DNA from: Actinomycetota bacterium
Lineage (GTDB): Bacteria > Actinomycetota > Actinomycetes > S36-B12 > UBA10799
DNA length: 32,874 bases
Reading direction: 5' to 3'
NCBI GenBank assembly: GCA_963169225.1
Contig: CAUJDH010000094.1
Location: 1 to 32,874, forward strand
The position numbers and the translations under genes were made by a program. Position 1 is the stretch's first letter, and each line of letters opens with the position of its first letter. The notes under the pieces are model-generated. The model was not told the DNA's origin. It did not search any database and worked only from the letters and a program-made list of their open reading frames with translations. Shown piece by piece: positions 1 to 32,874 of this stretch.

Positions 1-469
1 CTGGCTGATCATTGGCAGGCCTACAGGCCAAGAGGTTGATGGACTTATCGAAGTGCTCGGTGGTGGAACCGTTAAGCCATTTAGGTCCGTCGTGCTCATC
101 GGGTCGACGACCTGTGAAGCTGACTACGTGACCAGCTGCGTTAACGATGGGGAGCACCATGCGATCTCGGAAGAGATCGTAGAGAACACCAGTCTCAGTG
201 CGCTTAATGATTCCGGTGGCAAGTAGGTGCTCATCGGTGTAGCCCAGTGCCCGTAAATGGGTGACGAGTGCTGACCAGCCACTAGGTGCATATCCAAGCC
301 CGAACCGGAGCTGTTTGGCGTCTTCGAGGCCTCGTTCGCGAAGGTAGTCATAAACCCAACTGCCAAGCTGGCGGCGGTAGAACCGAGAGGCCTCAGCCAG
401 CGCGTTGAGGACAGGATCGTGAAAGTCGAGGCTTGAGCCTCGACTGGTCCACGGCCTGGGCGTGCTCAT
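1..469 (-). CDS. DnaG-like primase, N-terminal part (cut by window start)
   Basis: This is an open reading frame on the minus strand that starts with ATG at 469 and runs off the left end, so only about the first 156 residues are visible. It resembles the N-terminal part of the DnaG catalytic core (Toprim_N): an ASRFYRRQL helix, RFGLGYAP followed by GW, YDLFRDRMVLPI, then VSFTGR and GPKWLN. These are hallmark blocks of bacterial primase cores. No CHC2 zinc-binding domain precedes the core, as in many plasmid-borne primases. The start overlaps the stop of the upstream DUF2958-like gene by ATGA, so the two are translationally coupled. The likely role is priming of plasmid or transferred single strands, which is inferred from family and context. 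The catalytic Toprim acidic residues lie outside the window. Confidence 0.82.
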   Translation of the reverse strand, partial: MSTPRPWTSRGSSLDFHDPVLNALAEASRFYRRQLGSWVYDYLRERGLEDAKQLRFGLGYAPSGWSALVTHLRALGYTDEHLLATGIIKRTETGVLYDLFRDRMVLPIVNAAGHVVSFTGRRPDEHDGPKWLNGSTTEHFDKSINLLACRPANDQP

Positions 470-861
470 GTGAGCTGCCCTGCCGCTGCTGGCACGAAGC
501 GTGCGATCGCATCGCGAAGTGTGGGACGTTGAGAGGCGGGGAAGATTGTTGCCTTCACCAAAGTCGGAGTGTTATCGATAACGGTTCGACCAACGGCATC
601 AATCAGTTCGATCGAGGTCCAAAGGACTTGTTCGTTGAGTTCATGCAACGAAAAGTAGCCAAGCTCGGCGTTTTGCGGATCATTGAGACAAGCCCAACCG
701 AACGCCATGTGTTCGACCGGGTCGTATTCAGTGACCAACCACACGAACCCGTTAGGGAGCGTGTAGGCGGCAAAACAAGTGGCATCCTTGCCACGACCAT
801 CTTGAGCGTAGAGCGCAGCCGTGTCGGCCGGTGGTGTCTTGAGAATGAGTGTTTTTTGCAT
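466..861 (-). CDS. DUF2958-like protein
   Basis: A protein of 131 residues starting MQKTLILKTPPADTAALY. It contains a block like that of the DUF2958 family, WLVTEYDP, then FGWA and ELGYFSLHEL. This family is common on plasmids and phages next to replication or DNA-processing genes and its biochemical role is unknown. The start at 861 was chosen because AAAGGAG lies 7 nt upstream. The frame stays open further upstream to 1170, but that extension is rich in Cys, Trp and Arg and does not look like protein. The stop overlaps the start of the primase (ATGA), which argues for a joint role in replication or conjugation. Family assignment is by visual pattern only. Confidence 0.72.
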   Translation of the reverse strand: MQKTLILKTPPADTAALYAQDGRGKDATCFAAYTLPNGFVWLVTEYDPVEHMAFGWACLNDPQNAELGYFSLHELNEQVLWTSIELIDAVGRTVIDNTPTLVKATIFPASQRPTLRDAIARFVPAAAGQLT

Positions 862-1166
862 GATGAGGCTCCTTTGCCGAGTCTGCTGCTCGTTGGTCAG
901 AGTTGTTTCTGACAAAGCGACGTCAGATTCGCCCGCAGCTGCACAGCGGCCACTCAAGCCCCAGTGGAGAGACAAAGTTTTTGCGCAGCAACAAAGTTTG
1001 CGATCCACGCCAGGGACCCACAACGTGGGCCGTTGTACTCGAAGAGGACGACGATCAGTTGAGTTGCGCAGGGCAGAGCGGGCGCTAGAATCTCGTCGCC
1101 AGAAGCAAGTCGATTCAAGACACCAATCGGTGAAGTAAGCACGGGTGGATGGTGTTGCGGTTGTCA
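862..1166. other. Gene-poor interval between DUF2958-like gene and toxin gene
   Basis: About 305 nt without a convincing gene. On the minus strand a GTG-initiated frame of 62 codons (954-1142) has a fairly protein-like composition but no recognisable family and no clear ribosome binding site. A second frame starts ATGATGA, overlapping the toxin stop, and reads through into the DUF2958-like gene. It could be a translated leader or the relic of a longer coupled gene. No terminator-like hairpin with a T-tract was seen, so the toxin-antitoxin genes, DUF2958-like gene and primase may be one transcript. Confidence 0.35.
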
Positions 1167-1442
1167 TCATTGGGCACCTGCGATCGAGAGGTAATCCGGT
1201 CGATCCGCAATCCGGTCGATCCGTACGAGCTTTTTGTTTTCGTCGATCAAATACAGAATCCGGTAGCTGCCTCGATGGGCACCGTAGAAGCCCTCGAGGG
1301 GTGCCTGAAGGGCTGAGCCGGCTCGTTCCGGAGATGCTTGCAGGACACCGAAGGTGAACTCCACAATCGCAGGAACAGTACGTTGCGGGATCTCACGAAG
1401 ATCCCGCAACGCGGTTCGGCTGAAAGTCACGACGTAGCTCAT
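1167..1442 (-). CDS. ParE/RelE-family toxin
   Basis: A 91-residue protein starting MSYVVTFSRTALRDLREIP. It has the usual length and pattern of the RelE/ParE superfamily: an N-terminal beta strand, the ALRDLREIP helix, a central LEGFYGAHRGSYRILYLID strand pair and the C-terminal VRIDRIADRPDYL block. Family members are mRNA interferases (RelE) or gyrase poisons (ParE), and the sequence alone does not decide which. The start overlaps the stop of the antitoxin by 4 nt (ATGA), the standard antitoxin-first arrangement. The likely role is plasmid stabilisation by post-segregational killing. Confidence 0.85.
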   Translation of the reverse strand: MSYVVTFSRTALRDLREIPQRTVPAIVEFTFGVLQASPERAGSALQAPLEGFYGAHRGSYRILYLIDENKKLVRIDRIADRPDYLSIAGAQ

Positions 1443-1726
1443 GCGTCTTTAGGGTTCCCGAACGCACGTCGGACATGGTTTTCGTCGACGAGCTCATCAC
1501 GCGCTTGGTCTTGAGAAGCACGCTCGATGTCATCGAGCGTTCCGGTTTGCGCAAGCCAAAAGAGGGTTTCTTCCATCGCCGCCAGTTCTTGCGGCGAGAT
1601 AACGACGGCGGCTGCTCGGCCGTTGACTGTCAACGTGACCCGATGTTGGGTCCGATTGACTTCATCAACGATTGCCGACAGCTGCGATTTAGCTTCGGTG
1701 ACTGAACGAATATCTGGTGTGGTCAT
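1439..1726 (-). CDS. Phd/YefM-family antitoxin
   Basis: A 95-residue protein starting MTTPDIRSVTEAKSQLSAIVDEV. The N-terminal half matches Phd/YefM antitoxins: SVTEAKSQLSAIVDEVN, then VTLTVNGRAAAVVISPQEL, which forms the dimeric DNA-binding fold. The C-terminal half, charged and helical, would wrap the toxin. The ATG at 1726 is preferred because GAGG lies just upstream. An in-frame start at 1747 would add seven residues. The gene is directly upstream of and overlaps the ParE/RelE-like toxin. A perfect 7-bp inverted repeat about 25 bp upstream is a likely autoregulatory operator. Confidence 0.85.
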   Translation of the reverse strand: MTTPDIRSVTEAKSQLSAIVDEVNRTQHRVTLTVNGRAAAVVISPQELAAMEETLFWLAQTGTLDDIERASQDQARDELVDENHVRRAFGNPKDA

Positions 1727-1748
1727 AGCCTCATACCTACCACACAAC

Positions 1749-1766
1749 AGGTCTGAATACAGACCT
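1749..1766. promoter_or_regulatory. Inverted-repeat operator upstream of antitoxin
   Basis: Arms AGGTCTG and CAGACCT are perfect 7-bp complements separated by AATA. The site lies 23 bp upstream of the Phd-like start. Phd/YefM antitoxins repress their own operon through palindromes of this kind, so it is probably the antitoxin operator. Confidence 0.6.
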
Positions 1767-2056
1767 AAGCAAGTCCGAATAAAGCCCCGATAATAGATAT
1801 TATGTCATTTTGGGTGTGGCGGCGACCACCAACTCTCTTCTTCGAGCGGCACCTTCGAGCTAATTTTTGCCGATATTAAAAGTAGGACGAGTGCTCAAAC
1901 TACTGCTGTTGGGAGCACGTTAAAGAGACAACTCAATAGTGAGCTTCCGTCAAAAAAATCGCTAGTGGTTTAGCCGATAACTATTAGTGAGGAACCGGAT
2001 TAAAGAAGACCGGCACACTCAAGAGTGAACGAATCGAGAGAGGAAGGAGGAAAGCT
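1767..2056. other. Intergenic region, no gene seen
   Basis: About 290 nt between the divergent antitoxin gene and the small membrane peptide gene. It is AT-richer than its surroundings and should hold promoters in both directions. A weak inverted repeat (ATAAT, 4-nt spacer, ATTAT) lies at 1790-1803. No open frame with a ribosome binding site was recognised. Confidence 0.4.
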
Positions 2057-2227
2057 ATGGAAGCACCGGAAACCGGCAAAGAGCCGGAGACGAAAAAGGA
2101 CCCTAAACCCAAACGTAAGTGGACTAAGTGGGTCAAGGTCCTTATCGTCACCGGGCTAGTGGTCATTCGTGCAGTGAATGACTTGGCCCGCTTCGTATCG
2201 CAAATTGGCGACTGGTTATTCATGTAA
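2057..2227 (+). CDS. Small single-span membrane peptide, 56 aa
   Basis: A short gene read directly from the plus strand, ATG at 2057 to TAA at 2227. A strong ribosome binding site, GGAAGGAGG, ends 6 nt before the start. The peptide has a charged proline- and lysine-rich N-terminus (MEAPETGKEPETKKDPKPKR), then WTKWVKVLIVTGLVVIRAV, which could be one membrane segment, and a short amphipathic tail ending DWLFM. No family is recognised. A hairpin terminator follows at 2243. The strong ribosome binding site and sensible composition make it a real gene candidate despite its length. Confidence 0.6.
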   Translation: MEAPETGKEPETKKDPKPKRKWTKWVKVLIVTGLVVIRAVNDLARFVSQIGDWLFM

Positions 2228-2242
2228 CAGTCCCACTCTAAC

Positions 2243-2293
2243 GTGAGTGTCCTGCCCTCGCAACTATCACGGCCGCGGGGACAGGACACTCAC
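2243..2293. terminator. Bidirectional hairpin terminator
   Basis: Perfect 12-bp arms GTGAGTGTCCTG (2243-2254) and CAGGACACTCAC (2282-2293) enclose a GC-rich loop. It lies between the plus-strand membrane peptide gene and the convergent minus-strand hicB gene. There is no long T-tract, so termination may be of the actinobacterial type with little U-tail. Confidence 0.6.
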
Positions 2294-2323
2294 ACACCAC
2301 CGCTCCCCTACCGGATCTGAGGT

Positions 2324-2887
2324 TTAGACGTGTTCGCTTAGATCCGTTTCTTGGCTGTCGTGCCAATCTTCAAATCCGCCTTCGGGTTTAAGCGTGAAGA
2401 TCTTTGTTGTCGGAGCTGCGACAACATTGACCGGTTGGAGGGTCTTACCTATGGCGATATTCCAAAGTGATGAGCAGCCACACCGGTTTTCGGTGGATTG
2501 GTTGAAAGTCTCTCGCAAGGGCAACCAGGGCCGCTCGTCTTTTGGCGACTCGGACTGTCTCCGCTTGGCCAAGATGGTCAAGACATATTGGTTCAGGGAA
2601 ACACTTTGTTCGGCCGCTTCGAGGACAAGTTCTCTATGCAATGCCTTTGGCGCACGTAAAACGAAGCGACCTGAGTAGTTTCGATCTGCTAACGGAACGG
2701 GCACTGTTTCGCCCGATGCCTGCATATCCTCAATTACTTCTTGTACGAGCTGACGCAGACCGGCAAGCGCTTCTGCTGGGTCTTCGGCAAGCCACGACAG
2801 CGAGGGAAATTCCACAACGGTTGCAACATGCTCATCATCGTCGTCTGACCAGGTCACACGATATTGGTATCGATCGTTGGTATTCAC
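2324..2887 (-). CDS. hicB: HicB-family antitoxin with ribbon-helix-helix domain
   Basis: A 187-residue protein. Residues 1-70 have the HicB partial RNase H-like fold pattern: YRVTWSDDDDEHVATVVEFPSLSWLAEDPAEALAGL. Residues 70-108 are a ribbon-helix-helix DNA-binding domain (SGRFVLRAPKALHRELVLEA, then SLNQYVLTIL). About 75 further residues follow. This is longer than the usual 110-140 aa of HicB with an RHH domain, and the extension matches nothing I recognise. Its start overlaps the HicA stop by 4 nt, giving the toxin-first order typical of hicAB. It should neutralise HicA and repress the operon, probably at the palindrome at 3166-3181. Confidence 0.85.
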   Translation of the reverse strand: MNTNDRYQYRVTWSDDDDEHVATVVEFPSLSWLAEDPAEALAGLRQLVQEVIEDMQASGETVPVPLADRNYSGRFVLRAPKALHRELVLEAAEQSVSLNQYVLTILAKRRQSESPKDERPWLPLRETFNQSTENRCGCSSLWNIAIGKTLQPVNVVAAPTTKIFTLKPEGGFEDWHDSQETDLSEHV

Positions 2888-3135
2888 TGTTGTTCCTCCT
2901 TGAGCTTGTCGATCGCTTTAAGGACTTGGCGAACTTGATAAGTCTTGGCCATATTTTTTTGGGCTTGGATATTCACTCGTGGGTCGCCGGCCCATGGCAT
3001 TTTGTAGGTGTAGTGCGAGGTGGCCTTATTCCGCGGTTCTTCAAAATAGTGGTCACACACTTTTTTGAGGTCGTTGAACTTCGTGCCTTCTGGGTTTTGG
3101 CGCATTTGGTCAACAAGTTTGTCTATCTTTGACAC
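2884..3135 (-). CDS. hicA: HicA-family mRNA interferase toxin
   Basis: An 83-residue protein. The C-terminal part, TSHYTYKMPWAGDPRVNIQ followed by AKTYQVRQVLKAIDKL, has the pattern of actinobacterial HicA toxins. The conserved His after Ser (SH) is the expected catalytic residue of the double-stranded-RNA-binding-like fold. HicA cleaves mRNA during translation and is blocked by HicB. The start is GTG at 3135. No clear ribosome binding site precedes it, so it may be poorly initiated or nearly leaderless. The gene is coupled to hicB by an ATGA overlap and is transcribed away from the membrane-protein gene at 3205. Confidence 0.83.
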   Translation of the reverse strand: MSKIDKLVDQMRQNPEGTKFNDLKKVCDHYFEEPRNKATSHYTYKMPWAGDPRVNIQAQKNMAKTYQVRQVLKAIDKLKEEQQ

Positions 3136-3158
3136 ACAACAATGGTACTACGGGCGAT

Positions 3159-3181
3159 ACTATAATGTAAACGGGTTTACA
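3159..3181. promoter_or_regulatory. Divergent promoter and operator of hicAB and the membrane-protein gene
   Basis: A plus-strand TATAAT (3161-3166) overlaps a minus-strand TATAGT (3164-3159). Next to them lies an inverted repeat, TGTAAAC, GG, GTTTACA (3166-3181). For the minus promoter the palindrome would lie between the -35 and -10 positions. HicB RHH proteins bind such sites, so it is a likely operator controlling both directions. Confidence 0.55.
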
Positions 3182-3204
3182 TCATGGAGTGAAGGGGTGG
3201 TTTG

Positions 3205-3660
3205 GTGAGCACGCGAGTAAAGTGGATTTTTGTCTCGGGCTTTTATGCAGTGTTAACGCTATGGGTGGGCTTGTACTTCGCCCCAACAGATTTAGCGAGT
3301 GATCCTCCCCCACCGGGATTGGAAGAAAAGCTCGATCTGGCCCTGCTGGTGGGGTCATCACTGGTGGTGCTGCTGGGTGAAACGATTACGTTTTCGTTGC
3401 TGGCCTGCGCTGAAGCATCCCATGATCGTTGGCGGGCACTGATGCTCAATGTGTTGGCATCGTTGGGAGTGGTTGGTGCTGTTGGTACATGGTTGGTGGG
3501 GTCGGCGTCGATCCACATGCCTCTGTTGCCTTCATCCTCAAAGGATTTGCTCGGCTTGTATGCGGCTGCCGCTGTCGTGTCCTACGCGGCTGGTTGGCTC
3601 CTTCTACTGGACAAGTGGAAGGTCCCGCGCACTGTGGGCGAGGTAAGCGAGAGATCCTAA
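3205..3660 (+). CDS. Four-span integral membrane protein of unknown function
   Basis: A 151-residue protein with about four hydrophobic segments: IFVSGFYAVLTLWVGLYF near the N-terminus, LALLVGSSLVVLLGETITFS, LNVLASLGVVGAVGTWLVG and LLGLYAAAAVVSYAAGWLLL. A proline-rich outside loop (DPPPPG) follows the first span. The GTG start at 3205 was chosen because GAAGGGG lies 7-8 nt upstream; a TTG one codon earlier is possible. No family is recognised. It is divergent from hicAB and followed by a strong terminator. Membrane proteins beside plasmid backbones can act in entry exclusion, but nothing in the sequence shows that here. Confidence 0.7.
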   Translation: MSTRVKWIFVSGFYAVLTLWVGLYFAPTDLASDPPPPGLEEKLDLALLVGSSLVVLLGETITFSLLACAEASHDRWRALMLNVLASLGVVGAVGTWLVGSASIHMPLLPSSSKDLLGLYAAAAVVSYAAGWLLLLDKWKVPRTVGEVSERS

Positions 3661-3682
3661 ATCCTGACGTTCCCGCACAGTC

Positions 3683-3725
3683 CCCGACTTATGAACTTCG
3701 TAAGTTCATAAGTCGGGCGTTTTTT
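3683..3725 (+). terminator. Rho-independent terminator with long palindrome
   Basis: Perfect 16-bp arms CCCGACTTATGAACTT and AAGTTCATAAGTCGGG (3683-3698, 3702-3717) enclose a 3-nt loop and are followed by six T on the plus strand. It ends the membrane-protein transcript. The stem contains the TATGAACTT/AAGTTCATA sequence that recurs between 5.9 and 9.1 kb. Confidence 0.85.
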
Positions 3726-4332
3726 AGGGGTTGTTTGTTGCCTTCCAGTTTTCGGCAAGGACTGAGCTGAGGCGGTTTACGGTCCATTCCAATAAGGGTG
3801 CGTGCCCGTTGGCAATGATGCTGTGGCGTAGGTCGCGCACTACTTCAAAAATGGTTTCGGGGTCGTTATCGCTATTGAGAATGTCGAGGTCGTAAATCAC
3901 GGTTGGACTATCCCCCACACTGTCGGCTATACCGCCTTCAACGACGACTGCTGGGCCTGCTGGCGTTTGGGTTGGCTCGTTGCCGAATAGGCCGGTGATT
4001 TTGAGGGCCCGTTCGAGTGCGTCGTTGCGGGGCTCACCATATTGTTCAAGTATCACGAAACCGCGCACGTGACTTCCGTAGTAGAGATCACCCCATCCGA
4101 GGTGAACGATTACTTGGTTGTCGTCTTCGCAATCGTCGTCAGTCATGGCAACCCAGATCAGATCGGGATTGTCTTCGATCCATTCGTCTTCGCGGGTCCA
4201 GTTGAGGCCTTCGATGATGACGGTGCAGTGGTTGGTGTCTTCGATGATCTGGGTGTTAGTTTCGTTTGCTGCGAATCGTTTGGCAGCTTCTTTGGTGGCG
4301 AGAGTTATTTCGCAGTTTCCACGGTTACTCAT
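3724..4332 (-). CDS. Acidic protein of unknown function, 202 aa
   Basis: A soluble, strongly acidic protein starting MSNRGNCEITLATKEAAKRF. It has no signal peptide and no membrane span. Notable stretches are TDDDCEDDNQVIVHLGWGDLYYG in the middle and ILNSDNDPETIFEVVRDLRHS near the end. I recognise no family. The ATG at 4332 has TTAGGAG 5 nt upstream. The gene is preceded by an unusually long, hairpin-rich leader (4345-4783) that shares sequence with the leader of the next gene. The stop is inside the T-tract of the plus-strand terminator. High acidity is compatible with a DNA mimic or anti-defence protein, but this is speculation. Confidence 0.65.
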   Translation of the reverse strand: MSNRGNCEITLATKEAAKRFAANETNTQIIEDTNHCTVIIEGLNWTREDEWIEDNPDLIWVAMTDDDCEDDNQVIVHLGWGDLYYGSHVRGFVILEQYGEPRNDALERALKITGLFGNEPTQTPAGPAVVVEGGIADSVGDSPTVIYDLDILNSDNDPETIFEVVRDLRHSIIANGHAPLLEWTVNRLSSVLAENWKATNNP

Positions 4333-4344
4333 GGTGTCTCCTAA

Positions 4345-4783
4345 TTTTGGGTGTGTTCCATAGCTCGGGTGTTTCCCGATAACAGCCGCTCAATCCGTCC
4401 GCAGGCCGGTAGTGCCGTGCTGGGTAGGCAGATTTTCAAGATTGTTTTTGCTGGCAAAAAGATCTCTGAAACATCTGACGCACTCCGATGGACCCACGTA
4501 GTGGGCCAGTTGGCGCGAAGGTCTAAGGACATTAGGATGCGGCGATCGGGAACTCTCGGCCGCTTCAGCGGCCATAAAAGAAGTGTGCCGGTGAATTGTC
4601 TGGCTGTCCGGGCATCATCTGCAGCGGTAGCTGCCTAGCCCGCCGGCCAGACAATCGGCACTCCCCTAGCTTGTTCAGCGGCATACCGTCTGGTCGAGTG
4701 TGCCGCAAACCCCGAACCTGTGAGGGGTAGAAGTAGTCGTGGCCGCGTCAGCGGCCTCCACTTTGGCGTTCGTAGAGTGAGTG
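4345..4783 (-). promoter_or_regulatory. Long structured leader upstream of the acidic-protein gene
   Basis: About 440 nt without a credible gene, lying upstream of the minus-strand gene at 4332. It contains, in minus-strand order, the hairpin GGCCGC-TGAC-GCGGCC (4741-4756), a long interrupted stem (4585-4661) with arms ATTGTCTGGC/GCCAGACAAT extended by GTGCCG/CGGCAC, a second GGCCGC hairpin (4558-4573), the sequence TTCCCGATCGCCGCA (4552-4538), one copy of the AGATCTTTTA-type hairpin element (4437-4468), and a small stem TCGGG-AAACA-CCCGA (4379-4365). Several of these recur in the leader at 5268-5610. A structured regulatory RNA is a reasonable inference, since some hairpins could also be terminators for the gene at 4825. 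Confidence 0.5.
4437..4468. repeat. Hairpin repeat element, copy 1
   Basis: The copy reads CAAGATTG, a TTTTTGC/GCAAAAA stem, then AGATCTCTG. It is the most diverged of five copies that share CAAGA(C)TG, a TTTTAG/CTAAAA-type stem and AGATCT. It lies in the leader of the acidic-protein gene. Confidence 0.6.
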
Positions 4784-4813
4784 CAGGTGGCGGCGCAGTC
4801 GCGCCGCCACCTG
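4784..4813 (-). terminator. Strong GC hairpin after the DUF4192-like gene
   Basis: Perfect 13-bp arms CAGGTGGCGGCGC and GCGCCGCCACCTG enclose the loop AGTC. It lies 11 nt beyond the stop of the minus-strand gene at 4825. It has no T-tract, as is common for actinobacterial terminators. Confidence 0.65.
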
Positions 4814-4824
4814 GGCCCGGTTGG

Positions 4825-5250
4825 CTAGTTGCCCATGAGTTGTTTCATGGAGTGTTCTGTCATGACCTCGGCCCATGCGCTCGTTGGTAGTCCGGTGATG
4901 ATTGCGCTCATAACGAGCTGGGTGAGCACGTTGGTGCCATCGGCAGCTCGTGCGCGTTCGGCGTGGATCATGGCACGATCATTTCGACCGCTTACCCAGT
5001 GTCCGAGCGCGAGGACGCTCCCGATCGCTGCGAGGCCTTGCGGTTCATCCGCTACGACGGCAATAACTTCGAGGTCACCGAGTAGATCGTGAAGATCCAC
5101 GGTGTGATCGTACGTTGCCGCGCGTAGTAATGGCTCACGGTTGTATTGGTTTGTGAGCAACCGTCCGATGGTGTTGGCATGGCTTCGATCACCGTTGGTG
5201 ATCTCTTTCGCCACTGTGGTGATCTTGGCGTGCATGGTGGCCGGCTTCAT
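4825..5250 (-). CDS. DUF4192-like protein (short form)
   Basis: A 141-residue protein. Its second half, IGSVLALGHWVSGRNDRAMIHAERARAADGTNVLTQLVMSAIITGLPTSAW, resembles the C-terminal part of the actinobacterial DUF4192 family, where the pattern is a hydrophobic helix, then a small basic-residue helix, then a short block ending in Gly-Leu-Pro and Trp. Full-length members are usually more than 300 aa, so this is a shortened relative. Its function is unknown. ATG at 5250 has AAGGGAG 6 nt upstream. Like its neighbour at 3724 it has a long hairpin-rich leader containing two copies of the repeat element, and a strong hairpin follows its stop. Confidence 0.6.
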   Translation of the reverse strand: MKPATMHAKITTVAKEITNGDRSHANTIGRLLTNQYNREPLLRAATYDHTVDLHDLLGDLEVIAVVADEPQGLAAIGSVLALGHWVSGRNDRAMIHAERARAADGTNVLTQLVMSAIITGLPTSAWAEVMTEHSMKQLMGN

Positions 5251-5360
5251 AACTGTCTCCCTTAGTCCTGACGCTAGGTGCGCCTTACTCGGGTGTTTCC
5301 CGATAGCAGCGGGCCCCTAGTGCCCAAGGCGGGAGTGCCGTGCCGGTAGGGACCGGAACA

Positions 5361-5396
5361 CAAGATGTTTTAGACCGCAGGCCTAAAAGATCTCTG
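5361..5396. repeat. Hairpin repeat element, copy 2
   Basis: The copy reads CAAGATGTTTTAG, a short loop region ACCGCAGGC, then CTAAAAGATCTCTG. It lies 30 nt before copy 3 in the same leader. It lacks one base of the CTG found in copies 3-5. Confidence 0.65.
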
Positions 5397-5426
5397 GGGC
5401 TCCGGTCACGTATCCGAGATCGAGGA

Positions 5427-5463
5427 CAAGACTGTTTTAGCCCATCGGGCTAAAAGATCTGTG
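5427..5463. repeat. Hairpin repeat element, copy 3
   Basis: The copy reads CAAGACTG, a perfect TTTTAGCCC/GGGCTAAAA stem with a 3-nt loop, then GATCTGTG. The outer AGA/TCT can pair across an asymmetric internal loop (CTG opposite GA). Confidence 0.7.
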
Positions 5464-5620
5464 GCCTCGAGTGAGGGCGCAGTCCACCATAATTGTCTTA
5501 TTCGGTGGACTGTATTGAGTCGGCTGGCGCGACGCCGCCGGGCACTGAAGGGTGCGGCGATCGGGAAACGAGAAACAGCGACTAACCCCACTGTGATGCG
5601 GGTTAGGAGAAAAGAAACGG

Positions 5621-5644
5621 ATACTGCGCTAGAGAGCGCAGTAT
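5621..5644 (-). terminator. Terminator after the 67-aa gene
   Basis: Perfect 10-bp arms ATACTGCGCT/AGCGCAGTAT enclose a 4-nt loop. On the minus strand the stem is followed by a T-rich stretch (CCGTTTCTTTTC). It lies about 40 nt beyond the stop of the gene at 5682. Confidence 0.7.
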
Positions 5645-5681
5645 TCCTTGCCTGGCATGGTTTTGACGCAGCTGCGATTTG

Positions 5682-5885
5682 TTACTGCCAGGTGACGGTG
5701 CGGCCGTCAGGCAGTGTTAAGTGAATTGGCCCGTTGACGTAGCCGTCAATGAGCGTGGCGTGCTCAGTGAGGGCAGCTGCGAGACGCTGTTCGTTTTCAG
5801 TGTGCTCGCGATCGGGAGCTGATAGTCGCGAGAGACGTTCATACTCGAGGCGACTGTTGAGAGAGTGTTCACTGTTGGTGGCCAT
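5682..5885 (-). CDS. Small hydrophilic protein of unknown function, 67 aa
   Basis: The protein begins MATNSEHSLNSRLEYERLSRLS, continues with a charged helical part, and ends with a beta-like HLTLPDGRTVTWQ. It has no membrane span. ATG at 5885 has GGAGG 7 nt upstream, and a clear terminator follows, which supports it as a gene. It is the third gene after parA and the partition-partner gene, separated from the latter by the palindrome at 5904-5930. Its function is unknown; a role in partition or copy control would only be inferred from position. Confidence 0.62.
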   Translation of the reverse strand: MATNSEHSLNSRLEYERLSRLSAPDREHTENEQRLAAALTEHATLIDGYVNGPIHLTLPDGRTVTWQ

Positions 5886-5903
5886 GATGAATCCTCCGAA
5901 TCA

Positions 5904-5930
5904 AGTTATGAACTTTGGAAGTTCATAACT
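5904..5930. repeat. Long-form TATGAACTT/AAGTTCATA palindrome
   Basis: Perfect 12-bp arms AGTTATGAACTT and AAGTTCATAACT are separated by TGG. It lies between the partition-partner gene and the 67-aa gene. It shares its arms with the terminator at 3683-3717 and the half-sites with the sites upstream of parA. Confidence 0.8.
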
Positions 5931-5935
5931 CTAGT

Positions 5936-6316
5936 TTAGTTGGTGAGTGATCGTAGGAGTTCAGCTTCGGTGCCACCTGCGAGTGAGGCTTGTTGGGCGA
6001 TGAGCGCATCCACGGCGACCCGAATGAGGGTGTTGCCGGTAATTCGCGCCGGCAGGTCCCTACCTGCGCGCCTTTCTTGATCTGAGATCTTCTTAGCTAG
6101 TCGATCGAGCTCTTCCATTTGACCTGGATGAAGCCGCGCTGTTTTGGCCTCGAGGTCCTGGTAGCGCGGGTTCGGTCGCCTGCCCGCAGCCTGGGCGCGG
6201 TCATTGGCGTTTCGTACGGTGGCTGTGGGAGTAGTTGGTGGCACGTTCTGCGCAGGTGTCTCATTGAGTGATGAGAGTGCATTTCCTATGCGGCGGTTTG
6301 ATTTGGTGGTGGCCAT
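5936..6316 (-). CDS. Small ParA-partner protein (ParB-like candidate)
   Basis: A 126-residue basic protein starting MATTKSNRRIGNALSSL. The first 50 residues are disordered, rich in Pro, Thr, Asn and Arg. The rest is helical: KTARLHPGQMEELDRLAKKI, then ITGNTLIRVAVDALIAQQ, which resembles a helix pair of a small ribbon-helix-helix-type centromere-binding protein. It starts 13 nt after the parA stop with AAAGGA upstream, the usual parA-parB order. It is not a classical HTH ParB with a CTP-binding domain. It would bind a plasmid centromere, and the TATGAASTTCATA palindromes around it are natural candidates. Operon position is strong evidence; the fold is inference. Confidence 0.65.
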   Translation of the reverse strand: MATTKSNRRIGNALSSLNETPAQNVPPTTPTATVRNANDRAQAAGRRPNPRYQDLEAKTARLHPGQMEELDRLAKKISDQERRAGRDLPARITGNTLIRVAVDALIAQQASLAGGTEAELLRSLTN

Positions 6317-6329
6317 GATGGGGTCCTTT

Positions 6330-7022
6330 CTATTGGTTGATAGAAGCGTGTTCGTCAGTGAGGTCCACTACCCGGTCGTTTGTTGCTGCCCCGGCGAGTA
6401 GTTCGGTGGTGAACCGGCGCATGTCGGTGACCGCGGCATTTGATGATTTGCCAGGCCCGTAGGTAGGGGCTGTGAGTCCGAACTCGGGAGCGGTTTCATG
6501 CACCTTGTATGCGCGGATCGCGGTTTTGAAGGTGGGAAGATTCGCTTCGTCGAGCGCTGCCCTTGTGGCTTCAAGGTCTGTTTTTCCACCTCGAGCCATG
6601 TCTACGTTGTTGATGACCACTTTGTGGTCAACACCGGCCGGCCGAACGACCTCTGTGATGGAGCGGGCTAACGGACGGAAGCTTAGATACTTGGCATCGG
6701 TGACGAGGACAGCGAGATCCGCGACTTCCAACACTGCCGGCATGATGCCTTCAGCGTGCAGCCGGCCAGGGCAGTCGACGATGACAAGGTCGTAATCGAG
6801 CGACTTCAGTTTGCGTAACTGTTGGGGATCGATGGAAGCATCCACATCGAAGGTAAGACTGTCATCGTCGATGTTGGTGGACCAGTCGTAGCTGGACTGT
6901 TGCTCGTCGACGTCGACGAGCAACACCGAAGAAAACTCGGCTGCGATAGCAGCTGTGTTCATAGCGAGAGTGGTTTTACCTACCCCACCTTTTTGTGAGC
7001 AGATGGCAATGATGCGCGGCAT
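6330..7022 (-). CDS. parA: ParA-family plasmid partition ATPase
   Basis: A 230-residue protein starting MPRIIAICSQKGGVGKTT. The deviant Walker A motif KGGVGKTT with signature lysine is at residues 11-18. SVLLVDVDEQQSSYDW (Walker A' region) and YDLVIVDCPGRLHAEG (Walker B) follow. The short form without an N-terminal HTH is type Ib-like ParA. It binds DNA non-specifically in the ATP form and moves plasmids with its partner. The start at 7022 has GAAAGGA 9 nt upstream. An upstream in-frame start at 7058 would place coding sequence through the repeats, so it was rejected. Two tandem palindromes at 7047-7077 lie just upstream and could be operator and centromere. Confidence 0.93.
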   Translation of the reverse strand: MPRIIAICSQKGGVGKTTLAMNTAAIAAEFSSVLLVDVDEQQSSYDWSTNIDDDSLTFDVDASIDPQQLRKLKSLDYDLVIVDCPGRLHAEGIMPAVLEVADLAVLVTDAKYLSFRPLARSITEVVRPAGVDHKVVINNVDMARGGKTDLEATRAALDEANLPTFKTAIRAYKVHETAPEFGLTAPTYGPGKSSNAAVTDMRRFTTELLAGAATNDRVVDLTDEHASINQ

Positions 7023-7046
7023 AGACGAGATCCTTTCAAGTGGACG

Positions 7047-7077
7047 TATGAACTTCATAAGATATGAACTTCATAAG
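7047..7077. repeat. Two tandem TATGAACTTCATAAG repeats upstream of parA
   Basis: Two identical 15-bp copies of TATGAACTTCATAAG (7047-7061, 7063-7077) with 16-bp spacing. Each contains the 13-bp palindrome TATGAACTTCATA. The first copy starts 25 bp upstream of the parA start codon. Confidence 0.85.
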
Positions 7078-7311
7078 TTGAGACTACTCGCTGGTGGGGG
7101 TTGAGAGTGTCTTATGCGCGCATCTTTGACGACTTTTTTCACCGGTCCCCTATCCCAAAAGCCTTTAGGTGTGCTTAGCGTCGCGAGAAGCGGCCTGTGA
7201 GCGAGTTTTGACTTGTCAATGCGGATATTTATGTGTCGCTACATTTGACAGCTCTACGGCCCTGATAGCGGTTTCGATTTGTTGGGGCATATTTACTCCC
7301 CTAGCGCGTCT
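7078..7311. other. Intergenic region upstream of parA
   Basis: About 230 nt between the tandem repeats and the palindrome after fic. It presumably holds the parA promoter on the minus strand; a TTGACA is present (7219-7214) but no good -10 lies at the right distance. It also contains a possible 24-codon reading frame, listed separately. Confidence 0.4.
7216..7290 (-). CDS. Possible 24-aa peptide upstream of parA
   Basis: The frame runs from ATG at 7290 to TGA at 7216 and encodes MPQQIETAIRAVELSNVATH plus four residues. AGGGGAG lies 5 nt upstream of the ATG, a strong ribosome binding site. The peptide is soluble and matches nothing I know. It could be a small protein or a translated leader. 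Confidence 0.3.
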   Translation of the reverse strand: MPQQIETAIRAVELSNVATHKYPH

Positions 7312-7350
7312 AACTTCATAAGTTATGAAGTTCATATCTTCATAACTTAT
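7312..7350. repeat. TATGAASTTCATA palindrome cluster after fic
   Basis: Arms AACTTCATAA and TTATGAAGTT (7312-7321, 7323-7332) form a perfect inverted repeat around one base. They overlap the 13-bp palindrome TATGAAGTTCATA (7324-7336). A further CTTCATAACTTAT follows. The cluster ends a few bases past the fic stop. Confidence 0.8.
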
Positions 7351-7353
7351 GTG

Positions 7354-8100
7354 CTAATCGTCGATTCCCCGACCGGCCTCGAGGCTTTGGTCGTTAGTGG
7401 GGCCTGGTTCTGCCCATCCGAAACTGCGTATCGGCAACAGCTTGTCGCCGATTGTCGGGTGCTGAGCTGCTAGAGCTTTCGCCGACACTGCTTGCTTGGA
7501 TCGGGGCGGTAGGTCGATGACGACGTCGTCGAGCAGCGTGATGAGGTGATCGGCTTTACCGGTTTGCCGGTCGTGGTGGCACGCTGCGATGTTGTCGGCT
7601 TCAGTGACGCGGTTCCAGTCGAGATCCCATCCCGCATCGTTGGTAAGCCTGGCCAGGAAGATGCGTTGAGTGCGGCCGTTACCCTCGCGAAATGGGTGAA
7701 TGTAGTTGAAGTCGTTGTAATAGGAGGCGATTCTTTCGACGAATTCGCTTCGAGGGAGTTTTGCCAGCTCAGCTGGTGTGGCAACTGTGGCGGCCGTGTT
7801 GTGTGCCATGGTGCGGATCATTGAGACTGGCCCGAAGGGTTCGCCACCTTTCCAAATATCCAGGGTACGGATCTCCCCCGCCCAGGGGTAAATGTCTTGG
7901 AAAAGGTGGCGATGAATAGCCTCAAGCTCAACAAGGTCCCGAGTTGGTTTAATCGTAATCTCGTCGAGCCCGTAAGAGCGAATGGTGGCAAAGCGGCGCT
8001 CTCTATCGTCAAGTTCCGACTGAGTGGTGGCACCGGTGAGGTTGCGCAGAATCCCGGTATTGGGATCGATATAAGGATCTTCGGAATTAGATGAGGCCAT
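7354..8100 (-). CDS. fic: Fic-domain toxin (adenylyltransferase family)
   Basis: A 248-residue protein with the canonical Fic motif HPFREGNGRTQR beginning at His135. The preceding helices LVELEAIHRHLFQDIYPWAGEIR and the flap region (DIWKGG, then FGPVSMI) are typical. Fic enzymes transfer AMP from ATP to hydroxyl groups of target proteins; VbhT-type relatives target gyrase and topoisomerase IV. All active-site residues of the motif are present, so it should be active when not inhibited. The start overlaps the VbhA-like antitoxin gene by 14 nt. A tail of about 60 residues after the core, ending SLEAGRGIDD, is of unknown function. It is probably an addiction module of the element. Confidence 0.93.
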   Translation of the reverse strand: MASSNSEDPYIDPNTGILRNLTGATTQSELDDRERRFATIRSYGLDEITIKPTRDLVELEAIHRHLFQDIYPWAGEIRTLDIWKGGEPFGPVSMIRTMAHNTAATVATPAELAKLPRSEFVERIASYYNDFNYIHPFREGNGRTQRIFLARLTNDAGWDLDWNRVTEADNIAACHHDRQTGKADHLITLLDDVVIDLPPRSKQAVSAKALAAQHPTIGDKLLPIRSFGWAEPGPTNDQSLEAGRGIDD

Positions 8101-8302
8101 AGTCTTGCTTGGCCCTGGCGATCGCTTGATCGACAGTAATCTCGCCGCGAATCAGAGCATTCGCTTCAGGAACGGTATCTGCGTTTACTTCGATACCTTC
8201 GAGAGCGAAATTGTCAGCGACCCGCTGCATACGCACCAGACGTACTGCTTCGGCCTGAGTGCGAGCGGAAACGAATGCGGCCTTTGCGGTGGTGTGAGTC
8301 AT
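8087..8302 (-). CDS. VbhA-like antitoxin of the Fic toxin
   Basis: A 71-residue protein. The stretch RVADNFALEGIEVNADTVPEA, then LIRGEITVDQAIARA, lines up with the VbhA antitoxin, whose inhibitory helix carries [S/T]xxxE[G/N]. Here the segment is NFALEG, so the glutamate that blocks the ATP site is kept, but the usual Ser/Thr is Asn. The ATG at 8302 has GAAGGG upstream; the frame upstream of it, through the palindromes, does not look coding. The gene precedes and overlaps fic, the standard order for class I Fic modules. Confidence 0.82.
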   Translation of the reverse strand: MTHTTAKAAFVSARTQAEAVRLVRMQRVADNFALEGIEVNADTVPEANALIRGEITVDQAIARAKQDYGLI

Positions 8303-8376
8303 GGAATGCCCTTCCGTCGTTCTTGGGTCGTGGTTATATTCTACCGCGCCATAGGCAGAATAGTCAGATAAACACT

Positions 8377-8409
8377 TATGAAGTTCATAACTTCTTAAGT
8401 TCATAACTT
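8377..8409. repeat. TATGAAGTTCATA palindrome and phased half-site upstream of the fic module
   Basis: The 13-bp palindrome TATGAAGTTCATA is at 8377-8389. AAGTTCATAACTT occurs twice (8381-8393, 8397-8409), again with 16-bp spacing. The cluster lies between whiB and the antitoxin gene, about 75 bp upstream of the latter. Confidence 0.8.
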
Positions 8410-8421
8410 GGCTGGTATTAG

Positions 8422-8709
8422 TCATCGGGTCACCCGACCTGCTGGTTGGAGCATGGTGGCCACGAGCTGCGTCCAGCTGGTGGAGTGTTGGTTGTCGCGG
8501 ATGAGCTTGCGGCGTTCGCGTTCAGTCAAGCCACCCCAGATGCCGTATTCGTGCTCGCCTTCGAGCGCTTCGGTTAGGCATTCGGCACGCACGGGGCACT
8601 GTGCGCAGACTTTCTTGTTCGTGCGCTGCGCTTTGCCAGGCTCGAACATGGTGTCAATTCCGACGCTTCGGCAGACGGCTTGGTGTTCCCAACCGATTCG
8701 AGTGGTCAT
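8422..8709 (-). CDS. WhiB-family iron-sulphur regulator 1
   Basis: A 95-residue protein with the four cluster cysteines of the WhiB family: Cys13, then CAQC and the cysteine five residues later (AQCPVRAEC). The G[I/V]WGG turn is present as YGIWGGL, followed by the basic TERERRKLIR segment that contacts DNA. WhiB-like proteins carry a 4Fe-4S cluster, bind the primary sigma factor and regulate transcription. They are confined to Actinobacteria and their phages and plasmids. ATG at 8709 has AAGGAG 7 nt upstream. The gene has a long leader with two copies of the hairpin repeat. A second WhiB lies in the transfer operon (27530). Confidence 0.95.
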   Translation of the reverse strand: MTTRIGWEHQAVCRSVGIDTMFEPGKAQRTNKKVCAQCPVRAECLTEALEGEHEYGIWGGLTERERRKLIRDNQHSTSWTQLVATMLQPAGRVTR

Positions 8710-8830
8710 GGCAATCTCCTTACGCTGGCGATAGGTAGTTAGTGGTTGATAGTTGGTGTGCTTGAAAGCGTCACCGTGACCAATCGCGCCTAAAGCCCAG
8801 GGCTGGTCAAGGGCAGGCGAGTAGGGGAGT

Positions 8831-8867
8831 CAAGACTGTTTTAGACCGCAGGGCTAAAAGATCTTTG
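8831..8867. repeat. Hairpin repeat element, copy 4
   Basis: The copy reads CAAGACTGTTTTAG, then ACCGCAGGG, then CTAAAAGATCTTTG. The loop region ACCGCAGG is shared with copy 2. Confidence 0.7.
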
Positions 8868-8895
8868 CCTTCCACGAAGTCGACGCAAAGAGGGT

Positions 8896-8925
8896 CAAGA
8901 CTGTTTTACGAAGTAAAAGATCTGT
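8896..8925. repeat. Hairpin repeat element, copy 5
   Basis: The shortest copy: CAAGACTG, a TTTTAC/GTAAAA stem with a GAA triloop, then GATCTGTG. The stem sequence changes on both sides relative to copies 2-4, which keeps pairing while the flanks stay constant. Confidence 0.7.
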
Positions 8926-9073
8926 GACGATCGAGCGGCCGAAGCTACCGAAGGTAGCTGATGTGCCCTTGACCTGGCGGGGCTGCGCGATAGCGTGTGC
9001 GCAGTTGAGAGCCAACAACTAGGTCAGTCAACCACTTCTCTCGCTAGCAGATTGCCCGCACGACTTATGAAGG

Positions 9074-9086
9074 TATGAACTTCATA
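9074..9086. repeat. TATGAACTTCATA palindrome after rep
   Basis: A single perfect 13-bp copy, preceded by a half-site ACTTATGAA at 9063. It lies about 20 bp past the rep stop. Confidence 0.75.
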
Positions 9087-9105
9087 ACCAGGTGCCGGCC
9101 GTGGC

Positions 9106-10893
9106 TTAGCTTGTGTTCGATAGACGGCTCATTGTTCCTGGTGCGCGAGCTCGTGTGAGTGCTTCGAGTTCGTCTTCCACGAGGATCCCGACATCGAGTG
9201 CGTCGGATAGCTCTCGTTCTCGATGCGCCAGCAGTGCCGCTTCAGTGGCCCGAACACTCGGTAGCGTGCTCAGGTATTCGCGCCATTTGGCTCGTTGGGT
9301 CGCGTAGGAGCGGCGTTGGATGATTTCTAGCTCATCAGCACCCAATTGGGTAGCGACTACTGCAGGGTCCGCTGTTCCTTGGGTCCAGCCGGTAGGGGAG
9401 CGCCGAGCGAGCTGGTGGCCTTCTAGTGCTGCGAGTGCTTTAGTGACAGTGGTTCTCGACCGTTTGAGAGTGTTCGCTAGTGCTGTCACAGTGACTTCGT
9501 GTTCACGCAAGCGGATGAGCTCTTCATATACTTCGGCAACCTGGTGGCCACCCAAGATCCGGAACACCGCAAGGCTTCCATGAACTTTGCCCCGCCACGG
9601 CTCAACGTGGCGGGTATGTTCAAGGTTCAAAGCCCACCGGTCGGCTTCGATACCTTGAGCTCGCCGGGTTCTCCAAATCAGCTGGTCGTCCTCGAGCTGG
9701 TGCAGGATCTGGGCAACTCCGGAGTGAGAAAGCCCAGTAGCCAACGCCAGAGATCGCACACCGACGTTAATCCAGGTAGTGTTCAAAGTCAGAGCCATAG
9801 CCCCAACAGCACGCACTACAGCTTGTTGAGCGGGCGTATAGACACCACCGGTAGCTCTCCTGCCTTCCGCTGTTGCCCACGTGAGCCAGCGTCGAATCTG
9901 AGTATTAACCGATGAATCTAAATCAGTGTCCCTAGCTGCCCCCCGTGTAGTCACATGGCTTGTGTCCATTTGGTGAACAGTCTTCCAAGACTCCGCATTT
10001 CCCTGCGCTTTTTTGAACTCGTACACCGCCCAACGGCCAACTTGTTCGGCCGAGTGCTTCTTCTCGAAGGCCAGGCGAAGCCAGGACCAACGGGTGTTCA
10101 CTGCCCGTAGATAGTCCTGGTGTGACCAGCCAGCCCTCGCGGCCGCACCTGCGATCGCGATACGAGCTTCGGAGTCGGAATCGTAATCGTGGCCACCATT
10201 GGTCGCGATCTGCTCCCAGCGAGGCGGTAGCGAGCGTCCACGCAGGTCAATGACCGTGGCATCGGTGAGCTCGATCGTGGGGTCTTCCGCGGCAGGGGCA
10301 GGGAATAGCTCGAGCAGTGTCGCCCACGCGCCGGCATGAGTGCCGCGCTCAAGGAGCTGCGCAAAGGAATCCTTATCGTGCTCGTACATGCTCTGATAGC
10401 CACCAGAAGCATGACGGGATCCGGTCGGCCGGATACAGCCCGATGAACGGTTAACCAGCGGGCTAATGTCCAGACTTGCCCAGCGACGTCTTAAAGCCTT
10501 CGCTAGCGGAACAATGGAGGCATGGGGAATAGGGGAGTGTAGGCGGGCGTAAACGTGCCAACCGCCAGTTGGTGCATAGTCGGCCCACGCCGCAAATCCG
10601 CAGCCTTGGAGGACCTGTAGCGCATCGAGGGCTTCTTCAGCTACCAGCTGACGGCCGTAACCCTTTTTGGCGTCGAAGTCTAAAACGAGGGTGTGCAGCT
10701 GAACAGTTTCGTCGTAGAGCATGACGGCAGCTGGCCTCGAGGGAAGCTCACTGGTGAGAGGTCCTTGGGATCCTGCTGGGTATGCGACGCCGGTTCCTCG
10801 AGGCTGCGCCAGGCGCATCGCGGGTTTACCGGCAATAACAGCTGCAGTGTGGCTCCACCAATAGCCAGCTGGGATGCGATTTCGATTAGTCAT
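9106..10893 (-). CDS. Replication protein with AEP primase-polymerase-like domain
   Basis: A 595-residue protein. The N-terminal 200 residues look like an archaeo-eukaryotic primase (prim-pol) domain as found in actinobacterial plasmid Rep proteins: LVLDFDAK with the metal-binding DFD at 72-74 (motif I), GGWHVYARL with His113 (motif II), then LDISPLV and SGCIRPTGSRH. Residues about 200-290 resemble a PriCT-like linker (ARAGWSHQDYLRAVNTRWSW). The C-terminal half contains at least two winged-helix units, including VRSLALATGLSHSGVAQILHQLEDDQLI and VTALANTLKRSRTTVTKALAAL. It would recognise the origin and prime replication. No ribosome binding site is obvious before the ATG at 10893. A candidate small RNA and its promoter lie just upstream, divergent. 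Confidence 0.78.
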   Translation of the reverse strand: MTNRNRIPAGYWWSHTAAVIAGKPAMRLAQPRGTGVAYPAGSQGPLTSELPSRPAAVMLYDETVQLHTLVLDFDAKKGYGRQLVAEEALDALQVLQGCGFAAWADYAPTGGWHVYARLHSPIPHASIVPLAKALRRRWASLDISPLVNRSSGCIRPTGSRHASGGYQSMYEHDKDSFAQLLERGTHAGAWATLLELFPAPAAEDPTIELTDATVIDLRGRSLPPRWEQIATNGGHDYDSDSEARIAIAGAAARAGWSHQDYLRAVNTRWSWLRLAFEKKHSAEQVGRWAVYEFKKAQGNAESWKTVHQMDTSHVTTRGAARDTDLDSSVNTQIRRWLTWATAEGRRATGGVYTPAQQAVVRAVGAMALTLNTTWINVGVRSLALATGLSHSGVAQILHQLEDDQLIWRTRRAQGIEADRWALNLEHTRHVEPWRGKVHGSLAVFRILGGHQVAEVYEELIRLREHEVTVTALANTLKRSRTTVTKALAALEGHQLARRSPTGWTQGTADPAVVATQLGADELEIIQRRSYATQRAKWREYLSTLPSVRATEAALLAHRERELSDALDVGILVEDELEALTRARAPGTMSRLSNTS

Positions 10894-10959
10894 GGCTCAC
10901 CTGCTGGCAGGTTGAGGCATACCGAAAACACGCAGGCCCACAGAAGTGCCCGGTTCGGC

Positions 10960-10987
10960 TTGCAAAGACTAATCGCGTGTGTAAGAT
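10960..10987 (+). promoter_or_regulatory. Candidate promoter divergent from rep
   Basis: TTGCAA (10960-10965) and TAAGAT (10982-10987) are separated by 16 bp. It points away from rep into a short region that ends in a rho-independent terminator, with no gene between except a 17-codon frame. Confidence 0.5.
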
Positions 10988-10993
10988 AAGCAA

Positions 10994-11128
10994 TATCTCC
11001 TGAATCTTTGATTGAGGGCATGAAAAAGCTCCGTGTGTGGAAATGCTTTTCATTACCGGCGGATCTGCGCTAACAGATCACCGGTCACAACTTTAGAAAA
11101 TCGCCGTCCTTGCAGGGGCGGCTTTTTT
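10994..11128 (+). ncRNA. Candidate small RNA upstream of rep
   Basis: About 135 nt between the promoter at 10960-10987 and the terminator at 11103-11128. It contains a long hairpin (11055-11085): ACCGG and GATCTG pair with CAGATC and CCGGT around a six-base loop, with a small internal loop. The only reading frame starts MKKLRVWKCF and has 17 codons. It is on the opposite strand to, and just upstream of, the Rep gene, so a role in replication control is possible. The exact start is estimated from the promoter. Confidence 0.45.
11103..11128 (+). terminator. Rho-independent terminator
   Basis: GCCGTCC pairs with GGGCGGC (one G-U) around a 6-nt loop and is followed by six T on the plus strand. 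On the minus strand the stem is followed by GATTTT, so it may also end the gene at 11145. Confidence 0.8.
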
Positions 11129-11144
11129 CATGTCTGAATATCAG

Positions 11145-11408
11145 CTATGCGGCCTCCGATGTGAATAGGTCGGGTTCAGCTTGCTCGAGAAACTTTGGTA
11201 GCCCGGTTTCGGGGTTCAATTCGACATGGGCGATGAGCGCATTGATGACTCCGGAAATTGACAGGTTGGTGCGGTCTGTCATGGCTATTAGTTTGTCGGC
11301 ATTCTCAGGTGGAAGGGTTGCTCCTACGCGCCAGCGTTGGCCACAGCCCACCTGGTAGCTGGTGGTGTTAAACGGTTGCTTGGACCCTAGGGGTCTTCCT
11401 CCTGACAT
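11145..11408 (-). CDS. Small DNA-binding protein, ribbon-helix-helix-like
   Basis: An 87-residue protein starting MSGGRPLGSKQPFNTTSY. The core WRVGATLPPENADKLIAMTDRTNLSISGVINALIAHV has the strand-helix-turn-helix pattern of ribbon-helix-helix proteins. The start at 11408 is preferred because it lies five bases after the stop of a 22-codon frame that has a good ribosome binding site, which suggests translational coupling. An in-frame ATG at 11513 is possible but has no ribosome binding site. Small RHH proteins next to rep genes often regulate copy number, as CopG does; this is inference from position. Confidence 0.6.
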   Translation of the reverse strand: MSGGRPLGSKQPFNTTSYQVGCGQRWRVGATLPPENADKLIAMTDRTNLSISGVINALIAHVELNPETGLPKFLEQAEPDLFTSEAA

Positions 11409-11413
11409 GCGAA

Positions 11414-11482
11414 TCAGTTTAGGGCTAGTTCGGGTTGTGTAACGCCTCGAAAACGGCGTTTTGCTAAGAAGTTCAGTTCCAT
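11414..11482 (-). CDS. Possible 22-aa leader peptide coupled to the RHH-like gene
   Basis: The frame starts with ATG at 11482, with GCAGGAG 5 nt upstream, and encodes MELNFLAKRRFRGVTQPELA plus two residues. It stops at 11414, five bases before the next start. Its middle contains the hairpin AACGCC/GGCGTT. The strong ribosome binding site sits here and not before the RHH-like gene, which is why I consider it translated. Confidence 0.4.
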   Translation of the reverse strand: MELNFLAKRRFRGVTQPELALN

Positions 11483-11515
11483 GTGAGTCTCCTGCATTTT
11501 TGAGTTCAACCATTG

Positions 11516-11530
11516 GGCGGCTTAGCCGCC
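11516..11530 (-). terminator. Short GC hairpin after the metalloprotease gene
   Basis: GGCGGC and GCCGCC pair around TTA. It is located about 60 nt past the protease stop on the minus strand. No T-tract follows, so termination may be partial. Confidence 0.4.
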
Positions 11531-11587
11531 TATTGGGAGTTTATGCAGAGATCTCGGCGTTTTGCATCTTGGGAAGTAGGCAAAAAA

Positions 11588-13552
11588 TTAGCGTTTGCGT
11601 AGCCAGGCTTTAAAATCACGTTGGGCACGCTTCTTTGCGTGAGCGCGTGTACTTTGGCGCTCGCGTGTTTTTTGAAGAGTGGACCACTTTGATGCCTTGG
11701 TCTTCGCGTAGGTATAGGTAAAGGTCTTCTTGCGTGTCTTCCAACCTCGTCCAACCCTGACACGCTTCTTTAGAGTGATCTTCTGCTTGTAGGTATAGGT
11801 GTACTTTTTAGCTGCTGGCACTGGCTTGGAATCAGGTTCCACTGGTTGCGAAGGATAAACAGTGACAGATACGCCGGCGCCCCTCATTTCCGTGCCATTG
11901 ACAGTCCACACGGGAATGATCTCGTATTGATCTACCATCCGGTCCTTGTCGATCGCCAGGTTTGCGCTTGTTGCGCCAGCTGCGGTGCGAGTCTCTTCGT
12001 TAGTCAAGGAGTTGATGATCAGTGCTCGAGCAGTCCCATAGGCAGGGTCTTGAGTTGGATATGTCCAAGAGGTCGTGGCTGAAAATTGACTAATCCCAGG
12101 AGCTGTTTTTAGGGACTTGACTGCTCCTAACTGACTTGTAACTAGGGGTGTAAGGGACTCTCTTTTTTCTCCTGGCCAATTGAAGCCACCATTACTTACT
12201 GCTTTGATAGAAAATAACCCGTGACTTCGGCGATTCAGCCCAAGAACATATCCACTGGTCGCAGGAGCCGGAATAGTCACCTTGGTGGTCTTGCTAGTTC
12301 CACTTTCTTCCACCGCTAGTTCATAGTGGGTTACTGTCGGGGCGCTTTTCTCGTGGTTCCAAGTGAATTTGAAACCTCCAGGGACAGGGGTGACTTCGTA
12401 TTTTTTGATTGGGGTTGGAGCAACAGACTTGTTTACGGTGATCTGAACTGTTGCTGAATCAGTAGATTCGCTGACCGTTTTGATGGTGTAGCGGCCGTCA
12501 TCGATGCTCAGGGATGATCCTGAAGGAAGGTTACGTTGTTCTCCGATTGTTCTTGGATGGGCTCTAAGCGTGGTGACATGCCTGTCCCCATCGGTATATC
12601 GTTTGGTGACGTGGACTCCTATTCCTGTCCACCGAGAAGTCCCATAGATTTGATAGGCATATTGCTTGTCGCTCTGATAGTCAATCCAATATGAGCCACC
12701 CTGTGAGCTAGGCAGTCTTAAACCACGAATGCCAGTGTTTCCGCTCAGCTTTTGGATCGTGTAGGTGCTCGTAGCCTGAACAAGGGTGTATTCGGAGTCT
12801 TTTAGCCACCCCATTTGGCGTAATTCACTGGTGGAAGGGTAATTTCCAGAGTTTTCTTCTTTATCGTCGATACCCCCTTGTCCGCCATATTCTGTGCGGG
12901 TACACCGTCCACTCTCTTGATCTTTGAACTCAAGATCGACTGAACCGGTATTACAAGTAGCAGATCCATTGTGGCCGTTCCCGAAGTTATGTCCTAATTC
13001 GTGAACGAGTGCAGATCGTCGCAGTTGTTCTTGGGAAGGAGCGTAGGGGGTTGTTTGGTTTTGCCACATCTCAAGGTTGGAAACCCATACAGTGTCTTCG
13101 CCAATACCCGCAGAACCAGCTATGTCTGTACGGCATGAGGTGGTTCCGTTAGGGGTATAAATGACGAGATGTTTGTTTGGTCCGGCGACCCATCCTGTTT
13201 GGGATATGGCTTCAGCACGTAACGCGGTGAGGGAAGGAACATCGGTGGTGTTACACGGGTATTTGGTGGTGGTATAGCGGTGAACTCCTGCATATTTAAG
13301 GGTGACGCGGTTATTGGAGATCGTTTTGAAATAATTGCTGGCTCGTCCATTGATATAGGTCGAAACGGCTGAAGGGAGATTGGCGTGGGCTGCAGCGTTA
13401 CTTCCGGATCGCTGAGCAATCACCAATGTGATCTGCTGTTCTTCCGTAGATCCAACTGCTGCATTTGCTGAATTATTGACCACTGGAAGTGCTACGAGGC
13501 TGCTAACAAGCATTAATGCAGGCAGGGTTGTGCAAAGCCATTTTCGCTTCAT
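11588..13552 (-). CDS. Secreted gametolysin-like (M11-type) metalloprotease
   Basis: A 654-residue exported protein. The signal peptide is MKRKWLCTTLPALMLVSSLV with an Ala-rich cleavage region (NNSANAAVG). The catalytic zinc motif HELGHNFGNGH, of HExxHxxGxxH type, sits near residue 185, with upstream secondary-structure blocks typical of gametolysin-like (M11) zincins. Cysteines in the catalytic part could form disulphides. A beta-sandwich region and one or two fibronectin-III-like segments follow (KYEVTPVPGGFKFTWNHEKS). The C-terminal 70 residues are extremely basic (KKRVRVGRGWKTRKKTFTYT), a possible wall- or DNA-binding tail. ATG at 13552 is preceded by GGGGTGGGG; a TTG at 13567 is possible. 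It is adjacent to the transfer region, where it might process surface proteins in mating; the target is unknown. Confidence 0.82.
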   Translation of the reverse strand: MKRKWLCTTLPALMLVSSLVALPVVNNSANAAVGSTEEQQITLVIAQRSGSNAAAHANLPSAVSTYINGRASNYFKTISNNRVTLKYAGVHRYTTTKYPCNTTDVPSLTALRAEAISQTGWVAGPNKHLVIYTPNGTTSCRTDIAGSAGIGEDTVWVSNLEMWQNQTTPYAPSQEQLRRSALVHELGHNFGNGHNGSATCNTGSVDLEFKDQESGRCTRTEYGGQGGIDDKEENSGNYPSTSELRQMGWLKDSEYTLVQATSTYTIQKLSGNTGIRGLRLPSSQGGSYWIDYQSDKQYAYQIYGTSRWTGIGVHVTKRYTDGDRHVTTLRAHPRTIGEQRNLPSGSSLSIDDGRYTIKTVSESTDSATVQITVNKSVAPTPIKKYEVTPVPGGFKFTWNHEKSAPTVTHYELAVEESGTSKTTKVTIPAPATSGYVLGLNRRSHGLFSIKAVSNGGFNWPGEKRESLTPLVTSQLGAVKSLKTAPGISQFSATTSWTYPTQDPAYGTARALIINSLTNEETRTAAGATSANLAIDKDRMVDQYEIIPVWTVNGTEMRGAGVSVTVYPSQPVEPDSKPVPAAKKYTYTYKQKITLKKRVRVGRGWKTRKKTFTYTYAKTKASKWSTLQKTRERQSTRAHAKKRAQRDFKAWLRKR

Positions 13553-13660
13553 TTCCCCACCCCGCAAGAATTTCGATCTTTGATCTATCCATTAAGGATA
13601 CGGGACGGTGGCAAGTCGTTGCCGACATTCTCGATTCATTCTGGATCAGCAGGCGTGTCG

Positions 13661-13993
13661 TTACTCCGATTGGGCGATGAATGATTCAAGCGCACCCATG
13701 AGTTGCTGAATGCGTCTGTGATTGACGGTAAGAGGCCGGCTATTTGGGGATAGAGGTTCAGGAGCTTTTTCTTGAATGAGTACCCCGGCCTCGATTAGTT
13801 GGCCAGCGGCTCTTCTTACTGTTGACCTTGGATAGCCTAGTCGCGCAGAGCTGGCAGTAGCTGTGCGATCTCCAGGGTTGTTGATGAGGTCGTTCAGTAG
13901 CGCGACGTTGACTTCATCTCCGAACGCCAATACCGCTTGTTTCACCTTCGCCGGTAGTGCTGGGCCGCCTTTCGGCTTCGCTGGCATTGGCAC
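13661..13993 (-). CDS. Winged-helix transcription regulator
   Basis: A 110-residue protein. After a basic N-terminus, VKQAVLAFGDEVNVALLNDLINNPGD and TATASSARLGYPRSTVRRAAGQLIEAGVLIQE form a winged-helix DNA-binding domain, with the recognition helix near RSTVRRAAGQL. A short C-terminal helix (QLMGALESFIAQ) may mediate dimerisation. The start is GTG at 13993, or ATG two codons later. It is divergent from the FN3-protein operon and faces the palindrome at 14072-14087, making it a good candidate regulator of the surface and transfer genes. The ligand, if any, cannot be told. Confidence 0.75.
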   Translation of the reverse strand: MPMPAKPKGGPALPAKVKQAVLAFGDEVNVALLNDLINNPGDRTATASSARLGYPRSTVRRAAGQLIEAGVLIQEKAPEPLSPNSRPLTVNHRRIQQLMGALESFIAQSE

Positions 13994-14071
13994 ATTATTA
14001 TCTGCTCCGGCGGCTCATCCGCCAGTCACCTATTTGGGCGATAACCTTTGAAAGATAGATACAAATTATTG

Positions 14072-14093
14072 CGCTAATATGTTAGCGTATACT
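14072..14093 (+). promoter_or_regulatory. Palindromic operator and -10 of the FN3 operon
   Basis: CGCTAA, TATG, TTAGCG is a perfect inverted repeat (14072-14087) directly followed by TATACT (14088-14093), a good -10. Its reverse complement begins CGCTAACATATT, which also occurs at the start region of the T4SS operon (18352). A repressor bound here would block the promoter. Confidence 0.6.
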
Positions 14094-14135
14094 GGGTAGA
14101 TAGCAGATCAAGTCGGGATCCAAAAGTGGGGGAGC

Positions 14136-14234
14136 ATGAAAAAAGAGCAAGCCATCGGCCGTCATTGGTTAAGCGGGATTGGTGCGCCAGTCCCGCACTA
14201 TCAAAAAAATCGTCAGGATCGATCAAGGTACTAA
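14136..14234 (+). CDS. Possible 32-aa peptide leading the FN3 operon
   Basis: The frame runs from ATG at 14136, directly after GGGGGAGC, to TAA at 14234 and encodes MKKEQAIGRHWLSGIGAPVP and 12 more basic residues. A perfect hairpin (14173-14196; arms GCGGGATTGG/CCAGTCCCGC with one G-U) lies inside the frame. It may be a small protein or a regulatory leader of the downstream gene, whose start is 44 nt further on. Confidence 0.4.
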   Translation: MKKEQAIGRHWLSGIGAPVPHYQKNRQDRSRY

Positions 14235-14278
14235 GCACGGGTGTTTTGAATAGCTCGTTTAAGGGAAAGAAGTAAGTT

Positions 14279-16375
14279 ATGAGAAAAGAATTGAATAGCC
14301 GGTCGTGGAGATCGCGTCTTGTTGCAATAGTTGGAGCGGGTGCAATAGCAACCTCGGGACTGATTGGTGTGGGTGCAGCATTGAATCCTGCGGCGGCCGC
14401 TCCCGTTCCGAAGCTCACGGGCCTCAAGGTCACGGGCTGGGGAATGAAGAGCATAACTGTTGCTTGGAACAATTCAGGTCGCGGCTCTTACCAACAGGTG
14501 CAGTATTGCATCTCGGGTAATGCTAGCTCGTGTAAAGAGATCAAGACAGGATCAGGTGCGTCGACGTACACTGTCACGAACCTGACCCATGGGAAGACCT
14601 ATCGTTTCCAGGTGCGTGCAGTTAACGCAGATGGCGGCAACTGGTCGGATCCTGTGTATCAAAAGGCGGGTCTGCCTGGTAAGCCAGGAACTCCCACTGC
14701 GACAGCAGGTAACACGACTGCTCAGGTGTCGTGGGCTACTTCCCGCAACCTCGCGGCTCTAAACGGCTACACGCTCTACACTTACAACTCGGCCGGTACT
14801 GCGATCAAGTCGCAAAATGTTGCATGGAAAGACGCATCGCTCACTACCGCGAATGTCACCGGCCTAGCTAATGGAACCGCATACAAGTTTGCGGTCATTG
14901 CTAAGAACGAGTACGGCTCAGCCCCGTTGTCGGCGTTTTCTGGAACGGTGACCCCTAAAGCGGTTCCTGGTGCTCCAACGAATGTTGCGTTGACTCCAGG
15001 CAATAAGCAGGTGACGGTGACATGGGCTGCCCCTGCATCGGGTGGTAGTGCGATCACTGGCTATAACGTGCAGATCCAGCGTGATGGAGATCTAGGCTGG
15101 TCGGATATTCGACAAGCATCCGCCTCCGGGTTTGTGTGGAACGGATTGAAAAATGGCGAGACTGTGTTGGTTCGTGTCCAGGCCCGTAATGCTGTCGGTG
15201 CTGGCACGTTCGGATATTCCGAGGCCGCTACACCTGTAGGACCACCGGAGAAAGTGTCGCAACCGATTGGTGAAGGCAAAGTTGAGTCCGCTCAGGTGAC
15301 GTGGGTGGAACCAGACAACGGTGGATCGCCTGTGACTGGTTACGATGTGCGCTGGCGCTACCTGGATGAGCCAGAAAACACGTACCATGACGGACCAAGT
15401 ACCGATGCAGGTACACGTAGTGTTGATGTCACTGGCCTCACTTCCGCAAAAGAGGTGGCGTTCTCTGTTCGAGCCAAGAACGATCTGGGCGAAGGTGACT
15501 GGTCAGATACATCCGAGTATGTGAAGGTATTGAGTGCGCCTGCCTCATCACCTAAGGACGTGAAGGCCACAGCTGGCCAGAACTCGATTACCGTTTCTTG
15601 GCTGCCTGGCGATCCTAATGGGACACCCATTGCCGGCTACGAAGCGCGAGTGTCGTGTGACGGTGGTAAGAACTGGACAACAGTCCGCGTTCCTGTCAAC
15701 CAGTACGCGCATACCTTCACGGGATTGCCTGGTGGAAAGACCTGCACGACTCAGGTCCGTGCGCTTTCTGGCGATCCGGGTGCAAATAACTCAGAGTGGG
15801 TAGATGTCTCTAAGAATGTGGCCCCGATCGCACAGCCAGCTCCTGGCGCGACGAAGGTCACTGCACTGAAGTGGACGTCAACCCGCACGATGCGTGTGAA
15901 TGTTCAGGCTCCGGCAAAGGCTACGTCCCTCGAGGTTCGTACTGCAGCTGGTTCCTCGACGAGTTTCGGTGCATGGAAGCGGATCTCGAAGTCGACCAAG
16001 ACTTTGTCGTACTCACCGGGTTCGACTGGTATCACGATTCAGGTTCGGGCTTGTACTGAGCAGTGCTCGGCTGCGTCGACTGTAGTGGCGAAGTATTCAC
16101 CTCGTGCTAGTGCAGCTTCCAAAAAGCTGACTCAGGTTGCGGGAACTATTACTCAGTCGGGCCAGCAGCAGGTCTTTTTCCAAAACCGGAAGTCTGGCCA
16201 GTGGCGCGTGAAGTCCGGATCCCGTGTTGGCGGTTCTTGGCGTGCAGGTAGTCCTTCGGTTGTGACTGCTCGACCGGGTATGGTCTTCCAGCTGCGCACG
16301 AAGAACAAGAAGGCACACTCAACTGTTCAGGTACTCGCGAACGGTTCGTACCGTGGAACTGCGAAGGGGAAGTAA
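14279..16375 (+). CDS. Secreted multi-domain fibronectin type III protein
   Basis: A 698-residue exported protein. Residues 1-42 are a signal peptide (basic start, hydrophobic LVAIVGAGAIATSGLIGVGA, then NPAAAAPVP). Five fibronectin type III domains follow in about 90-100 residue units, at roughly 43-132, 133-228, 229-321, 322-420 and 421-520. Each has the pattern ITVAW, TAYKF or FxV-R-AxN near its end (for example VRAKNDLGEGDWSD). A sixth FN3-like unit (to about 610) and a basic C-terminal region follow. There is no LPXTG motif or membrane anchor, so it is secreted or held by partners. It is the first gene of a run including a lipoprotein-like and a bitopic protein. Adhesion or mating contact is a plausible role by inference. 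Confidence 0.82.
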   Translation: MRKELNSRSWRSRLVAIVGAGAIATSGLIGVGAALNPAAAAPVPKLTGLKVTGWGMKSITVAWNNSGRGSYQQVQYCISGNASSCKEIKTGSGASTYTVTNLTHGKTYRFQVRAVNADGGNWSDPVYQKAGLPGKPGTPTATAGNTTAQVSWATSRNLAALNGYTLYTYNSAGTAIKSQNVAWKDASLTTANVTGLANGTAYKFAVIAKNEYGSAPLSAFSGTVTPKAVPGAPTNVALTPGNKQVTVTWAAPASGGSAITGYNVQIQRDGDLGWSDIRQASASGFVWNGLKNGETVLVRVQARNAVGAGTFGYSEAATPVGPPEKVSQPIGEGKVESAQVTWVEPDNGGSPVTGYDVRWRYLDEPENTYHDGPSTDAGTRSVDVTGLTSAKEVAFSVRAKNDLGEGDWSDTSEYVKVLSAPASSPKDVKATAGQNSITVSWLPGDPNGTPIAGYEARVSCDGGKNWTTVRVPVNQYAHTFTGLPGGKTCTTQVRALSGDPGANNSEWVDVSKNVAPIAQPAPGATKVTALKWTSTRTMRVNVQAPAKATSLEVRTAAGSSTSFGAWKRISKSTKTLSYSPGSTGITIQVRACTEQCSAASTVVAKYSPRASAASKKLTQVAGTITQSGQQQVFFQNRKSGQWRVKSGSRVGGSWRAGSPSVVTARPGMVFQLRTKNKKAHSTVQVLANGSYRGTAKGK

Positions 16376-16764
16376 TGAATCAGTTTGAAGATCCCTCAGC
16401 AAATGTCGAGGAGGAGGACGAGCCCCGCCGCAAGCGGGTGCTCGCCCTCATCTTCGGGGGTGCCCTTATAGCCGCTCTTCTCGGTGGTGTTTTAGCGTCG
16501 TGTGGAAACTCGGCCGAGCCTGCTGTGGTGGAACCAGTAAGTGTGGGAACAGGATCCGCTGTACCCGCTAAGGCTCCGGTGAAGACTAAGAAGAAGGCGA
16601 AAAAGAAGGCCAAGAAGAAGGTTCAGCAGGCCCCACAGAAAACCTGGTCGCCACCTTCAAATAACTACAGTCCACCTTCTAATAACTACAACCCACCGAA
16701 GAAGCAGTCTGGTGGCAATAACAAGAAGCAGTCGGGCGGGGATGAAGAGGAAGAGTGGTATTAG
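16375..16764 (+). CDS. Lys-rich lipoprotein-like or bitopic surface protein
   Basis: A 129-residue protein. An acidic 21-residue N-terminus ends in PRRKR and is followed by the hydrophobic stretch VLALIFGGALIAALLGGVLA and SCGNSA. LASC fits a lipobox with Cys43 as the lipidated residue, although the n-region is unusually long; a plain membrane anchor is the alternative. The outside part has a Lys-rich block (KTKKKAKKKAKKK), two repeats of PPSNNY, KKQSGG repeats and a terminal DEEEEWY. The start overlaps the FN3-protein stop (TAATG), so the two are coupled. It may anchor or neutralise the FN3 protein, or bridge the wall. Confidence 0.65.
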   Translation: MNQFEDPSANVEEEDEPRRKRVLALIFGGALIAALLGGVLASCGNSAEPAVVEPVSVGTGSAVPAKAPVKTKKKAKKKAKKKVQQAPQKTWSPPSNNYSPPSNNYNPPKKQSGGNNKKQSGGDEEEEWY

Positions 16765-16766
16765 AG

Positions 16767-16937
16767 ATGGCTGAAAGCCCTGACACCGATGATCTGTCTG
16801 ATCGTGAGATTGATTTGCGTAACGGTCGACCAGTGCAGTCTCGTGTGAGATTGGTTCAGTTGGCAGCTCGTGTTTTCCCGCCGGCCGAGGTTCCGCATAA
16901 ACGGCCCAAGACCGCTACGGGTGATGAGGGAGAATAA
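16767..16937 (+). CDS. Small hydrophilic protein of unknown function, 56 aa
   Basis: The protein begins MAESPDTDDLSDREIDLRNG and continues to KRPKTATGDEGE. It has no membrane span. A short helical LVQLAARVF is the only hydrophobic part. The start at 16767 follows the lipoprotein stop by 2 nt and has AGAG upstream; GTG at 16755 is an alternative that would overlap. It sits in a tight operon, which supports it as a gene. Confidence 0.5.
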   Translation: MAESPDTDDLSDREIDLRNGRPVQSRVRLVQLAARVFPPAEVPHKRPKTATGDEGE

Positions 16938-16941
16938 GAAC

Positions 16942-17451
16942 ATGAGTGGATCAACGAAGCGATCGGCCGGCGCTACTTATATGTCGGTTTTTGGCGCCTC
17001 GGCTCCAAGCGACCCGGCAATTGAGACGCCTACCGCCGCAGAGGTTAGTGATCTCTATCAGGGCAGTGACGCTGAAGAGGTTACACCCACCACTCGGTCA
17101 AAGAAGCTCAAGAAAGGTAAGTCGTCGGGGGTTTGGGCTAAAGTGATGCGCCATTGGCGAGAGCTTGCAGTGGGAGTTGCTGGAGCCGTCATTGGTCTAT
17201 TCATCATTGTGGGTGCGACTATGGCTGGCTGGATTGGTGGCGGGGCTGTTGATGTTCAATCACCTACAGCGCAATGCAAAACTATGCTGGCTGATAAGCC
17301 AGCAGTTGTTTTTGCTCTCCCTGGTGGTCAGGTGGCATACGCTACTTACGCTATTGGTGCGGGTGACCAGTACCAATGGAAACTGCCTGGCCAAGATGGT
17401 GCGACTTCTTTGTCGTTGACACAGATTGAGGCACTAAGCACCTGCGATTGA
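16942..17451 (+). CDS. Bitopic membrane protein with two-cysteine outside domain (paralogue A)
   Basis: A 169-residue protein starting MSGSTKRSAGATYMSVFGAS. About 65 cytoplasmic residues, ending in a basic patch (RSKKLKKGK), precede one membrane span (ELAVGVAGAVIGLFIIVGAT). The outside domain, between AQCKTML and ALSTCD, has two cysteines at its ends and the pattern VVFALPGG, then YQWKLPG, then SLTQIEALSTC. The same pattern ends the protein at 18392. The start was chosen because GGGAGA lies upstream. These paralogues flank an opposing regulator gene, pointing to a duplication. The function is unknown; it is probably a structural or regulatory part of the secretion machinery. Confidence 0.7.
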   Translation: MSGSTKRSAGATYMSVFGASAPSDPAIETPTAAEVSDLYQGSDAEEVTPTTRSKKLKKGKSSGVWAKVMRHWRELAVGVAGAVIGLFIIVGATMAGWIGGGAVDVQSPTAQCKTMLADKPAVVFALPGGQVAYATYAIGAGDQYQWKLPGQDGATSLSLTQIEALSTCD

Positions 17452-17469
17452 GCTCATAAAAATTCAAAG

Positions 17470-17502
17470 ACGAGGCCTTACCCAATTGGTGTGAGGCCTC
17501 GT
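17470..17502. terminator. Bidirectional terminator between convergent genes
   Basis: ACGAGGCCTTAC and GTGAGGCCTCGT pair (one G-U) around a loop of 9 nt. On the minus strand the stem is followed by CTTTGAATTTTT. It ends the FN3 operon and the opposing regulator gene, whose stop codon begins inside the right arm. Confidence 0.8.
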
Positions 17503-18242
17503 TAGCGTTTGTATCCCAGGTCGCGGGATGACTCTTGTTTAGCAGAGCGGAGCCCTGCTAGCGATCGAGCCTGAATAAGAACGATATGTAGATCGGAGTT
17601 GTTCTGGATCCCATTAGCTTTCACCAACAGTTCTCGCACTTTGTGCATTTCCAATTGGTGATCAGGATGAATCATCAATCTCATAACCGCATATTGTTCT
17701 GGACTGATTTCATTTCCAGTGGAGGGAATGGGCACTGAACTGTCATCGGGATCTTGGCTGATTTGCTGGCTATATTCGGTCAGCTCTTTTACCAAGCCCA
17801 ACAAGCTATCTATGTCAGTAGACGAAAGCTTGTTTGCCTGGACTATTAGCTCCCTCTGCATGAAGTAGAGGGCTTCATCTCTCTCAGCGTCAAGTAACCA
17901 GTGGATGATGATGTAGTTGGTCAGATTGGGGCTGAAATACTCCATGCCCACGTCTAATAGGTTCGCCATTGCCGATAAACGGGTCTGAGTGAGATCTCCA
18001 CCAGCTGCAGCTCGGCGGATTGTAGATTCGCCAGTTTCCATTTTATATTCAGCCAACGCTGCTGCGAGTTTTTCAAATGACCAGCGTGGGCCGTTGAACA
18101 TCTCAGGCGAGCTCATCGCTAACCGCAGTTGATCGCCAACAAACTTCGCGATCGCTTCTTTAAGCGACATCTCATGATCTTCAAACTTCCCGAGTAATTC
18201 CGCATATCGCTCGAAATATGTGGGGTCAGAGTTATCAGCCAT
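17502..18242 (-). CDS. XRE/EspR-like DNA-binding regulator
   Basis: A 246-residue soluble protein. The segment WSFEKLAAALAEYKMETGESTIRRAAAGGDLTQTRLSAMANLLDVGMEYF resembles the long, atypical XRE helix-turn-helix of actinobacterial EspR-type proteins: a helix, an insert with GESTIRRAAAGG, then a helix ending in (M)EYF. The rest is helical with no recognised domain; a spacer rich in Ser, Pro and Asp (QDPDDSSVPIPSTGNE) separates two parts. The gene is inserted in reverse between two plus-strand operons and is divergent from the T4SS operon. It is therefore a likely regulator of that operon. Fold assignment is moderate. Confidence 0.6.
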   Translation of the reverse strand: MADNSDPTYFERYAELLGKFEDHEMSLKEAIAKFVGDQLRLAMSSPEMFNGPRWSFEKLAAALAEYKMETGESTIRRAAAGGDLTQTRLSAMANLLDVGMEYFSPNLTNYIIIHWLLDAERDEALYFMQRELIVQANKLSSTDIDSLLGLVKELTEYSQQISQDPDDSSVPIPSTGNEISPEQYAVMRLMIHPDHQLEMHKVRELLVKANGIQNNSDLHIVLIQARSLAGLRSAKQESSRDLGYKR

Positions 18243-18262
18243 AAGTATGAGTATAGCAATTA

Positions 18263-18394
18263 GTTAGCGACGTTTGGTTTCCCAATCTGCAACAAATTGG
18301 GCTATTTCAGTGACTCTCTTTCCAGATCTTGCGTTCTTGATGTAGTATTGACGCTAACATATTGCAGATAAAGAGCATTGGAGGCGCTAATATG
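18263..18394. promoter_or_regulatory. Divergent control region of the T4SS operon
   Basis: The region contains GTTAGCG at 18263, CGCTAACATATT at 18352 and CGCTAATATG at 18385. The last includes the start codon of the gene at 18392. The middle one matches 12 bases of the palindrome at 14072-14087 and the last one 10 bases. TTGACG (18348-18353) and TAAAGA (18369-18374) are a weak candidate promoter. Operators overlapping promoter and ribosome binding site would give tight repression. Confidence 0.5.
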
Positions 18395-19111
18395 AGCAAC
18401 GATTCTAAGGGGGATGCACCAAAGATGGTGCATCGCAAGAAGCCATTGTCGCTGTCAGGGGAGGCACCGGATCTCGAACCAATCGCGGAGCCGGTACAAG
18501 TGACAGAACCGGCTTCAGCAGAAGAACCAGTAACGCAACTGGGCACTGAGCCAGTAGCTGAAGATAATCCTTTAGAGGATTTCTTGGTTACGTCGTCCGA
18601 GATAAATCCGGAAGACAGCTTTACTCCGCCGGTAGCGGCGAGGGAACAGCTGAACCATAATCCGGCCGCCCGTCAGGTTCGGATCGATGTGCGCGAGAGC
18701 CAACCGGTTAGGAAGGCACGTCCTACTTCAGGCCCTCGAGTGCAGCACAATGCGCAGTCCACTCGTGGCGCATCTTCTAATGGTCGAAAAAGGCCATTTA
18801 GCTGGTTGTGGGGTCTGCTTCCGGTGGCCACGTTCGTGCTGTCGTTCGTTTTCTTTAATACGTTTATTGGTCCGACCAGCCCAGCTATCGCGCAGCCATA
18901 TCCCGTACCTGCCACTTCAGGTAACGCGGAAGTGCCCGTATGTAAGGAGGGCAACAACGTGGTGTGGTTCGAGCCAGCTACTGGATCCCATGTGCTCGCC
19001 CAGCTACCCAACGAAACTGGCGAATCGTATTTGTGGATCGTGCCTGGATCTTCCAAGGGTGAACTGGCATTGAGCGCTAGCCAAGTGGAAGGTCTGGCCT
19101 CATGTCGATAG
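18392..19111 (+). CDS. Bitopic membrane protein with two-cysteine outside domain (paralogue B)
   Basis: A 239-residue protein with about 130 cytoplasmic residues rich in Pro, Glu and Ala, one membrane span (WLWGLLPVATFVLSFVFFNT) and an outside domain from VPVCKEG to LASCR. This domain matches that of the protein at 16942: Cys near the start, VVWFEPATG, then ESYLWIVPG and SASQVEGLASC. The start at 18392 has TTGGAGG 6 nt upstream. It is the first gene of the T4SS operon, overlapping the ATPase-like gene by 10 nt. No named family is recognised. The two cysteines may form a disulphide outside the membrane. Confidence 0.72.
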   Translation: MSNDSKGDAPKMVHRKKPLSLSGEAPDLEPIAEPVQVTEPASAEEPVTQLGTEPVAEDNPLEDFLVTSSEINPEDSFTPPVAAREQLNHNPAARQVRIDVRESQPVRKARPTSGPRVQHNAQSTRGASSNGRKRPFSWLWGLLPVATFVLSFVFFNTFIGPTSPAIAQPYPVPATSGNAEVPVCKEGNNVVWFEPATGSHVLAQLPNETGESYLWIVPGSSKGELALSASQVEGLASCR

Positions 19112-19920
19112 AGAACAGCGTCTCCGGCGGCGAGGTAGTAATGCCCGCACTGTCCATTTTGTGCATTGGTGGAGGTGCTGGCATCGGAACCTCGACGATG
19201 GCAGCTGCTTTGGGTGATGCTTTGGCACGTCAGGGTCACAAAACTGCCGTATTTGAGGTGTGCCCTCCTTATCGTTCGAGCTATTTGGCTCAACCCGATT
19301 CCGGAGCGATCGCACCAGGTGGGCATGAAACGTCACGTCTACGTGTGACTCGCCGACCTTCCGGGGCCCAGGTGGTACGTCTGGATTCGGCGGATAAAGA
19401 CCAGCGCGTGTACTTCTTTGATCCGAACGACGTTCCCAGCATCGAGTGGTGGCTTGCTGCAGCTGATTCCCCTGATGTTGTGGTCGTCGACTTCGGGTGG
19501 CCTGTCGGAGAACAGATCGAAAGCACCTCCCAGCAACAAACGTCGCTTGCTCCTTGGCTGGTACCTGATCAAGCATGGCCAACGGCCATGGTGGTGGGGA
19601 TTGCTCCAAGTTTGACGTCGGCTTTGCGCGGCGAGCACACACTAAACATTTTGACAGTGAATGCAGGGTGGAAAGGCCAGCATTTAGTGGCAGCTCTTGG
19701 AGGGGATGCGCGCCAGCTTGCCGACGCCGCAGGTCCGGAAGCTGCCGAGGGATTATCTCGCTCAAACTTCGCTGAGTTCCCGTTTCTTGAAGCTGTGCGA
19801 GTTCACGGTGCTGCTTCAGATATGCCACCTGAAATGAATGAAGCTGCCTGGCCACTACTTCAGGCAGCTCAAGTGGCAGCTGATCGTCGCTATGACGATC
19901 ACAGCCTGCCCGAACTCTAG
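19102..19920 (+). CDS. ParA/MinD/TadZ-like protein with degenerate P-loop
   Basis: A 272-residue protein. ALSILCIGGGAGIGTSTMAA is clearly the first strand and P-loop of a ParA/MinD-type NTPase, and VVVVDFGWPVG is the Walker B strand. The lysine of the P-loop is replaced by Thr (GIGTST) and the signature lysine is also missing, so ATP hydrolysis as in ParA is unlikely. Similar degenerate proteins (CpaE/TadZ) act as polar localisation factors for secretion machines. It may use ATG at 19102, which overlaps the upstream gene, or ATG at 19141 with GGCGAGG upstream. Its place at the head of the T4SS operon suggests it positions the apparatus. Confidence 0.72.
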   Translation: MSIENSVSGGEVVMPALSILCIGGGAGIGTSTMAAALGDALARQGHKTAVFEVCPPYRSSYLAQPDSGAIAPGGHETSRLRVTRRPSGAQVVRLDSADKDQRVYFFDPNDVPSIEWWLAAADSPDVVVVDFGWPVGEQIESTSQQQTSLAPWLVPDQAWPTAMVVGIAPSLTSALRGEHTLNILTVNAGWKGQHLVAALGGDARQLADAAGPEAAEGLSRSNFAEFPFLEAVRVHGAASDMPPEMNEAAWPLLQAAQVAADRRYDDHSLPEL

Positions 19921-19968
19921 TCACCATGACATCACACAAAAACAACAACAAGTAAAAGGAGCAAGACA

Positions 19969-20280
19969 ATGAGAGAACTAATGATCGAACAGTTCGTTCA
20001 CCTGCAACTCGTCCTGGGTGATATTGGAATCAAAAAGCCGTCACCGGTTGCACCTCCGGGTGCAGGAGACAAAGTTAATACCATTTTGGGTTACGTGACA
20101 TGGTTTGCTGGCGCAGCTGTCGTGTTCGGTGTGCTTCTTGGTGGCGCAATGATCGCGGTCGGCAAAATGTCGAACAATCATGGTGCTGGTTCCGCTGGCG
20201 GCAAGATTCTTGGTGGCGCGGTAGCAGGAGCGTGCGTGCTCGCCGTTGGCTATACCGTCGTCAACTCGCTCAGCAGCTAA
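19969..20280 (+). CDS. VirB2/pilin-like small membrane protein
   Basis: A 103-residue protein with an N-terminal region containing VAPPGAGDKVNTILGYVTWF, then two membrane segments: WFAGAAVVFGVLLGGAMIAV and ILGGAVAGACVLAVGYTVVN. They are joined by a small polar loop (NNHGAGSAGG). This two-span Gly/Ala-rich plan is that of VirB2/TrbC pilins of T4SS. AAAGGAG lies 8 nt before the ATG. In Gram-positive systems the homologue may line the channel instead of forming a pilus. Assignment is by topology and position before the VirB8- and VirB6-like genes. Confidence 0.7.
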   Translation: MRELMIEQFVHLQLVLGDIGIKKPSPVAPPGAGDKVNTILGYVTWFAGAAVVFGVLLGGAMIAVGKMSNNHGAGSAGGKILGGAVAGACVLAVGYTVVNSLSS

Positions 20281-20289
20281 GCCGCATTC

Positions 20290-21063
20290 ATGACTTCACT
20301 CCACCCCAACTCCGGGGCTCTTGCCCGCGAAAAGAGCGGCAGCTGGCGACTTCTCATGGTCGTCAGCGTTGCCGTCATGGCTCTTGTAGCCCTGGCTGGG
20401 GTTGGTGTGTGGAGTTTGACCGGGTCGGCAAGTCCATCGGCAGCTGAGGGAACGGTCGGTGTCAGTGGTGATCGTGAGGATGAGATCGCACTGGCACCGT
20501 TCCCGCAGGTACAAGAGTTCTCAGCTGACGCTCCACCGCCGGTGGTGTCTGCGCCCGCTGACGTGATGAAGATTCCGGCCACTGCCGATGGATCGCCGGA
20601 AGGTGCTATTGCGGCGCTACATCAGAGCATTGCTGAAGCAACGGTTGACTTGGATCCGGCAAAAATTCAAGTGACATTAGACCGTTTCGTTATGCCCAAC
20701 GATAGTGCGGTTAGTGAACTCCAAGACATGGTTACTGAGGCCCGCACCCTACGGGCGCGATCAGGTTTCCCTGCGTCCGGGCCAGTAGAAGGGTTTAGTG
20801 CAAGAAACGAACTCGCCGGAGGGCTCATTCGTGGGACGAGTAAGGATTTCGCATCAGTATGCGTGATCGAAGAATTGTGGATCTCGTATCCGTCGCTAGG
20901 GGAGCGGGCGGTTCCCTGGACTGTGTGTTCTCGTCTGTGGTGGAAGGGAACTAAATGGCTAGCTGAGGCGCGCCCTAGTGCTAAACCACCGCAAGTATGG
21001 CCGAATACTCAACCAGCGCTGGATGCAGGCTTTCGTCCGGTTGAGGTGGTGACAGCACCATGA
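20290..21063 (+). CDS. Bitopic T4SS protein, VirB8/TcpC-like
   Basis: A 257-residue protein with a short basic cytoplasmic N-terminus, one membrane span (WRLLMVVSVAVMALVALAGV) and a large outside domain. After a Pro/Ala linker, the domain begins GSPEGAIAALHQSI and has the pattern of NTF2-like periplasmic or wall-zone domains, ending WWKGTKWLAEARPSAKPPQV. VirB8 and its Gram-positive counterparts (TcpC) form the scaffold around the channel. It starts nine bases after the pilin-like stop without a clear ribosome binding site and overlaps the next gene by 4 nt. The assignment rests on topology and order, not on a confident motif. Confidence 0.6.
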   Translation: MTSLHPNSGALAREKSGSWRLLMVVSVAVMALVALAGVGVWSLTGSASPSAAEGTVGVSGDREDEIALAPFPQVQEFSADAPPPVVSAPADVMKIPATADGSPEGAIAALHQSIAEATVDLDPAKIQVTLDRFVMPNDSAVSELQDMVTEARTLRARSGFPASGPVEGFSARNELAGGLIRGTSKDFASVCVIEELWISYPSLGERAVPWTVCSRLWWKGTKWLAEARPSAKPPQVWPNTQPALDAGFRPVEVVTAP

Positions 21064-22433
21064 GCAACGTCATGATGATGGCCACCGATCTTTTCTCAGT
21101 GTCGTGGGGGCCAGCCGGTGACTTAATGGAAGGCGCAGTTAAAGGCGCTTTCGAGTTCTTCGGTGGCCAGTTCTTTTCCGGCGGCCACAACATGCTCAAA
21201 GCCGCATTCGAGTTCGGAAACCAGCAAGGCAGTTTTGAAGTTGGGTTCAGTGGCAATTCAGGATTAGCACGGATCTGGCCCTACACGTCATGGATCGGTC
21301 TGATCATTGTACTGGGACTACTGTTTTGGCAGGTCGCGATGAGCCTGTTGCAACGCAACGGTGCCACCATGGCCACCGCGCTGCTGGGCGTGGTGAAGTA
21401 CGTCATCATCACCGCGTGCTTCGTGGGTGTAATTGCGACTTTCAACGGCGTCATGACTGCGTTAACAAGTGCCATATTGGGGCTTCCCAGTAAGGGCGGG
21501 ACCTTTGGCTCGGCCGGCAGTATGCTCATCGCTGGCACTAGCGGAATGGGCGCGCAAGGCCCTGCCTTAGCTATGATCCTGGGCTTCTTGATGATCTTAC
21601 TGGGCGTCCTGGTAGCGATTCTTTTTTCGTTGATGCAAATTGGCGTGATCGTGCTTTTAGCACTCTCACCCATTGTTGCCGCTGGTGTAGTAGCCGAATC
21701 TTCGGCCACCTGGTGGCATCGCCTCGTCAAATGGGTAGCAGCGCTTTTAATGGCGAAGCCGGTCATCGCGATAGTGCTGGTTGTAGCACTCATGCTTAAT
21801 GAAGGAGCCAAAGGCCCATGGCAGGGCCTGGTCACTTTAATGGCAGTTTTCGCGATCTGCATGGTGCCGTGGCTATTGATCAAAATGATTGATTCAGCAA
21901 CTGGCGGCAATATGCAAATGGCATTAGGGAAAGCGAAGCAAGCCGGAATGAGTGCTTTGGGTCTTGGCGCGGGTGGAGCTGCTGCGGGTGCGGCAGGAGC
22001 CGGGGCTGGATCTCAGTCTGCTTCGCAGTCAGCAAATATGGCATCTAACTCAATTTCGAGTGCTACTGAGCAACGGCAACAAAATGCTGAAGCGGCTCTC
22101 AAGCTTATTGACGAGCAGGAGCAAGCGCAGAATCAGTCGAGTTCGGCAGACGCGAGTAATCAAAGTTCAGCGGGCCCAACGCCTCCTGCTTCTCAATCAC
22201 CTTCAGTGGAAGGCGGGACCGGTGGAAACGGCAGCACCGGCACACCAGGCACGCCTGGGCAGGATGCTCCCGAAAGTGAATCCTCGCCAAGTAGCGGCAA
22301 ACCGGTGAAGGTTGGAACCCAAAACCTGAGAGTTGCATTTTCCCATGGAGCCGGGCCTGCCGGATTCAATTCGATTGATCCACCGGATCCCACCAGAACT
22401 ATCACTGTGCCAGTAGCGGCACCACGAGAGTAG
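21060..22433 (+). CDS. VirB6/TrbL-like polytopic channel protein
   Basis: A 457-residue protein. The first 290 residues have five to six membrane spans, for example WIGLIIVLGLLFWQVAMSLL, VVKYVIITACFVGVIATF, LAMILGFLMILLGVLVAILF, IGVIVLLALSPIVAAGVV and KPVIAIVLVVALML. The last third is a low-complexity tail (Gly, Ser, Gln, Ala, then Pro). This is the architecture of TrbL/VirB6 in Gram-positive T4SS, which forms the inner-membrane channel. Start and stop overlap or abut neighbours: ATGA with the upstream gene, ten bases to the next. The variable tail is usual in the family. Confidence 0.8.
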   Translation: MSNVMMMATDLFSVSWGPAGDLMEGAVKGAFEFFGGQFFSGGHNMLKAAFEFGNQQGSFEVGFSGNSGLARIWPYTSWIGLIIVLGLLFWQVAMSLLQRNGATMATALLGVVKYVIITACFVGVIATFNGVMTALTSAILGLPSKGGTFGSAGSMLIAGTSGMGAQGPALAMILGFLMILLGVLVAILFSLMQIGVIVLLALSPIVAAGVVAESSATWWHRLVKWVAALLMAKPVIAIVLVVALMLNEGAKGPWQGLVTLMAVFAICMVPWLLIKMIDSATGGNMQMALGKAKQAGMSALGLGAGGAAAGAAGAGAGSQSASQSANMASNSISSATEQRQQNAEAALKLIDEQEQAQNQSSSADASNQSSAGPTPPASQSPSVEGGTGGNGSTGTPGTPGQDAPESESSPSSGKPVKVGTQNLRVAFSHGAGPAGFNSIDPPDPTRTITVPVAAPRE

Positions 22434-22443
22434 GAGCAGAACT

Positions 22444-23949
22444 ATGAGCGCACATATGTATTCCGGGTGGAGGCCAGAAAAGCAAGGCTGGCTATTCGGT
22501 CTTTCAGGCGGTCAACTGGTGGGAATCCTTATCGTGTGGGCCTATCCCGCCCTTGGCCTATTTTTAGGCAAACTCTCTGTTGTCATCATGGGAGGCGTGA
22601 TCGCTCTTATCGTGAGCGTATTGATCATGTGGCGACCTGGCGGCCGCACATTATTTGGTTGGCTGATTGCCAGCGGGGTGTGGTCATGGTCGGATAAGAA
22701 GCGATACAACGAGTTTCAGTCACGGCTCTCTGCCGGATTGGACCAGGATCCCACGCAACCAGATCTACCAGGCGTGTTGGGTCGACTGGTGTTTTACGAA
22801 GGCCCCATGCTTGCCAATCTGTCTCGGCTGGGTCTTATTCATGATCCGATCGAGCGAACCTGGACAGTAGTAGCTCGCACGCACAATCAGGGAATCGCAT
22901 TAGAAACTGACACCACCATTAACGCACGGGTATCTGGCCACGCTGAACTACTCGAGGAAGTTGGCGGCGACCCTCATGTTCTACGGGTCGTTGAATATGT
23001 GCGAACGGTTCCCGATGACGGAACAGAAGCCCGCCATTGGCAGGAAGAAAACCTTGACCCTTCAGCTCCTGCAGGACCGTTGGAAACGGTGAAGCTGCTT
23101 CGCTACGCGGCCGCGACTCAAGCCTTGCGCCAGGAAACCTTCATGGCGTTAGTGATAGATGAACGGAAAGCCGCAAGGGCAGCGTCAGCTGCAGGTGGTG
23201 GACTTGAGGGCTACGGAAAAGTGATCCAACGCAAACTCCACGGGTTTGCCAGTGTCCTCACCTCGTGCGGCTTCGTTGATCACGAATGGTTGGACGTCAC
23301 CAAAATTGGTGACGCCATATCTGAAGGATTTAGCCCACTGGATCCTGTCGATCGTGCGATCTCGAAACTGACCAACGACGACGACGTCGACGAGTTTACT
23401 GATTTGTCAGCCGTGGGCCCGGCCTCAGCGCAGGCACTACGTGGCTGCTTACTGCATGACGGGTCGATTTCGGTGAGCTTCCGGGTAGCCCTTCCGCACA
23501 ATCAAATGCCTTTGGATGCACTTACCCAAATGATGATGCCGGCCGTGGCTGGGGAACGCCGCTCCATCGCACTGCATTTCGAGGGAATCGAGGCCTCCCA
23601 AGCAGACCGGGCAGTCGCCAACGAAATCTACAAGTCCGAAGTAGCAATGGATGCGAAAGTGCAACGGAAGTTCCGCACCAGCCGAAAAGAGGTGAAATCT
23701 CTGGAAGAGGCTCACCGTCAAGAGTCGCAGCTGGCATATGGCGCAACTCTGATGAGAGCGGCGGTCGTTCTGACCGTGACCGTACCGACAAACGTCAGTA
23801 TCGATGATGCGTGCGCAGCCGCCGAGTCATCAGCTCGTAAAGCCCGCATGGGACTGCAACGCTTGTGGATGGCACAAGACGCTGGTTTCTATGCGGGGGC
23901 ACTACCAATCGGTGTGGGACTTCCCAGGATCCGCGGAGGTAGGGCATGA
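22444..23949 (+). CDS. SCO6880-type protein (PrgI/VirB3-VirB4 N-terminal half)
   Basis: A 501-residue protein. Two membrane spans lie at about 22-65 (LVGILIVWAYPALGLFLGKL, then VVIMGGVIALIVSVLIM), the PrgI/VirB3 part. The large soluble remainder corresponds to the N-terminal half of VirB4: TWTVVARTHNQGIAL, AATQALRQETFMALVID and a C-terminal block with MGLQRLWMAQDAGFYAGALPIG. Actinobacterial SCO6880 proteins have this plan. The ATPase half is the next gene, with an ATGA overlap, so the VirB4 function is split over two chains. AGGAG is 6 nt upstream of the ATG. Confidence 0.88.
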   Translation: MSAHMYSGWRPEKQGWLFGLSGGQLVGILIVWAYPALGLFLGKLSVVIMGGVIALIVSVLIMWRPGGRTLFGWLIASGVWSWSDKKRYNEFQSRLSAGLDQDPTQPDLPGVLGRLVFYEGPMLANLSRLGLIHDPIERTWTVVARTHNQGIALETDTTINARVSGHAELLEEVGGDPHVLRVVEYVRTVPDDGTEARHWQEENLDPSAPAGPLETVKLLRYAAATQALRQETFMALVIDERKAARAASAAGGGLEGYGKVIQRKLHGFASVLTSCGFVDHEWLDVTKIGDAISEGFSPLDPVDRAISKLTNDDDVDEFTDLSAVGPASAQALRGCLLHDGSISVSFRVALPHNQMPLDALTQMMMPAVAGERRSIALHFEGIEASQADRAVANEIYKSEVAMDAKVQRKFRTSRKEVKSLEEAHRQESQLAYGATLMRAAVVLTVTVPTNVSIDDACAAAESSARKARMGLQRLWMAQDAGFYAGALPIGVGLPRIRGGRA

Positions 23950-25469
23950 ATCAGCCTCAAGGAATCCACGAAGTGATCTCAGATGCCGGACACGATCGCA
24001 CCTGGTTGACCGAAGCCGACACCGAGTACACCGAACCGACGCTATGGCAGCGTGCAGCGGCTCATTTCGAGCGTGCGCCTGCACCTAAAGGTATCTCCAA
24101 ATATGGTGAGAGAGCACCGGGAACGGGTTACTCGCGCCTGCGGGCACCATTGAGCGTCTATCGTGCAACCAGTGCCCAATTCTGCGGTCTATACCCTTAT
24201 GTCGCGAACGAAGGGTTACCCCCTATCGGTGCCTATATTGGTGCGGACTACACCTCTGGTGGAGCGTTCTACTGTTCACCGACTGATTGGGTCATGCGGG
24301 AATTGGTGACGAACCCAAACATGATTTTCATGGGTGAGCCAGGAACAGGAAAGTCCGCTTATGTGAAGGCCTTGTCGTGGCGATTAGCCGCGTTCGGAAT
24401 CAAAACGATCGTTCCGTTGGATCTGAAAGAAGAGTACGAACCGTTAGCGCGCGCTTTAGGGTGTGAACCGCTGCGGTTCGGTCCAGGGACGAATACTCGT
24501 ATTAATCCGTTGGACTCGGGGCCGATCGCGGACAACATTCGCGAAGGCGTGTCAGCTGACGATTTGGCTCGCTCTGTCGGTGCCGAGCGCGTTATTTTGC
24601 TTATCGCTCTACTCGAGGCAACGGGATACAAAGTGTCAAAGATTGATGAACAGGCACTCGCGATCGCGATTGAGGAAGTCACCATCGCACGGTTGAATAC
24701 TGGCGGCGATCTTCAACCGACTGTGCCTGATGTGTGGCATGCGTTGCGCACACCGAGCAGTGAACTCCGGCAAGATATGAACTTTCACAACAAGACTGAA
24801 GCCAATGTTGCGTTACGAGAGTTATGTGCAGCTTTGTCCTCGCTGGTCACCGGCCCGCTTCGTGGGTTGTTCGATGAACAAACCAATGTCAGCATCGATT
24901 TTCAACAACCGTTTGTGAGCGTCTCCGGACCTGGCCTTGAATCCAGGGGTGAGAAAGCTGTAGGTGTGGCACTCACCTGCATGGGTGCGTGGATGCAAGC
25001 TGCCACCCGGAAGCGTAAACCTGGCGAAGTCACGATCGTTATTAACGATGAGGATTGGCGCGCAATGCGCCTGGGGACAGCAATGGTGAAAGAGCGCGAC
25101 GCGCGGCTGCGCTTGTCACGTACCGAAGGCAAAATCCAGATTATGGCTGTCCATAAGCCCTCTGACCTTCTCAGTGTCGGTGGGGCAGGGGAGCAGGCCA
25201 CCAACATTGCTAAAGACTTCATCGGACTGTGTTCAACCAAAGTCATGTTGGCTCAAACCGACGGTGTCTCAGCGTCACTTGCTGACGCGATCGGGTTAAC
25301 AGGTCGGGAACAAGACGAGCTCACTGGCTGGTGCCACGGAGCTCGCGGACGTGCTCTATGGAAGGTGGGCCAACGCGGATTCAAAGTCCGGTCCTGGTTG
25401 ACACCGTTGGAGCAAAAACTATTCCACACCGATGAAGGTGTGAATCGTAAAGTTGCTGTGACGTCATGA
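23946..25469 (+). CDS. VirB4-type T4SS ATPase (C-terminal half)
   Basis: A 507-residue protein with Walker A GEPGTGKS at 130-137 and Walker B IVINDED at 364-370, flanked by motifs of the VirB4/TraE/HerA-FtsK family: VPLDLKEEYEPLARALG, FGPGTNTRINPLD and the late KIQIMAVHKPSDLLSVG. It energises assembly and transfer through the T4SS. It lacks the N-terminal VirB4 domain, which is supplied by the upstream SCO6880-type gene with an ATGA overlap. The stop overlaps the cell-wall enzyme gene by 4 nt. All key residues are intact. Confidence 0.93.
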   Translation: MNQPQGIHEVISDAGHDRTWLTEADTEYTEPTLWQRAAAHFERAPAPKGISKYGERAPGTGYSRLRAPLSVYRATSAQFCGLYPYVANEGLPPIGAYIGADYTSGGAFYCSPTDWVMRELVTNPNMIFMGEPGTGKSAYVKALSWRLAAFGIKTIVPLDLKEEYEPLARALGCEPLRFGPGTNTRINPLDSGPIADNIREGVSADDLARSVGAERVILLIALLEATGYKVSKIDEQALAIAIEEVTIARLNTGGDLQPTVPDVWHALRTPSSELRQDMNFHNKTEANVALRELCAALSSLVTGPLRGLFDEQTNVSIDFQQPFVSVSGPGLESRGEKAVGVALTCMGAWMQAATRKRKPGEVTIVINDEDWRAMRLGTAMVKERDARLRLSRTEGKIQIMAVHKPSDLLSVGGAGEQATNIAKDFIGLCSTKVMLAQTDGVSASLADAIGLTGREQDELTGWCHGARGRALWKVGQRGFKVRSWLTPLEQKLFHTDEGVNRKVAVTS

Positions 25470-27508
25470 AGTTAGGAGCACTGCTTGTCGCGTTGAGCCT
25501 TGTCGCTGGAATGGTGATCATTCTTCCGATCATGGCGATTCAGTCGACAGCGAGTGCTGCCGCAATATGCAAGTCCGAAAGTAACGGAGAAGCGGCATGG
25601 TCAGCGCCCTCAGCTGCTGCTAAAAACATTCCGGCAGTCGCATACGAGGCGTATGTGAAAGCGGCGCAAAAGCATGGGCTGGATTGGGTATATCTCGCTG
25701 CAATCGGTGAGCAGGAATCAGGTCATGGCACCGCCTACGGCAACAAGCTCGATAGCGCAGGAACGGCCAAACCGGGAGTATTTGGCACACCAACGCCTTA
25801 TGGCAGAGCGATGGGGCCGATGCAGTTCATTCCCTCAACGTGGAAAGCCTACGGCCGTGACGGTAACGGTGACGGCAAGAAGGATCCGCAAAACATTTAT
25901 GACGCCGCTTTCGCGTCAGCTGCCTATTTGCGTGCATCGGGAGCACCGGGGAATTGGGATAAGGCGATCTACGCCTACAACCATGCTGGCTGGTACGTGA
26001 CACAAGTAAAAGAAAAAGCAGCAAAATATCGGAAGGAAGCCGCCAATTCCCCAGTATCAAGCCCCATTAGTACAACCATCGACGGGCGCGTGTGGCCTGT
26101 AGGTAAAGGCAACATCGGTGCCCACTTCGGTCAGGCAGGTGGCTCATGGTCCAGCGGCTACCACACCGGGCAAGACTTCGGAAGAAAGCAAGGCACAACA
26201 ATTTATGCAGCCCACGATGGGCAAGTGGTCGAAGCCGGTTTTGGCACGAGACATTCTGGCTGGGCCGGCGGATTGGTGATCGTGCGGGCAAGCACTAAAC
26301 AAGGTGCGGTAGTGGAAACCTGGTATGCGCATCAATCGAAAGTGGACGTAAAAAAGGGAGACACCGTCAAAGCCGGTCAACGTATTGGCCGGGTTGGATC
26401 GACCGGTAATTCCACCGGGCCGCACCTCCACTTCGAGGTAACTATCAACGGGAAACGGACAGACCCGTTGAAATGGTTAAGCGGTGCTGAAGACGCCCCA
26501 ACTGGCGATCGGATCGCCTCGAGCGTGTTCATTGTGGGTGACTCGTTGACCGTGGGAACGGTAAAACATTTACGAGCTGCCTTCGGGAAAACCGATTATG
26601 ACGTTGACGCTCTTGGGGGCCGCACCATGGCCCAGGGCATCGAAATTTTGAAGAAGAACAAGAATGCGCAAACGGCCGCTACGTGGATCGTTGCTTTGGG
26701 CACCAACAATCCGCAACCGAGTACATACGGCAAACAGATCGATCAGGTGCTCAAGTTAGCGAAGCAACGACAGGTCGTAATTCCGACTATTGGCCGGGTG
26801 CATTCAACAACGCAGAAAATGAACGACATTCTCATAACGAAAGGCATTGAGAATGCGACGCATTTGAGCACACCTGACGCGGCTGCAGTACCGGCATCGA
26901 TGGTGGCTGACCAGGTGGGGCACCTCACTGATGCCGGCTATAAATGGAGAGCTGAACTGTACGCCTCGAGCGTGAAAAATGTTGACGAACGCGACGCCTG
27001 CGGCGACGGTAGCGACATGGGGCCAGTCAATATCCCCGGTCTACCTGCTAATCCACCCTCACATCAAAAAATGAACGAGAACCGCCTGCAGCGCAATGCG
27101 GTTAAGACTGGCCGGGTGCTTTTAGCGGCATTTCCCGAGATCAAAAGCATCGGCGGCTACCGCCCTGATCGAATGCAATACCACCCCTCGGGTACTGCGC
27201 TAGACGTGATGGTGGATGACAACGGCAAATTCACTAAAGAAAGTGAAAAGTTGGGTTACCGGATAGGGCAGTTTCTCTTGAGATATGGCAAGCAACTCGG
27301 TGTCAACAGGTTCATTTGGCTTTCACGTATTAGCTACATCGAGAAAGATCCAAATACGGGCTTCAAACATAAAGATCCTTGGGATCCGAAGAAGGCCCGT
27401 CTGCTGACATACGGCGGGTGCAGTGCGAATCCGAACAATATGACAACCGTATGTCACTACGACCATTTGCACGTTGACACGTTCGACAACAGCGGCCGCG
27501 CGCTTTAG
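25466..27508 (+). CDS. Four-domain cell-wall remodelling enzyme (SLT, M23, SGNH, M15-like)
   Basis: A 680-residue exported protein. Residues 1-33 are a signal peptide. A lytic transglycosylase-like domain (about 55-190) has the catalytic Glu in EQESGHG (Glu84) and MGPMQFIPSTW. An M23 endopeptidase domain (about 205-340) has HxxxD at His233/Asp237 and HxH at 320-322. A GDSL/SGNH hydrolase domain (about 352-500) has GDSLTVG (Ser360), GTNN (Asn414) and the Asp482/His486 pair. A C-terminal domain (about 535-680) with HPSGTALD (His573, Asp580) and CHYDHLHV resembles D-Ala-D-Ala carboxypeptidase-like M15 domains. T4SS VirB1-type enzymes usually have one or two of these. All active sites appear intact. 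It should open peptidoglycan for the channel. Confidence 0.9.
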   Translation: MKLGALLVALSLVAGMVIILPIMAIQSTASAAAICKSESNGEAAWSAPSAAAKNIPAVAYEAYVKAAQKHGLDWVYLAAIGEQESGHGTAYGNKLDSAGTAKPGVFGTPTPYGRAMGPMQFIPSTWKAYGRDGNGDGKKDPQNIYDAAFASAAYLRASGAPGNWDKAIYAYNHAGWYVTQVKEKAAKYRKEAANSPVSSPISTTIDGRVWPVGKGNIGAHFGQAGGSWSSGYHTGQDFGRKQGTTIYAAHDGQVVEAGFGTRHSGWAGGLVIVRASTKQGAVVETWYAHQSKVDVKKGDTVKAGQRIGRVGSTGNSTGPHLHFEVTINGKRTDPLKWLSGAEDAPTGDRIASSVFIVGDSLTVGTVKHLRAAFGKTDYDVDALGGRTMAQGIEILKKNKNAQTAATWIVALGTNNPQPSTYGKQIDQVLKLAKQRQVVIPTIGRVHSTTQKMNDILITKGIENATHLSTPDAAAVPASMVADQVGHLTDAGYKWRAELYASSVKNVDERDACGDGSDMGPVNIPGLPANPPSHQKMNENRLQRNAVKTGRVLLAAFPEIKSIGGYRPDRMQYHPSGTALDVMVDDNGKFTKESEKLGYRIGQFLLRYGKQLGVNRFIWLSRISYIEKDPNTGFKHKDPWDPKKARLLTYGGCSANPNNMTTVCHYDHLHVDTFDNSGRAL

Positions 27509-27529
27509 ATGAATGAGAAGGAGACAGTG

Positions 27530-27796
27530 ATGGAGTCAGAGACAAGTTGGCGTCAATATGCGCTATGTACGCAAGTTGATTCGGAGCTCTTTTTCCCCGA
27601 CGCCAGAGAAAGCAATAAGGATGCACGCAGGGTGTGTGCAGCGTGCCCGGTCAGCTGGGAGTGCCAAGAGTATGCGATCTCGATGAAGGAACGACATGGG
27701 ATCTGGGGCGGCAAAACAACGAAGGAGCTTGCTGCTATTCGGTTGCAACGTCAAGCCCACCAGTTGGTGACAGAACCTCACATCGAAGCAGCCTGA
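27530..27796 (+). CDS. WhiB-family iron-sulphur regulator 2
   Basis: An 88-residue protein starting MESETSWRQYALC. The cluster cysteines are Cys13, then CAAC and the cysteine at CPVSWEC. GIWGG and a basic C-terminal segment (KTTKELAAIRLQRQ) follow. It is a second, diverged WhiB after the one at 8422. The start at 27530 has GAAGGAG 6 nt upstream; an upstream ATG at 27509 follows the previous stop directly but would place that ribosome binding site inside the gene. A regulator within the transfer operon could couple transfer to redox or nitric oxide state, as WhiB proteins sense these; that is inference. Confidence 0.93.
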   Translation: MESETSWRQYALCTQVDSELFFPDARESNKDARRVCAACPVSWECQEYAISMKERHGIWGGKTTKELAAIRLQRQAHQLVTEPHIEAA

Positions 27797-27831
27797 CATG
27801 AAAAGTTGGCCATCAATGGAAGGTGAGAGCA

Positions 27832-28329
27832 ATGAGACACATTCAAGTTGGTAATAAATCCGTTGATTATCCGGATGAATCTACTCGCGCGAGGATTGAG
27901 GCCGGTCGCCAACGCCTCCGTGAGACAGTCCTCAATTTTCGGACGAACATCATCAGGGAAGGAAGATCCGACATGGGAACAGCAAGCATCGTTACTCAAG
28001 GATTCGACAATTATGTGCTGCTTGTAGAGAAAGAGGCGGTAGCTCATTTCACCAGAAAAGACATCGAGGCCGAGATTGGCGCACACAGCAATGAGAGAGC
28101 CTACGCGACGAAAATCCTCAATGACAAGGGGTATGGGATTTACCGCTGGGATCGAGTGTCCCCGAGAGTTCAAAGCTCAAGTATTGGACGTTTAACAGCG
28201 TCGCCGGACGAGGTGAGAAGTCCTGCGAATGCGCCCTCGCGCGGTCGGGCGGCACTGGCCTTAGTGAAGTCCCCTTTGGTTGTGTCATCGATTGCTACCG
28301 GTGCCAGCGGCACCATCATCGAACGGTAA
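27832..28329 (+). CDS. Protein of unknown function in the T4SS operon
   Basis: A 165-residue basic protein starting MRHIQVGNKSVDYPDESTRA. The first 110 residues look globular (ARIEAGRQRLRETVLNFRTN, FDNYVLLVEKEAVAHFTRKD, YATKILNDKGYGIYRWDRVS). The C-terminal 50 are Ser/Pro/Ala-rich and mildly hydrophobic at the end. No family is recognised. GGAAGG lies 8 nt before ATG at 27832; GTG at 27823 is possible. It lies directly before the coupling protein with a 12-nt gap, so it may be an accessory factor of relaxosome or coupling-protein recruitment, by position only. Confidence 0.62.
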   Translation: MRHIQVGNKSVDYPDESTRARIEAGRQRLRETVLNFRTNIIREGRSDMGTASIVTQGFDNYVLLVEKEAVAHFTRKDIEAEIGAHSNERAYATKILNDKGYGIYRWDRVSPRVQSSSIGRLTASPDEVRSPANAPSRGRAALALVKSPLVVSSIATGASGTIIER

Positions 28330-28341
28330 GAAGGTGACGCT

Positions 28342-30114
28342 ATGAGTTCCAGAGGTAACGACTTTATTCTGATAGCTATTGGTGCCGTCGCTGGACTCGT
28401 GGCGACTCTCGCCCTCGGAGCGCAACTAGCGACATTAATAGCAACACGTCACACCATCGATGGATCGAATGTGATGGGTAATTCGCTGCGTATGCTGTTC
28501 AATCCGGCAGATCCGGCGGCAGCTTTCGCTGACGGATCAGGTGTTCCGAACGTATTTCTCGTATGGGCATCAGTGGTGGTAGTGGCCATAACCGGAACGT
28601 GGCTAGTCATCCGGGCAACTCGCTGGGTCCGCGGGCAAACCTCCAAACCATTAACCGCCGGAATGGCCTCCACAAGAGATCTCGTCGCTAGTGCCGGCAC
28701 CCGAGAAACAATCAAACGTGCCTCCATCACGCGCCCTGGAAGTACGGTGCGCGAAGGCAAAGAGGCGGGCTATCCAGTGGCCCGAGTTGGTAACCATCGA
28801 CTGTGGGTGAGCGTGGAAGACTCTGTTTATATTTGGGGGCCACCACGGTCAGGTAAAACACAACGAATCCTCACCGGATTCGTGCTCGATGCTCCTGGCG
28901 CAGCCGTCATCACGTCTACTCGACCTGATTTACTGGCGTTAACATCACTTGCTCGCAACCGGACAGGATCGAAAATTGAAGTGTTCGATCCCAACGGACA
29001 CCTGGGGGTCGATGGGGGATTCCGTTGGAATCTAGCGCACGGGTGCGCTGATCCGGCGGTTGCAATACGGCGAGCACATGCACTCGCGTCGACGGGTGGT
29101 TTTGATAGCAGTGTTGGTGACGGCAGTTTTTGGCAAGGCCAAACTGAAGCGGTGCTGCGGTCCTTATTGCACGCCGCTGATTTGATGGACGTCGACGTGG
29201 ACCAACTCGCAGAGTGGGGAATGGCACCGGAATCAGCGAATCGGGCAGCTGAGTTTTTGAACACGAGCCCTGCTGCAGCACCGGGCTGGGCTCACGCTCT
29301 CACGTCAGTTATCGGATCCCATGAGCGTCAACGTGATTCAGTGTGGATGGGGGTTCGTCAAGCTTTAGGTGCGTTAGCTAATCCAGTGACTAGGGCTGCT
29401 CTTAATGCGCCTCGGTCGGAACAGTTTGATGCTCAAGCGTTCCTACGCGATCGAGGATCACTCTATATATTGTCGACTGCGCAATACGCGAAACAAGTGG
29501 CAGGAGTATTTTCTGCGCTTGTTGAAGATCTCGCGGCCGCCGCCCGTCACCTTGCTGCATCCTCACCAGGTGCACGCCTGGATCCACCATTACTCATGGC
29601 ACTCGATGAAGTCGACAAAGTGCTTCCCGGTCTACCCTCACTACCTGCACTCGTGGCTGATGGTGGCGGTTCAGGCATCACCACTGTTCTCTCCCTCCAA
29701 TCACTTGCCCAAGCGCGCACTGCATGGGGCAAAGACGAAGCACAGGCATTGTGGGACGCAAGTAACGTCAAAGTAGTGCTCGGTGGTTCAACGGCAGCTG
29801 ATGAGCTGCGCGACATTAGCAACCTCATAGGTGAACGTGACGATAAGACCGTGTCCTACACCCATCACGATTCGATGTTGGCGTACTCGGCGAACGAGAA
29901 TGTGCGCCGAATCCCTATTGCTCCGGTTGATGAGCTGCGTCAGCTTCAACCAGGACAAGGGATCATTTTGTTGCGATCCACTCAAGCCGGATTAGTGACG
30001 CTACCGGGCTGGTGGGATCGCTCTGACGCTAAACAGATACTCAAGGACCGCGAAGCGGTCGAGCAGCTACTTCATACTGCAGCTGAGAACCAAAAGACTG
30101 GTTTGGGCGCATGA
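28342..30114 (+). CDS. VirD4/TraG-type coupling protein
   Basis: A 590-residue protein with two N-terminal membrane spans (FILIAIGAVAGLVATLALGA and FLVWASVVVVAITGTWLVI), Walker A GPPRSGKT at 166-173 and Walker B LLMALDE at 417-423. Other family blocks are SKIEVFDPNG, FRWNLAHGCADP, SLYILSTAQYAKQV and ITTVLSLQSLAQARTAWG. The coupling protein is a hexameric ATPase at the membrane that passes the relaxase-DNA complex to the T4SS channel. The gene overlaps the HNH gene by 4 nt. All key motifs are present. Confidence 0.93.
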   Translation: MSSRGNDFILIAIGAVAGLVATLALGAQLATLIATRHTIDGSNVMGNSLRMLFNPADPAAAFADGSGVPNVFLVWASVVVVAITGTWLVIRATRWVRGQTSKPLTAGMASTRDLVASAGTRETIKRASITRPGSTVREGKEAGYPVARVGNHRLWVSVEDSVYIWGPPRSGKTQRILTGFVLDAPGAAVITSTRPDLLALTSLARNRTGSKIEVFDPNGHLGVDGGFRWNLAHGCADPAVAIRRAHALASTGGFDSSVGDGSFWQGQTEAVLRSLLHAADLMDVDVDQLAEWGMAPESANRAAEFLNTSPAAAPGWAHALTSVIGSHERQRDSVWMGVRQALGALANPVTRAALNAPRSEQFDAQAFLRDRGSLYILSTAQYAKQVAGVFSALVEDLAAAARHLAASSPGARLDPPLLMALDEVDKVLPGLPSLPALVADGGGSGITTVLSLQSLAQARTAWGKDEAQALWDASNVKVVLGGSTAADELRDISNLIGERDDKTVSYTHHDSMLAYSANENVRRIPIAPVDELRQLQPGQGIILLRSTQAGLVTLPGWWDRSDAKQILKDREAVEQLLHTAAENQKTGLGA

Positions 30115-30602
30115 GACGGGCCCGCCCACATTCCATCCGGTCAGCTGGCCGGCTGAAATATCGGCACGACGTCAACCAGTACATGTCTGGTTCACTATGG
30201 AACGAAGTACGCATAGCGTGGCGGCTCTGGTTCAGACAAACATTCGACCAATCCCCACGGTGTTTAGTATGCGGGGCGTTTCAGTACGACCTGCATCATG
30301 CGGTCGCGAATCACCGATTTGGGGATGAACGCCGCAACGACCTCATTCCTTTATGTCGCTACCATCACGAGCTGCTACATCGAGCTCTTGACACCAACAA
30401 GGCCTATCGACTGATGGCACCAGGAGTGGCGACCGAGCAGATCGTTGCGGGATTAAAAGAACGTGTCGCTGCCGGTGGGTTTATTTCACCGTTCCCTGGC
30501 TATTCCCCAGAATCATTACCATCATGGTCAGCGGCAACCGGCTGGGCCGGTACAGCTGGTGACATTGTCGACGGTGCTGCGACAGTAATAAACGTGTCGT
30601 AA
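30111..30602 (+). CDS. HNH-type zinc-binding protein
   Basis: A 163-residue protein. The core RCLVCGAFQYDLHHAVANHR followed by NDLIPLCRYHHELLHRAL has the arrangement of an HNH endonuclease fold: CxxC, DLHH (with the general-base His), then LCRYHHELLH. HNH enzymes nick or cut DNA with one metal. After residue 105 the protein is less ordered (SPFPGYSPESLPSWSAATGW). It is coupled to the coupling-protein gene by ATGA and its last 100 nt overlap the opposing DUF4913 gene. A role in transfer or in defence against competing DNA is possible, though catalytic activity cannot be judged from sequence. Confidence 0.72.
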   Translation: MRRARPHSIRSAGRLKYRHDVNQYMSGSLWNEVRIAWRLWFRQTFDQSPRCLVCGAFQYDLHHAVANHRFGDERRNDLIPLCRYHHELLHRALDTNKAYRLMAPGVATEQIVAGLKERVAAGGFISPFPGYSPESLPSWSAATGWAGTAGDIVDGAATVINVS

Positions 30603-31012
30603 GGATCAAATGCGCTAACCGACATTTCAGGATTGTGCTTGCTGAAGCATCCGCTGCGTTGAACATAGGAACGCATCGCCTCGACGGCTCGGTCGTGGTG
30701 GTCAAGCCAATCATTCGGGTACACACCACTTGCAATAGGGGAGTAGGACAGTAACCAGGCGTCCCGCATAGCGGTGACCCGCTCAATCAGATAACCGTGA
30801 TGCACCCAGCATTCAGGTAGCACCGCATTGGGTATGTCGAAACGGTCAACCCACCATTTCGCCCAATACAGCACTTTCTCCCATGTCTCTGCCGGATCGT
30901 AGCCTGCCGATGTGAGATCCGCCCAATTCACTACCGGAGCCAGGTCCTGCTCAAGTTGCTCGGCAGCTTCAGTGAAGTAGTCCTGATCTGTGTTTTCTTC
31001 TTCGTTGTTCAT
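30500..31012 (-). CDS. DUF4913-like protein, coupled to the relaxase gene
   Basis: A 170-residue acidic protein. VEW-like helices, WEKVLYWAKWWVDRFDI, then PECWVHHGYLIERVTAMRDAW and NDWLDHHDRAVEAMRSY, match the pattern of DUF4913, a family often found beside actinobacterial plasmid transfer genes, with conserved Trp-Cys-Trp-His spacing. Its function is unknown. The start overlaps the stop of the relaxase gene (ATGA), so it is made together with TraA and may be a relaxosome accessory. The last 35 residues (TMSPAVPAQPVAADHDGNDS) are disordered and overlap the opposing HNH gene. Confidence 0.75.
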   Translation of the reverse strand: MNNEEENTDQDYFTEAAEQLEQDLAPVVNWADLTSAGYDPAETWEKVLYWAKWWVDRFDIPNAVLPECWVHHGYLIERVTAMRDAWLLSYSPIASGVYPNDWLDHHDRAVEAMRSYVQRSGCFSKHNPEMSVSAFDPYDTFITVAAPSTMSPAVPAQPVAADHDGNDSGE

Positions 31013-32874
31013 CGTTCAATCCCTTCATCGCGACTAATGAGGCGACCTTCAGTTCGGTGTGGCATCAGTGGTGGTCTATCGTCGCTATTCCAACGAGTGA
31101 TCAAACCAACCAACTTTTTATAACTGGCATGGTGTGGTGTTCCCATCACGGGTTTCTCCCCAACGATCTGTGCTCTATCGGTGACCGTGAACCGTTCTCG
31201 GTACTCGACCACATCACCCACCAACTCGAGGTATTTTTCTTGCTCGTCGGGTGTGCGAGGGGCACGAACCACACGTAACCATTGCGGTTTATTGTTCAGT
31301 GCGTCAACGGTGAGCCGGTGACGTATTGGAGCACGCAAGTCGTCAATATGCTTCACAGCTGCCGCTAGCTTCGAGTCGGTTGGTGTCGCTAGGACACCCG
31401 GTGCCAGGGGCCGGCCTAGCTTCTTAATATCTCGACTTACCGCAGCTGCGAGGGCAGCTGACGTCACATTGCCCTCACATTGTTCGACCGCTCGAGTTAG
31501 CGCGAGCTGTGGATCCAGACCGGCAAGTTCCGCCGAGCGTAAGGTAGCGGCCAGCTGACCAAAACGATGTTCATTCGCCAGCTCTTGACTCATCAAAGTG
31601 CTCAACCCGACATCTGGAAGGCGGTGCTTCCAGGTCCGCTCATCATCAGCATTAAGTAGTTCTTCACGCACATTATTCAGATAACGCAGGTTTCCTGTCT
31701 TGGCGTAGCTTTCGCGTAGTGTTTCTGTCGCGGTGAGTTCTTGAGGATCGTTGGCGATCGCGTTTTCCAGAATCCCAATCGCATCTTGACTCGGACCCAT
31801 GGTGTGGCCGCGCTCGTCGGCCGAGTCCACTGCGACACCAACCTCGTTGACGTCGGTTCCTCGCGAAAGCATCACATACAACGCCTCGGCGTTGGTGTGA
31901 TCTGATGCGACACCAATACACGCATACGCCGTTGCTCCTTGAGCTCTGCGCACTGTTGCGGCATATCCGAGCTGAACGTGCTCGGTGACATAGTCCGCTG
32001 GCAAGATCGCTGTCACTCCTTGACCGTCGACGTCGACCACGGCAAGGGATCCCTCACCTGCGGATCCTGTAATGCGCCAGCGTTGACCGTTTTTAATCCA
32101 ATCACCGTTGGAATCAAGAATGCGTCGCTGATTTTTGCGACAAAGAATTACGTCCGATTCATGAAGGGTGTGCCCGTCGCGAGATTGCCCGATCGCGGCC
32201 CCGAGTTCGCTATTCGCGAGTCTGCGTTCTTGAGCGAGATCGTTGAGCTGCGCAACAGCTGTGTTCCGTTCAGCCACGATCAACGTGTCATGGCCCTGAT
32301 CCGTGAGAGTGGTCCACTTCTTGAAGGCCTCGTCAAGAACCGTGTCCGAATTTCCTTCAAAGACCCGGCCGTGGGCCACATACTCATCAATGACAGTGAC
32401 ATCACGAACACGAAGGCGCAGGTTTGCCGCTTTCTCCCATTCGTGGGTGAACCGGTGCAGTTGGTTCAAATGCACTGCGTGCCCATCGTGCTCGAGCATG
32501 GCGAGAGCACCACCAGCCCCGATTGCACTGTATTGCTTGGGATCCCCGATAAAGACAAGTTTCGCGCCAGCATTGTGCGCTTGGGTAGCTAACGAGGCTA
32601 ATGAGAAAGTGTCGGCCATGGCAGCCTCATCAAGTAGCACTAGCTGCCCTGGCTGGAACTTCCATTGCTTGCGTTCTTCGGTGAGTTTGGCTACTGATTT
32701 AGTTAGCTTGGTTTTGCCTTCGTCGGTTAAACGACCCCGTTTGAGCGCGCGCGAGAACTTCGCAATGTTCTCTGCTCTTTGCTTAGCGCCCTCTCCCTGG
32801 CTTTCGTGAAGCCATTTGTCTGATACGTGGGAGTCAATTCCAAGGCTCTTACCCATCACGTCGGCTGCCGCCGC
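31009..32874 (-). CDS. TraA-type relaxase-helicase, C-terminal part (cut by window end)
   Basis: The frame is open at the right end (AAAADVMGKSLGIDSH), so this is the C-terminal 621 residues. It carries the later motifs of a superfamily 1 TraI/RecD-like helicase: Walker B QLVLLDEAAM, motif III LVFIGDPKQYSAIGAGGAL, and the terminal TVRRAQGATAYACIGV, then EALYVMLSRG. A long C-terminal region without known motifs follows. The N-terminal relaxase domain (MobF-type tyrosines and three-His cluster) and Walker A lie outside. The enzyme would nick at oriT, stay bound to the 5' end and unwind the strand. It is coupled to the DUF4913-like gene and convergent with the T4SS operon. Confidence 0.92.
   Translation of the reverse strand, partial: AAAADVMGKSLGIDSHVSDKWLHESQGEGAKQRAENIAKFSRALKRGRLTDEGKTKLTKSVAKLTEERKQWKFQPGQLVLLDEAAMADTFSLASLATQAHNAGAKLVFIGDPKQYSAIGAGGALAMLEHDGHAVHLNQLHRFTHEWEKAANLRLRVRDVTVIDEYVAHGRVFEGNSDTVLDEAFKKWTTLTDQGHDTLIVAERNTAVAQLNDLAQERRLANSELGAAIGQSRDGHTLHESDVILCRKNQRRILDSNGDWIKNGQRWRITGSAGEGSLAVVDVDGQGVTAILPADYVTEHVQLGYAATVRRAQGATAYACIGVASDHTNAEALYVMLSRGTDVNEVGVAVDSADERGHTMGPSQDAIGILENAIANDPQELTATETLRESYAKTGNLRYLNNVREELLNADDERTWKHRLPDVGLSTLMSQELANEHRFGQLAATLRSAELAGLDPQLALTRAVEQCEGNVTSAALAAAVSRDIKKLGRPLAPGVLATPTDSKLAAAVKHIDDLRAPIRHRLTVDALNNKPQWLRVVRAPRTPDEQEKYLELVGDVVEYRERFTVTDRAQIVGEKPVMGTPHHASYKKLVGLITRWNSDDRPPLMPHRTEGRLISRDEGIER

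Follow-up and report, generated by a model that had tools for sequence, protein, structure and literature searches.

Expression of protective genes within minutes of plasmid entry has been worked out mainly in F-like plasmids, according to the parts of the published accounts drawn on here (PMC9849209, PMC11541004). In F and ColIb-P9, the long fold-back noncoding elements known as Frpo or ssi precede ssb, anti-restriction, and other leading-region genes, occur in several copies per plasmid, and are described as rebuilding their promoter boxes in a stem (PMC9849209, PMC11541004). For the Gram-positive group of pLS20, the corresponding part of the source describes conserved repeats with an unknown mechanism (PMC8708921). 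EGeRS1 of this Bacillus plasmid is a multicopy conserved region of 400-600 bp with inverted repeats, lying before establishment operons that include ardC, and its authors judge a single-stranded DNA (ssDNA) promoter highly unlikely there, given that the non-template strand is the one transferred and that the fold showed no promoter (PMC8708921). The titles and abstract openings of the literature surveyed held nothing on ssDNA promoters in Actinobacteria.

We analyzed three intergenic regions, which together hold five copies of one hairpin, on a stretch of an actinobacterial conjugative plasmid. The regions and the folded leaders of related plasmids resemble Frpo/ssi in being long, fold-back, noncoding elements that precede ssb, anti-restriction, and further putative leading-region genes, in occurring several times per plasmid, and, as proposed here, in having the gene template on the transferred strand. 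The likeness is one of architecture, and they differ from Frpo in their actinobacterial hexamers and in having additional conserved side hairpins, whose internal loop is asymmetric. Compared by description only, they share with EGeRS1 the multicopy conserved regions of several hundred bp, the inverted repeats, the Gram-positive plasmid host, and the position before establishment operons, including ardC; in pLS20, however, the transferred strand is the non-template for such genes (PMC8708921), the reverse of what we propose. With structured cis-regulatory RNAs they share conserved-internal-loop hairpins in gene-proximal noncoding DNA, but Rfam held no match, and the leader family has its promoter-like motif on the opposite strand. 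The reading that we tentatively prefer, at somewhat short of an even chance, is that the three regions are ssDNA promoters like Frpo, situated on the transferred strand and controlling establishment (leading-region) genes. If this is true, folded stretches may switch genes on while the entering plasmid is still single-stranded DNA.

Plasmid and gene layout

The whole stretch analyzed (the window) is 32,874 nt long (contig CAUJDH010000094.1, assembly GCA_963169225.1). The genes that bear on the argument are as follows.

2..469, minus strand: DnaG-type primase gene (PF08275, 3e-29), cut by the contig start
3724..4332, minus strand: acidic orphan protein, the gene after region 1
4825..5250, minus strand: DUF4192-like protein, the gene after region 2 (24.2 bits, below the Pfam cut-off of 27.8)
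8422..8709, minus strand: WhiB-family regulator, the gene after region 3 (2.8e-22)
9106..10893, minus strand: Rep-like protein with an HTH and a sub-threshold prim-pol match, the link to related plasmids
31009..32874, minus strand: conjugative relaxase, helicase part (TraA_Ti match of 107.7 bits, below cut-off), truncated at the contig end

The window and pTL2A have in common, in this order, primase, DUF4192, ParA, and Rep genes (all minus strand), transfer genes (plus), and a relaxase (minus); they differ in WhiB and in the place of Fic/VbhA. When positions 4300-9100 were compared with plasmids by blastn, only Fic, WhiB, and unannotated stretches matched. The acidic protein had no match in plasmids or viral contigs, its sole match among 197 genomes of the class was the source genome, and its AlphaFold model had a mean pLDDT of 39. 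No relative of the DUF4192-like protein was found among plasmids, and neither it nor the ParA protein had one among viral contigs.

Five hairpin copies in three intergenic regions

All five copies reported in the initial annotation were present where it had placed them, in three intergenic regions. Bit scores are those of a covariance model built from the same five copies.

4437..4468, minus strand: hairpin copy 1 (region 1), 51.5 bits; short stem, A-T to T-A flip
5361..5396, minus strand: hairpin copy 2 (region 2), 62.4 bits; outer stem GACCGGA/TCCGGTC
5427..5463, minus strand: hairpin copy 3 (region 2), 71.3 bits; outer stem TCGAGG/CCTCGA
8831..8867, minus strand: hairpin copy 4 (region 3), 69.5 bits
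8896..8926, minus strand: hairpin copy 5 (region 3), 52.5 bits; closing pair flipped from G-C to C-G

The hairpin has a conserved asymmetric internal loop that is kept across the five copies, and its orientation matches that of the downstream genes. The compensatory change claimed for copy 5 was confirmed, the stem pair beside TTTTA/TAAAA changing from G-C to C-G; a stem pair of copy 1 is likewise swapped, from A-T to T-A. On the named hairpin structure 87.6% of cells paired, a value reached by none of 500 shuffles, and changes on both sides were found in 6 of 21 hairpin pairs, which 35 of 500 shuffles reached. The pattern GTTTTN{3,22}AAAAGATCTNTG occurred 5 times in the source genome, in a single orientation, and 0 times in the control reading. 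Beyond the conserved core, stems exceeded chance in copies 2 and 3 (equaled in 9 and 8 of 1000 shuffles) and weakly in copy 1 (94 of 1000), but not in copies 4 and 5 (928 and 622 of 1000, with a 12-nt flank). The leaders, put at 320-440 nt in the initial annotation, correspond to gaps between ORFs that are in reality 396, 431, and 492 nt long, and that these gaps are transcribed leaders was its assumption and is putative. Its statement that no further hairpin lies outside the three regions agreed with the covariance model, which added no copy to the five, either within the window or across the 1.9-Mb genome; besides weak opposite-strand matches of copies 2 to 4, the next-best match in the window scored 10.3 bits (E = 1).

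Two explanations by mobile elements were rejected. The outer stems and loops vary from copy to copy, which spoke against integron attC, IS200/605, or REP hairpins, and region 3 combines the same inner hairpins with other ends, which spoke against transposon ends as an account of regions 1 and 2.

Search for relatives of the hairpin

The hairpin pattern was absent from the 59 other genomes in a set of relatives and from viral contigs. The covariance model gave no convincing homologue over 166 genomes of the order, 394 of the class, and 396 of the phylum, sets that overlap and that each include the source genome. Stray matches of 24.6, 26.1, and 31.0 bits occurred in three genomes, the best of them (31.0 bits, E 4e-5 for one genome) opposite a 446-aa ORF; these and the matches in pattern-selected loci were rejected as homologues and judged to be chance because they were single copies. 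The same judgment was reached for 21 stretches of genome contigs that matched the pattern, scattered over phyla with one match each, and for at least 120 stretches of viral contigs that matched a looser pattern, 80 of which, with one match each, were then searched further. The covariance model also found nothing in 22 related plasmid loci or in contigs from two genomes belonging to the same family, blastn of the hairpin against plasmids gave no match, and two hairpin copies compared with phages gave two weak matches (E 1 and 5). The expectation that the hairpin would recur on other plasmids was therefore not borne out, as pattern, covariance model, and blastn searches yielded no convincing copy. 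Rfam had no match at gathering score in the window, in line with the earlier remark that no known RNA class could be recognized, and 0 such matches in five related plasmid loci; a search of positions 4300-9100 returned one irrelevant sub-threshold match.

Longer folds enclosing the hairpins

Each region contains a longer fold that encloses its hairpins.

4373..4552: region 1 fold, closed by helix 4373-4380 / 4545-4552 of 8 bp, weak alone (133 of 1000 shuffles reach 8 bp)
5295..5569: region 2 fold, closed by helix 5295-5310 / 5554-5569 of 16 nt at 88% (7 of 1000 shuffles)
8805..8974: region 3 fold, closed by helix 8805-8815 / 8964-8974 of 11 bp, perfect (4 of 1000 shuffles)

A long-range helix around the hairpins was thus beyond chance in two of the three regions, 2 and 3. 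The closing arms of region 1 have the same sequences as those of region 2, and those of region 3 are unlike both. Regions 1 and 2 also have a block in common (22 of 23 nt) that contains an internal inverted repeat and lies 30 to 60 nt upstream of the start codons. Both strands fold strongly in all three regions: for regions 1, 2, and 3, respectively, the minus-strand RNA folds had z-scores of -2.6, -7.2, and -4.0 and the plus-strand DNA folds -4.3, -7.8, and -5.5, with 0 shuffles as stable as the latter. In a GC-corrected scan with 250-nt windows, region 2 was high on both strands, region 1 was among the 22 strongest on the plus strand only, and region 3 was so on neither.

Fold energy and G-T pairs were considered as evidence for the plus strand and dropped after a control on other plasmid windows. 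In the leaders, the antisense strand was more stable by about as much as in other windows of these plasmids, so folding energy fails to choose the strand, and G-T pair counts favor whichever strand the prediction used. By eye, the closing helix has a 3' strand that can also pair further downstream.

A family of folded leaders on related plasmids

Following the Rep gene to other plasmids, we found a family of folded leaders that are comparable to those of the window and unrelated to them in sequence. They precede ssb, ardC, parB, DUF3560, DUF4192, and DUF6573 genes, and an annotated sense-strand gene lies just downstream in 23 of the 24 leaders read, including SSB operons and genes for ArdC-like ssDNA-binding proteins. 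The claim of related elements before similar genes stood insofar as folded leaders precede DUF4192, ParB, SSB, and ArdC genes, but their sequence is unrelated; the broader claim of a regulatory family stood in that an element folding as a single strand, with compensatory changes, marks a defined set of plasmid genes, but the hairpin was not found elsewhere. In a survey with the Cnuibacter leader, 32 of 394 genomes matched, one convincingly (E 2e-18) and the others over short lengths.

After five near-identical copies were dropped, 19 leaders remained for motif analysis. TTGNNN-15..17-[TG]ANN[AGC]T was present in 15 of the 19 on the strand opposite the gene and in 1 of 19 on the sense strand (200 shuffles: mean 1.98, maximum 6), this looser pattern having been chosen after the alignment was seen and the leaders being homologous, so that the matches are not independent. 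With the stricter TANNNT, 7 of 19 leaders matched on the opposite strand and a single one on the sense strand (mean of 0.41 and maximum of 3 in shuffles). The motif falls in the closing arm of the fold. In single-sequence folds, under half of the motif stretch was long-range paired in the leaders of six genera (Cnuibacter, Rathayibacter, Leifsonia, Amnibacterium, Mycetocola, and Frondihabitans), and by eye the sequence at the base of the fold varied between subfamilies. The leader genes point towards the relaxase/mobC start in all 6 plasmids that show both. In the F plasmid, most leading genes read towards the transfer genes, and relaxases are described, in the part of the source used, as typically located in the lagging region (PMC11541004).

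Promoter-like motifs of the window

Three further features were located around the regions.

4510..4538, plus strand: promoter-like TTGGCG-17-TAGGAT (region 1), 3' arm of the plus-strand fold, 8/12 consensus matches
8969..8996, plus strand: promoter-like TTGACC-16-TAGCGT (region 3), in the 3' arm, 8/12, pairing of the second hexamer at low probability
5621..5644, minus strand: hairpin resembling an intrinsic terminator, some 50 nt upstream of region 2

In regions 1 and 3, the top plus-strand promoter match sits in the 3' arm of the fold; in region 2, the best such match lies outside the stem. Two of the three window regions carried a family-type motif, compared with a shuffled mean of 0.43 and a maximum of 3. 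The plus-strand motifs in regions 1 and 3 are weak. The sense strand of region 1 holds an equally scoring match, TTCAGA-18-AACAAT. A consensus scan (9 of 12) of positions 3600-9300 lists neither plus-strand motif, and its sole site, 8367-8338, is not upstream of the three regions. Terminator-like sites numbered 11 in the stretch, versus a shuffled mean of 6.5.

A proposed role as single-stranded DNA promoters

The family's promoter-like motif lies on the strand opposite the genes, and it is on this ground that a role on the transferred strand is favored. The transferred strand would be the plus strand, the template for the minus-strand genes, and would fold back on itself so that the two arms rebuild a double-stranded promoter within the long stem. 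Host RNA polymerase would start in the stem, exit at the 5' side, and transcribe the gene ahead of second-strand synthesis, which would then abolish the fold and turn the gene off. The five hairpins would be side arms at the inner end of the fold and would probably mark it for recognition by a protein or a polymerase subunit. No oriT was located, and the relaxase of the window is cut by the contig end. When two F copies fitting the documented Frpo1 and Frpo2 were scanned, no stem promoter was recovered; one F stretch does show a stem promoter, and that stretch fits neither Frpo1 nor Frpo2.

A wider proposal, which we regard as a possibility and would sooner question than assert, is that actinobacterial conjugative plasmids have a wide class of ssDNA promoters of their own before ssb, ardC, parB, and other establishment genes, in which unrelated subfamilies share one architecture, with the window representing a subfamily marked by the repeated internal-loop hairpin. 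In that architecture, the transferred strand would form a long fold whose 3' arm carries TTGNNN-15/16-NANNNT. Dozens of actinobacterial plasmid records have fold-back leaders ahead of ssb, ardC, and parB genes; such a family would let the question be tested directly in these plasmids, and the leader would serve as a handle for finding new establishment or anti-defence genes behind such elements.

Alternative explanations

The regions could instead be structured mRNA leaders, which we consider only somewhat less likely than ssDNA promoters. The minus-strand RNA would fold, and a protein or ligand bound at the internal loop of the hairpin would alter termination or translation; an alternative downstream pairing of the 3' strand of the closing helix would make a switch. 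This fits the sense orientation of all hairpin copies relative to their genes and the z-scores of the RNA folds. With the hairpin model, copy 3 scored 71 bits on the minus strand versus 26 on the plus strand, partly by construction. Only the minus strand forms the U-G pair next to the internal loop, seen in 3 of 5 copies, and the two G-U pairs inside copy 2. Against it, the consensus scan found no promoter upstream of the regions (the same scan omits the plus-strand motifs), the terminator-like hairpin some 50 nt ahead of region 2 narrows, without closing, the room for a promoter feeding sense RNA there, the family's promoter-like motif sits on the other strand, and Rfam held no matching family.

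Priming or assembly sites (ssi-like), at which a DnaG-type primase or another protein would recognize the hairpins and start second-strand synthesis, are improbable. A DnaG-type primase gene does lie at the contig edge, the hairpins fold from a single strand, have a conserved loop, and share one orientation, and a paper on Frpo states in its title that it makes primer RNA, but the regions precede gene starts, as do 23 of the 24 family leaders, and priming alone leaves this gene placement unexplained.

Slightly less likely still are protein-bound double-stranded operators or other EGeRS-like regulatory sequences of establishment genes, for which the multi-inverted-repeat regions conserved before establishment genes in the pLS20 family (part of PMC8708921) and the block common to regions 1 and 2, with its inverted repeat near the start codons, can be cited, but the spacing of the hairpin half-sites varies by about half a helical turn while the asymmetry of the arms is kept, which suggests that a hairpin fits better than a dimer on duplex DNA.

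Hairpins and enclosing folds

The initial annotation had described five related hairpins upstream of three minus-strand genes, and a sequence check of the window found all five in place:

4437-4468, minus strand, copy 1: region 1 (492-nt gap before an acidic orphan protein)
5361-5396 and 5427-5463, minus strand, copies 2 and 3: region 2 (431-nt gap before a DUF4192-like protein)
8831-8867 and 8896-8926, minus strand, copies 4 and 5: region 3 (396-nt gap before a WhiB protein)

Read on the minus strand, the copies consist of CANAGATC-TTTTA or TTTTT, a variable stem-loop, TAAAA or AAAAA, CAG (CAA in copy 1, CA in copy 2), and TCTTG. Pairing of the inner stem is kept despite altered sequence and length, and the compensatory pair flip proposed for copy 5 was seen, with copy 1 flipping a different pair. 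Across the five copies, 87.6% of cells pair on the named structure, which 0 of 500 shuffles reached; both-sided changes affect 6 of its 21 pairs, a number reached by 35 of 500 shuffles, and 12 pairs are invariant. The variable part preserves the fold alone, and the invariant part resembles a recognition surface. A loose hairpin pattern matched five times in this genome and never in the control reading of the pattern search; 59 other genomes gave no match. Neither the window nor the genome yielded a sixth copy, and the window's hairpin model had no matches in the leader loci of related plasmids. Among the sequences searched, this plasmid alone carries the hairpin. Scattered single matches from wider scans were judged to be chance.

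In all three gaps, complementary arms flank the hairpins. Those of region 2 match at 88% over 16 nt and contain a core of 10 perfect bp (7 of 1,000 shuffles), and those of region 3 form 11 perfect bp unrelated in sequence to the other regions (4 of 1,000). The 8-bp arms of region 1 are not significant alone (133 of 1,000) yet are homologous to those of region 2. All three regions folded better than every shuffle, both as minus-strand RNA and as plus-strand DNA. When the whole window was scanned with GC correction, both strands of region 2 and only the plus strand of region 1 were outliers; neither strand of region 3 was. No Rfam family matched the window. At 4595-4655, the stretch separating the DUF4192-like gene from region 1 holds another large imperfect inverted repeat (ATTGTCTGGC... 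/ ...GCCAGACAAT), which lacks the conserved hairpin.

A leader family on related plasmids

Relatives of the window's Rep-like protein occur in 206 plasmid records and led to pTL2A of Cellulosimicrobium, which, of the five fetched first, was the one analysed in detail and the one in which folded leaders were noticed. Its gene order resembles that of the window (primase, DUF genes, ParB, DUF4192, ParA, Rep, transfer genes, relaxase), and one leader, about 250 nt long and strongly folded, recurs in its long gaps upstream of DUF4192, ParB, and DUF6573. By blastn, this leader matched 8 plasmid records, a Cnuibacter leader 72, and a Miniimonas leader 73, the last two lists overlapping and including near-identical records. 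An annotated sense gene lay directly downstream in 23 of 24 leaders inspected; these genes include SSB operons, ArdC-like proteins, ParB, DUF3560, DUF4192, and DUF6573. By eye, the sequence at the base of the fold varies among subfamilies. The initial observation was confirmed, and the enclosing folds and this family extend it. One weak point is the link from window to family: it draws on kinship of the Rep proteins, type of gene, fold, and two motifs that are weak, and not on element sequence.

Promoter-like motif and strand

Nineteen leaders were aligned, with five near-identical copies left out. On the strand opposite the gene, the closing arm has TTG followed, at almost constant spacing, by a NANNNT-like hexamer. 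The pattern TTGNNN-15..17-[TG]ANN[AGC]T, picked after the alignment had been viewed, matched 15 of 19 leaders on this strand and a single one on the sense strand (maximum of 6 in 200 shuffles); with TANNNT as second hexamer, 7 of 19 matched (maximum of 3). The second hexamer is AATGAT in two of the four leaders missed. Because the leaders share ancestry, this agreement reflects conservation rather than independent recurrence. In the window, the matching arm contains TTGGCG-17-TAGGAT in region 1 and TTGACC-16-TAGCGT in region 3 (8 of 12 matches each) and no promoter-like motif in region 2.

As the most likely function, we tentatively predict that the regions direct early, single-strand-dependent expression of establishment genes. 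A leader acting in the sense RNA is a somewhat less likely alternative. The motif favors the opposite strand in the family, the sense strand of region 1 has an equally good promoter-like match, and folding energies and G-T counts gave no strand preference once controls were run.

Single-strand-dependent expression would concern the transferred strand. In all six plasmids showing both relaxase and leaders, the genes behind the leaders point to the relaxase/mobC start, and most leading genes of plasmid F likewise read towards the transfer genes. Since relaxases are typically located in the lagging region, according to PMC11541004, the transferred strand would be the one opposite the leader genes, as Frpo promoters need; PMC8708921 supplies a counter-example of polarity in the Bacillus plasmid pLS20. 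In a Paraoerskovia plasmid, the transfer gene block appears twice with identical protein accessions (143-8720 and 36846 onwards), making this a duplicated or concatenated record; the fetched stretch contains the first relaxase only.

In plasmid F, the copies fitting documented Frpo1 and Frpo2 are 89% identical and about 5 kb apart, and the stem-promoter scan did not flag them. It flagged another stretch, upstream of an anti-restriction gene (56342-56754; 6343-6755 of the fetched stretch), where the opposite-gene strand folds as a giant hairpin with TTGCAT-15-TAAGAT in the 3' arm. This stretch is neither of the Frpo copies that PMC9849209 describes in the part consulted.

Plasmid gene content

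Contig left end: DnaG-type primase, truncated
1167-1747, 2324-2887, and 7354-8302: toxin-antitoxin type genes (ParE/Phd, HicB-like protein, Fic with VbhA antitoxin)
3724-4332, minus strand: acidic 202-aa protein
9106-10893: Rep-like protein
On contig: ParA, conjugative coupling protein
Contig right end: relaxase, helicase part, truncated

The acidic protein had no Pfam family and no relatives were found; as a guess, it might be a DNA mimic with an anti-restriction role. Around the genes for ParA, Fic, WhiB, and Rep, inverted repeats of the TTATGAACTTCATAA type recur at 3683-3713, 5900-5930, 7048-7078, 7309-7347, 8362-8408, and 9059-9089; they are probably operator, iteron, or partition sites.

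Follow-up and report, generated by a model that had tools for sequence, protein, structure and literature searches.

The T4SS operon and the wall-enzyme gene

We analysed a 32,874-nucleotide stretch of DNA from an uncultured Actinomycetota bacterium (GCA_963169225.1, CAUJDH010000094.1:1-32874), referred to below as the window. It carries the following genes of a type IV secretion system (T4SS) and their neighbors.

21060..22433, + strand: multi-spanning membrane protein, SCO6881/VirB6-like (weak match, NF047967 0.007)
22444..23949, + strand: SCO6880-family T4SS protein (NF042935 1.2e-104)
23946..25469, + strand: VirB4-like ATPase (NF045975/NF045971/TIGR00929, 5e-13 to 2e-9)
25466..27508, + strand: VirB1-like T4SS wall enzyme, 680 aa (translation; Pfam; start codon overlapping the stop of the upstream ATPase gene)
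27509..27796, + strand: WhiB-family regulator, immediately downstream of the wall enzyme (PF02467 1.1e-20)
28342..30114, + strand: VirD4/TraG-type coupling ATPase (PF12696 2.5e-22, PF02534 6.6e-21)
31009..32859, - strand: TraA/TraI-type relaxase-helicase, truncated at the contig end (TIGR02768 5e-31, PF13604 1.7e-27)

The frame at 25466-27508 runs from ATG to stop without an internal stop codon. The VirB4-like ATPase gene overlaps the SCO6880-family gene and, at its own stop, the start of the wall-enzyme gene. A preliminary description of the locus had called the product a T4SS wall enzyme, which the adjoining SCO6880, VirB4-like and VirD4/TraG genes confirm. The assignment as a VirB1-like enzyme is well supported because the gene is part of an actinobacterial T4SS operon of SCO6880 type, within which its start codon overlaps the preceding gene; in addition, its SLT and M23 domains both exceed the Pfam cut-offs and contain their catalytic motifs. 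A ParA gene is also found in the window and would fit a plasmid-like element.

Domain composition of the wall enzyme

The order of domains in this single chain, for which export is predicted, is SLT-M23-SGNH-VldE.

25466..25564, + strand: N-terminal hydrophobic segment, signal peptide or membrane anchor, residues 1-33 (hydropathy scan; translation)
25598..26050, + strand: SLT lytic-transglycosylase-like domain, residues ~45-195 (PF01464 7.2e-9; PF13406, SLT_2, 5.9e-9)
26087..26485, + strand: M23 (LytM/lysostaphin-type) endopeptidase domain, residues ~208-340 (PF01551 3.1e-28; PDB lysostaphin/LytM matches)
26504..27001, + strand: SGNH domain, OatA-C-like, residues ~347-512 (alignment; PDB search with the family profile, 6wn9 4.6e-17; AlphaFold2; Foldseek)
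27038..27505, + strand: VldE/MT3-type zinc L,D-endopeptidase domain, residues ~525-680 (alignment; PDB 9flh 6e-28; AlphaFold2; Foldseek)

The most hydrophobic 19-mer of the chain begins at residue 7, and either an anchor or a cleaved signal peptide fits this segment. Each of the four domains is beyond chance and contains its known active-site motif. Translation, Pfam, alignments and AlphaFold2 thus bear out the proposed coordinates, as well as four domains with active-site residues in one chain predicted to be exported.

The PF01464 match covers residues 65-190, with E84 within ESGHG, and the domain also has an MGPMQF motif. The PF01551 match covers residues 232-334, and the M23 motif residues are H233/D237 (HxxxD), H289 and H320/H322 (HxH). 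The SGNH and C-terminal domains were undetected or sub-threshold in Pfam, NCBIfam and, for the most part, PHROGs, and were therefore probed by other methods. Structure prediction, to which the preliminary description had left the standing of these two parts, gave a folded domain for each (pLDDT 84.7 for SGNH and 76 for the C-terminal part).

The C-terminal domain has no match among Pfam or NCBIfam models. Its motifs are HPxGxAxD and HxDHxH, of which H, G, A, D and three H are invariant in 34 sequences. The C-terminal profile matched the MT3 domain of VldE (Spr1875) from Streptococcus pneumoniae at 6e-28, and Foldseek with the domain model returned 9flk, 9flm and 9flh (E 6e-6 to 2e-5, TMt 0.65-0.78). 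H573, D580, H669 and H667 of the wall enzyme align with VldE H301, D308, H375 and H373, and are invariant. VldE is a characterised L-Ala-D-Glu endopeptidase that cleaves L-Ala|D-Glu in cross-linked stems, and H301, D308 and H375 bind its catalytic zinc (PMC11667670). The domain had been described as M15-like. Profile and fold both place it more specifically with VldE/MT3; there is no Pfam M15 match, and Foldseek similarity to LdcB/MepA is insignificant.

An OatA-like SGNH domain

In Pfam the SGNH domain gave only a sub-threshold match (PF13472, E=0.003, with the excised domain as query). The residues assigned by motif are S360, G384/G385, N414, D482 and H486. GDS (S360), GTN (G412-T-N414), D482 and H486 are invariant across 15 aligned sequences. 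Block V of the wall-enzyme domain reads D-Q-V-G-H, so that it has DxxxH, one residue more than the DxxH of all other aligned sequences. Residues 352-509 match an apparently secreted, single-domain protein of 235 aa from the same genome (L005) with 37% identity (E 5e-15). Similar proteins were matched elsewhere in the family and the order as well.

The AlphaFold2 model (pLDDT 84.7, pTM 0.83) has the SGNH alpha/beta/alpha fold. When this model was searched by Foldseek, the OatA SGNH domains 5ufy, 6wn9 and 6vjp came out on top (E 8e-8 to 3e-7). The PDB profile search likewise gave OatA catalytic domains as the best matches (6wn9, followed by 6vjp, 5ug1 and 5ufy); the profile was built mostly from single-domain paralogs, and this result describes the family, whereas the Foldseek result describes the wall enzyme's own domain. 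By profile and by fold, the OatA domains rank above TesA-type thioesterases and other esterases. Carbohydrate acetyl esterases are also among the Foldseek neighbors.

OatA is a transferase with weak esterase activity only (PMC6174289), which speaks against a hydrolytic SGNH domain in the wall enzyme. Its catalytic domain (Staphylococcus aureus 6VJP/6WN9, S. pneumoniae 5UFY) shares the SGNH fold and motifs with the wall-enzyme domain and is the nearest solved relative. OatA has, in addition, an AT3 membrane donor domain, whereas a Pfam scan found no AT3 acyltransferase (acyl-donor) domain in the wall-enzyme chain and no AT3/MBOAT donor domain among the window genes scanned. L005, the related single-domain secreted protein of the host, also lacks an acyl-donor domain. 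The protein was rejected as an OatA on these grounds, the OatA-type C-terminal SGNH domain being present and the N-terminal AT3 domain absent. Because an OatA-type SGNH domain occurs here without an acyl-donor partner, hydrolysis, the opposite direction to OatA, is the best explanation for it. A published criterion separating OatA from esterases, Val/Ile before the oxyanion Asn, was dropped since S. aureus OatA itself has Thr at this position, as does the wall enzyme.

Putative acetylation genes of the host

The host genome contains six AT3 acyltransferase matches. In one of these proteins (L285) the last domain is of the SGNH type and matches OatA at 1e-12 to 1e-13; direct sequence similarity between this domain and that of the wall enzyme is modest. 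With an OatA-like protein encoded in the host, an acetylated wall polymer is plausible there, whichever polymer it may be. These AT3 proteins may have substrates other than peptidoglycan, which counts against an O-acetyl-peptidoglycan substrate for the wall enzyme.

Survey of T4SS wall enzymes

We scanned 106 stretches with newly built HMMs for eight modules: 100 around SCO6880-type matches, the window, four plasmid records and one contig (L168) that entered through its VldE domain. At least one wall-enzyme candidate was found in 81 of the 106; many of the other 25 stretches are cut by contig ends. The candidates form a mosaic that includes SLT-NlpC, SLT-M23, M23-VldE-SLT, SLT-M23-VldE, M23-SLT-NlpC, M23-RPF-VldE-SLT, SLT-EEP-VldE-M23 and others. 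Since enzymes of three to five domains are common in this T4SS class, the number of domains in the wall enzyme is unremarkable and the SGNH module alone is unusual. The view that VirB1 enzymes normally have one or two domains needs correcting, given these forms and the three domains of PrgK (PMC11323569).

SLT-M23-SGNH-VldE was found once in the survey, in the window. Protein searches found the exact combination in no other genome of 11 from the family, 166 from the order and 395 from the class, and in none of 72,556 plasmids; nor was the same fusion found in phages, IMG/VR or GTDB contigs. These searches are bounded by sampling and sensitivity, and the contig scans by their exact octamer patterns. 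The SGNH domain alone, used as query, had no match in plasmid records. A Gordonia protein (H1) appeared to be M23-SGNH-VldE in one alignment spanning 208-618, and was rejected when its middle proved to be an RPF transglycosylase. No paper on VirB1-type enzymes with SGNH/GDSL domains was found in the open-licence literature, where absence is not proof. As to whether the four-domain protein had already been described, the exact combination was thus found nowhere else, but enzymes with several wall cutters are already known in the T4SS class. What sets the wall enzyme apart is that a transglycosylase is accompanied by an OatA-like SGNH module; the multi-domain plan itself is ordinary.

Two congeneric genomes from the order of the host share a second SGNH-bearing wall enzyme of identical sequence (L083, L084). 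It likewise belongs to an SCO6880-type T4SS and keeps GDS, GTN and DxxH intact. Its SGNH domain, only 22% identical to that of the window enzyme, is followed by NlpC/P60 and accompanied by a weak SLT-like part; M23 and VldE are absent. The two SGNH domains do not group in the SGNH phylogeny, though each sits on a long branch; that they were recruited independently is likely, not proven. A further T4SS (L255), among the nearest to that of the window by its SCO6880, ATPase and VirB6-like proteins, has a wall enzyme with an SGNH-like segment that lacks the GDS, GTN and DxxH motifs. The hhalign probability of this segment is 61% (E 8e-5), and hmmsearch gave 1.6e-4 among 83 wall ORFs, which is no more than suggestive of a degenerate SGNH domain.

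Comparison with known systems

The VirB1-like PrgK of Enterococcus faecalis pCF10 is a three-domain protein, LytM-SLT-CHAP, of which only SLT is active in vitro; LytM and CHAP are inactive and regulate SLT (PMC11323569). Both it and the window enzyme are wall enzymes of Gram-positive T4SSs, and in both M23/LytM and SLT are among several hydrolase domains. Unlike the window enzyme, PrgK has neither SGNH nor VldE, and its LytM domain is degenerate, whereas the M23 motifs of the window enzyme are intact.

The wall enzymes of actinobacterial plasmids are M23-RPF-VldE-SLT in Gordonia pseudamarae p1 and Corynebacterium crudilactis pCRULAC1, and M23-VldE-SLT in Nocardia and Rhodococcus plasmids. They share with the window the kind of T4SS and the M23, VldE and SLT domains, and each chain unites three or four domains with enzymatic function, but the domain order is permuted, and an RPF-type transglycosylase or nothing stands in place of SGNH. 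Three other enzymes, L168 and L214 (SLT-EEP-VldE-M23) and L216 (SLT-M23-EEP), are like the window enzyme in having a non-wall hydrolase inserted among the wall cutters; there the extra module is an endonuclease/exonuclease/phosphatase (EEP) instead of SGNH. Pneumococcal VldE (9FLH-9FLN) has in common with the C-terminal domain the zinc ligands H, D, H and HxDHxH, and differs in being LysM-linked and outside any T4SS. The VldE report mentions actinobacterial proteins that join MT3 to lysozyme-like and peptidase domains, and the combinations noted in that passage do not include SGNH (PMC11667670).

Possible function of the four-domain enzyme

Lytic transglycosylases require a free MurNAc C-6 hydroxyl, which 6-O-acetylation removes (PMC6174289). 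As no acyl-donor domain accompanies it, the SGNH domain would most likely serve to remove O-acetyl groups from MurNAc, where they block lytic transglycosylases. The sequence analysis establishes a single chain with four identified domains and their active-site motifs, the T4SS operon around it and an OatA-like gene in the host; we infer the activity of each domain, the SGNH substrate and the cooperation between domains. Once exported, the chain would probably remain attached to the membrane or the channel, and its SLT domain would cut the MurNAc-GlcNAc glycan, the M23 domain a peptide cross-link or bridge, and the VldE domain L-Ala|D-Glu in cross-linked stems. The OatA-like SGNH domain would hydrolyse acetyl esters, most likely at MurNAc C-6, and the freed 6-OH would let SLT form 1,6-anhydroMurNAc. 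Acting jointly, the four domains would make a local opening in an O-acetylated wall to admit the transfer channel. We consider it somewhat probable that the protein is such a VirB1-like wall opener of a conjugative SCO6880-type T4SS, in which SGNH unblocks an O-acetylated wall; that related T4SS wall enzymes are composed of these cutters too speaks for it. The more specific proposal of a Gram-positive O-acetyl-peptidoglycan esterase, derived from an OatA-type SGNH domain and fused to a lytic transglycosylase, by which a mobile element undoes wall acetylation that would hinder its pore-making enzyme in donors or recipients, is a possibility that we put forward tentatively.

The preliminary description had suggested removal of O-acetyl groups or other esters and a self-contained wall perforator. 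The former idea gains support from the OatA-like fold and the host OatA-like protein; the latter is speculative, as only the SLT domain of PrgK works in vitro (PMC11323569). The main doubt about the wall enzyme is whether its SGNH domain is catalytic, and the strongest grounds for caution are the two inactive regulatory domains of PrgK and the DxxxH spacing. SGNH, and possibly other domains, could be a non-catalytic glycan-binding or regulatory module that restrains SLT in the manner of LytM and CHAP in PrgK (PMC11323569). The degenerate SGNH-like segment in L255, the DxxxH insertion and the long branch of the domain in the tree are in keeping with this, but the window protein keeps S, G-T-N, D and H, unlike L255, and GDS, GTN and DxxH are kept in L083/L084 as well. 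We regard a non-catalytic role as rather improbable.

An active esterase could instead act on another envelope ester, in an acylated secondary wall polysaccharide, a teichoic-acid-like polymer or a capsule, and so clear the path to donor or recipient peptidoglycan. The specificity of an SGNH domain is unreadable from sequence, and TesA-type thioesterases as well as carbohydrate acetyl esterases are near this one by fold. Phage-derived SGNH domains have been proposed to deacetylate surface glycans (PMC9862828), and a cutinase gene lies near the T4SS operon on a Gordonia plasmid. We nevertheless find another ester unlikely as the substrate, as profile and fold searches both rank peptidoglycan O-acetyltransferase domains first among solved structures and the remaining domains of the chain all act on peptidoglycan. 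That the domain transfers acetyl groups as OatA does, and re-protects wall edges or limits damage around the pore, would agree with its nearest solved relative; it is very unlikely given that the donor domain is missing from the chain, from the window genes scanned and from the host's secreted relative. Least credible is an assembly chimera. The genome is a draft of 109 contigs and no second copy of the exact architecture was found, but the frame is open throughout, the GC content is even (0.51-0.56 in the four domains vs. 0.55 in the operon), and start and stop are fitted to the neighboring operon genes.

Should the wall enzyme indeed remove MurNAc O-acetyl groups, O-acetylation of the wall would be able to hinder conjugation, and mobile elements would have evolved a means of lifting this barrier. 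A transglycosylase and an OatA-like SGNH domain in one conjugation enzyme form a directly testable exception, and might reveal how acetyl-protected walls are handled by a transfer machine. Across actinobacterial T4SSs, the wall enzymes are pieced together from at least eight modules, among which the SGNH and nuclease-fold (EEP) domains were unexpected.

Wall enzymes of related T4SS loci

Wall enzymes of related T4SSs were found to carry an EEP (endonuclease/exonuclease/phosphatase, PF03372) domain, which adjoins SLT, M23, VldE or CHAP domains. The presence of an extracellular nuclease-fold enzyme on a conjugation wall enzyme was unexpected. The L214 protein seems to contain two EEP-like segments.

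Wall enzymes and a VldE-domain ORF in the surveyed sequence stretches (L numbers)
L168, 2-2521 (+), EEP-bearing
L210, 13920-16091 (+), EEP-bearing
L214, 4172-7330 (-), EEP-bearing
L216, 2029-3933 (-), EEP-bearing
L083, 3921-5741, T4SS enzyme, SGNH and NlpC/P60, 607 aa
L084, 4160-5980, T4SS enzyme, SGNH and NlpC/P60, 607 aa
L255, 6387-8021 (-), SLT, degenerate SGNH-like and CHAP-like
L203, 15164-18012 (+), SLT-NlpC enzyme with a separate VldE-domain ORF close by
L262, 14152-16035 (-), M23-SLT with additional C-terminal part

The 607-aa enzymes of L083 and L084, from two genomes of one genus, are identical; in one of these genomes, the contig that encodes the 607-aa enzyme also carries another T4SS (L080), whose enzyme is shorter and NlpC-only. 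The SGNH-like segment of L255 reads GDD in place of GDS and lacks the GTN and DxxH motifs. The C-terminal part of the L262 enzyme contains an HGHIHVDV motif and resembles another zinc peptidase.

Other genes in the window

27509-27796 (+), WhiB-family regulator within the T4SS operon
16870-17451 (+), small membrane-anchored protein
18362-19111 (+), small membrane-anchored protein
14279-16375 (+), exported protein preceding the T4SS operon, ~5 fibronectin type III repeats
11588-13567 (-), exported M12/reprolysin-like metalloprotease
2324-2887 (-), HicB-family protein
7354-8100 (-), Fic/DOC-family protein

The WhiB-family gene begins on the base that directly follows the stop codon of the wall enzyme. 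The two small membrane-anchored proteins, whose C-terminal ends are alike (QIEALSTCD in the first and QVEGLASCR in the second), are probably paralogs in the T4SS region. The fibronectin type III-repeat protein is possibly a surface adhesin, and the metalloprotease has a basic C-terminal tail. The HicB- and Fic/DOC-family proteins may be toxin-antitoxin parts of the mobile element.
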